This document shows, piece after piece, positions 1-64,000 of a stretch of DNA of 64,000 nt. The stretch lies in the NCBI GenBank assembly GCA_950295325.1, contig OX485803.1:41121554-41185553 (forward strand), read 5' to 3'. A program made the translations under genes and the position numbers. The stretch comes from Polytrichum commune. Its lineage: Eukaryota; Streptophyta; Polytrichopsida; Polytrichales; Polytrichaceae. Within the stretch, counting starts at the first letter, position 1; every line of letters starts with the position of its first letter. The notes below the pieces were generated by a model, which saw only the letters and a program-made list of their open reading frames with translations, made no database searches and was not told the origin of the DNA.

Positions 1-327
1 TAATGGAAATCCATAAATCTATAATCCACCAGAAATACACTTGGTAGGTCAAATTTAGTTTTTATAGATGATGAGGTTCTACATGAGTGCAATAAGTTGA
101 TGTTAGTTTGCTGCTCATTGTTTTCCTACCTGAATAGAGGTATCTACTCATTGGATTGCTTTCTCATTACTGCAAAGATGTTTGAAAAAAATTCTTGAAC
201 TCGCAGCTTCAATTAGATGTGAGCTAAGTTTATTTCACTGAGCTGATACATATGTCCTGCTGTTTGAACCAGCCGGAATGATGAAGTATGTCTATTTTAT
301 CAGCTCACTGAGACATTCCATTTGCAG
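1..327 (+). other. Partial intron of the METTL13-like gene
   Basis: No coding exon is visible here. The stretch ends in a good 3' splice site (TTTGCAG, last base 327) directly before the first visible exon, so it is read as the tail of an intron. The promoter and N-terminal exons lie outside the window. Confidence 0.7.
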
Positions 328-3300
328 ATGGGATGCGTGATACGTGTAATTGAAGAGGAGAACAAATTGCGCACTCGATCTGCAATTGCTGGTGGGAATT
401 TTAGTGATGAGGCAGTGGAGGAGACTTCTGAGGAAATTGATTCGTTGTTGCTATCTGAGTTTGAGCAGTTGGATCCTGGTAAAGTAAGGTCGGTGGTTCT
501 TGGAGGACACTACCCAGCAGTAGTCTTAGATGCCAAGCCCAACTCTGGACATCACACCTACGAAGCAGCTATATTTTTAGTCCCAAGGGTAAGATGGCGT
601 TTCTTTAACTTGTCAAGTGTTTCCAAATCTCTTTAGTAAATCCCTTAGTATAAGTTTTTTCTTCTTTATTGCTTTCTCTTAATTTCTGTGCTTTCCATGG
701 CATTCCTTTTTGTGCTTGTCTTCAGGGGTAGAGAGACTTCTGCTCTGCACTCCTTGTGCTGGATGTGGGCTGTGTACATTGTTGGGGTGAGAGTCCCCTG
801 CATTAAATGAAAATGTATTTCTTCTGGTGCAGGGCCGTGCACATGAATGGCTATTTTCTACAGAGGAAGGGCAATGGAAGATTGTGGAGAGTGCACAAGC
901 CCTTCGGCTTATTCTGGTGGGATGACATGACCACTTCAGCCATGTCTGGTTTTTGTTTTTGAGTATATTATCAGTATTGCTAGCTGATTCTCATTTTCTT
1001 ATAATGCAACTCAGTTGAGTAGTGGATTTGTTGATACAGATACTTGTTGATTTGAGTATACACTCTAACAGTGCTTTATATATCTGTAAATAACCCTAGA
1101 TTCCCATTGGATTTATTCATGCTTATGGGTTCAAGTATTATCATGAATGACAGCATTCAGATCTCCATAACTCCTCATTTCTTACAAGGTCAGAAGCAAT
1201 AGGATTTATGGGTTTTTGATGTATGGGGATTTTGCCTAGTACATTGGTCACATTTGTGAGGAATATATTCAGATCTGACAGTGGACCCAGCATCTCCTGT
1301 GCTTGGGAGTCATTATCACTGCTCTGACTGTACTAATGCTCTGTGCACATGCAGGTGATGCTCGATACGCAACAATACCCAGGAAGCCTGTCTGCTGTTC
1401 AGGTACATACCTTCATATTTGTCAACGCATGTGCATCAATCCATAATTTTAATTCATTCTAAATTACCATACCAATCCCTCAGACATTGTATTTAGGTAT
1501 GTGGTGCTACTGTGGGCACTTTCAACTCCTCAGGCATTTATGGCCGTTGGATTGGGTCAGGAACTATCTCATTCAGTTAGCAATTGCGAATCACTAAGGT
1601 TGTTGTTTCAAGTTTCATCAGAATTGGCATTGAGAAACAAAAGTTTGAAGAGGTCAAAGTGTAAATTCTCTTCCTCTTTAAGAGATTACATAGGCCTCCC
1701 AAGTCAGTGAACTGCTGAACTTAGAATTTGTGTATATATTGAGCATGGAGGCCAATCATATCCTGACATGTGTCTTGTTGGTGTCCATCCTTAACTCCAA
1801 GCCTTGCCATATACCAGTCAAATGTAGGTGTCCCCGATTATTAAGAGTGACCTCATAAGATCCACATAGCTTGGACTTGCAACTTGCTGGTCCCATTGAT
1901 CAGCATAGTAGTCCTAGGGAATAGATGCTTGTAATCTAGCCTGTGGTTCATGTGTCAGTGGTTCCCTATTTTCTCAGTTAGCTGTGTGTAACTTGCACTG
2001 GCCCATGGCAGGATGAGCTGTCTCATGTGCTGAAGCATTACCTGCCATTATTTTGCAGAGATTCCTCAGACATTCCGTAAGCTCTTAACTCAATCCTAAT
2101 TAAAGAATGTCAATTTTTGCAGGACCTAGAATGAATTGTAAGGTGTTTGATAAATGTGTATCATGAAGTGAATCAGTGTGAGGATGTCTTGTTACCTTGA
2201 TCACATAGAGGATGTGGCTCTACTTCACTGTGCAGGATATTGCAGTTCTTTTGATTTGTCAAAATAAAGTGGCTAAATGGTTGTCCCTTGAACACCAAGC
2301 TTGATTGGTCAAGAGTGTGGTGGTTTTTGGCTGCAGATACATGACTACAAATGATGGTGTCCGTCAAAGAACAGTTTTGGAAGAGGTGAGTATGACCTGC
2401 ATATGGCAAATCTTCATTGTGTTGTGCTGTACTTTCAATGAAACCAGTTTACTTTAACAATCTGGAAAACGGTGTATTTCAGAAATTTACTGATACTGCT
2501 CTCCGTGTATGTGTCGGTCATAATTTCTTCATCTTTGTGCAGGTAAACTCACCAATCACAGGCACAATTAAGGTTGAAGACGTGGTACTTGAAATTGAAA
2601 ACGGTGAAGGAAGTGATGTGTCACCCTCAAAGCTGAAGTTTTTTCGTCGTCTTGTGTTTGAGAGAAGTCCCAATCTCATCCAGTCTGATGCAACTCTGGT
2701 GCCAGTAATTGAAGACACTCAGCGCAAAGGACAAGGAAAAGGAAAGAAAAAGGGTAGAGGGAAGGACACATCCCAAATTTCTAAGCGAGGTACATACAGG
2801 CATGCTTTTTTATACGTTTGAGTACCCTGTGCGGGGACTAGGCCATTCAATATGGACTAGTCAGAACCTTATTGGGACTTTGAAACATTAAATTAGATGG
2901 TGCTTTCAACTGTTGTTTGAAAACATGTGTACCCAAAAAGTAGTGTTATCTTGGTCTATATAAAGGTTGTGTGCCATGTAGAGCCCATGCTTGTAGGAGG
3001 TTTTGGGGACTAACTGTTTTTAAATTCTTTTGTGTTGCAGCTGTGAAGGAGTATACTGTGGATCACAGCCAGTTGGCCAGCAGTTATCACACAGGGATCA
3101 TTGCGGGTCTCTCATTGATTGCTCAAAATCTGAAGCAATGCATGTCCAGGAAGGAACTGGTATGCTTTTTTTCCTTTCTTCACATGCAGTTGTTGTCTCT
3201 ATTGCAGAGGGCGCTCTATTTCATCTTTACCAATACCAGGATGTGGTTTCCACGTGGATTTCAAGTGGGTCTCAGCCAATACAGGAATGCTATTTGGCAT

Positions 3301-6300
3301 AATTTGAAGGGAAATGATTTATTTTTTGTCGGAGTAGAGCCCTCTACAGTATGTCCATGTACTTGCACATGATGAACACCACTCATTACAATTAATGTGC
3401 AGCCTTTGTTTGAGCAGCTTTGTCTGCACAAGAAGCATATTGGACATGCAAGTTGATGAACATTATAAACCCTTGCATTGGTGGACTATTTAAGTGTATG
3501 TGTATTTTTCTGCGCCTGCCTGAAGGATGCGCAGGAGTGGCAGGCACGGTCTAGGTTGGCAAGCATTTGAGCCCAGCCTAGATATTTCAAAGGACCTGTG
3601 TACTAATATTTGCTATGCTATTTTAATAATAAATGTCAAATGTGTTGCAGATCAGAGTTATGGTGGTAGGACTAGGGGCAGGCTTGCTACCTATGTTCAT
3701 ACACAATCATCTCCCTGTTCATCATATCCAGGTGCCTCAGCTCACTGGACTGTGAAATTATACATTTGCAGTCAACTATCTTTTATGCTGCATGGAACTT
3801 ATATACAGGACCTTGATAGCTACCTTTTGTTCATGTTGTCTTTGCTCTTTCTTAAAGAGCTACTTAGATAGCTCTTTCTTAGATTTCTTTGATAGCTGCA
3901 GTTTATTATTGGTGTACTTGTTCTTCTTAGATCCAGTGTCATGTGTCATCGTTGCTGTAGTGTTTTTCATCTTCTAGTGGCGTTTACTATTCTGGCCATT
4001 CAGATCCAGTAGGATATATCATAGACAATATGATGGTTTTTGAAACATAGTACTATCCTTGAATAGGTTTCTCATACCCTAACCTTATCTATACTGACAC
4101 TGTTTTGTGAGATAATATATGCACAGCCTGTAGATTGGTATTTAAAGGAGTGCAGATTGTGAGTTTAACAGCTTATGGGTGTTTATGTTGCTGAAGCATG
4201 AATGAGTTTTATGATAGTGTTAAATCTTTTACAATCTGCTCCCAATACTCAGCCTTTGTCATCTGGTGTCACTCAGGTTGTTGAACTGGATGGTGTGATT
4301 GGAGAACTTGCAAAGCGCCACTTTGGGTTTGTTGAAAATGATCGCATGAAGGTATTGTATATTCTCCCTCCATAGTTCTTGGTTAGGGGTGTGGAGATTA
4401 TACTACGTGTAATGACACTAGCTTGAACATGTGCTGTCCTGGCCTGTTGCACCTGTGGATATGATCTAATATCCCAGGCCACCCAACCTCCTAAGTCCAT
4501 GCAACCTTATGTCTCCATGCCCATGTGTACCAAACCATGGCCATCACCTCCCCTGGGTTTCACCTCTCCTCACCTTTTGTGCATCCACGGTCCCCTCACA
4601 TTGCCATCTTTGTTTTCCTCTCTTCTTTTGTCACATGTTTGTTCTTTTCTGGAATCTTTGACATGTGACCTTTCTTTTGGAAATGTTTCACTTGAACAGC
4701 AGTGAATGGTGGGTGATGGCCTCATCACCACCACGTTCTCTGTTGTATATACATTGTGTTGCCATTCCACTAAAGATGGTGATATGTTGAATCTATGCAG
4801 CTTTCTGTTGGGGATGGTATAAAAGCAGTGCATGCAATTGCTGAGACAGTTAGTAAGCAGAGTCAAGAACCTGATTCCTCAGATACTTCCAGAAATGCCA
4901 CTAAGCCAAAGAGTGTGATGCACGGGAATGAAACAAGTCCAACTGTTTCGAAAGTTTCAGACAGTCTGACTAAGATGCATATCAGTGAAGACCAGAGGTT
5001 GCATGTTTTGATCATTGATGCCGATGCAGGAGATGCAAGGTATATGATCAGATTCATTATATCCTTTTGTTCAAGTTAATTCTGACAATGTATGCCATCA
5101 ATGTTGCTTTCTCAGTTTGTGCATATCTTCACAAGCCAATGCACTGGATCATGATGAGTAGATCTTTTCATGGTTCTTTCAGCAGATCATATTTTTCCTA
5201 ACATTGTTTTAGGGGCGCTTCACACTAGCTTCAGGACCTGTGACCATTGGAATCTTAAATCTTCATGGAAAATGTGAAGATTGTCCCACTTCACTAAACA
5301 CTAGAGCTTGAGAGCCTAATAGACCAAGTGAGTTTGAGTGGATGAAAAACCTAAATGGAGTCGTACATGGCATACAATGGATGATGTTTAGTGGCCTACT
5401 GGATTTTGCGTCAACCCTACTTTGAAGAGGTAGATGTAACAAAAACCAGGAGACCATGACACTTGAAAATCTCACAACCCTGGATATGCTATAACTTTTT
5501 GTGTAGAAGGGTCCATATGAATAGGACAGCAATGAAGTAGCATTGGGTTGAGAGCCCGGTCATGTATGATTCTACACTACCTTGAAGGCTCATGACCACA
5601 CAAAATTCAATTTCAATTTTCCATTGTACAGGCTTCAGATTAGTTTCAAGAGCTCCCACAATTTCATGGTCGTGGACCTTGGCTGTATAATTGGCCCTTA
5701 ATTGTCTTTTGTCACCCAATCTTTTTTGTATAAGCAAGCTTGTTGATCACCGCTGGTACTAAATGACAATGTTCCATTACGGTATGGTGTTGGGGTATTG
5801 TGTCTACTAGCTTGGAGATGAGCTGTCCACCTCAAGGTTTTCTGGAAGCATCCTTCATCAAGGCAGCAAAGGCAGCTTTAACAGAAGATGGTATCCTGGC
5901 CATCAATGTGGTGTCACGAGCCACAGGCCCCCGTCTCACAGCAATATCAAAGCTCCAGAAGGTAGGAAAATGACAGACTGGCTTTATTTTCTTATTTGTA
6001 CATGAATTTTTGTTGCTGTTTCAAATGATAAAACTTATGAGAAGTTGTGAAGTATAGCAATCCTCTGTATCATTCGAATGACTGATCTCGGGCACTACAA
6101 ATTGCACTGATGATTAATTTACATGTAGCACTATAATGACTTGTACTTCCAAAATATTCATCCTCAGAACTTTCAGAACGTCCTTTCCGGAGAATTAAAT
6201 GTGAAAGTGCTCATTGCATGAAGATATCTTCAATGGTAAGAACTTCGGATGTAGCATGCATGTAGTATAAATATGTGTTGATCAGATTGACTAATAACAT

Positions 6301-6532
6301 CTGTATGTTGTAGGTCTTTGAGGAGGTATATGAAATGAAGCTTGACCCAGATGTGAATCGGATCCTTTTTGCCCTTCCGTGCAAAAGTACAGAATTGTCT
6401 GTCCCAAATATTGAAGCTGCAGCATCGACATTGAAAGCGTTGGCTTCAAACTTCGCATCCTGGAAAAATGGTCCATCCTTGGAAGAGTTTTTGATTCCAG
6501 ACAACTTTAGGCTTATTCCCAGATCTGTATGA
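328..6532 (+). CDS. METTL13: METTL13-like eEF1A lysine/N-terminal methyltransferase, C-terminal part (5' truncated)
   Basis: Twelve exons: 328-588, 833-916, 1355-1402, 2012-2076, 2337-2385, 2543-2789, 3041-3159, 3651-3731, 4277-4351, 4801-5039, 5811-5961 and 6314-6532. All have GT-AG borders and phases that keep one frame, giving the last 545 residues before TGA at 6530. METTL13 proteins carry two SAM-dependent methyltransferase domains that methylate elongation factor eEF1A. Seen here are the family signature RAHEWLFSTEEGQW, a linker with ITGTIKVEDVV, a basic GKGKKKGRGK segment, then the C-terminal Rossmann fold. That fold has the SAM loop GLGAG (about residues 298-302), an acidic strand end VVELD, VLIIDAD and LTEDGILAINVVSR. 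The N-terminal methyltransferase domain must lie upstream. The protein is likely cytosolic. Family assignment is strong; the exact modified residue is not shown by the sequence. Confidence 0.9.
1509..1833 (+). repeat. R2 dispersed repeat, copy 1 (METTL13 intron)
   Basis: It shares a long diverged block with 20048-20360 and 62560-62871. All three copies run from a TTGGATTGG-like or comparable start through an AGCAATTGCGAA-like stretch to a shared end near GGTGTCC; copies 1 and 2 also share CCTTGCCATATACCA. It lies in the intron between exons 1355-1402 and 2012-2076. No coding capacity is seen. Confidence 0.65.
5211..5702 (+). mobile_element. R4 hAT-like non-autonomous element, copy 1 (METTL13 intron)
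   Basis: This sits in the intron between exons 4801-5039 and 5811-5961. It is about 490 bp with degraded ends (AGGGGCGCTTCACACTA at the left, TTGGCCCTTA at the right). Internal blocks (GTACATGGCATACAATGGATG, CAGGAGACCATGACAC, GGTTGAGAGCCCGGTCATGT) recur at 48748-49155 and, inverted, at 41084-41436. There is no transposase. The hAT label rests only on the style of the ends. Confidence 0.6.
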
Positions 6533-6533
6533 G

Positions 6534-6898
6534 CTACACTAAATATGATATTTAGTGTCAATATGGCAACTTTTTGGATGACACTTATGAATAAGTGAAC
6601 AAATACTGTCATGGATGATGGATGATGGATGAGTTCATCCATTGGCCGAAACCCTGCCTTCTCTTGTCCGAAATTTGTGATGATATATTGTGATGAATGA
6701 TTGAAATTTGGATTAAAAATCACTTGGTAAGTGACAATAATTGCAACACTGAAAATCCATGATCCTCTGAAAAATTTACAAGGAATGACAAATAATGTTG
6801 GGTTAACATCTAGTGTTGGTGACACTATATCGAGGTTTACAATTATTAATGAGCAAGACAATTAGAATTGGTGATACTAAATACCATATTTAGTGTAG
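6534..6898 (+). mobile_element. MITE-A copy 1, immediately after the METTL13 stop codon
   Basis: A 365-bp element whose ends are near-perfect inverted repeats of about 27 bp: CTACACTAAATATGATATTT at the left, and ATACCATATTTAGTGTAG closing the right. The left end starts one base after the METTL13 stop, so the gene's 3' UTR probably runs into it. The interior matches, in reverse orientation, parts of 25959-26883, 49797-50405 and 51365-51754. It is non-coding. Confidence 0.82.
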
Positions 6899-8429
6899 TT
6901 AGACACAAGATGCTGGGTTAATATCTGGAAAGTGGTGGTAAGGTAATAGGAACTCTAGCTGTCAGCATTGAGCCCTTAATCAAGAGCTTGCAAGAAATAA
7001 TTTGTGTCAATCCTAGAGGGTCAGATGGAATTCAAGGAAGGATTGGGAAACATTAGGAGGATGCATGAGGATGTAAACAAAGTCTTCTGTCAAATTGTTA
7101 TGTATGGGCATGTAATTGCAGTGCAAATACTAACGGTGGGATGCAACAAAGTCAACATCTGACCTTAACAATGTTATATGTGTAACATCATATGAGATAT
7201 TGGTCATGTAGGTATTTTACCCATCCTTTGTCCCTCACGCTTGAGTGTAAAATGTGACAGTTTTGCTATTTTCCAGCAATGAGAGATAGACTTCAAGGTT
7301 CTTCAAGCTCTAGTGTTAAGTGGCCCATTGTAAGTTGATCCCACAGAAAAATGGATTAAAGTTATCACAAATATCTTGCAACAAGTATACACACTGTAAG
7401 AAATGTGCACACATAAGGTCAGCAGGCCTAATTTGGTTACTTATTCTAAATGGACCCTTGAAGTAAGGCAAAGTGACCCACCTAATGCTGATCAATCTTG
7501 TACTTGAAGTTAATCCCAATCCCTTTGTGCTTCCTTATGGCCCAGACAAAAACAAGAGGGAAATTATACACAGGAAGCACTGATACATCTTTGTTTGGGG
7601 TGGACAAATATGGGATGAGTTTATGCTATTTTTGCTCCTAAAAGCCGGAGTACTTGCATAGGCCTCTGCTACTGCAACTCCAAAACTCTGCTATGTACAT
7701 ACTAACACCTACACACGATGCAAGTCCTGCACAACATGGCTTCTTCAAATTCATACAGATTTTGATCCTGACTACTACTTCACACTACCTTCATTGTCTC
7801 TTTGTGCCAATGCAAGCTCCAATTGAACTAAGAAGTAACTCTTATATGTGAGTGGTGTTCTAAGAAGGGACATCAAAAAGACATGTATTCAAAGAGATTG
7901 GACTACATAATCAAATTTGTTAACTGTTCTAGTCTCAGTAGTCAACATAACATGTGACCGAGTTACGGTGTGCTAGCCATCAATTCAGGGCGGTCTACAA
8001 ATTTCTCTCTATCCACATTTGCAGATCAGCTAAAATTTGAAGTTTGCAAAACAGAGATGTATTTCATAGCAAACAGAAAAAAGTAAACATTTAAGACCCC
8101 TCTACTTTATGCTCTACCAAAATAGTACTCTTCTATTGTGTTCTGTATACCCACAGCAATCTGATGATCACTCTTTGGGACAAGACAAATCCTTTCAAGA
8201 TCCAATATGTTTGGTGTTCGCTGACAAGTATTGATGTACATTTATACAAATTAAGACATAAAGTGCTACCAAGTACACTCTCAGGTATGAACTTACAGAA
8301 AAGAGTTGACTCTCTATAATTTTAGGCCCTTTAGGGTCATATTGCACTTTCAAAGTCTGAAAACATCCTTTTATATTCCCTTATATCAAGCACATGAGGT
8401 CATGCCATATGAAGCTGCCAGAATATCAA
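6899..8429. other. Convergent intergenic spacer, repeat debris
   Basis: This is the space between the METTL13 3' end (+) and the OCRE/G-patch 3' end (-). It is AT-rich with no ORF that resembles a protein. It holds the 3' UTRs of both genes and an R1 fragment near 7846-7960. No clear terminator signal can be singled out. Confidence 0.6.
7846..7960 (+). repeat. R1 dispersed repeat, fragment
   Basis: The block around AAGACATGTATTCAAAGAG followed by ATTGGACTACATAATC and AGTCAACAT matches the 5' half of the R1 family seen at 24725, 27025, 39429, 53131-54235 and 57030. Confidence 0.55.
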
Positions 8430-11400
8430 CTAACTCCAGCCCAACCCAGTCCGACCACTGTTGCCTTGAGCCAAGACAGGGTCAATCAAACCTCCTTCAC
8501 CAGTCCCTAATGATTGTCCCTGGAACAGAGAGTAAAATTACAAGATGTCAGCCACAGACCATGGTAGTATAGATTAGACAACCAGAGAGTACCATATGTG
8601 ATAGGCAGGTTTGGCACAAATCGATTCAGATTTTGAGCAAACTGCCACATGTCACTTTTCTATTAAATCAAATCTGGAAAAAAAACCATGTGTCACCTTA
8701 AAAAATGAGCATTTTGGCACCTATAGGTAGTCATGAAGTAGGATATGCATAACCTCTATGTTGCCTCTTAAGTCACCCTATAGAATAGAGAGGTTGAGGT
8801 CTCCAAGAAAGGAGCCTTCTATTTGGTGGAAAAGGGCCTTTCACACATGCTTGTTCACACAAATCCACTTTACGCTGAGCTTTCAACTTGAGAGCTTTAG
8901 ACTTTTACTAGGCTTACAATGCTTAGATGGTGCTTTGATGTATCGGAAGTGGAACAATTTCCAGACATTTTTGGCAATCTGTGTCAAAAATCCTAACCTA
9001 ACTCCATAAGGTAGTTTAGGATTGTTGAGAGTTTATGCTCTCATTTTGTGGGCCCCAAGCCAATGGGCTTTCAAGCATTCTTTGGGTTGTCATGAATGCT
9101 CCTTTGTTTAGTATCATTCGAAAGCATGGTCACTTTACAGTTGCTCAAACTGTTTAAAGCTTGAAGATGGGTCAAGCTCTCAATAGTTTCACCTCTGGAC
9201 GAAAGCTTGTGAACTCCACGTTTCAAACTCCCAGAAATTGCAAGTTTTAAGATCACAACTTGAGCTCTAGTGCAAAGGGGGCCTAAGTAATGACCATGAC
9301 TATCAATTTGGAAAAACCGTGTTCCACAAAGATCAATACTATTGAATGGTGTAGAGGAAAATATCCCAAACCATGCAAAGAGTTCAACATCAACTTTAGG
9401 GTTTAGAGTTCAAGCTGTGAATAGTTTGAGCTTTGGATGGAAGCTTGTCAACTCCAAGTATCAAACTCCCAAAGCTCTAGTGTGAAGGTGGCCCTAATGA
9501 AGGATTACAAATTGCAGAAAGTAAAGTCGAGGAAAAGCAGGTTTTACTTACCTCTTTCCAGCCCATGCCCTCCAACATGCGCTTTCCCACATTATCTCTG
9601 CCTATAGGCCGTGCCATAGCAGTTTTGGCCAGGACAGCTGGCATTTGTGTGGCTGCGTCTGCTTCCTGCTTCTCAAGTTCACGCTCAGAAACATACTTTT
9701 GTCCAGGTCCTATCCCAATACCCTTGTGCAAGGTTCTTCTCTCAGCAGCCCGATCTCTGTATCTTTGTTTTCTCTGTAACAGAAGAGAATGTTTTTGGTT
9801 ACCACCCAACAGAAGAATGTTAAATTGCTTTTTATTCAGAACATTCATAGACTAAAAAATATCCAGAGTTGTATTGCAATTACAACATTTTTTAGGAAAT
9901 TTAGCCCAGAATGACAAGTGAAACATCATCTGGGATATGGGTTGATGTAAGGATAAAACTCTGGATAAATATAGTACACATACCTGCTCTATTTCGGCAA
10001 TTTCCTCTTTGGTAAGAGTTTGCAATGAAGTACCCATGCTAGATCGCTGAGTTCTCTACAGATCATTCAACTGCTTGTTAGTAATGAAGATTACCACTCA
10101 CTCAGCTTGTGATTTACCTTCTAAGCAAACAAGTGGACCAAAGTAGAGGTGAAAATTCTTGTTACATGCTTTTATTAAACTGCCTGAAAGATTCTTTAAG
10201 AGGACAGATGGACATGAAATATACAAAATTCATGTGCTACCTTGTTGACTGAACCAAGTTGATACTTCCAGTGCCCAAGATTTGGAACAAAAGGCTTTGA
10301 TACCACCACTGCATCAATTGTTTCGTCCTTCGACAAGGCACCCGTTGTTACACTGTCAAAGTCTTGTGCCTCAACAGAAATAATTGGGAAACCCCAATCT
10401 TGTGTCGGATTAGACGAATCACAGGCCGTGGACATTGACAACTGTTTTGAACTTGGCCGATGTAGTTTGTATATCCTGCCTGCCAAAGTAAATTGTAAAC
10501 TACATTCACCATAGGATGAATCTCTTCCAGAAAGGTATGGACAAGCTTAATAAAGAAAAATCTCACTACGCTGAAAGGAATGTTTAGCAAAGGTTTGTAT
10601 CGAACCTGATGAGACCTTCACAAAATTATGATCTGCTTCAAATACAGGAGTAGTACGAATTAGACCGCCTGACCCGCCCAGTGATGGATGAACTTGCGAT
10701 GAATTGGGAGCCAACCTCCCAACCAACCGAACAATACTTCTTGTAGGCTTCCTTTTTTTATTTTCCTTCACCTGCTCAACTTTAGTCCAGTCCCAAAGAT
10801 CTATAGAACCAACATACGACCGCTTCTTCGATTTCGTTGCTTGCAAATATTGTGTTTGCCAATGTTCTTCCTCTGTGACCCGAAGTGCAGATGGATCTAG
10901 TTGATTCTCACTTGACTCCATAAAACTCTCAGCTGACTGAAAATTCTCTCCATTAGGATCTTTCTCCAAAAGCAATCGTCCTCCATCGGGGTCCTCAATT
11001 GAAGCAGCACTAACTTCTTCAACCATCCCAAGAAATTTTGAGTCAATAGAAAAACACTCCACTTGGATCCCAATCTCATTTAGGATTACTCTACACTATG
11101 GCTAAAGGCCATGACCATGAAAATGTAAGGGTCGTTGAACCTCATCGGAAGTCCATATCCTGGAAAATTGAAATTAGATTTTGTATATAGTGGAATGGGG
11201 TGGCCCTGACCAATAAGAGATTCTAAACTCCAGTGGTCACCAGCCCTCAAACTCTAGAAGAAAGTGCTCCTAGACACACTCGGTGACAGTAATCAGTGCT
11301 GTAAGTCGTCTGCCCTTTCAGATTATCAACAACAAAAGTAGGAAAAAAGCAGATAGAAGAGGTTAAACCCTAAACCTGCTTGTTCCAGGATGGCATCTTG

Positions 11401-13980
11401 TTCTTCCCGTAATTCACCTTCTTCTATCTCATCAAAATCCGCAAAGTTATAGTTCTCCAATTCACCCTCTTCTGGTCTCCACTCACCCTCTTCAAGCTCT
11501 TCACTTTCTTCATCGGACTGCGCTGACCCAAGTGAACATTAGAAAAAACAGAAAGAAAGCATGGAAATTAGATATCTGTACATACATAGATAGATAGATA
11601 TAAATAAAACGCTGCCACAAAAGGAACATTTGAAGCACAGAAGGTATGGCATCCGCATAACAAAACATAGACACCATCAAAACTCACAAACTTACCCCTC
11701 ACCTCATACAGCTCATTTTCAAGTGTTCCATGTTGTTTATGGGCCTCCACATCATTCCAAGCATTAGCATCTTGCCACTCGTAATGTGGTTCTTGCAGAG
11801 TTTTTACACCATCATCATTGTCAATCCAATTGTAATTGTAGGTTTTCTCAATGTCGTTCCCTGCTGTCACATCTGATTGATAGTACAAATGCTGCAAAGC
11901 AGAATCTTCATGTACATTTAGGTCTTCTCTCTCAGGATCTGTCCTGATGGTATTCTGTGAGTACAGTTCTGTCAGCGTTTCCTCGATCCTGTTCAAGTTT
12001 GAGAACATATTCAGGAGTTAACCTTTTGATATTGAAAAAAGAAGTAAAAAGAAGCGTGAGCTGGTGAAGTTGTCCTTCAACTCAATGAGACTCTTCGTAG
12101 GGAGTCGGTCCCCTATGTTTTCTCGTTAGTTGGTTTGCATACAACATCAACGACTTCTGTCAACTTGCGGTGCATGATCAGAGGTAGTGATTGAATTTGA
12201 ATAAAGAGCAACCGATTCCAGTTCTTTCAGGTCCAAACTCATGTAAGCACCTCTTGGCATGCCAAAATTGATTTGACCCTCAATGAACTGATATAAAATG
12301 TTCATTGTACAGACCAGTGTCCAGGGAGGTTTTTGGGCTAAATTGGTCAAAATCCAGTGTTTTTCCAAGTCCAACAGGTTACATGTTGTGATCTTTTAGC
12401 TTTTCTGTATTAATTTGAGGTATATTTCATAGATTCCTCTAAAATGATTGGTAATTTTCCTGAAGTCTTAAACTTCAACCGGTGATTTCTCTAACTCAAC
12501 CAGTTCATCTGTAAGTAGCGGTCGGTTCTCCCTGTTCATTGATACAAACCTCCAGACCACCTCCAAATATGCACTGCAAGCTTAACGAACATGGAAGGTA
12601 TTGTATGCAAAATACCAACTCCCAGCCAGAAGCCATGTTGAGTTAGAGGACAATTCTAGGGTACATGCAAAAATTAAACTAAAGTAATTCAGGGTTGGTG
12701 CAACCTACCAAACTGAAGGTGGTCGAGTATCCTCTAACTCCCCAGGTTCCCCCTCTTTCACGCTATTTGTACTAGCACCTCCTGCAGCAACTTCCGTATG
12801 TGTTTCATTTTGAAGTACCCTTCCAGGCAAGGAATCCTCTAGGAATTCTGATGCACTTTCTGAATGATCAAGACCTTGACTTGGCCACTGGCTGTACCAG
12901 CCTAGACGTGTGGAGTCCTTGGTAATAAGATCTTTTGCTTCTTGGGGTGCTTGGCAGGTCCCACCTTCTTCAGTTGTTGCACAGACATGGGGTTCAGGGC
13001 AATTGGAGACTGAGGACGTGACTTTCGGGATCTTTTGTGTATGCTCTACTTGAGGTTCTTCCTTATGATGGGATTCGGCACCACTACTACTGTCTGCTGC
13101 TGCCTGATTTGCATCACCACCAACACCTGCAATTCGCGAGAAAAATCAGCAACTATAGATATCAAATGCATCCTATGACACCTTAATTTTGAGGTGCGCA
13201 ATAGGAAACATGTGTCTATTCACCATCTATGGCTACATCAAGATTCACCAAGTGATCTCCAGCCATAAACAAATACATGAACAATTGATGTGGAGACTTT
13301 ATACAAGCCAATGCAGCATTAGGTTTATTTTATCTACAGGAGCAACTTCATTCCTCTATGTCCTGGGCAGCATCTTGGTGATCATGTTATAGCGATTGGC
13401 TATTATGGATCATATGCATCCTATGATATCTTAAACCTTGAGGTGTGCAATAGGAAGGATATTGGACATGTGTCCATTTCACAATATCTAGGTGCACCCA
13501 GGTTCAGGAAGTAATTTCGAGCAATAATTACAAACAATTGATGACGTTGAGATTATTGAAGTCGATGTTATTGCATCAGTCTAAATCCTAAACTTCATTC
13601 CTCTGTGTCAGGAGCAGCACCTTGGTGATTGACGTCATCGTCATTGGTTGATGCAACAAGTGGTACATAAGCACCATTGTCAAATATGTAGTATTGACCA
13701 TCTTGTGTGTTGTAATACCAGCCCTCTTTAGCGTCATAATAGAATCCAGAGCTGCATGGTCACAAAAACTCCTAATTAGGCATAACACAAATCCTGGAAT
13801 GTTGCCACGCAGAAAGAAACTGAGTGATGTCACAAGAGGATTACATTTGAGATTGAGAGATTTGTGATGTGTGTGATGGACGAAGAATTACCTGGCATGG
13901 TAGTAGAGGCCTGAAGAGGGATCCAAAACGAAATTGGTGTCAGAGTCCGCCTCAGAAGCCAACGTGTCTGTTCCTTCCAT
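8430..13980 (-). CDS. OCRE and G-patch domain protein (plant D111/G-patch, AGGF1-like)
   Basis: Ten exons read from high to low coordinate: 13980-13892, 13751-13621, 13126-12709, 11988-11703, 11517-11376, 11088-10606, 10479-10241, 10055-9984, 9773-9552 and 8519-8430. The sum is 2172 nt, or 723 aa, with continuous phase. The N terminus (about residues 19-70) is an OCRE domain: aromatic octamers such as SGLYYHAS, SGFYYDAK, EGWYYNTQ and GQYYIFDN. A long acidic, low-complexity middle follows, then a block with DLWDW and VRLVGRL, then QRYRDRAAERR. A G-patch spans the last two exons (about 677-723; GKRMLEGMGWKE joined to GQSLGTGEGG). Proteins of this type bind RNA or splicing factors and act in the nucleus; a role in pre-mRNA processing is inferred. 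No FHA domain was recognised, so it is not a full AGGF1. The exon at 11088 has the least certain acceptor. Confidence 0.88.
12310..12545. repeat. Copy of the 42.1-42.6 kb repeat in an OCRE gene intron
   Basis: This lies in the intron between exons 12709-13126 and 11703-11988. It shares TTCCAAGTCCAACAGGTTACATG, TTAATTTGAGGTATATT and one unit of the CTTCAACCGGTGATTTCTCT / CAGTTCATCTGTAA type with 42105-42600, where that unit is tandemly repeated. The 75-codon open frame across it looks like chance coding. Confidence 0.6.
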
Positions 13981-13982
13981 TT

Positions 13983-14430
13983 CTGGTCAAGGTGAAAAAA
14001 GAAAAAGAAAAATCTATAAGGCATGTGGTGTTGAAGAATTCCAGCTTTTCTTTTGAAAATCTGAACGTTTTCCTTCTAATTATGGAGAGAGACAGACAGA
14101 CCACCCATTGCGTTGCTACAATTAGGAATCCAATTTATATATTCTGAAGGCTTGTTAAATTTTGATGAATTGCACCCAACTGATCATTCAAACAACATGT
14201 GTATGTGACACTGCTGCATATTTCATTCAGCTTCGTGTGATGATCCTCACCTGCTCAAAACCCTGTTACACACAGAACAAATTCTTCAAGTGCAGATTGT
14301 ATGATGCTTTGAACTGCTTCTTTGACCAGCACGACGAGATCGACATTTTCGAGGTTCAGAGGTGGAAGCACGGCTTCACCGCCGAAAAGATGGTCCCAAC
14401 CCTAAACCCTGATTCCTAACTACCCCTCGT
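13983..14430 (-). promoter_or_regulatory. OCRE gene 5' leader with probable leader intron
   Basis: On the - strand the start codon at 13980 is preceded by a pyrimidine-rich tract ending in GACCAG, a good acceptor two bases before ATG. A matching donor GAGCAG/GTGAGG lies at 14250, giving a 268-nt leader intron (13983-14250) and a leader exon from 14251 upwards. The leader contains an AGGGTTTAGGGTT telo-box-like motif near 14400-14415, common in the 5' regions of plant translation and growth genes. A short upstream ORF is possible. This is inference from splice signals only. Confidence 0.45.
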
Positions 14431-16740
14431 TTTTTTTCAAACCTTTTGACGGCTGTTAAAAGCTTGGAGCACGTGAAATACTTAACTCAGGTGAGTAACC
14501 AACGACCAAGTCCTCATGCAAACATCAAAAAACCCTTCAAATTTCACCTTCAAAACCAGTGAGAGTAAACCCAAAACCCTTGAAGACCGCGGAAGGCACC
14601 AAATGAACAGATGACCACATCATCATTATTTAACTGAAATGAGGAAAAGCCTGGTCCATGGGAAATCTCTCTGCCGCCGGGCTCAAATCCTGATAGAAAA
14701 CCATGACGACGACATTCTCAAGAAACGCGTGGTGGCATCGTTGAGGGGGAAATTCTTCGGCAGCGGCGGGTGCCCTGTTCCGAATCATCATCTATCTTAC
14801 ACCCTCAATTTTTGTCTTCACAATCACGTGAGTCGGTGAGGAGTCTGGCTCGCCGGGACTTCCAAGTGTGACTCCACTCAAGTCATTTTTAAGTGACAAC
14901 TTACCATGTGACAACCAACTTACATGTGGAATTGGTGATGCATGAGGGGGAGTGCATTATGGGGAACAAGGAAATCGTGCTAGTAGCCGAATGCATGCAT
15001 TACCGAATGTAAAGGTCCAAGGAATGATTTCAACAGTTGCGATCTGTTGGAAAAACGTAATGCCTTGGTCTAGAAACATAATGCACTTAATCTACGTGGG
15101 GTGAATTACACAAAGTAAGGGTACCTCTGATTACAATGGGAAATTCAACTTGGGTCTTTACAATTCCCCGATTGCCTTTCACGTTCTGCATTAGCATCCG
15201 TCTAATTCTAGAGCACAAAGTCTAAGGATGATTGAACGTCGTGACACGAGGATTCAGTCCTTGGACATGAAGAAGGAATTATCCCATACAAGCGACTGTG
15301 CCTCTCACCTAGTGTGCAACATGAAAACTTGACCCTTATAGGTTTTTGTTTGGCCGATTCATTTCAATAAGTTGGAGGAGAATAATTTGGGATTTTAAAA
15401 AACTAACTTTGGTGTTGAATCAACTAAATAAAGCAATTTATGGGTTTCGTACTATTTCAGGGTTCTTGTGTTGGGTGCATGAGAGGTATGTTTGTATGTA
15501 GTAATTCCTTGTGTCCTTCAGACATCAACGTTGCAAGGCAAAATGTTGCTTGGCTCCAAATGGAGAGGACGATAGTAGGGAGGGCATTTTGTCAAGGGAA
15601 GATACGACTAACTCTTCTAGTCGTAATAGCCCACTTACACACGCCAAATATCCGAAGTTTCGGAATATCAAGGACCCTCTTGCTGGTTAGGACTTGGGAT
15701 CCCGTGTGAAGTGGTAAGTCCCAACTTCCATGCTATCAATGGCTGAGATTGCATGAATTGACCTTGAGTAACTTAGGAGTTAGGACTTGGGATGTTGTAT
15801 GAGTTGGCCTTTATCATGGTCCGGGATCATTGTTGCTTGACAACCATACTAGATTTGTGATTGTTGTCATAATGATAAGTGTCAAGTGTTATTTGGTTCA
15901 TTTTGTCATCTTCTCCAACTTATACTGATAAAATCTACACAATAAAACTTGTGTTGCATTAGCAGATATATGATGATGCATCTGTAGAAAATGAGCTTCC
16001 CCATGATTTAGTTGTTGGATATTGGAAGTGCATGTTTGTTGATTATTTCACTAAATCCATAGGTCCTTCCAAATCACGTGCGTCAATTGACGTGCAATTT
16101 ATTTTTGTGCAAGTTTTTGCATGTCAAATGTCAAAAACTTGCAAAAACTTTGTAAAAAATACACACTGCTTGGGACCGCATGTGAACCGGCCCTAAAATG
16201 ACGATGAGAAAGATTTGATCAAAAGTATCAACATTGTCGGAACTTGCTCCCGGCCATAAAGTGAGCTTTTCGGATCATTACGTAACGGTTTTTTGGGTCT
16301 CCTCATCACTTTCTGGCAGGGATGCAACGAAGGTGCAATCGAAGGTGCAATCGAAGGTGCAATCTTCTGGAACAACGTGTCGGAGAAGAACATGTGTCAA
16401 AGGGCGAAGGATTCCCACCGAATTTCAGCCAATATATGCTCAAATTATCCTGATTCGGAGCTTTCACGAGTCACCTGATCCCCTGTGGACTTCGAATTCA
16501 CACACCACGACACTACCTGCGCATGCATCCTACACTTGGCCCTTCCAAATCGAAAGATACGTGACATCGACATTCACAGAACTTAAGGTTATATCAAGCT
16601 CCTGTGAAGGCATCCAAGTGTTTGTTTGTCGCTCCTCAGTTAAGTTAGTCGTTTTCGTTTGCATTCCAGTTCCATTTCTTGGGGAGGTTATGAAACTCAG
16701 CGCTCGGTAGAGAACTTGCCGAATCTGCCTGCAATACTTA
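14431..16740. other. Divergent intergenic/promoter region between OCRE and reductase genes
   Basis: There is no convincing gene. The - strand promoter of the OCRE gene should lie near 14.4-15 kb and the + strand promoter of the reductase near 16-16.8 kb. Open frames at 15440-15709 and 16234-16710 show no recognisable domain. A three-copy 12-bp repeat lies at 16328-16363. Confidence 0.55.
16328..16363 (+). repeat. 12-bp tandem repeat, three copies
   Basis: CGAAGGTGCAAT is repeated three times without interruption, about 450 bp upstream of the reductase start codon. Confidence 0.9.
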
Positions 16741-16760
16741 GTAGCAAAGCTTGACTCACA

Positions 16761-16785
16761 CGAGAGCGAGAGAGAGAGAGAGAGA
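16761..16785 (+). repeat. GA microsatellite in the reductase 5' leader
   Basis: A (GA)n tract lies about 30-50 bp upstream of the reductase ATG. GA/CT tracts are common in plant core promoters and 5' leaders (GAGA-type elements); function here is inferred from position only. Confidence 0.75.
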
Positions 16786-16800
16786 TTGGAAGGGGTGTGA

Positions 16801-21154
<4,354 letters not shown>

Positions 21155-23141
21155 AGGCTTCCATCAGCATTGCAAATATATTTTGTAGATAAACTCCGGC
21201 ACATGTACATATAAGTTGTTTGTGCATGTTGTTATAGTAGGTATCGTGTGACTTATGTGGTCATGCTTTTTGATTGGACACCTATATTTGAGTGGTATAT
21301 TGGCAACGCTTGTGTCTTAGAGTAGCACCAAAAAGACGCATAAAAAACCTTCAAATTGAGTTGTAAAGGTGGTGGTCTAGGAAGATGCATTTTCATAGTC
21401 TTACTAGTGGAGTGTAACAAATCGTATTTAACTAATGGGAAGTGGTATTGGGAAGGTTGTGAGTTGTAAAGCCCTAGTTCAAGTGAGATTACTACATTGT
21501 TTATGGTATTTGGTGTTACTTATCTTCTTGAGAGGCTCATGCCTAGATTACAATAACATGCAACCATTTGTCTCATGACACTTGTGCGATTTGATTCCAT
21601 TTTTTGCCACAACACAACAAACATGGTGTGTGGTTGATCCATGGACAATTGCTTACTTTGAGTTCGCTGACATTGTGATCTTGAAGCCTAATTACTCTCA
21701 ATCAATCTCTTGAGAATTGTTGAACTTGTGTAATAGATTAGTTTGGGCTTGTGCCATCTCATCCCATTCTACCCATGCATGTGAATTAAGGTCAAGACAT
21801 GCATAATCAACTAGGTCAGTTTAATCACTCAAGTCGGCCATGTAATGTCAACATGAATGAGATCTACATTTTTTAGGTGAACAAAGTTAAAGTTTATGTG
21901 GTAATGGTTTGGGATTGATTACCCTCATAAGAGTTTTGACAATTGTCATAGCCAAGTAGTAACATTTAGATGAGTGATTATGGATTAACCTATAGAGCGA
22001 TCATGTGTAAACCTAAAATTTACACTTTGAAATTTGTAGCAGATTCCATATTCATGATTTCTTTTAAATAATTTCATTTTCTTTAGAATTTGTTTCTCTT
22101 GACAAGAAAAAACAATTCTCACTTTACTCCTAAAGATATGAAGACCTTCTTATTTTAACAGTTATAGATGCCTCAACCTTAATATCATGGGCTCTGCACA
22201 CTGCCCGCTCACCATACCACCGTCAACTGTTAAGCAACTTTAAAACAACAGTTGTGTGATTTCGAAAATGTACTGAAAATTAGCAAGAATAGATTAAAAA
22301 AAATTCATCAATACTGTCATCCAAAATAAGTAAGAGTCGTGTTTTCCAATGCTAACCTAATATGAAATATTTGAATTTGACAAACTCTCACAAGCTCATG
22401 TATCATTCAACTACCTTCAAATTTGTCCCCATAGATGGTCGATTGAATAATTATGTAGTCCGAGTAATTTTAACAACACAAAGAGAAAGTGGTTTAAAAA
22501 AAACACAAGACATGCTCTGCTACTGGCTTTCATGGAGACTTCTACCCCTTAGACGATGAAGTGTGAACTATCTTCAATTTCTGAAGGGAAGAAGATCTCC
22601 AAAAGAGCTGAAAGTCTGCTGCAGTTCCTTTCCCAGCAAGCCGAGCAAAACCTGTGTGCTGCTATTATATTGATGGAGGAATGGATCTAAGTCAGGGAAA
22701 TCAATTGTTTTGAGGACTTGGAATAGAACCTAATTGCAATGATTTAGACCTACATCAGCTGATTAGGACTGGTAAATGCCATGAATGAAATGTTATTGCA
22801 TCAAAAACGACCCAACAGCAACTTTAACTACTTTGGCGTGATTCAAAGGTGCTATTGAATACAGAAATCCATTTGAAGCACTATGGATTATAAGTGAAAA
22901 TTTATGAAAATATCCAGGTGGGTTAACTTTAAACACTGTAACCTGTGAGGAGAGGACGTATGTCTGTAAATCTCCACTTGACATCTGGAAGTCGCTGTAC
23001 AAATAGCTGATTCACATCCTCATGCAAACAGATGAACATTTATCAACTCACTTCAACCCACCGTTCTTCAAGCACATTTGCTTGAAGTTAACAATTGAGT
23101 CAACCAAACACAAGTCAAGAATCTTCAGCTTATCTGATGCT
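21155..23141. other. Convergent spacer between reductase and RPL7
   Basis: This holds both 3' UTRs and AT-rich unique-looking DNA. A partial R1 start (GGACACCTATATTTGAGTGG) is at about 21278. The 65-codon frame at 22362 has no recognisable domain. Confidence 0.6.
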
Positions 23142-25725
23142 TTAATTCATCTGCCGTATGAGGCTGTTCAACATGTCCTCCCTATCTCCCGTATCACCAG
23201 ATTCTACAGAGTTATTCCTTAACTTCTTCAGACCTCCTACTGGACAACTCAACTTGAATGGCAATAAGAAGTTGTTGGCTTCCTTGAAATGAGGTCCCAC
23301 AGTGTTAATCTCATGAACAAGGTCTTCAACACAGATGATACCATGTTTACCAAGAGCCTGCACAGTTTCATCGAAATAGCCCTGTTAAGCCAAGGTTCAT
23401 CTAAACATACTAACAACATTCAATGACGGCAACAGGGAATTACACATGCTCTTAGAAAGAGTACATTATGTCACATCATATAGTTCCACTCCATAGGGTG
23501 CCAGCCATACATCAAATGACACTTCTCAACCTATATACATCATACAATTCATCAGCCCACTAAACAGAGCTACTTTATACAACTGAATTCAACTAAATTC
23601 AAATGCATCAACAGAAGACGTCAGTTTGGGATTAAACTTGAAATTGGGTGTACCTTTTCAATAATGGTGTTGTCTGTTAGAGCAGTGCAAGACTTTCCAA
23701 CCTTTCCATGCCCACGCTTGTAAATCAGCTCCCTAACACTCTTCAAGTTGGGGTATCTGCAGAAAATACAGCACATTAGTTGATAATATCATCTGCTTTC
23801 ACTATCAGACCAAAGACAAAGCACTGAATACCACAAAAAAATATAAATCAATACAACTGTGCCATCACCACAGGCTGCTTACCCATAAGTCACATATGGC
23901 TCCACCTTGCGTAACATACTGAGAGTAGCTGTGTTCGCCTTCATAAACACCCCATGGAAAGTCTGATTCACATCAACAAAGACACACTGAGTCACTGCAG
24001 CTTAAAACTCATTACCTCTGCAACTCATGGCTAGTAGATGCAACAAACACAATGACTTCATGAGATCAACTTTCAGGTGCACAGTGGTCGGACAGAATTC
24101 AAATCAGGCGCCTCCACTCAAGACCTGAATACTTTGGGGATGCAGATTGCACCTGTTTTAGACGCAGTAGTTGCATGATCTTTCTCGTCTTGGGGTGCAT
24201 GTCATTGACTCTGAAAACAAATCATACCAGTCTGTATTCAGCTTTGTCCAGCTCCACCACATCACACCACATCCTACCTAAAAGGGCCAGAATAAAAATT
24301 ACCACTGCAATGCTGCTCCTAGACTCCATATATTTGATGCAAATTAGAGAGAAAACAACAACCAGTGTTACCTATATGCCAAGAAGTAGTATTGCTGTAC
24401 TTTAGTCAACACTGTGACCACGTCATCCAATCATGGCATACTTGGATTGCAGAAAAAAGAAACTCTTACCCACGAATTCTGATGACAAACATAAGCTTGG
24501 CCTCAGGCTCCACATAGAACCTACCCTTGAGCTTGACTTCCTTCTTTAGCCTGATTAAATCGTTCTCCTGACTCAACACAGGAGAGGTCTGGTCAGCAGG
24601 GTGACCATCAGAGGCGTGACTAACAGCTGACCAAAATTGACACTTCAGTGATCATCGCTCAGGCATTAAGGTATGCGAGCCTTACTCGGACACTTCACCT
24701 ATATTGTAGTGGTGTGTGGTCAGGGGTGGATTTAAGAATGGACAGAGAAAAGACATGCACTTTAAAAAGATTGGACTACACGCCATTCTAGGCTCAATAG
24801 TCAACATTATTGGGGGGGGGCTATATGACCATTTAAAGAGCCCGAGAATCCTCACTTTCATAACGAATAAGATATTCATATGAGCTCCAAAAATTATGAT
24901 GAAAATGGCTACGGCCACAATTTGCTTTTGTCAATCATCTCGCACTACTTGTCTGTTACATATCCTACAAGAAGTGGGTGCAGAGCTAGAAGTGTCCATT
25001 TAAAAATCCTTAAAAATCCTGGGGTGAGTCAGCATAAAACCTACACACATAAGCCCTAGAAAACCCCTGGTAATACTTTCCGCTGCTATTGGCGACTGGA
25101 TACCAACATTCATTACACCACCGAATTCACGGAAAATTACCTGCCCTCGACACTCCGTGATGAATTCCTCCGCTCCGCTTGACCACTATGACTTATATGA
25201 CCATTTAATGTGCTCAAGAACATTCACTTTGATAATGCATAAGATATTCATATGAGCTCCAGAAATTATGAGTCTTGGGCCACAATTTGAATTTGTCAAT
25301 CACCTCGCATTATTTATGCGTTTCATATCCTACGAGAAGTGGGTGCAGAGCTAAAATTGTCTATTAAAGGCCCACTTACCTTCCCAGAATCCTACAAAAT
25401 TCTGCGGTGATACACCATGAACCTACAAACAAAACCCTAAATAAACCCTGCTAATCCTTTCCGCTGATGTTTTCGCGACTGGATACCAGCACGAATTCAA
25501 TGCACCACTGATTTCAGACCAAATTACCTGCCCTCGGTACTGCTTGATGAATTCCTCCGCTCGCTTGAAAACGACCCCGCGGTTCTTGGCGTTCTTGGCC
25601 TTGGAGGACTCCAGCTGCTCTTTGCGGTTGATGGCCCACTGCTCGTTGAGCTTGCGCTTCTTAAGCAGAGTCTCTGGCACAACCTTGACAGGGATTGGGA
25701 CATTCTCGGCCTCCATGTCTGCCAT
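23142..25725 (-). CDS. RPL7: 60S ribosomal protein L7 (uL30), cytosolic
   Basis: Six exons, high to low: 25725-25528, 24567-24470, 24210-24153, 23962-23883, 23756-23654 and 23381-23142. They sum to 777 nt, 258 aa, with phase kept throughout. uL30 is a large-subunit component that binds 28S rRNA. Seen are the basic N-terminal helix ([27 protein letters not shown]), [82 protein letters not shown] and [16 protein letters not shown], ending in NSLIRQMN. Length and order match eukaryotic L7. The start codon at 25725 has MADMEAE and is the first ATG after a pyrimidine-rich leader. Intron 1 is enlarged by a tandem duplication that copied part of exon 1. Confidence 0.97.
24725..25570. repeat. Tandem duplication covering RPL7 intron 1 and the end of exon 1, with R1 sequence
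   Basis: Two units, about 24725-25186 and 25187-25570, align along most of their length: TATATGACCATTTAA, AAGATATTCATATGAGCTCC, AAGAAGTGGGTGCAGAGCTA, then TTTCCGCTG, GCGACTGGATACCA, AATTACCTGCCCTCG and GATGAATTCCTCCGCTC. The first part of each unit is R1 repeat; the last part is RPL7 intron 1 start plus the end of exon 1. A run of G at 24811-24820 lies at the usual R1 position in the first unit. Confidence 0.8.
25141..25185 (-). pseudogene. Duplicated relic of the end of RPL7 exon 1, still in frame
   Basis: On the - strand the relic reads [12 protein letters not shown] and is followed by the same donor (CAG/GTAATTT), against [12 protein letters not shown] in the real exon. A possible acceptor (TCATAG) just upstream would define a 45-nt exon 25185-25141 that keeps the frame and adds [15 protein letters not shown] to the protein. 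The acceptor lacks a strong pyrimidine tract, so use is doubtful. Confidence 0.6.
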
Positions 25726-25958
25726 GATCGTAAGTTTAAGAGGAAAGGAACGCTGCGTCCGTCGTCGGAGAAGCTCCGGAGCTCTCCTCGGAAAGAATTT
25801 TTCACAGGGCTCACATCCGACTTCAAACCCTAATTCCAGCACGGGTTCAACGGGCCGGGCCGGGTAGGGGGATCGAGTAACCCTGCCATCTCCACGGGTA
25901 TCATTAAATTGCCTCTCTCCTCTAAGCTCGTTACTTGGGACGACGCCCCATGCTTATT

Positions 25959-26883
25959 TACACTGCATATTGTATTTAGTGTCACCAATTCTATTTATCT
26001 TACTCAATACTAAGGGCAGGTTTAGACTTGGAATCAAGGCTCAAAAATGGGTTGGGGTGAAAGAAATCCACTCCTCTCATTGGTAGAGAGGTTGGGACTC
26101 GCCTCTTCAAGTTTACATCATGAGTTGGGGCCAATTAACAAATAAATTATTTTATTCATCATGACAATGGCCTCAAGCCTTGGAAGAGAGAGCTCCCAAC
26201 CTTGTGGACTCTTTCCCTCTAGTTGAGGCCATTGTCAGAGCTTTTATTTGCTTGTAGTAGTTTATTCTTTGAGCATTAAATAGGAGGGGAGAAATTCTAA
26301 ATTTATTATACTTTAATCATTATCCATAGAATAGTTCATGAGTACGTTGGAACCTCTCATAACCCTCTCATAATTGCAGCCTCCAAATGGCCCCAACCCC
26401 ACTTAAATAAGTTTACACATGAAAGCAATGAATGGAGTTAGGTTACTTTCTTATTAATGGCCTTGGGGGCCCATTTGCATGCCACATGGGACATATTGGC
26501 CTTCGTTCACAATGGCCTTGGCCCCAAGTCTAAACAGGCCCTAAGACTCGTTGTAAACCGTCTATGTAGTGTCACTAATGCTAAAAGTAAACTCAACATC
26601 ATAGCTCATTCCTCGTAAAAGACTTTGGGCATCATAGATATACATTGTTGTAATTACTATCACTTCCTAAGTATTTTTTTCATCCAAATTTGAATCATCC
26701 ATGCCAATATTTCTTCATAAAATTGTTAGGATATTGAATATAACAAAAATTTCAAGTCATTACTTACATAAATGTAAGTTGGGATGAGGGTACTTGTAAA
26801 CGTATTCACAAGATGTGTCATTAGGAAGAGTTATCATAGTGATATAAAATACCATATGATGCTAAATACAATATTTAGTGTAG
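25959..26883 (-). mobile_element. MITE-A copy 2, interrupted by a nested element
   Basis: The outer ends are TACACTGCATATTGTATTTA (left) and TACAATATTTAGTGTAG (right). The interior block TCATTCCTCGTAAAAGAC and a CATCCAAATTTGAATCATCC-type block match MITE-A copies 1, 3 and 4. Without the nested insertion at 26014-26542 the element would be about 395 bp, close to the 365 bp of the intact copy at 6534-6898. Confidence 0.75.
26014..26542. mobile_element. Nested Tourist/Harbinger-like MITE
   Basis: Inverted ends GGGCAGGTTTAGACTTGG (left) and CCAAGTCTAAACAGGCCC (right) are flanked on both sides by TAA. This fits the 3-bp TWA target duplication of PIF/Harbinger elements. It is about 530 bp and non-coding. 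Confidence 0.72.
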
Positions 26884-28960
26884 TACACCCAAAGCATGTA
26901 AAATAAGCAGGTCTTGAACGGACACTTTCATTTCTCCACCTACTTCTTGTAGGATATAAACACACAATTAGTGTGTGAGGATTTGCATAAGGTGCATGGG
27001 TCTTAAGTGGCTCATTTTCTTAATTGGACCCCTAGATTTGATTGGTATGTGGTTCAGTGAGGTCAAAGAGCAAACATCATAAGACACATGTTTAAAAGAG
27101 ATTGGACTACATTGTTAGTTATCAATAATTACTCTACACTAAATAGGTAGTGAACACACTTGGGAGGACTTATATATCCAATTAAGAAATCGATAAGCAT
27201 GCAATCCGATAACCATAACTAAATTAGGGGAGGACAATTTTTTGCATATGTTTTATTGTAGATTTGCTATTGCAACATGAGTTTTGTTGTGTAAATCTCA
27301 TCCGTAGAAGTTGGCGAACATGAAAAATGAACCAAATAACACCTACATGCCTTATCCAAATCATGTGTTGTAGCCATGTTTCCATAACCTATGGAGTTCA
27401 TGTAGATATTAGTTTTCATGTATACAAGTGAAGATTCTTGAGGTTCTAGATGAGCATATATAGCACTCTCCCCATTATGATTGTTGAGCTTAAAACGATT
27501 CAAAAGTTTGAGCACAAGTCCAATCTCTTTTAAACACATGTTTTGTTGGCTTTTGTCCTTAGATCTACACCTGACCACACACCACTTACATATAGTTGCT
27601 TTTCTTTTTTGAAAAAAAACATTGATCAAGAATCACACGCTTAAGTCATTTTTCATGGGGAAGAGGGGGGAAGAGATTATGAACCACATGACATCAAGTT
27701 TCTAAAATGAGGTGGATGTGTTTGAATCTATGGTACACCCTAAGAAACTTCACATGGAGGGAAAATCAAGGCAAATCTCTTCCTAAAGGAAATTCTAGGC
27801 CACATGAATTGCTCTTTCACATTGTTTTCCCAAGTTCTACTCAATAGTTTCTTAAGAAACTATAAACTCTTTAAAGAGGCCATCAGTTAAGGTTGGGAGA
27901 AAATTGTTCAAGAATCGGATGATCCACAATGTCCCCATTCTCAAGTACTACAACCAAATGTTGTTGAACTCATGAAGGTTTTCATGCCATTAGGCCCCCA
28001 AACATCACATTAAGGTAAGTGGGTTAAGGTAAGCTACGATTTGTTGATAAGACAATCCTAGTAGAGTTATCCACAACAGTCTTCATATCAAATTCCAAGT
28101 GATTTGGTTGAAAGGTGAATTTAAGGACTTAAAATAAAAAAACTTATACGATTACGCATCCAAAATGGACACCTATATTTGAGTGATGTATGGTTTGTTG
28201 AGACCTACAGGATCATTCCAAGATAAAGAGACTCTTTATAATGATAATGAATAAGATATTCATATGAGCTCCAAAGCTATGAGAAAAATGGCAACATCCA
28301 CGATTTGGATTCACTAATTATCTTTTACTAATCGCATGTTCCATATCTTACCTAAAAGTGTCCACAAAAGACCCACTCACTAGCGTGTTGAAATTGCGAC
28401 TCTTCGATAATCACAAGCTTTCTTTGTTGCCACGTGTCGTGTCAAGGGAATTCTGTGGAAGGCCACCTTTTGTCGTGGATGCTTCCGGACACTTCCAATT
28501 GCTCCAATTTGCTTTGTCCCCACGCATTCTGTCGCTCGGAATTTGCAGTTGAAATTGCGGTGCCTAGGGTTTCATAAGTAATCGCAGTCTGCGTGGATTG
28601 CAGAGGTTCTGGCGTTTACGAATTCGGAGACACATGAGTGTGTGCTGCTCTAAGAGTTTTAATTCAACAAGTTACAGATTCAGCTTTGGTTGCATTTGAG
28701 CGCGCAGTGTATAATTTTCCTAGCTCGCAGGTTTTGGAAGAGTGCAAGGTTTCGTTTGAGGTCGTCTTCGGAGTCGGGTGGTGCTGTTGATGTCGATGTT
28801 GCAAATCTTATCGGGGTGAGGGAGGATCTTTTTTTCGATTTCGTTGTGGAGGTGTGAGCCTGCTTATTTCATCGACCAGCACAGAGTAGTTCCTGCACCG
28901 AATTGCTCTCTTTTAGAGTTCTTGAGTTCATTGTAGCTGGAGTTTTAGAGCTTAATAGCC
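26884..28960. other. Intergenic region upstream of the CHCH gene
   Basis: This is mostly repeat debris. R1 pieces lie near 27025-27170 (TTTAAAAGAGATTGGACTAC) and 28160-28370 (GGACACCTATATTTGAGTGA, AAGATATTCATATGAGCTCC). From about 28380 the base composition becomes more GC-balanced and should contain the promoter and 5' UTR of the CHCH gene. The 120-codon - strand frame at 27267-27629 has no recognisable domain. Confidence 0.55.
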
Positions 28961-29407
28961 ATGCCTAGGAACCGGAGCTCAGGACGCTCGATGCGACCTG
29001 TATCGCGTGCTCCGCCGCCTGCACCCGTGCAACGAACGCCTCCTCCAGCTCCGTTACAACAAAGTTCTAATGGACGAGGAGGCTTTGGGAGCGTCATTGC
29101 GGACGGCATGGCGTTCGGCACAGGGAGCGCCGTTGCGCACCGGGCGGTGGACTCCATCATGGGACCGCGGACCGTGCAACACGAACACGTTCAAGGGAGT
29201 CAGACGACACCATCATCTTCAGGGGCAGCATCATCTTCTGTGAACAATTCTTCGTCGCAGGATGTGTGCATCAATCAAGCCAAAGCCTTCGAGGATTGCT
29301 TGCGTGCGAACTTGGACGACATAGGCAAATGCCAGTTCTATGTCGACATGCTAAACGAATGCCGGAGACGTCCTCAAAGCTCTAACACTTCTTCAGACTG
29401 GTCATGA
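28961..29407 (+). CDS. Twin-CX9C CHCH-domain mitochondrial protein (CHCHD2/MIX17-like)
   Basis: Uninterrupted 148-aa frame. The N terminus is rich in Arg, Pro and Ala (MPRNRSSGRSMRPVSR, PPPAP), then a Gly/Ala segment (GFGSVIADGMAFGTGSAVAH, RAVDSIMG) typical of the CHCHD2/CHCHD10/Mix17 family. A Ser-rich linker follows, then a perfect C-terminal twin CX9C helical hairpin with C103, C113, C124 and C134. Such proteins enter the intermembrane space by oxidative folding on Mia40 and support respiratory complexes and cristae. Location and role are inferred from the family. The ATG at 28961 is the only plausible start. The coding region has no intron; a leader intron cannot be excluded. A broken duplicate of its 3' end lies about 370 bp downstream. 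Confidence 0.9.
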   Translation: MPRNRSSGRSMRPVSRAPPPAPVQRTPPPAPLQQSSNGRGGFGSVIADGMAFGTGSAVAHRAVDSIMGPRTVQHEHVQGSQTTPSSSGAASSSVNNSSSQDVCINQAKAFEDCLRANLDDIGKCQFYVDMLNECRRRPQSSNTSSDWS

Positions 29408-29782
29408 AGCAACTGCATTCCTATCGTATCGAGATTGGCATGGCAAGCATGGAGTCATTGTCACGTCATTGTGCAAAATTTTAACAGGGAAGGTGTCCCA
29501 AGCTATGTTGTAGATTTGGTAGACATTGTAGATACAGGAGTTAGAATGGAATTTAATATGGTAACGGCAAGGATTTGTGCAGTAGGTATGGACGTTACGA
29601 CGGCCTTTAGAGCCTACATGCTTGAGATTTGCTGGCTTTCAAGATGTAATAAACTACATTTTTTTGTTAGCTAATTCTGTACATGGGATAGCTATCTTAG
29701 AATTTGATTGTCTTCGTAGCCAGATATGATCAATCAAGTCAAATGAGGTTTGGATCACTTGGCTTTGTGATACAAACCAAGG

Positions 29783-29976
29783 ATGTGTGCGTCAATCAAG
29801 CCAAAGCCGGCGAGGATTGCTTGCGTGCGAACTTGGACAACATAGGCAAATGCCAATTTTACAATGAATGTCGGAGACGTCGTCAAAGCTCTACCACGTC
29901 TTCAGAGTGGTCATTAAGCAGCAACTTTCTATTGCGTGTGCTTGATGAGTTTTTTTCTCATGAGGCTGGCATATGA
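29783..29976 (+). pseudogene. Truncated tandem copy of the CHCH gene 3' end
   Basis: It begins with DVCVNQAKAGEDCLRANL and continues IGKCQFYNECRRRRQSS, about 80-85% identical to the intact gene's last exon segment. Four residues (VDML) are missing, so the second CX9C has shrunk to CX5C, and the original stop codon TGA is changed so the frame runs on into LSSNFLLRV. No N-terminal domain or start codon is copied. The 3' flanks are also duplicated: GGTGTCCCAAGCT with TTGTAGATTTGGTAGACATT at 29492-29528 and a close match at about 29993-30030. Confidence 0.85.
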
Positions 29977-30676
29977 AAATTTTCACAGGGGAGGTGTCCC
30001 AAGCTTTCTTGTAGATTTAGTAGACATTGTAGGTACATTAGTTAGAACGCATTTGTTGCATAGGATCAAAGATGGCCTGCAATGAGATGGGTAGGTTGAA
30101 TTTGAGAAATAATGGGTCCAAGTTCAAGAACTTTCAAAGGCAAATTTTCATAATATATTCTAAATTTAACAAAGGAAACCACACGACATCAACATGTAAC
30201 CGGTTGGACTTGGAAATGCTTGGATCTCAATTGATTTTGCCCAAAATCTTCTTGAACACTTGCATGATTTTGCTTTCAAGTCAAATTAGGATGGGATCAC
30301 TTGGCTTTCTGATACATTTTAGTAATGTGAATGGCAACAACACAATATCAAGGTGTAACGCGTTCACGTCTGAGGGCTCATTTCCATGTTTGGGTCATTC
30401 CGGCGAAGAAAATCAGACTTCACTGATGTCAACAAAGCTTTGGTTGATATCTTTAGTAGAGTAGAGGCGTCCAGAACGCAATACGCTAAAGCACCCCTAT
30501 CGAGCTCTGTCCACCTAAGAATCCGCATCCCTTGGCCCATGCGTGAGTGTCCAGACCATAATATTCTGGTTTTGCCCATGTTACTGTCCACAACTTGCTT
30601 GACGAGACAGAACCATGGATGGACCATCACTTGTTGAGTGCAACAACTTAGGTATTTTGTCATTGAAATGAGGAAC

Positions 30677-31240
30677 TATAAAGTTGGCCTAAACATATTA
30701 TCAGTGTTTGAAGTATGCCATAATCATTCATTTTAACTGCTTAGCCCTCCTCACTTTAGCATCGAAAACCATGTTATATGTCGTGGCACTATTGGTGTTG
30801 GCCTGATCAAAATTCTAGTACCCAATAGATTGCTAATGGGGTCTTGATCATGAATAGGCGCCTCTTCTATAAATGTATTTTTGGTTGAGCATTTCCATGT
30901 GGAGGCTAGGAGGGGGCCCAACATATGAGAGTATATTTAGAGTAGAAGCGCCCATTTGGAAGAGATTCTACGCCATATTTGGAGAAGTATAAGGAAGATA
31001 GAAAGCACGAGGACTACAAATTTTCAATAATTTTATTCCTTAAATTGAAATTACTGTGAATTTTATATGCCAAAAGTTGGCCGGATGTCTAGAGTTTGCC
31101 ATAACCGCTTGTTTTCACCTCTCATTCCTCCTCGCTTTCGCTCTCAAAACCAAGACATGTGTCATGGCACTATTGGTTCCGGCACCCTATAGATTGTTGA
31201 TGGGGTCCTAATCGGGAATATGCGTCTCTACTATACCTTG
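30677..31240 (+). repeat. Direct repeat, two units of about 170-205 bp
   Basis: About 30677-30880 and 31070-31240 share AAGTTGGCC, TTTGCCATAACC-like, CCTCCTCGCTTTCGC-like, GTCATGGCACTATTGG, ATAGATTGTTGATGGGGTC and ATATGCGTCTCT-like blocks. No coding frame is conserved between the two. Confidence 0.65.
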
Positions 31241-31485
31241 TTGTCAAACACTCAAGTTGGATTGTGGTCGTCATCAAATTCATCATTTTGAAAATTGCAT
31301 GACTGGATTTATTGAGCCATACATCTTACTATTCTATTGGAAAAAACATGAAAAAACCAAAAAAAAAAAAAAGGGAAAACTTAGGGCAAGGTTTGACTAA
31401 TAAGAATACGTCACAAAAAACAAACCAAAAAATACCATAAAAAATAACAACAATTACATGTCCACATTGATTACACTTTGGGTCC

Positions 31486-31519
31486 CAAAACCCTAAAAAC
31501 CCTAAAACCCTAAACCCTC
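31486..31519 (+). repeat. Short interstitial telomere-like tract
   Basis: Four successive variants of the plant telomere unit (AAACCCTAA AAACCCTAA AACCCTAAACCCT). The tract is too short and degenerate to be a former chromosome end; it may be a telo-box type motif. Confidence 0.7.
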
Positions 31520-31846
31520 AAATTTCTCCAATTAAGGTCACTTCTAATGAGAAATTAAGGAGTGACATGCAAACTTGTGAGAGTACCTAAGTCTTCCATA
31601 TCATTGTCAAGTCAAGTCTCTCTTTCCGCCCCTTTCCCTATCTAAAATTAACCCATTCATCTGCTGCATTTTTCAAGCAAAACATAGTTATATATTTGAA
31701 GAAATATTGGGGGATTCAGGGCTGGGGATTCAGGCTCATGTACAGGTAAATGAACTACCATACATAGATTTAAATACATACTACATAATTATTATTCTCG
31801 TTGGTCACATATAACCATGTCTTCACTTCATTGTAGTAGGATGTGT

Positions 31847-32438
31847 TCAATAAGGATTTGGTAGTCTCAGATCCAAGTGAAATTTGCTTGTTTTACGTGT
31901 TGGGGGCTTGTAGAAACTGTCACATTCACCAAAGAAAGTGTCAATGTCTATTCTATAAGGGCTAATGAATGAAACGAAACTGATTTTAAAAGTCCAGGAA
32001 GCCAAAAGGCTGACATTGAGATAGAGGCTAATATCACCTTGTTGGTCAAATTGAAAGGAAGACTTGAGACTCCCTAAAATTACATTCTCATATACTGATG
32101 TAATGGAATTATATAGAGGACACTCCAACACAAAGTGTGCCTCATTTTCAACTACATTATTTGTGGTAGAATTTGTTGTCTCTAGATGTAGGGATAGTCG
32201 ACCATCGTCCAATTTCAATGATTTTGAGGTGCGGTAAGCAACATTTGATACTTGAGAGACATTGGCCAATATCTCCAAGCATCAATCCAATTATTCCTGA
32301 AACTTGAAACATTGTAAACCACATGAAGGAATGGAATGGGGTTCTAAAGTCGCATGAAAGGAATTGAGGTCGCAAACCCACCTCTTTGGAAACCTGCCGC
32401 TTGCATGACTCATAATCCCCCCAAAGTCGAACAAACAT
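31847..32438 (-). mobile_element. Decayed non-LTR retrotransposon remnant (C-terminal ORF2 region)
   Basis: On the - strand a 143-codon frame (32278-31847) contains ENEAHFVLECPLYNSI followed by a segment with LGSLKSSFQF and ISLYL. This resembles the conserved E-x-E-x-HFL-x-CP-x-Y block at the end of LINE-type reverse transcriptases. An overlapping shifted frame (32438-32157) holds more of the region, so frameshifts are present. No reverse transcriptase core motif is seen. Confidence 0.55.
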
Positions 32439-32778
32439 CCTCCAACAAAATTGACTTAGTCCAGAGATCCCTGTATAGTAATATTTGTTTTTGCACTTCC
32501 ACTATATAGGTGATACTTAATACACAATCAGCGGCCTCACTAACAGGGCAGAGCTATATAAAAAAATCTGCGCCCTTCCAAGTGGTTGAGGTCTGCGTTT
32601 CTAGTTTTTCAGAATCCACAAATTTATAGTACAACATAATCATAAAGTACCTCTGGCTTTGTAATTTCTATCACAAGCTGGACGATCTGTGCTCGCTTCC
32701 AAGCATCCACTCGTCACACTAAGCACCCGCAGTACAAAACTCAAACGAAGAATCGTCTATGGCTGACATCGGAACCAA

Positions 32779-35700
32779 TCAAGAAGACAAAAAAGGTGTT
32801 GTAGGCTCCATAATTGGAGCATGGAAGGCCGGGATGGTGAAAACAAGGCCAGCCTGAAACTAGGAGAGCCTATATACGTCTGTCGGCAACACCATAGCCC
32901 GTGTTTCAGGACTCTTGGGTACTTGTGATGAGCTAAGCCACTCATATAGCGCTTGACCCCGGTAGAGAAACTGCACAAATTCAAACCAAGTCGTAAATAA
33001 ACCTACAATGTAAAAAGGGACAGTGACACTATCCTCTGCCAGCATGCATGACAGGCACAGAAGTCACACCAAAAACTTAAATACTTCTCTGTTGGCACGA
33101 AATGCAAGCTGAGGAGGTCATTGAGTAGTATCTGCCACTACAAAATGACAAAGAAGCCATTGGGCCAAACTTACAGCATGCTGTTTGCTGAGTGTTGCAC
33201 TTCGATGAATAACCGCTACAACATCTGGTGAGATTGTACCATTCTGCATGTAGTAAAGACCAAAAAAATGAGACCAAAATCCAAAGACCTACACAGTGAG
33301 AATATGAAAGACAAGTAAACGTGCAAGCTGCAGTAAGGCTGACAAGGACTTACAGGACACAAGAGGGGCTCCAACGTGATACAGCAGATGGGAGTGGCAT
33401 GTTGAAGGCTTTGTTGGAATGGTTCTGGATAACAAGACCCCAGCAATGGGATTTCCGCACTCCCCATTAAGGCTGTCAGTACAGCTCGTCGTACCTGCAA
33501 TTACATGCAATTCAAAATGAAGTCAGCAAAAAGGCACAGAGTATAAACTTTGAGCATTTTCTGCTCTCAGGCAGAGAATACAGGAAGTTGAAAGTCTGAC
33601 TATTATAAACTGCAGGTGAAGGTGCAGAATGATTACTGCTAGACATTATTAGACCACATTTGACTTCTATACTACATATTATTATTTATCTCTACATAAA
33701 AGCAATGATGCTCAACCCGAGAAATGATTTTCACAGCTGCAGTGTACTTTGTACTTTTACTAGAGAACAAATTTCTACCAATGAAGTGCTAATTTGAGAT
33801 CATGCAAGTGACAGACCATAAACATAAAGGTCAATCCCCTTGAGCTTCTCAAGCAGTGTTATTGACCACTTCCAACTGACCCAGAGACCACTGACACCAA
33901 CATACTACTGATAAAATAACATGAATGGAACAGATCTCAAACCAGTTTAGACTTTACCAGTGATGGCATGGCGGCTACATAAGCTTGCTCAAGACAAAAA
34001 CCCCGATACAAAACTTGGGCTACCCTTGTCTGCTCATGAGGCATCTGCAGATCACACACCTCGACATCCATAAGCTCATGCCAGCAACTGTATTTCGTTT
34101 TTGTAGTCGTTATTTCTACTTCAATGCAACATTGACGACTACAGACGACAAGAAAATGTGATCAACACTAGATCAGTCCTTATTTTAAATATGACAAGAC
34201 TGCAATTAACTACACTGATTACATGATTTCGTGTCACTCACTATTTGGAGTTACATAATGCTATAACATTTTTATATAGACTTCAAATTTTACAAACAAC
34301 GTGAATATAGGCAGTTTGGACATTAAAAAGCACAAAAGAATTTACTTGGTGAGACATTACATTCTAAGTAGAAATTATAGCACTACGTAACTCCAGGTAA
34401 TCTGTAACACTAAATACCATTAGCAGTGTAGTGTATACAAAAATTCAGTGTCCAAAGTGTTTAACTCCTCCAATAATCTACGTACTTGCAATATACTGGA
34501 AGGTGCAGCCTCAACATCAGTGTCAGAAGACTTTGAATCTGCTTGAAGTGTTGAGTTGTTGCAAACGATACCAGCTATGATCTCCATCTGTGTTGAGAAA
34601 ATCACATCAATAAATGTCTAGAGGGTTGGAAAAGTCCCAACATATTTAAAGTTCGAACACATTACCACAGATTCTCAAGCAACACATAAAAGTCTAGGCC
34701 ACTACATTTGCTAGCCCATCAAGCAACCAGAAGAGATAATAGGACTAACGGTTTGAGTACAAACATACCAAATAACCGAACAATAAGCCAGTGTCCTGGT
34801 TTGGACATGCTAGAGCTACAAGCCCCCTGCACATGCAGTAAAAGCTGATTCAGAATCTTCCGGCAAAGTATGGAAACTAAGCAGAACACTATGATGCAAT
34901 ATAGTTATATACAATGACTGTTTTAATGGATGTTGATCAACAAATGATTGTAATTCCACAAAGAGTAGCATGATAATCAATCAAGACTGGTTGTATACCT
35001 CATGACACGAGGATCCAAGGCACGTTGCCACATCAGCTGATCCAATGCTCTTGTCAACAACGGCTGCACATAATGTGGAGGGTTCAGAAACCAGAATAAT
35101 TAAAATCAAAAGTGACTAATCTGATTTCTAAATTGAATCAAATGACTCCAAACAAAAAGTGCTCAGGTAGAATCTCTGAAGTGCGATAGAAAATGGTTGA
35201 AATCAAAAAGCACATAGTAGCCAGATGTATTCACACAGGAGGAATTTACCTCCAGCTGAGCTTGTTGCCGACAATTCAACCTTGGATTCAATAAAACCTG
35301 AACAGCCCATAAAAAACAACTTAGCACTTCCCCCAGAAACGAGGAACATACAACATTAAGCTTTTCCTACACCCCACTCACTATCTGTCCAGGGTATATT
35401 GATTCACTACCATACAAAGGAACAGAGCTTTGTGTATAATCTCAGGAAATGAGTATCCTTGTAATAGTTGTGTTATATCCATTTTTTTAAAGTCAAGAAC
35501 TGAGGATATATCAACATCAATTTTCTGAAGCACTTTTCCTGCCTGAGAAAACCCAGGCTTAGAAAATGTTCAATCACTAAAAAAGAAATATAAAGTAATC
35601 GTACCAGAAGGTGTAATATATAGATCACACACATACACATATACCTCTCCTCCCCCCACAGACACACACACACAAACACAGTCTCTGAAAGTTCTCAAAA

Positions 35701-37364
35701 CCCCTCCAACATGAAAGAAAAACTTACCATGAGCTTCAGAAGCCTGTACAACCATATCCACCCACACCAATATCGAGGAATTAGCTCCATGTAGATTGAA
35801 CAAAACTCTTGAGAGATCTCTCAATAAAGTAAAAATCTATGAAACTTATCATGATTAAAAAAAATGTGAAACCATGGTGCAGGACCTGATTCCTGACAAT
35901 AATGACATTCTCTCCATAATAGACATACTAGAAGTGGTCCAATTTCTGGACTACATCAAAGTTGACTATTTGGGATGTCACGGAATACACATAATCTACG
36001 CCTATGTGCACGCTTGAATGGACCACATATGTCATGTTAATGGACTCTTAACAGGTACATGCACCTTTCTGGTACAACAAATTCCATATACTCTTGACAA
36101 AAACAACCAGCCTGTTGACAACATGGAATGCTCTCCATGCTACTAAAAGAGTCTTTGGAAAGTAGAAACTTACTTTTGCACAACGAACCCCACACTCCAT
36201 TGTCGAGCAAGTTTATAAACTACACCATACAAGTCCTCCACCTGCATACAAATTATAGATATGAGCTCAGCTGGTCCAGGAAACTCCATGTTCGTATTAC
36301 GAGTCATTCTCAACCCTTTTGAGCCTATGATTTCTTAATATCTGAAAATTTTGATCTTCTCAAGGACTCCATGGCACCTCAATCCCTCTCTAGCAGATCC
36401 TAACATCAAAGACAATCTTATATTATATTCAGTATACTCAACATAATCTACGTCAGACACTGTTATTCATTATAAGGCTTAAGTGCAATCCTCTCCCTGA
36501 TTTAATCGACATCAAGGCATACTTGAAGCATAGGGGCTCGCTTACCCGCTTAGAAAGCGTCGAGAACACATACTCCCCTAAACAGAATATGCGAACTGCA
36601 AGAACCAAAAACACATAATAATTAGCTAGTTAGTATCCCAGTCGCCGAAATCACCTGGATCAAAAGGCCTACATGCGAAGCGTTTGTTGGTAGGCATGCC
36701 CCGATACTGTAGACTTCTGACTAAATACAATCTTGAAATATTCGCACACACGTCAACCATAAAACATGGTGAACTTCCCGACACTACCTATGAAGCCACC
36801 CACAATAGGATTAAATTTCAGACAGGATACATATTCAGTTTGGCTATTCTCTGAAGAGATTAATTCCAGAAGGACAGAGATGCAGAGAGCAGAAGAGCTT
36901 CTAGCTCTGCGCACGGCGCTCCCGAGCTCTGCCCGGGCACTAACGTTCCCACACCAAAATGCCCTCCACCGCTTGCGCAAACACTTATAGACACAAGATG
37001 TAGAAAGATCCAAGAGATTTGCACGTGAAGCTGTCCTCGTCTCCAAGACGCTTAATACACTGATCGAATTGTAATTCTGGACTACTCCCGAAGCTTTACG
37101 TCTCCAAACTATGCTGTGATGATTACGAGCTTAACTTGAAGGGAGAACGAATAAGAAACTTAATTGGTGAACTCGGTGTACTAGGAGGATCTTGACTTTT
37201 TTCTTCTTTGTCAGAGATGTTGTATGCAGAGACGGAAGAGCTGAACGCAAGAGTGGACGAGGTTTTCTATCTTAACGAAGATGGAGGAGATAGCATCGAA
37301 ACATAGGAAGCGAAAAAAAACACTTACAATCAGATGCCTCGAAGCCAGAATCGTCAAACTCCAT
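32779..37364 (-). CDS. Unidentified 15-exon gene, predicted 363-aa helical protein
   Basis: I do not recognise this protein. Phase-consistent exons, high to low: 37364-37328, 36595-36546, 36241-36174, a candidate 7-nt microexon 35892-35886, 35836-35728, 35538-35411, 35297-35250, 35063-34999, 34826-34769, 34587-34486, 34044-33958, 33494-33354, 33243-33175, 32970-32923 and 32853-32779, with stop TGA. The total is 1092 nt. All borders are GT-AG. It starts MEFDDSGFEASD, has helix-rich stretches (FTLLRDLSRVLFNLHGANSS, PLLTRALDQLMWQRALDPRV, GLVALACPNQDTGLLFGYL), a polar acidic loop (SKSSDTDVE) and ends APIMEPTTPFLSS. There is no signal peptide, clear membrane span or catalytic motif. The helical style suggests an ARM/HEAT-like scaffold, which is inference. 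The microexon and the last two exons are the weakest parts. Confidence 0.6.
34247..34396. mobile_element. R3 foldback MITE, copy 1 (intron of the unknown gene)
   Basis: A 150-bp foldback whose ends are inverted repeats (GGAGTTACATAATGCTATAA at the left, TTATAGCACTACGTAACTCC at the right). It shares GTTTGGACATTA and CTTGGT with 41906-42062 and with the 49300 region. It lies in the intron between exons 34486-34587 and 33958-34044. Confidence 0.7.
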
Positions 37365-38180
37365 AATCAAACCTTGCCAGATCTCCAGGCTCTAATTAGC
37401 TCCCGTCCTCTTTGAATATCTTTCCCTACTGCGGTCGGTCTCCCAAACAAATAAGGCTCGTCCGCCGCATCATCATCATCACAGTAAAAGTATTGCTTGA
37501 ATATCCACTCCGTCACATAAATGAACTACCTATTCCCAAACCTTTCTCTGTCACTGAATGTCGTCAAGAAGCTGACAAAGCGATCTCTAAAGACCGGGGT
37601 CGAATTAATAAACACAAACGCAGAGTCGTCGCTTTACGGATTGATAACCTATTCTAATTATATACTACGAGTTTGTCAAAACGTCCTTGTCGAATGAATC
37701 GTCAATTTTTGGAAGAAAGAAAGAAAGGCACATTCATTCGCAGATTCACGTTGCAATCACAATTCCCCCCGGCCACACGAGCGTCGCAAACTCTAGTAAC
37801 TCCATTACTTGCAATCCAGAACCGCCATTTATTATTTACTACGGGCACCTCATCAGCTCCTCCTTTCGGCCAAACCTGGATCTCAATCTAAGCTCTTCTT
37901 CTTCCTCAACCGATTCTTGATCCCAGGAGTAGTAAAGCAGAGTGCTACTTATATCCCTTCTTGCGTACAATAATAAATTTTCCAGGGTTGTGCTCATATT
38001 GAAGGCTCTCTTAGAAGCACAATCTTCCCCTGCCGCTGCACTCGATGCCACAGCACCTATTTCAAATTCTCGAAATCCTTAACCAGCCTGAACGCATCCT
38101 TCCTCAAAAATCTCCGAATCTGCCACCACAACCAATCCCGAACGCCGCACCTCCCTTATAACCATCTTCCAAACCTCCTC

Positions 38181-38182
<2 letters not shown>

Positions 38183-38211
<29 letters not shown>
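38183..38211 (+). repeat. CT microsatellite
   Basis: An uninterrupted (CT)n tract about 820 bp upstream of the unknown gene's start codon. Confidence 0.9.
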
Positions 38212-38214
<3 letters not shown>

Positions 38215-38477
38215 CCCTCTCGTCACCCTAATGAAGTCACTTCACCACACAGTTCCGCATTGTTTTATATTCGAGCCATTCATAATTCAATGCTTTCTTG
38301 CGGTTTTCTCAAACACACGTCACCGATTTCCCCCCTGTTTCCGGCAAGCAATAGACTCCAACCACTTCGGGGCACCAAACTTGCCGCCGCGACGTTTGTG
38401 CGGGGCAATTTTTTAATACAAAGAAAGCCAGGGGTATGGCGAAGCGTAGAAGAGCGAGAAGGGGAATTTGGAAAAGA

Positions 38478-38505
38478 CCCGGGGGGCCGGGGGGCCGGGG
38501 GGCCG
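38478..38505 (+). repeat. GGGGGGCC-type tandem repeat
   Basis: Three units of roughly CCGGGGGG in succession inside a GC-rich patch; the G-rich strand could form a quadruplex. Confidence 0.85.
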
Positions 38506-38650
38506 AGGAAAAGCTATGCGGAAGGAAGGAAGGCGACGACGGGGAGTGTATGATGAGGGGGCGATGGCGATGGTGCAGGGAGCTCGGAAGGAGGGAGGTA
38601 GTGTAGACACAAAGGAAGCTTATTCGCTTGGGGCTCCGGAAGACACGAAG

Positions 38651-40040
38651 GGGGGTAAGTTAACTCAACCCAAGGGTCAGAGTTTAACCTCCGGTTACTG
38701 GGGGGATTCAGATAATCCTACTGCCTAGCTTTGCCTTGCCATTTATTAGCCTTGTTATTTATGTACCTACAGTATATACATTTGTCCAAACACGGACTCC
38801 GCGTGAACCCCCTTTTCAGTTGGAACTAGGAAACACTCATGCCCCAATCACACCAAACTTCCCATTCGGTTCCGCCTATGAAACCGCTGGGGATTATGTT
38901 GAGAAATAGATGTTGGCCCACCACTTTTCACAATACGACAGCCAGAGATGCTTACAAGATGGTGTCAGAACTGGCCGGTGTGATCAGCCCCTTGAGTCCA
39001 CTCTTGTAACTAATAAGTTGGATGGACCTTAAATGCTTCTTTTTGATGGGGTCCCAACTAGCCCACATCTCCTAGGATATGAAACACGTGATTAGCACGA
39101 GATGGTTTTTAGAGTCAAATCGAGGCCATAGTTGTTTTCCTCATTATTTTGGAGTTCACATGAATATTTTATTCAACATATTCACTTTCAAAGTGAATTC
39201 TCGTGTTCGTTGAATGGTCGTGTAAGTCTTCCTCCCCACCCCGTAATATTTTGAGCACATATATAGTCCGATCTTTGCTAAATGCATGTCTTTTGGTATC
39301 CATGCTCAGAGTCACATCTAACGACATGTCATTGAAATCTAGGTGTCCGATTAAGCACAGTAGCCGAATTCGGGTGTTCTACCCTAGGTAGGGTGGATGT
39401 GCCTAAATCAAACATAGAAGTAATTTTGACACCTAGATTTAAGTGGTGCGCAGTTAAGTGTAGATGTTGGAATGGACGATAAAAGGACATGTGTTTAAAA
39501 GAGGGTGGATAACATGCTCAAAATACGTCAACTATTTTAAATTTTAATGGTCAATATGACTGGGAGAGGGGGGGAGGGTAATATGACCACTTAGTGAGCA
39601 CGAGAATAATGCATCAAAACAAACTATATGAGCTCCAAAAACTATGAAACGAATGACTACAAACACGATTTGGATTTGATAATCATCTTGCACCGATTAT
39701 GTATTTCATATCATTATATGAGAAGTGGATGTATAGAGAAAGATATCCAAATAACACAAGTCTACCTTACTTGCAATCAACCCGAGTCTAAGGGTGGATT
39801 TAGACTAGGGCCCAACACCAAAAGAAACTCCAAAATCCAAGGTTACATTCGTATTGTAGGGGAGTTGTTAGTTTCTTGGGAGGGAGGGAGGCAATAGGGT
39901 AACTCAACCCAAGGGTTAGGGTTTCACCTCTAGTTACTCGGGGGGTTTAGATAATCCTACTGCGTACTAGGTTTCGAATAGCCTTTTATTACCTTTGTCC
40001 ACACACGGACTCCATGTGAGCCCCCTTTAGCTTGTTAACG
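38651..40040. repeat. Direct repeats of about 150-180 bp flanking about 1.07 kb (LTR/TRIM-like candidate)
   Basis: 38651-38826 and 39895-40040 share AACTCAACCCAAGGGT, GGTTACTGGGGGG-like, AGATAATCCTACTGC, ACACGGACTCC and a GTGAACCCCCTTTT-like end. A more diverged third piece may lie near 40260-40340. The interior has no gag-pol coding and holds an R1 copy. Whether this is a terminal-repeat mini-retrotransposon or a plain duplication is open. Confidence 0.5.
39429..39760 (+). repeat. R1 dispersed repeat, near-full copy
   Basis: The full R1 order is visible: GACACCTAGATTTAAGTGG, GGACATGTGTTTAAAAGAG, a G-rich run at about 39560-39577, ATATGACCACTTA, ATATGAGCTCCAAAAACTAT, GATTTGGATTTGATAATCAT and a terminal AGAAGTGGATG block. 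Copies elsewhere: 7846, 24725-25370, 27025, 28160, 45740, 53131-54235, 57030. Confidence 0.65.
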
Positions 40041-41083
40041 CCTCCAAAACATTCGCTCACCCACGAGCATAAGAATTATAAAAACTTGTCACATTCTCAC
40101 ATCCATATTGATGTAATATCATCCATAACTTCCATATTCAATTCATAAGTTGATTGGTTATGACTAATGATAAACTCGAATAGGTAGATGTGAATTGTGG
40201 CTCTTCATCCCCTCTATCTCCTATTGTTCGTTATATAGTCCATCATTTTCGCCTCTCTTCACTCATGGGCTCAATTATCCTAGTGGCCTAGGCTTTGATT
40301 GCCTCATGTCCAAACATGCTTTCCATGTGAGGCCCCTTTTTAATGCGGCATCTTGAAACTATGTACATTATCTTGTTAGACATTCACACATACTTGAAGA
40401 CCTTACAAGCAAAGTTCCACAAGATATCCGGGGCGCTTTAGGGCTTGGTGTGCAAGTTAGGACCATCGACATCTTTCTTAAGGAATCACGTGCTTTGCAA
40501 TATGCTTTCAAAAACTACTTGTTTTAACATTTCCAACGATGCTAAGAGTACGAAGACAAACTCGTGGATAGAAAGAACAATTGTGATTAGGTGGGATTAT
40601 AGAAGATACACTAAACAATCCTATTATCGTGGGTCACATTACTTTTTTTTTTTGGAGCCACCTTAGTTCTCATAATGAGAATTGATGTGGGTCACATTAC
40701 TTTTCAACTCACACTAACTTTTTTAAGTGGGAAATTAGTGCAGGTGACATTCATTGTTTTATTTAGAAAATTATTGTGAGTAATAGAAGATTTCATGTGT
40801 TTCTTTTGTCCTATAATTAATATTCATTGTGTTGGTCAAAAGTTTTCACAAAGATTTAGGGGGAGACTTAGGATCTTGGACCCACATTATTTCCACCCTT
40901 ACTAAAATATTAGTTCGAGTGGAAAGATAGCGAAAGGGCATTGAAAACCCAAAATCCATGTTTGCCCTTGCAAAATGAACAATACTCTGTAAAAGTAAAA
41001 TTGAATATTGTCATTTTGCAAGGACAACCCAACATACATGGGTAACCAAGCTTGCAAAATTCCCGGCACTAGCAGTGTGGTCC
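40041..41083. other. Intergenic DNA with repeat fragments
   Basis: No gene is seen. The block GGACCCACATTATTTCCAC at 40878-40896 is the reverse complement of GTGGAAGTAATGTGGGTCC at 43525-43543. The pair may be ends of related elements in opposite orientation. Confidence 0.5.
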
Positions 41084-41436
41084 TAAGGGCCACTTCACAC
41101 ACGAGCCTAGAGCCGTGACCATGTAATTTTGAGAGCCCAAAAGAAAGTGTCCAAAGGCCATCCCAAGACACTTCCAAAATCACGTAGTGTGACCATGGAC
41201 CCTCAACTGTAGTGTGAAGTCATATGTGACCGAGCCCTCAACGAAATGCTATTTCAATGTATTCCGATTCATGCGGGTCCTCACACATGATAGAATAGAA
41301 TAAATCAACGGTTGTGAGTGTTCGGAGTGCCATGGTCGCCCAGTTTTGTGCTAGCCCCACCTCCAAGAGGTGGTTTCTAGAAAAACAATCCAAGTGACCA
41401 TGAAACATGATCCATTTGATGCCATGTAGGAATCCA
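41084..41436 (-). mobile_element. R4 hAT-like element, copy 2 (inverted)
   Basis: It starts with TAAGGGCCACTTCACACAC and contains CATGTGACCGAGCCC-like, GCGGGTCCTCACACATGATA, AATCAACGGTTGTGAGTGTT and ATGAAACATGATCCATTTGA blocks. These are the reverse complement of 48820-49155. There is no coding region. Confidence 0.68.
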
Positions 41437-41604
41437 TTAGCCTCCCCACACCTGCTGGTGGTGAGGCCAGTCGGCGACTCCCACCAGCAGGGTTGAGTTT
41501 TTTTTATAACTTTATAGCACTGGCAGCGACTGGTTGCATCGGTCCTACTACTTGCTCGTTCTCTGTTGTGATCAACAATTTCACACGCCTTTATAATTTC
41601 GTAC

Positions 41605-41795
41605 TATTAGAAAATCTTGAGCAAGATAATTTCGCATTATTAGATAATTTCGAGCAAGATAATCCCCCACTACTACATAATATCGAGCGAGATAATTTCG
41701 TACTATTAGATAATTTCAAGAGAGATAATTCCACACTACTACATAATATTGAGCGAGATAATTTTGCACTTCTAGATATTATCAAGCGAGATAAA
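41605..41795 (+). repeat. 27-bp tandem array that can encode a 9-residue repeat
   Basis: About seven units of a 27-bp repeat (TTAGATAATTTCGAGCAAGATAA-like, alternating with CATAATATCGAGCGAGATAA). On the + strand the frame is open across all units and reads LLDNFEQDN / LLHNIERDN / LLDNFKRDN alternately. This is a 54-bp higher-order period. The surrounding 110-codon frame (41493-41825) has no other recognisable domain. Confidence 0.75.
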
Positions 41796-41905
41796 TCACT
41801 ACGTTTTCACCTTCGCAATGAGTGAGTCTACATATTCATATCTGAGGCCACAAATTCATATCTCTCTATAACTACACTGAATATGATATTTAGGCAAAGC
41901 TTACT

Positions 41906-42062
41906 TTGTGGAATTACGCAATGCTATATTTATTTACTGTACATCTCATATTTTACCAACAAATGTTAAATTGATAGTTTGGACATTATAAAACATTGAC
42001 AACTTTACTTGGTAAAAAATTATTTCATTAGTAAAAGGATATAGCACCTTGTGAATCCAAAT
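41906..42062. mobile_element. R3 foldback MITE, copy 2
   Basis: The ends TGTGGAATTACGCAATGCTA and ATAGCACCTTGTGAATCCAA are inverted with respect to each other. The interior GTTTGGACATTATAAA and TTACTTGGTAA match the copy at 34247-34396. MITE-A-like end pieces (CTACACTGAATATGATATTT, CACTAAATATC) flank it. Confidence 0.6.
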
Positions 42063-42104
42063 AGTAAGTCACACTAAATATCAAATTCGACCAATTGTCC
42101 ATGA

Positions 42105-42600
42105 AGATTTTTTTGGCATGATCGGTTAAAATTCTATTCTTTCCAAGTCCGATTGGTTACATGTTGCGTGAACTTTTGGTTTTTTCTTTATTAATTTGAG
42201 GTATATTCTCTATAGTCCTCTAGAACACTTGATAAGTTTTGTGAGGTTTTGTTCAACTGGGTTATTTCTCAAACTCACCAGTTCATCTTTGTAACTTAAA
42301 GTACTAGATTATTGTGAAGTCTTGAACTTCAACTAGGTTATTTCACAAACTCACTGGTTCATCTTTGTAACTTAAAGTAAAAAATTATCGTGAAGTCTCG
42401 AACTTCAACTGGGTTATTTCTCAAACTCACCGGTTCATCTTTGTAACTTAAGGTACCAAGTTATCATGAAGTCTCAAACTTCAACCGGATTATTTCTCAA
42501 AATCAACCAATGCATCTTTGTAACTTTAGGTACCAAATTCTCCTGAAGTCTTGAACTGCAACTGGGTAATTCCTCAAAATCAACCAGTTCACCTGGACTA
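42105..42600 (+). repeat. 76-bp tandem array
   Basis: After a unique lead (TTAATTTGAGGTATATTC) there are about four to five units of about 76 bp, each with GAAGTCTTGAACTTCAACT, GGTTATTTCTCAAACTCACC and GGTTCATCTTTGTAACTTAA. One unit of the same family occurs in the OCRE gene intron at about 12460-12530. Confidence 0.8.
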
Positions 42601-44678
42601 ACCACCGGCTCTCCCTAGTTCTCGCCCACACTTACTGGTGGCAATGACCGGAGTTCACCCATTCACTGCTGCCCACCACCAATATGTGTGGACGACCTAC
42701 ATGTCTACTTTAAATCCATCTTGCATTCACACACTCCGGTTGCTCCCCTCAAGCATAGTGGGAAGCGAACTTGGACTGGCCCCGCCTTTTCCACCAATGA
42801 GAGTGCTTGAAGCGTAACGGTCACGGGCTCTCGGTCTCGTGTGTGAAGAAGTGGCCTCAAGTGATGCGATGGAGTCGACCTTTGAGGCTTTTTTTTTAAT
42901 ACAATGCATGAGGATCCCTAGCTAGGCGCTCAAACGTGAGATATTCCCAAACAAGTCAAGTTTTCGTTGAGCCAATAGCTCGAAGCCCCATGAGGTAGGA
43001 AGATAACACTTTAGCACTTTCACTTGGAGGACTCGAGGAGGCACAAGTCGGGCTTGCATAGTATAATAATGATAATAACAATACTAATAATAAGGCTTGT
43101 TCCCGGGAATGAAAGATTTGGGCCCATCCACACGTGCCATGCTTTGGGGGTCCTTGAAGCTTGCCTATGTATGTATGTATGTATGTATGTATGTATGTAT
43201 GAATGAATGAATATATGTCCTTTGTTCCGGTTCCGAATTCCAAGGGAAAGAGGATAAGCAAGAGAAGGGCCGGTCCGGAGATGTAAGTCTTATCGGCTAT
43301 GTCCACTTGTTCACCTCAAAGAGGGGGAAGTCTCCTATTGACTTCACCTCTTAGGAGTAGGTTGCCACTTGGACGTCGGGTAGAAAGGTAAAAGTATCGT
43401 TTCCTTATACTTTTACCTTTTATCATGTCCACGAGCGGAGGCGTCACTTAATAGTCTATTGTTTTGTTGGTGGGAAGTTAGTGTGGAAATAATTAGCGAG
43501 GGTCACTCTAATTGTTTAGTCGGGGTGGAAGTAATGTGGGTCCGAGATTCCGGGCCTTTTCCTTGGTCTTCCTTGAGACTTTCAACCAATACTTTACGTG
43601 ATATTGAATAGTCATCTTACATCAAAAGTAGCACAAAAAGAGATCATCATGTAGATTTTTTTGTAGAAAATAAAATAATTATGGTCCGTGCTATTTTTAT
43701 CGTATTTTATAACTAGAAGGCTAGCGTGGGTTGAAAGTTAGTTTGGCCCACATCAATTCTTATTATGAAAAACAGTGTGGCCTCGATGAAATTATTGTGG
43801 TCCATGATAATACGATATCTTTTGAAACACTAGAGACAATTCACCCATCTTTGACACATGGTTGCCCCAACTTGGGGTAACTTGATGCCTTATTGTGGGT
43901 GAAATTGTCATACGTGGAGTATGTCTTTGCGGCTTATTTATAGGGTGTGCGTATGATGTCATAATTGATATTGAAGGTTACATGTTGTGGAAGACACTTT
44001 TCGGAAACTTTTTTTATTTATTTCTTTTTGTTGGCCTCTAATGAACCCTTGATTTTCATGATAGAGTGAACATATACTTCACATGGCGACTCAACAATCC
44101 AAAGTCGGGCTTCAAAGAGTAACTCACAAAAGACCAAAGACAAAAGAACCGAATGAACATGATGTCACACTAACATCAAAGAAACAAAGGTTGAAACTGA
44201 GGAACATGAACCAAAGGATGCAAACCTCAATGTCAAGAACCAACAACTCCCTCACAACACAGTTGGAGGTACATAATTTACATTCATCCACGTGACAAAA
44301 TATCACACTACTAACAACAACAAAAACAATCCATCAATCACAACCTTGATGCATTCACCATGAGTCCAAATTGTTACGATTTTTAAGCATTTTTCAGTTG
44401 GCATGATGCCTTTGATGAAGATGAATGTCCCAAGTGATAGAATATCACGCTAGTAACAACAAACGATCAATCAATCATTCACATCCATGATGATCTTCCA
44501 CTTGGCTAACATGGCATACATCATGAAAGAAAAGCATGCACAAAATACACATGGGTAGTATTGAAATGCTATAGACACAAAATCAAATCAAACAAGTAGT
44601 TGGTGAGTGGGAGATGCTAAGGTTGGTGGTACGGCATATAGTAGAGATATTTGTTGTACGTGTACTCAAAGCTCATAC
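42601..44678. other. Repeat-rich intergenic DNA
   Basis: No supportable gene. There is a TATG microsatellite at 43166-43212, and hAT-like end debris around 42720-42865 (GGTCACGGGCTCTCGGTCTC, GTGTGTGAAGAAGTGGCC). A 70-codon + frame at 44083-44295 is lysine-rich but has no domain. A short direct repeat (ATATCACACTACTAACAACAA / ATATCACGCTAGTAACAACAA) is near 44303 and 44442. Confidence 0.5.
43166..43212 (+). repeat. TATG/GAAT microsatellite
   Basis: About nine TATG units pass into several GAAT units. Confidence 0.9.
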
Positions 44679-45626
44679 TACCGTAGTTTACTAGCAGGTT
44701 AGGCAACTTGCTGCCTAATATTTAATTAAAGTTCAAAAAGTAGGTTCGGCACCTAAAAATAGTATATTCTTATTTCCGGCAATTTTCTCTTTTAATTTTT
44801 AAAAATTCGGCTTACATTCATTTTTTATTTTCTATTACAACTTATATCTTGTACATCTCTCTTGCATTGAATGACAAGTAAGATGTGAGTGAAGAGTTGA
44901 GAATGCTCTGTGCTTTATGCAAGTAGAGTGGAGTTGTGTTCAACAATGCATATGGGATATGTAAACTTTGAGGTGAAGCACCTAGTTAGACGTCATTTTT
45001 ATAACACGCATAACTTTTGCATAGAGTCTGCAAATGACATAAAATTTGTTGGAGGTGAAATATTACTTGATTTCTAAACTTTTCTTAGACCAACAAAATT
45101 CCAAAAAAGTTGATCTTCTATGCACAAATGAGCTCCAAAAAACTGTTATGAACGCATTTTAATTTTTTGATCTTTACACGGCTGCAATGTTTTGTCCATA
45201 TCTTTTGCATAAAGACTTATTTTGACACAAAACTTGTTGGAGGTGGAAGAAGGATTGATTTCTCAACTTTTGTTAGTTGGACAGAATTCTATAAAACTTC
45301 ATCTTCTATGCTCAATTGGACTCCAAAAATTTGTGTACAACACATTTGAAAAGCCTCGCCTAGAGTCTTGCTACTTCTTAACCCATATTCTTTGTGGACT
45401 AATGTACGTGAGCTTGATTACAAAAGGAGCACCTTCTCTCCTTCAAAATTCACATATGCTTTCACTGTAAGTAAAACTCTAGTGAGAAGTAAAAATTTCT
45501 TACTTTTATGCAAATTTTGAAAAATAATTAATTTTATATTCGGCAAAAAATGCCAATAATATTCCAAAAGTTTAGGCATCTATTTTTAGAAGTATTTTGT
45601 GCTGAACCTGCTATTAAACTACGGTA
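44679..45626. mobile_element. R6 TIR element, 948 bp, with internal duplication
   Basis: The inverted ends are TACCGTAGTTTACTAGCAGG (left) and CCTGCTATTAAACTACGGTA (right). The interior carries two diverged direct copies (about 44998-45162 and 45163-45350), both with TTTTGCATA, AAACTTGTTGGAGGTG, TTGATTTCT and CATCTTCTATGC-like blocks. No transposase is seen. Confidence 0.72.
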
Positions 45627-45739
45627 TGCTTGATAGCCTTACCTTTCTACTAGATTCCGGTCTCCTTTTGCCACCGTGGAACAAACTTATATAGCCCCCT
45701 TTGACACTAGAGCTTTAACTTGCAATGCTATTTGGGAGT

Positions 45740-45870
45740 TTGATACGTGGATTTTCCAAGTTTTGATCAAAGCTTTCACTAAGGCACACATGTCTAATTA
45801 GATTACGTGATAGAATCAATAGTCAACATAATTTTGTGTGTGTATGGTTGGGGGGGGGGGGGGCTACTTG
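45740..45870 (+). repeat. R1 fragment ending in a G14 run
   Basis: TAGAATCAATAGTCAACATA is followed by a (TG)n stretch and 14 G residues (about 45850-45863), then CTACTTGTCAC. This is the same position of the G-run as in other R1 copies. Confidence 0.55.
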
Positions 45871-46006
45871 TCACTATTGAAAAATCACATCACTTTAGGA
45901 CCGTGGGATCCAATCCTTTTTGGGGATTGAACTAAAAACTTCTTTATCCGCATTTGATGGATTAACTAACGTTTAAATCTATGAATTGAAGTTATATTTT
46001 ATATTG

Positions 46007-46434
46007 TAGCTCTCTAACAACTTAGGCATAAAATAATTAATTTTAAGGGTGCCTAAATTTGTGGGAACTGAATTTCGTTGAGTGTCCCTCAAAAAAAAAA
46101 TAACATTCAAAGAGTGCCTAAAATCACAATAATGCAAGTGACATTCATTGGAATCCAACAAAGTAACATCAAAACCCTAACATACAAGTAAAAGACAAAC
46201 TTTAGGGTGAGGAATGTTGGTTAAGGGAAGTGTTTAGGTTAATCGTAATTGCCATAGATGAAATTAGAAAAACCATCCATGAACTATAGAAACGACTTGG
46301 ATGAATGTCTAACTTATCTTGAATTACTTTTTGAATCTACACAATTTAGGAATATTATTTTCTAGCTTGCCTAGCTCACTTTGTCACTTTAATTGATTAT
46401 TAGGCATATAGGTGCCCAAGTTGCTAGAGAGCTA
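46007..46434. mobile_element. R5 TIR element, copy A (428 bp)
   Basis: The inverted ends are TAGCTCTCTAACAACTTAGG (left) and CAAGTTGCTAGAGAGCTA (right). The interior includes AAAGAGTGCCTAAAATCAC and TGCAAGTGACATTCATTGG, found in reverse orientation in copy B at 54576-55035. Confidence 0.78.
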
Positions 46435-48747
46435 TGATAGTGAACATGAAAAAAAAAACCGTTTGGAATTTTGTCTACCATATTGAGGGCTTCACCACAA
46501 GTCGAAATTTCAATAGTTTGAGCGAGTGATAAAGTGAGGCAATGCTCAAAGAGAAATATCAAGGGTGGAATGTTACCAAATATAGGAATGTTCATGACAA
46601 GATCACAAAATGCTCGGTCACTCATTCACTTGGTAGGTGTCCACAAAACGAAAGCTTAAACTCTCATCAACTTTCCCAAACAACGACCTCCATGAGAAGA
46701 GCTTGCTTGGGATTTTGACCAAGAGCATTGTTGAGAGTTATTGAGAGCATCGTGAGGGTTTGTCATAGGCGTTTGATCATAAGAAACCCAGCCCTCAAAT
46801 TGGGCATCACTATCTCAACCGTCGCAAACAACCCAATAGCCCGGGTACGCAACTCCTGTATTATATGGCCTTGATTATAATCACTCAAAATGCATTTTAG
46901 TCCAATCTTGAGTGATACAATTTGTTTTGATGTAGGAAACTATTGTAGCCCTTCTAACAAGGAATCCAAGAATGTAGTTATATATAGGAAATTAATATTC
47001 CTTGAAGCATATGCTTGCATTAAAAACCTAATTATATGAGTTTTTTTAATACATGTACCAAAGGTCAAACTACCTAGAATTTTGAAATTTTTTTAAAAAA
47101 AATCTTAAATTATAAATAAAACATTTCCAATGACTTGTTGGAGGCAACTAACAAGTGTTTCAATTCTTTGTATATATTGTGGAGTTTTGTTTTTGTTTTT
47201 GTTTTTAAAATGCAACCCAACTTTTTCTGCATCGAAATTTATTTAATTTGGTCTTCACCCAACTTTTTGGTCCTTCTTATTTTTGTATAATTTTGATTTA
47301 ATTTTTACAAAAGCCGCCCTCTAAGTCGTTTGAATGCCAATGCCCCCTGCGTATAATATGAGCAATGATAAAGATTGAAGTCTTCAATGCCCTTCAAACG
47401 CAAATTGGCCCTTCAAAATATACCTCTCTCAAAACAACCCTTCAAAATGCAACCCCAAATTGAAAATGAAGGCGTCACTTGAAGTCCTCAATATAATATG
47501 CCCGCCACAAGAACCAACAAGTGTAAGGCATTGTCACTACAAAAGAGTGGAGTTAGATGGTTGATTCTTAATTCTTCACATTGTACTAGAACACATGTGC
47601 CATATAATTCATGCACAAGTTTAACATGAGTACAATGTGTTACGTTTCTACATTCTTATATTGACCTCTTGGATTTGAACTGACCCTTCAACTGAAAGGC
47701 TGAAATTTGAGAGGCCTTCAAAATGAAACTCATATGAGGGCTTCGATCTCGAACATTGAATATGAGAGTTGCGTACCGGGACCCGGTATATCATTCAATC
47801 CAATGAACGGGTAGTGCCGACAGTTAGTTACAAGCTAGCCGGTTGATTTTAAGAATTTCCGAGTGCAATTGGAAAGTTTAGGAAGGGGTTCCAGAAGAAA
47901 ATCAAGGTTTGTGGAAATGGGCCGATTAGAAGAAGAAAAAATGTTGGCATTAAGGCAAGCTGCCCTAGAGTATCCACGGCAAATTACCGATTGAAAAATT
48001 ATTTTCACAGCAGGCAGCCGACCAAATATATATATTTTAGGTAAAATTTTCAATACTATGCATAGTTGGAGACTATGCCTTGTTGGCTTGTGGTTTAGGG
48101 TTACTTGCTTCCTGCCACAACTTCCATTCTGTAGCGGTGGAGCTTGCATTTTCGTTTGCATTATGAGTTTTTGAGTTCTAGAATTGCTGGATTGTTGAGT
48201 GACAATAGCTTCAAGAGGTTTTTGTTGTTGTTGCTCTGCGAAACTGTGAGGTACTGTACATACAGTGAGACAATTTATTGGGGCAATTGATACTAACGGC
48301 AATGGTACGCAAATTTCATGATTTTTCAACACTAACTAGCCTCCGGATAATACTTGGACCCTTTTGGGGTGCTTGTATTTTCCGAAGGCTAAATCCTTAG
48401 CCCTAATATGGTAGGGGCTTTGCCAAGTTCAACTCCTACTAAGGATACTATTTAGATGGAAAAAAATGGAGAGTGAATGCCCACATTATTTAATCCTAAA
48501 CACTTGAAAAAAAAATGACAATGGCACATCCACCACCAAAATATAAAACCGGCCCCACTTTAGACCTTTCGGAAATTGCATAAATGAAAAAACAAATGTC
48601 GGTTAATTGCCTAAATACATTAGGAAATGGGGGCTATCAACCGATAAATTTTGCACTCTCTAGGCCCACTTCCGGGTGAAAATTGAAAAATCTGAGCCAC
48701 CTCCAGAAAGCTCGGCAATTAGCCGTTTTCTCTACAGAACTCCCCCG
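46435..48747. other. Intergenic DNA, no supportable gene
   Basis: AT-rich with homopolymer runs. The longest frame is a 165-codon - strand ORF (48332-47835) with a Gln-rich patch (EQQQQKPLEAIV) and no recognisable domain. Its composition does not argue for coding. The block TTTTCTCTACAGAACTCCCC at 48727 recurs at 49451. Confidence 0.5.
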
Positions 48748-49155
48748 ACTCTACTTCACATGCCACGCTTGAGGGATCAACGGAGTATGTGAATGCAAGA
48801 TGAATGTAAAGTCTACATGGATTCCTACATGGCATCGAATGGATCATGTTTCATGGTCACTTGGATTATTTTCAATAACCACCTCTTGGAGGTGGGCCTA
48901 ACATAAAACAGGGGACCATGGCACTCCGAACACTCACAACCGTTGATTTATTCTATTTAATCATGTGTGAGGACCCGCATGAATAGGAATTAATTGAGAT
49001 AACATTTGGTTGAGGGTCCGGTCACATATGACTTCACACTACATTTGAGGATCCGTGATCACACTACATGATTTTGGAGGTGGCTTGGACACTTTCTTTT
49101 GGGCTCTCACAATTGCATGGTCACGGCTCTTAGCTCATTGTGAAGTGGCCCTTAA
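48748..49155 (+). mobile_element. R4 hAT-like element, copy 3
   Basis: It runs from CTACTTCACATGCCACGCTT to TTGTGAAGTGGCCCTTAA. It shares almost its whole length, inverted, with 41084-41436 and, more diverged, with 5211-5702. Confidence 0.7.
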
Positions 49156-49796
49156 TTGCATGTGCTTCAAGCGTTTTGTAGGCAACATCTAACAAAGATT
49201 TGAAAATCGCAAAATTACGAGACAGTCCGTTTGGCCAAATCGGAAGTCTTAGAGCACAGATCTACATTGATTATCCCAACTAGTGCATGTTTGTTAATGT
49301 TCAGAGTTACGTAGTGCTATACCTATGTAATGAGGATGTAAGAAGTTTACCAAGCAAAGTCATTTATGAACTTCTATAATGTCCGAACCACCTATTGAAC
49401 ATTTGTTCGTAAAAATTGAACTCTTGAGTAAGACGTTATTGTTGCATAGAACTCCCCCGTTTTCTCTACAGAACTCCCCCGACTCGGATTCAAACCTCTC
49501 CAAAAGTGGAAAGCTCGAGTGCAACTAAAGCGCACTTGAGAGAGAACAAGCATAGCATGCGCATAGAAGGGGCTCCCCGGCCAATGAGAAGCTCTCGTCC
49601 TCTCGCTAGTGTAAAGGGGTCTCGCTAGCAAGATCTCGCTAAGTACGAAAAAGGTGGATGGAGTTGGATATTGTGTTGGCACTTCTCCACCATGGGTGAA
49701 TGTGAGAAAGGTTGGTGTACTTGTTACATTAAATTGGGGCCGGACGTGAACCCGCCCACCAATGCGACAACGAATTGGGGAGGCAAACGATTGCAA
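49156..49796. other. Repeat debris between R4 and MITE-A
   Basis: It contains an R3-like stretch near 49300-49440 (CAGAGTTACGTAGTGCTATA, GTTTACCAAGCAAAG) and a repeated TCTACAGAACTCCCCCGACT. The 134-codon - strand frame (49796-49392) has no recognisable domain. Confidence 0.5.
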
Positions 49797-50405
49797 CCCT
49801 AAACATGGTATTTAGTAGCACCAATTCTAATCGTCTCGCTAAATCTTACACTAAATAGTATATTTAGTGTTTGATTATGTTTAATGTTGCTACCACCCTA
49901 TCTTGTTCAACACTAATTTTCAGTTTTTTGATAAGTAGTGTGACAAGATATGGTGGAATTCTCCTTTTATCATTGTTATTTTGATTCTCTACACATTTTT
50001 ACATTCAAACACTAAATATGTGGAAATCATATGTTTGAATTTAGTATTAGTAAAAATGTGTTTAGTTGATATTTAGTGTTTGAATTTACATTTGATGTTA
50101 CTTGCTTTCATAGGGTTATTGATGTTGAGTGTATGCATTCATATTTAGTGTAGTTGTAAATCGCGGTATAGTTGTCACCAACACCAAAGGTTAACCCAAC
50201 ATGCATTGTCATTCCTTGTAAATGTTTTGGGGGATTATAGATTTACAGTTGTTAGCAATTACTCTCACTTACCAAGTGAATTTTCATCCAAATTTTCAAT
50301 CATCCACGACAATTTTTCATCACCCGTTGCTGACGAGAGAAGGTAGGGTTTTGGGCCAATGGATGAACTCATCCATCATCCGTGCCTTTACAAATAACTA
50401 TATTG
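49797..50405 (+). mobile_element. MITE-A copy 3, split by an insertion
   Basis: The left end (CTAAACATGGTATTTAGTAG, CACCAATTCTAATCGTCTCG) and the interior from 50154 (TTGTAAATCGCGG, GTCACCAACACCAAAGGTTA, GTCATTCCTTGTAAATG, CATCCAAATTTTCAATCATC) match copy 1 in reverse. They are separated by about 300 bp (49846-50153) that itself has ACACTAAATAGTATATTTAG at one end and ATTTAGTGTAG at the other. Confidence 0.65.
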
Positions 50406-51364
50406 GCTCCTAGAAAATATTGCATTGCCTTGGTGGACTCCCGGACTCCCGGACTACCTGCTATTTTTAATTTTCCAATAAACAGATTACAATCCCTTCA
50501 CACGGTCCACTTTCACTTTACACTACGCTTGAGGGCCCATCGATTGCACAAAATGGGATTTCTATTTCCCAAAGAGTACTTACACCCTTGGGATGATGGT
50601 TTTTATGAAGGGGCCTTCGTATTTTTCGTGGTCACGGCTCTCGGTCCATGTGTAAAGCAAGCCTTTCGCCAAGATACGACACGAGTTTGTGATTTTAAAT
50701 TTTTTAATGATTTTTTCTTTTATATATATTTATTTATTTAGCAGCCTGACCGAGAAAGAAAGAAGGAAGGGGAGTTGGTGACGAGGCGGGCAAGTGACAT
50801 GGAAAGAGTGGGCCCGTGACATGGCACCAGGCGGGTGCTGTGTCTGCTTTATCCAAACCAAGGGGACCTTCTTTTTTAATGGGCTCCAAGTGGCGTCACC
50901 TCATTGGCCTAACTTTCATTCACCTTCCTTGTTCCTTGCCTTGCCGGTCCACAAGTGCTTATCTATATCTAGTGTGCGCCTTATGTGGTCACTTGTCCAC
51001 ATACTTCGGACACCCCATGACACTCCCTTTGTGTCGTATGTATAACTTGCATATATAAAAGTATGGCAAGGTTTGTAATTGATAATACACACGAGAGCAA
51101 AGACATGTGTTATGATTAGATTGGACAAGGGGGGGGGGGTGTGTGTGTTCAAATTATACATAACATTAAATTCAAATTCATAACAATGTTACATGGGACT
51201 GACATGGTTTCATGGAATATTCCTTGTATGTTTCTAGTGGTTCAGGAATATGCTGTGGAATATTATCAATCCTACATAACATTGTTACGGATCTGAGTAA
51301 TGTTATGTAGATGTCATTCTACGTTTTGATTGTTAACATAATAGGGAGGGCCTCCACCACACAT
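50406..51364. other. Intergenic DNA with an R4-like fragment
   Basis: A piece at about 50505-50675 (ACTACGCTTGAGGGCCCATC, GTGGTCACGGCTCTCGGTCC) resembles R4. There is a G-run at 51129-51139 after an R1-like AAAGACATGTGTTATGATTA. No gene is supported. Confidence 0.5.
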
Positions 51365-51754
51365 TGGTTTAGGTGTCACCGACTCTCACTTTTGTCTTGC
51401 TCACTACTAATTGTAAACCGCCCCGTGTAGTGTCACCAACACTAAATTTAAACCCGACATTATTTGTCATTCCTTGTAAAATAAATTGGGCATCGTAGAT
51501 TTACGATGTGTGCATTTTATTTTTGGGCCACTTACTAAGTGATCATCCAAATTCGGTCATTTGTGATTGACAATATTTCATCACGTAAATGTTAGGATGC
51601 AAAATATGCCAAAAGTGGATGAAACTAGAAGTAAGTTGGCCCGATGACAATATTTGTAAACTTTATTCATAAGAAGTGTCATTTTTAAAAAAAAAACTAC
51701 CATAGATAGTGACATAAAATGCCATATGACACTAAAACACACTATTTAGTGTAG
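51365..51754 (+). mobile_element. MITE-A copy 4
   Basis: GTGTCACCGACTCTCACTTT at the left; the interior has TGTAGTGTCACCAACACTAA, TGTCATTCCTTGTAAA, CACTTACTAAGTGATCATCC and AAATGTTAGGATGCAAAATA, the last closest to copy 2. It ends ACTATTTAGTGTAG. Confidence 0.68.
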
Positions 51755-53130
51755 CTAGTACGTGACCACTTAGAGAGAGAAAGAGAATTTCCACTTTCTT
51801 TCGCTTCTTATCACTCGTGCTTCTCAATCCAAAGATTTGAAATAATAATCTTGCGAATTCTAGTAGTGTCAATGGGACGAGACCAATAACCCTAATTCAA
51901 TCAACAATCAAAACACGTTTGTTGTGGATTCGGAAGCACCCACGAACCAACTACCAAAGTTGACGACCAAAAATGGGTTCAAAGAGAATTGCTTCCGATC
52001 TAATGCAACGGGTCGAGCTTATCGAAATTCGCCATGTGTCAATCGACGACAAAGATCTTATCCACAAGGAAGGAGATGAAAACGCAACAAACTATCCTAA
52101 GTTATATGTAACTTGAGACGGTTATTTGTAGAAGGATTGGGGTGCGGCACTTGGCACCCAAAACCTCGAATTAACCTAGTACGCTCATAGTGGGGTCCCA
52201 TTGGAACGTGTTGAACCCCCCCCCCCCCCCCCTCCTTCAACATGTAACAAGGGACTCGTGTGTGTTTACTAGAGCTGCGGTCATCCCCCGTGGACGAGTT
52301 TCCATTGTATAAGCTTACCCTAGATGCCATGAACCCTAATCCATCGAAAAGGCTACGTTGGAAATACGGTATAAAAAAGTAGGGCGAGCTTTCCACCTTG
52401 GTCCACTCATCGAAGTTCACACACCAATATTCTTCCCTAGACCTTGCCAACGTGTTAGGCTTATTGGCTATGTCTATAGGATAGAGACTATGCATCAACT
52501 TCGTCATTTCAAGAGCAAATTTCCTAATCACTTTGCGTTCACACTTGGACATTACTTGTTCTTGTTATTTTTGGTCCACTTTATTTAATGTGGACTCTCT
52601 CTCTCTCTCTCTCTCTCTCTAAATTTTCTTGTTATTGCTCCCTAAAATGCATTGAAAGAAACCTAGTTAACTATAGTTATTTCGGCAATTCTTGATTATT
52701 CATTTTAAAAATTTCGAGTGATAAATGAGTAGCTTCAATCCTTGACTTGCATTTGAGAAGAAGGTGCCCAAAATCCAAGAAAGGTTTGGTATAGTGAATA
52801 ACCATGGATTGGCATGAGCAAAGTGGATAGCTACAATTGTAGTCTTTCATAGTAAAGGACAGAGCCTCACGGTTCTACTGTTTTCTTGTTACTACACCAA
52901 TAAGGAGTACTACTAGATCCACCCTTGCGTCCTCACATGCAAATCTAAGGTTGTAACACCCGTGTGTGTGTGTGTGTGTGTGTGTGTGTAGTTGAGAGTC
53001 CCTTTTCATGGGGTTTGATGCCCCGCCTTAATTGGCCAGTCGTCGAGGATCCCGCTCCCCTATTCGTTGAATGTTGTGTATGCTTGTCCCCGGTTTCGTA
53101 AGGCAAACGACCCTTTTTTGGTTACTTTTT
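51755..53130. other. Intergenic DNA with homopolymers and microsatellites
   Basis: It holds a poly-C run at about 52216-52232, (CT)n at 52593-52620 and (TG)n at 52963-52988. A 47-codon + strand frame (51973-52116, starting MGSKRIASDLMQRVELI) looks protein-like but is isolated. A 151-codon - strand frame (52552-52097) crosses the poly-C run and is probably spurious. Confidence 0.5.
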
Positions 53131-54000
53131 CTACCAAGGATACCTATAGTGTTAAGTGGTACGTGGCTTGGTGTGGCTCCGAGAAACGGATTAAACGGAG
53201 AGAAACAAGTGTTTAAAAGAGATTGGACTGCGTGTTCAAAACATGACACTCTCTCTGGGTTTACTGCACCAAATATTCTATTTAGTGTCACCAATTCTAC
53301 ATGACATCATTAAGCAATGTGCATTTGTTCATGTTGGGCCCAAGAATATAACCATGGATGCCATTTCTTTCTACCAAGGATACCTATAGTGTTGGGTGGT
53401 ACGTGGTTTGGTGTGGCTCTGAGAATGGATTAAAAAGAAAGAGACATGTGTTTAAAAGAGATTGGACTGCGTGTTCAAAACATGACACTCTCTCTGGGTT
53501 TACTGCACTAAATATTCTATCTAGTGTCACCAATTCTACATGACATCATTAAGCAATGTGCATTTGTTCATGTGGGGCCCAAGAATATAACCATGGATGC
53601 CATTTTTTCTACCAAGGATATCTATAGTGTTGAGTGGTACGTGGTTTGGTGTGGCTTGGAGAATGGATTAAAAAGAAAGAGACACGTGTTTAAAAGAGAT
53701 TGGACTGCGTGTTCAAAACATGACACTCTCTTTGGGTTTACTGCACTAAATATTCTATCTAGTGTCACCAATTCTACATGACATCATTAAGCAATGTGCA
53801 TTTGTTCATGTGGGGCCCGAGAATATAACCATGGATGCCATTTCTTTCTACCAAGGATACCTATAGTGTTGGTTGGTACGTGGTTTGGTGTGGCTCCGAG
53901 AATGGATTAAAAAGAAAGAGACATGTGTTTAGAAGATAATTGGACCGCGTGTTCCAAACATGACACTCTCTCTGGGTTTACTACACTAAATACCATCCAA
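53131..54000 (+). repeat. 239-bp tandem array, about 3.6 units
   Basis: Units start at 53131, 53371, 53609 and 53848 (periods 240, 238, 239) with CTACCAAGGATACCTATAG. Each unit joins the 5' half of R1 (GTGTTTAAAAGAGATTGGAC) to a MITE-A-type end (CACTAAATATTCTAT, TAGTGTCACCAATTCTACAT) and a stretch ending ACCATGGATGCCATTT. Units 2-4 are about 95% alike; unit 1 is more diverged. Short frames across units are by-products. Confidence 0.92.
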
Positions 54001-54575
54001 CACTATTTACAATATTTAGTACTGTAGATAGTCAACATCATTGGAAAGGGGGGACGGGACCTATATGACCATTTCATGAGCACGAGAATCTTCACTTTGA
54101 TGGTGATGAATAAGATATGCACATGAGTCACGGAAACTATGAGGGAAAGCGACTACAACCTCGAGATGGATTTGCTAACCATCTTATACTAATTGTGTGT
54201 TTCGTACCCTAGGAGACATGGACTAGTTGGAAAAAGGAACCAATCAAGATTCATCTAGCTTTTGTCGACACACCCTTTATGAAACCTTTTCGATGTGGAT
54301 AGCCTCACCGCAAGTTACTTATATTTTCATTCATAGTCGAGTCTAACTTTAGGAGATACAATATGTGTCAATATTGGAAATGGACAAGAATTTTTGACTT
54401 TTGTTTGATGGGCTACTCCATCCCCCCCCCCTTTCATGTGACATGGTAATTAAAAAAAATGCCTTTTGAATGACGGGTGCAATTTCAAATTGACGTTGGG
54501 TAATTTCTCTCATTTGTTGTTCCGGAAAAGTATCGAATGGGACATTTTAAAATCTAATATTGAATTTTTCAATCC
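54001..54575 (+). repeat. R1 3' half downstream of the tandem array, then unique DNA
   Basis: 54001-54235 continues the R1 order with a G-rich run (GGGGGGACGGGACC), TATATGACCATTT, AATAAGATATGCACATGAG and a terminal TACCCTAGGAGACATGGAC block. The remainder up to 54575 holds a C-run at 54422-54431 and no gene. Confidence 0.6.
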
Positions 54576-55035
54576 TAGCTTTCTAGCAACTTGGGCACCT
54601 TTTTGCCTCATTATTAATTAAAAGTGTGAAAGTAAGTTAGGCAGCCTAGAAAATCATATTATGAAATTGGGCGTATTCAAAAAGTAATTTGAAATAAGTT
54701 AGACATTCATTTAAGTCATTTTTATAATTCATGAATGGTTTACCTAATTTTGTCTATGGCAACTACAAGTAACCTAAACACATCCCTCAACCAATGCATG
54801 CAAATTCATGCTTGTAGTGTTTTTAGACCATGATTGAGATCGATGTCCCGTGAAGACACTGCTGAAGTTATTTGATGCTACTTTGTTGGATTCTGGTGAA
54901 TGTCACTTGCATTATTGTGGTTTTAGGCACTCTTTGAAAAATATTTCTTTTTTCGGTTAGTCAACGAAAGTAATGTCTAATAAATTTAGGCACCTTTAAA
55001 ATTAAACTTCTTCTGCCCAAGTTGCTAGAGATCTA
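54576..55035. mobile_element. R5 TIR element, copy B (460 bp)
   Basis: The inverted ends are TAGCTTTCTAGCAACTTGGG (left) and CCCAAGTTGCTAGAGATCTA (right). The interior is the reverse complement of copy A at 46007-46434 over several blocks (TTTTAGGCACTCTTTGAAAA, AATGTCACTTGCATTATTGT). Confidence 0.78.
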
Positions 55036-57029
55036 CAATATTCTATTCTTCACGCTCTTCCAAAAAGCATTAGAAATGCTAGACCAATTCGTTTTGTTGG
55101 CATCAATCTTGCACAAAGACACGCACTCACATAAGTGTACAACAATCCATCTTGATCACAAAACACTAAGTATAATTTTGGCATGACACGCCATGAACAA
55201 CACTCTAATAAAGATGGCACACCAATTTTAATGTCACGCTACATCAAACATTTAGTGTAGCTTGCTTCAAGTCAAGAGCACGTGACAAGGTAAACCGAGC
55301 TAAACGACCATTGTTCCCAATCCTCTCATCAATGTAGTTTCCAATGAATAGAAAGATTGGGAGAGTTGGGATTAATAATGCTTATCTTATGAATGCACGG
55401 AAGAGTATACGAAATCTCCCGGTTCCTTCAAGCTTTGACACAAAGATTGGTAACGAAATTGGTGAAGGTAGAGCCTTAGAGGAACATGGTTGCAAACAAT
55501 TGAAGAAAGTTGGAGTTGCTCGTTGAGTGGCACAACACTTCCCCACTTCGGAAGCTAGAGCTTGAGTTAAGGAGTTGCTCTCATCAAGGATGTGGAATTT
55601 GAGGGGAATTTGATCATGGAACTCACATTCCGATATTAGAATCCATTTTTATCTAGAGGACTCTAGATTGTAAATTGTAAGATGACCTTTTAGTAAAATT
55701 AGTGACAAGTTGTTCCCAACTATCCATGTCACTTGATGGGCATTTAAAAAAATAAAATAAATTAGATTGCCTTTCTAGTAATGGGTGCAAGTTAAATGTA
55801 GCATTGAAACAATAACAATAACAATACCATGACATGACAATATTATGTTGTATTTAGAATATTTACCAACTTCTTACGAGGTAGTGGGTATCAACATGCA
55901 CAAGAAGAAAACTTGTAAACTACAACCATCCATTACAACTTGTCTATTGCAACTCAAAATGAGAAATTGCATAAAAAAAATCATTTAAAAACCCAATTGG
56001 AGGCTTTTGGTTACCAAAGCTCCCAAAACCGCAACCATGATTGGATCGAGAATTGTTCTTGACATTCTTTATTTGGTTAGCCATTGCAAATCACAAACAA
56101 TGTCATTCCAAGTTTTGAAATTGAAGGTTAGATGCAAAAAGTTTAAGATGCTTAAAATGAAGATTCCCTTTCTCTTTCGACTTTCACATAGGAATACTTT
56201 GATGTGGGCGCAAGCGCAGTGAAGTGGACAACTCTTGATCCTTGCACATGTTTAATGGAAAGTGATTCAAAACAATGTACTAACTTTGAATGTTGTGAAA
56301 AAAAGATCATAAACATTTTAAAAACATATTGATTTACAAAGTCAAGCAGCTTATGTTGGCAAAAAATCTCAAAAAGGTATGCATGTTTTAGAAGACGGTG
56401 CAAGCGGGTGTGCAAGTGGTGATATTAAAAAAGTATTTGTCAAATTATTGTTTAGAATATGATAAAATTTCATTGAATTGATTATTTTCTACAAAGTATG
56501 TGATGATGACCTTGAGTGTATGATGAATTCAGGCAGTATGAAGCGAAATAAAGTTCAAAATAATTAAGGTCATGAAATTTATGTCCAAAACCAAATCTAG
56601 CCATTTTCCTTTGAGCATCCTTTTAATGATAAGTTTTTGAGATCTCATCTTGGTTTTCTACATTTTTTTAGTACTTAACATAATGATAGAGTTCAGTATA
56701 AAAAATATTGAGTTTGAGCAACATTTTGCTACTACTTTTAGGTGTTTGACCAAAATAACCATGGTTTTAAGATACCAAAGCACCTTCTTGGTTCACTTTA
56801 CCATGCTTGCACCCATGCATTGGAACGCATTGTCAACTGTCAATAAGTATCATCTAATTATTTAAGAATATGAATGCTAGTATCTATGCTTAAAGTGATG
56901 GTTTTAGCATGATCTACCTTGCATGCCGTACTACACAAGATACTACATTTGATGCAAGGCTAGGCTAGGCAATCCAATAGATGGAAGCAAATTGCACCTA
57001 AGACAAGTGGACCTAATTTGGTTACCCAT
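55036..57029. other. Intergenic DNA, no supportable gene
   Basis: AT-rich. Frames of 60-87 codons exist without domains. A loose inverted similarity (GTGGGCGCAAGCGCAGTGAA near 56205 against the complement of TTCACTTTACCATGCTTGCA near 56792) hints at another TIR element. Confidence 0.45.
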
Positions 57030-57330
57030 CTTAAATAGTGACCTATACTTGAGTGGTGCGTGGACAAGTGTGGATCTATTATTAGACACCAAAAACACAT
57101 CTCTCAAAAGAGATTTTAGATCTATGTGCTCAAAATTTGTTAATCATTCTAGACTCTATAGTGAACATAATTGGAGGGTCTTGTATGATCATTTAATAAG
57201 AAAAAGAATATTCACTTTGAGAATAAAAAAGATATCTATATGAGCTTAAAAAATATTAAGGAAATTGGCTATGGCCATAATATGGATTTGTTGATCATGC
57301 TTCATATCATACAAGAAGTGGATACACAAC
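57030..57330 (+). repeat. R1 dispersed repeat, copy
   Basis: It contains AGTGACCTATACTTGAGTGG, CTCAAAAGAGATTTTAGATC, GTATGATCATTTAATAAG, AAGATATCTATATGAGCT, AATATGGATTTGTTGATCAT and ACAAGAAGTGGATACACAAC in R1 order. It lacks a G-run. Confidence 0.6.
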
Positions 57331-57351
57331 TAGATGTGTTGTTCTTCTACA

Positions 57352-57916
57352 CACGGGTAGGTCACTCTAAGGCATTTTTGTGCACCACGTGCGGCTGGGG
57401 GTTTTTTTTTTGTTTTGGGGCTATTTACCTTCAATGGCTGAATTAAAGCCTCCCTATAATTACTTAAATTTCAAAAATGGCCCATTTGTTTGCACCCTTT
57501 CATTACTTATATTGTCCAAGTCACTGCAATTTTTTGTACTCTATATTCCTTTTAAGTAATAAAAGCTAATCTACTTCCTAACGCATTGACGAGTGTTAAG
57601 GGAAACCATGGAAACAAAGAAGGGTGCAAACAGTAATATCATTGCAAACAAAGTTATGAAGAAAACACATAGGAGACCATAGCAAACATACTAGACATAC
57701 CTTCTAGGATCCTTATCTTCAGCCCCTATATTAATTTTACAAAAAAATAATGGCCCACATTTTATGTCCATCTAACCTACTTATAATGGGATTGTCTACA
57801 TTTAATGGCCCCTTCATTATTTGGAATTCCTTTATAATTTTTATTTCAAATGATTTTAATCCTCTCTATATTATGCCGCACATCGTTTTTAAAATGCACT
57901 AAGTGACCTACCCGTG
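57352..57916. mobile_element. R7 TIR element (565 bp)
   Basis: The inverted ends are CACGGGTAGGTCACTCTAAG (left) and TAAGTGACCTACCCGTG-type sequence (right); the similarity extends about 40 bp inwards to GTGCGG / CCGCAC. Further inside, GTTTGCACCCTTTCATTACT and GGGTGCAAACAGTAATATC are also inverted. No coding region is seen. Confidence 0.72.
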
Positions 57917-60642
57917 CTTCTACAATGGAGTGGCAGAGCCGCTCATAAGTGAGGCACATTGCATAACAAATACAACATTTGCATGTAGGCATTGTGCAAT
58001 CACAATTAGTCCTTACATTCATGATTGTGATCTAGGGTGAACATGATTGCTTTAGTTATTTAATTCATATCTGTACATGGTCATCTGCACTAGATGTGTC
58101 GTTCTCTTGCAAGCAAGATTGGAGCATATTGGAGGTTGTAGTAGAACATTGTTTTTCCTAGTAGCTTCATAACATATTAATCCGCATGGCATCTCCCAAA
58201 AGGTAAGAAAATCTCTATAAAATCTCTATATTACTATTTGTGCATGGTGCTTTTACCCATTTTTGCGCTATTTTTTTCAAAGCATGTCTTTGCCGTCAAA
58301 TATTTTGCAAATTTGTGTTGTGTGTGCTAATATGGCCACTTTCACATTGGCCATCATATGTTGTGTGCGTTTTGGGTTGCTTGCAAGGTTTTTTTTTTAA
58401 AATTAATTAATTAATTAATTAATTTCATTTTTATTTGTCATTGTTGTTGTTATATGTGGCTGTGTCATGTTTTTTCCTCTTTATTTTGTACTTTTCATCC
58501 CTTAGAATGACACTAGTTGATTATTGAACTTGAAGCTCTTTCAATTCTCCTTGCCTACAAACATGCAATTTGAAAATGCTCTTCCAAGTCCCCATAAGGT
58601 GCTCCTCATTGTAGTTAACACTCACTCTCACATCAACGAGATGGAGGAACCACGTCAACACACGTTCTTCAAAGAGGATGAAGTATTCTACTAGGTGAAG
58701 CAACATGTGCACAAATGGGTGCATATCAAGGTGAAAATCAAGGCCACAAGGAACCGCACTCGCAACACACAAAAAGATCGAGACCATTGGGAACTTGCTC
58801 CGGAGACCAATGCACCTACAAGAACTTGCTCCGGAGATTTCCAAGTAGGTTTTAGTTAAGTAGCTTTCACACATGTTCATTGCTTTATCTACCAACCAAT
58901 GAATGTTGGATAGTTTTTGTCCCATCCCCAAATGCCTTAATACTTACCATCGGTTTTTGTTAATGGAGCTCCTCGCGCCCTCATAGCTAAGACTAAAAGC
59001 AACCAATCACAAGGGCGGGAGGCAACACTTTTAAAGGTCCTACATTCTTGCCTCATGTCTAGGTATTGATGGGAGGGTCGGTAGTTTTAGCTTAAAACCT
59101 CCACTTGTAAGCCATGCCACATCATTTGCCAACTAGGCTCGGCACTATATAATGTTGATGGTGTGAATGCTCATTTTTAAGAACCCACTTTTAGGCTTAG
59201 CTAATGTCAAGTGGGGAGGGGGCATTAGTCTTGTGCATTTGAGGCTCGCTTGCCCAAAGATGTGGAATGCATTCCCATGCTCAAGCTTAAATGTGCTTCT
59301 AATCACGAACGTGTGAATCTTAAACGGTGATCATCACATGTGCTTAGAGAATGTTGCCATAGTGAAATGGAGGACTGCATCGACCAAATTGGATCCCATT
59401 TTTGTTTTGTGCCCATACTTAAACTCCCCCAGTAACAACAACAATTCCTTTCAACACTTCCTATTCCAAGGTTGGCTCCATCATCATCATCTCAAGATGC
59501 GGAGAGTTCCATTCCACCTCCTCGGGGGGGGGGGGGGGGGGGGCAGTGTGTTAAAAAGTTAAGGATATAGGTGCGAACAACCACTATTTTATAGGGGGGT
59601 ATTACTTTCAATTTTTTTTTTTTCACATGCTATCATTATGTAAATTTCTACTTTGGGTTAATAGAAAAATGGCTTGCATTACTTATAATTCCAAATTACC
59701 TATTATTCCATACCCTATAGTACTTTAAAGATGTCCAATGTCATTTTTGATACCCTATATTACTCTTAAGTCCATTTATAATTTTTAGCCCCCATGTTTT
59801 TAAAATACCCTATCATTTGTTCGCATGTATATTGCTACTCCAACCAATGACTACCCCCCCCCCCGAGTCCACCTCACCCCATAAGCAATCCCCATGTCTC
59901 TCCAATTCAAACCTAGAGTCTTGACCTGCAATCTCCACCAATTATGCTAGCATTGTCTATTATTAATATTGTTCTTGATGTGGACCACGCCTTCCGCATG
60001 GAAACTGTATGTTTTCTAGAGAAGCTTGCCCATGAACATGAAACCTTCATAATTTAAGTTCAATAAGCCGCAAGGCAGTTGATCACCATGGCCTATCCCA
60101 TGTTCGTTAATAGTAGACAAGCATGTTGCAATAACTTCCCTTGCTACATGGTGCTCCAATGGTCACATACTATCCATAAATAGGGTTTCTATTCTTGTTT
60201 TCCATTTCATGTACCAAGTCCCATATTACCTTATCAATGGGAAGATTATCTAGGAGAATATTTTCCTTGCCAATTGACATGTTCCCCTCTTTTGCAATGT
60301 CCTTACTACTTGGCACAAAAACCCTTTCTTTTCCTGTACGTAGGCATGTTACAATGATTTCCCTTGTTACATTCTAATCTAATGGTAATATTTATGTTAC
60401 AATACTGCACGGGCACTCTACATTGAATCAATGTCTTCATTTCCACTGAATTTGTTTAATTGCTTGTGTGGTTCTCCAGGCCAGCTAGATGTGAACATGC
60501 ATACAACACAAATAATAGCCAAGTTTGTGAGATGCATGGGCAATCCCACTAGTAGCTATGTTGAGATTAGGGGTTTGTTTGCTTTTGTGGATCATAGAGG
60601 GAGGTTATGAAGCCCAAGGTCAATTGGGACCATGAATAAGAG
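57917..60642. other. Intergenic DNA with homopolymer runs
   Basis: No supportable gene. There is a 20-base G run at 59524-59543, (AATT)n at about 58401-58424 and a C-run at about 59855-59864. The 136-codon - strand frame (58931-58521) lacks any recognised domain; the + strand over the same DNA also reads as a short protein-like frame with stops. The flanks of 59570-59870 (GTGCGAACAACCACTATTTT against the complement of AAAATACCCTATCATTTG) suggest a decayed TIR element. Confidence 0.45.
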
Positions 60643-61471
60643 ATGAAAGTGGAACCCAACATTCGAGAGGCACTTGAAAAATTTGACCCCAAAAATTCTT
60701 CAATATTGGAGCAAAACTGGGGTTGCAACATCAATTTATAATCTTACATGTGTTGCTTACTATCTGACGTTCCCATTGCAACACAAAGAGGATGAAGCTC
60801 TATCCCTACATTCCACTCTTTTATTGCATTCTCATGCTTCAAGAACTGATCCAATGCCATGGTTAGTTTTATTCTTGAGATGCTTCTTGAAGTTTTTTTG
60901 TAGGCTAGCTCCCTACATTTTGCATCATGCGCAACTGTATAATATTGAAAATGCGAAGCTTTTACAAGCTCATGATTGTGGTGAGAAGGTCTTCGACATG
61001 GCATGTCGCCAAGAGGTATTTCAAGGAGGAAAGTTATGTTTCTTTGGCATTGCTTTGCCAAAGGTTTTATATGGCAATTGGGTCCACCAAGACGTGGGGG
61101 TGGAGTTGGAGGCCTCCTTGACGTTGTAGATGGAGGAGCTTCATAATTGGTGCCATTTGACCCAACTTTGCACTTTCATTGACATGGTCATTCACGACAA
61201 GGAAAACTTTGTACATGCTTGGGTGGTTGTTGATGAAAAATTCCACTATAACGACCATGTGGGGGTGTATGATGATTGGTTGGTGTATCGTGAAGACCTT
61301 AACATTGGATACATTCTTCCTTGCCCTCGTAAGTCCAACCTCCCTACTCTATGTATGTCACACTCTCAAAACTTTGTGCATGTTACAATTTTCCACACCA
61401 AGGTCATTGGATTTAGTAACATAGAGGAATTTGCCTTTCTATGTAGATGGTCCCCTGCAACCCAACCTTGA
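60643..61471 (+). pseudogene. Possible decayed ORF pair, unidentified
   Basis: Two consecutive + strand frames in the same phase, 60674-61129 and 61130-61471, are separated only by one TAG, giving about 266 sense codons in a 41% GC region. A shifted frame at 60643 starts MKVEPNIREALEKFDPKNSS and is more protein-like than the main frame there. The second frame has YDDWLVYREDLNIGYILPCP. I recognise no family. It may be a decayed transposon gene or chance. Confidence 0.3.
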
Positions 61472-62559
61472 TCCTTGACACATGTGCAAGATCCACACCA
61501 CCACCCACACTAGTGCACATTCGCACCCCACTGATTACAAGGTGCCAATAGTGCCCCATCCCCCAACAAGCCTCACCATCACCCTTATTTTCTTCCACTT
61601 GCAAGAACATGTATTGAAAAAAAAAATTGTATTTGGCAAAGGGAGTAAGACAGTTAGTAAGATATACCTTGTCAATATGGATTAGCTATTCCAATGAGGG
61701 AACACCAAATTTTGCTCATGGTTGGAGGGATTCCCATGGCAGATGAAAATGCAGGGAGCATTGGATCAACCATCATTGCTTCTAACAAAATCGTGGACCA
61801 TCATACACGGAATATAGGCCACAAACATTGGGGTGCCCACCCAAACATCCTTCCTCTACTTTTTCTACCACTTCTTCAAGAACCCATTCGAGATCCGAGT
61901 AAACGAATGGTCCCTTTGGAGGTTGTTACACGAGTCCATAGGTGCTCTAACTCCGCCATAATAGATCATGTGAAAATATGATGGCACGAGTTCTCATCAA
62001 CCCCTGCAATCACTCAAGTTAGGCGCATATCACGTAAGCGATTGGATTATGAACATGTGTGCTTCAAAATTACAGAATTATGATATGTGAATCCGGGAGC
62101 AACGATGGCACTCAATACTTGTTCAAATGTTGCAATGCCTCTATACTAGGACTGATGCAGTGACAACCCTAACATATGGATGATGGGTAATGGGAGATGT
62201 GAGATAGGATGAATGACGGGCATGATGAGCAAGTCGCGTGGATGGCGCTCTGTAACCTAATGATGTGATTGTTATGTCTAACATGTCATGCCATGCACCT
62301 TGATTCAAAATGGCCAGGGAAGGGCTGGGCTTGGCATTGGGATTGATGTTTGGGTTGGCATGATCAAGGGCTTTGATGCATTGGGTTGTGCAACAACATA
62401 GAAAACCATTGGGTGTGGTAATGTTAGGGGTCACAAGTCACATGATACATCTTTCCAAAGTATATGGTATCAAATAAGTAAATGTATTACAAGATGCAAC
62501 AAAAATCAATGAAGTGCAAAAGTGGTATGACCCAGTTTGTTGTGTGGTCCTATTGGAGG
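61472..62559. other. Intergenic DNA, no supportable gene
   Basis: Short frames on both strands (61482-61685, 61694-61981, 62434-62141) show no domain or splice support. Confidence 0.5.
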
Positions 62560-62871
62560 CACTTCTACCTTCACTTATAGTTTTGGACATTGGATTGGAT
62601 TCATTTAGCTAGCAATTGTGAAACACAAAGATTGTCTTTTCAAGATTCTAGTATTAGAGGTGGGATAAAAAAAGTAATACAAAGTCGAACTGAAGATTCT
62701 CTATGTCTTTAAGTCATATAAGCCCCCAGTTGTGTTTAGATAATTGAACATAAAATGGTCGATGTATTTCTGAGCACATAAGTAGCCCAGTCTCAATTTC
62801 GATCCATGCATCATTTTGGTGTCCATTATTAACAACAGCCCTCGACATATCCCAATAAAAATATAGGTGTC
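62560..62871 (+). repeat. R2 dispersed repeat, copy 3
   Basis: ATTGGATTGGATTC, TAGCTAGCAATTGTGAAACA, TTTTCAAGATTCTAG, TTTTGGTGTCC and ATATAGGTGTC follow the same order as the R2 copies at 1509-1833 and 20048-20360. Confidence 0.58.
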
Positions 62872-64000
62872 TGGTAAAGAGGTGTCTGGCCCACATACCT
62901 TTAGTCAGAATTCATATAAGTTACCATTTAGCCAAATTCTAAAGTTCCAAAGATTCCGATTCTCAAAACTCCATGGCCTGACATGGATGATACAAAGAAC
63001 ACCCGTTCCATGGTCTGGGCTTACGCAATCAAAGAACCACATGGGTTAAGTACAATGGGTGCTTGTTGACATGACCCAAAAACAGGATAGTTAAAGGAAC
63101 AGGCATGTCAGATTCATGAATGTTTGGTAGTAGGCTTGGAAATGTAATATAGGATGTTGGCAATTCCTTAATGGAGCATGGTTACATCATCAAACCAATT
63201 GGAGAAGCTTGGGACACACATGACGTACCCTGTGCATTGTCAATAGAAGGGTTCCAAGGAAGTCCTCTTGGGCACAAGGGTCGAGATGTCAGACATATCT
63301 ATGGGCACCTTTTAAGCAGGGTACTTCTGACTCTTTTTTGACAAGGCTTTGCTGCAAGTTCGAAGAAAAAGGTCTTGGCACGTGCAAGTGTTTCTATACA
63401 CTTGACAGCACAATTTGTTGCTCCCGAGCATTTTCATGATTTCGTCAAATGACCTACCATTGTAGTTCAATTAGAAAATTTATCCCAAAACAGACAAAGT
63501 AATGTGACAAATTTCAAATTTCACAAAATGCACCAGGCTTGCAAGTAGAATATAGCCAGGTAAGCAGTTCCATGAGTGCTCAATATTGTATTGCAAATAA
63601 ATTGATGCATTCATTTGTGTGAAACAAAGGGAATGAGAAGTTCTGACAAGACTAGACATGAAAATTTAAGGTTAGTCAATTCTTTCCTGCAAGTAAGTAA
63701 GCAAAAAACCCAGTAGAAACCACGCTTTCCACAGCAGTACAGGCTAGTCACATACAGACTCCATGTAAAATTGATGCAAACTAGAACCAGACTCTTTTTT
63801 GCCAAACTGGAGTGGGTTACAGCTCACGCCTTATGTCACCCATGTTGACCTCATGTACATCATAGCATGTTGGTTAATGACATTGATCTCTAGTATCTAT
63901 TTGCTCTACAAGGTCTGATGGCATTGTTCAGAATCAACTTGGGCTTTCCAACATCTTTATAAGTACATTCTAACTTGAAAGCTTTGATTTCCTATATCTT
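62872..64000. other. Window end, no supportable gene
   Basis: There are no convincing exons. It could hold the UTR or intron of a gene beyond the window; the 64-codon - strand frame (63805-63611) is hydrophobic and has no recognised domain. Confidence 0.45.

Follow-up and report, generated by a model that had tools for sequence, protein, structure and literature searches.

Arabidopsis PRD2/MPS1, a protein of the MEI4 family, comprises 385 amino acids encoded in ten exons, as given in an excerpt of PMC2735182. For plant FANCC, the excerpted text of PMC10085685 reports that standard similarity searches gave no homology outside plants. Here, these systems are compared with a candidate gene of the moss Polytrichum commune, located on the minus strand of the window, that is, the entire 64,000-nucleotide stretch analyzed (positions 41,121,554 to 41,185,553 of contig OX485803.1). 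Among the described proteins, PRD2/MPS1 was the first to be considered, because of its size and exon number.

Two models of a minus-strand gene

A gene is present at 37364-32779, with exon borders of the GT-AG type, but where these borders are placed depends on the scoring. The gene search combined donor and acceptor matrices with a plant codon table and rules for frame and stop, and dinucleotide shuffles of a 5.3-kb stretch served as the null; neither the matrices nor the codon table were trained on Polytrichum commune. A plus-strand gene was rejected, given that two sliding stretches scored 18.3 and 34.2 on that strand versus 79.2 and 70.6 on the minus strand.

The 14-exon model extends from the ATG at 37364, the first ATG downstream of an in-frame stop, to the TGA at 32779. 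Its 996 nt (331 amino acids plus the stop) form a single frame that is continuous from ATG to stop, without an internal stop or frame change. A 15-exon model shares both ends and includes an additional exon, 33137-33077, with the next exon beginning at 33002, for a total of 1089 nt (363 codons including the stop), also in one frame. This chain, which is probably the one drawn in the preliminary description, exactly reproduces the 15 GT-AG exons and 363 codons in one frame reported there, although at the price of a 37-nt intron (33174-33138); the remaining 13 introns are 69-732 nt long. Plant introns shorter than about 60 nt are unusual. The 14-exon model omits the additional exon and starts the following one at 32970, so that no 37-nt intron is needed. 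It scores slightly higher, with 92.1 versus 90.4 for the 15-exon model at an intron penalty of -12 and 66.1 versus 62.4 at -14. Among the seven tails scored, the 14-exon tail ranked first and the 15-exon tail second at both penalties, with the five others lower; for tails E and G, the lengths are not divisible by three and the frame is lost before the stop, so that their scores are rough.

The exons are listed below in the 5' to 3' direction, together with their agreement with the three best free chains, which are those obtained by free search at penalties of -12, -14 and -16.

37328..37364, minus strand: exon 1, 37 nt, with the start codon; borders identical in two of three free chains
36546..36595, minus strand: exon 2, 50 nt; donor in all three free chains, acceptor in none (36577 used instead)
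36174..36241, minus strand: exon 3, 68 nt; identical in all three free chains
35728..35743, minus strand: exon 4, a micro-exon of 16 nt; acceptor in two of three free chains, where the exon is extended to 35645
35411..35542, minus strand: exon 5, 132 nt; identical in one free chain, with the end at 35416 in the other two
35250..35297, minus strand: exon 6, 48 nt; borders in all three free chains, in a different frame in two
34999..35063, minus strand: exon 7, 65 nt; borders in all three free chains, in a different frame in two
34769..34826, minus strand: exon 8, 58 nt; in one of three free chains (acceptor 7.9, donor 7.9)
34486..34587, minus strand: exon 9, 102 nt; identical in all three free chains, codon score 11.9
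33958..34044, minus strand: exon 10, 87 nt; identical in all three free chains
33354..33494, minus strand: exon 11, 141 nt, tentative; codon score -0.8, borders in none of the free chains
33175..33243, minus strand: exon 12, 69 nt, tentative; donor in two of three free chains, there combined with an acceptor at 33288
33077..33137, minus strand: additional exon of the 15-exon model only, 61 nt, doubtful; preceded by the 37-nt intron
32923..32970, minus strand: exon 13, 48 nt, tentative; weak donor (2.6), begins at 33002 in the 15-exon model
32779..32853, minus strand: exon 14, 75 nt, with the TGA stop; identical in all three free chains

The predicted protein and its family

The protein predicted from the 14-exon model has a mass of 36.8 kDa and a pI of 5.9, and hydropathy analysis revealed no membrane span, as no 19-residue window exceeded 1.6 (maximum, 1.34). 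Chou-Fasman prediction for this model yields 35% helix and 31% strand. The preliminary description suggested that the protein may be helical, which the predictions do not show: exon 5 folded alone yields two helices (mean pLDDT 63.2), whereas exon 11 folded alone yields strands (mean pLDDT 62.6), both being single-sequence folds of low confidence, and the helical moment of the whole model, the signal expected of amphipathic helices, is equalled by 58 of 500 shuffles. Self-comparison with hhalign, a weak test on a single sequence, detected one internal match of 12 residues with a probability of 0.1. A HEAT/ARM repeat protein was rejected on the strength of such single-sequence tests, which are weak in this respect, given that there was no Pfam match and no notable internal repeat.

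Searches against Pfam-A identified no family at E<=10 for the 14-exon model, whether whole or in pieces, or for the 15-exon variant, and earlier splice variants were likewise without a family (one at E<=1). Three further variants were compared with Pfam, namely two of the best free chains and a version of the 14-exon model in which exons 6-7 are read in their second frame; one of these gave no match and the other two matched a phage holin (E=0.24 and 0.084; 11.9 and 13.3 bits against a cut-off of 28.8). Kinship with phage holins was rejected, these sub-threshold matches in two variants being taken as chance. The NCBIfam library, which is prokaryotic, contained no match. Among PDB sequences, there was none at E<=10 for the 14-exon model and none for its earlier forms, and the match of the 15-exon variant to 3kq5 (E=0.36) is not significant. 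A U-box or RING domain in the C-terminal part was also rejected, as three tails matched no Pfam family up to E=10; four PDB matches of a U-box-like tail, at E 0.82-1.6, were judged to be chance. Scans of bacterial and archaeal genomes and of viral contigs produced no confirmed relative, and six short peptides of the 14-exon model did not occur in the literature text searched. As a check of sensitivity, Pfam matched 6 of 20 neighbouring stretches at E<=0.01, these being single exons of neighbouring genes. The statement in the preliminary description that no family could be assigned is thus borne out, as none of the splice variants tried had a noteworthy match in Pfam, NCBIfam or the PDB sequences.

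We consider it about an even chance that the locus is a genuine nuclear gene, rich in introns and probably expressed, whose soluble product acts by binding, as a subunit or adaptor, and belongs to an old plant family outside Pfam and PDB. Under this reading, the product of the minus-strand gene would be slightly acidic, with a mass of about 37 kDa, and would lack both a membrane span detectable by hydropathy and any domain recognized by Pfam. The protein would most likely act by binding, as a subunit of a larger complex or as an adaptor, a mode of action that we propose only because no enzyme was matched. Intron style and the appearance of the neighbouring proteins point to a plant, perhaps a bryophyte, and the family, a probably old plant one, would be absent from Pfam and PDB. 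Many introns and small exons usually mark an old gene, and a coding sequence of about 1 kb interrupted by thirteen introns speaks against recent birth. Since intron-rich genes are usually old, a known family missing from the libraries searched is more likely than a new family.

The preliminary description suggested that the protein may be lineage-specific or fast-evolving. One alternative is accordingly a rapidly evolving gene restricted to its lineage, with no relatives beyond its own group of plants. The lack of Pfam, NCBIfam and PDB-sequence matches is in line with such a gene, but these three libraries also miss old plant families, and thirteen introns would be unusual in a young gene; we therefore regard this explanation as unlikely, if still the best placed of the alternatives. 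An undescribed plant family confined to one lineage, with a fold not in PDB and with thirteen introns retained despite sequence divergence past recognition, appears distinctly improbable.

Exon-level support and the chance of a spurious chain

Of the exons in the best free chains, no more than 8, 7 and 7 are identical to exons of the 14-exon model (penalties -12, -14 and -16, respectively), and the chains differ from it around exons 2-5, 8 and 11-13. The borders of exons 3, 6, 7, 9, 10 and 14 are common to all three chains, whereas the full borders of exons 2, 4, 11, 12 and 13 occur in none of them. Exon 9 has the highest codon score among the exons, obtained from its sole open frame. Exons 6 and 7 are open in two frames, and in the 14-exon model, exon 8 connects them to exon 9; in the second frame, used by two free chains, exon 5 ends at 35416 and exon 8 is skipped, with the frame intact to the stop. 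The splice signals favour the 14-exon reading of exons 5-8, the donor of exon 5 scoring 4.9 in this model versus 2.9 for the alternative ending at 35416. Conversely, the codon scores favour the second frame for exons 6 and 7, with 5.0 and 6.5, respectively, versus 1.2 and 4.9 in the frame of the 14-exon model.

The weakness of the tail, with the low codon score of exon 11 and the poor donor of exon 13, and the need to choose this tail among seven would fit a pseudogene, that is, a decayed gene with surviving splice signals. Against this stands a frame that is open from ATG to stop across all 14 exons, with neither a stop nor a frameshift, and we deem decay improbable.

The preliminary description considered it very unlikely by chance that candidate exons would keep one frame over 363 codons. 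This argument from counts fails: free search yielded at least 14 exons and at least 332 codons in 232 of 500 shuffles at a penalty of -12, in 26 of 500 at -14 and in none of 500 at -16. The scores tell a different story from the counts. The best free chains score 114.5, 82.2 and 61.5 at -12, -14 and -16, respectively, compared to shuffle means of 63.5, 36.9 and 20.3 and maxima of 108.4, 74.0 and 42.1, so that none of the 500 shuffles attained the score of the best free chain at any of the three penalties; with an earlier script that tolerated empty exons, the result was 0 of 200 shuffles at -10, -12 and -14. The fixed 14-exon model scores 92.1, 66.1 and 40.1, values attained by 5, 3 and 2 of the 500 shuffles (-12, -14 and -16). 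Ranked against 411 GTs, 12 of the 13 donors lie no lower than the 88th percentile and the other one lies at the 70th, and all 13 acceptors are at or above the 90th percentile among 348 AGs. Splice-site strength and codon use at the candidate gene, taken together, thus exceed chance. A chance chain of exon-like pieces, with no gene at all, could draw on the frequency of such counts in shuffles and on the few shuffles that reach the fixed model, but given the complete lack of shuffles matching the best free chains and the far lower scores of the opposite strand, we consider it very improbable. The more general lesson is that a long in-frame chain of exons alone is weak evidence, and that splice-site and codon scores must bear the case.

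The following features were observed around the candidate gene.

301-6505, plus strand: multi-exon gene with gene-search scores of 133.1 and 82.9; the stretches tried gave no Pfam match, and we presume a resemblance to METTL13-like proteins
9552-13735, minus strand: long gene with OCRE (E=0.0038) and G-patch (E=0.0078), both under the Pfam curated cut-offs; presumably reminiscent of AGGF1-like proteins
16801-18704, plus strand: gene for an aldo/keto reductase, with Pfam matches in two exons (E=6.7e-7 and 3.6e-13)
23160-23375, minus strand: stretch downstream of the L7-like exon, without a Pfam match at 0.01, which we take to resemble the C-terminus of an L7-like protein
25426-25953, minus strand: ribosomal protein L7-like exon (Pfam Ribosomal_L30_N, E=1.8e-14)
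28949-29404, plus strand: CHCH-domain protein (Pfam CHCH, E=7.4e-9)
31850-32281, minus strand: open stretch of 144 residues directly downstream of the candidate gene, without a Pfam match at 0.01, which we take to be reminiscent of the end of a retroelement protein
38180-38220 and 38478-38500: a (TC)n run and a run of only C and G, respectively, upstream of the start of the candidate gene

No RNA families (at the gathering threshold) or tRNAs were found within the window.

Gene-search scores were computed over the window at a penalty of -14 for 46 strand-windows, two for each of 23 stretches, with the last 400 bases excluded. Scores above 60 were obtained for 10 of the 46 strand-windows, two of which represent the candidate gene (79.2 and 70.6). 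Six of the other eight overlap a same-strand exon that Pfam matched at E<=0.01; the two exceptions lie at the start of the window on the plus strand. None of the 36 lower-scoring strand-windows exceeds 54.5, and among them is the plus strand across the CHCH gene; as this strand scores only 45.5, a low score is no proof against a gene.

Comparison with PRD2, DFO, PRD1 and FANCC

PRD2/MPS1 resembles the candidate protein in size, in its many exons and in having no known domain, but differs in that it has ten exons, compared to 14 in the candidate gene model, and in the lack of a significant sequence match. The sequences of Arabidopsis PRD2, DFO and PRD1 (the C-terminal 508 residues of the latter) were taken from Table 1 of PMC9957857. 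BLASTP against PRD2 gave E=58 with the corrected 14-exon model (E=66 with exon 4 misread), and tblastn of PRD2 on the window did not find the candidate gene, the top match being at 16537-16758 (E=1.4). A gapped Smith-Waterman alignment with PRD2 scored 47, compared to a shuffle mean of 33.5, and was reached by 4 of 300 shuffles; because PRD2 is one of three proteins tried, this result was not counted as evidence of kinship. With no significant similarity by BLASTP or tblastn, kinship with PRD2 was dropped, and even a very distant relationship to meiotic PRD2/MEI4, for which that alignment would speak, is the least probable of the explanations considered here, bordering on negligible. The two other comparisons were likewise rejected: for DFO, BLASTP gave E=33 (with exon 4 misread in the query) and the Smith-Waterman score was reached by 236 of 300 shuffles, and for PRD1/MEI1, the score against the C-terminal 508 residues was reached by 182 of 300 shuffles.

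The candidate protein has no FANCC-type Pfam match, and the lack of a Pfam match bears equally on plant FANCE and FANCF; its likeness to FANCC pertains to description and not to sequences. If it belongs to an ordinary gene that is simply unplaced, it is of little importance beyond annotation. The same blindness of searches that applies to poorly conserved plant complex subunits of the FANCC type, as far as the excerpt of PMC10085685 describes them, may apply to the candidate protein as well, and should it turn out to be a diverged subunit in some essential complex, its identification would close a gap in the plant gene list, as was the case with FANCC according to the same excerpt.
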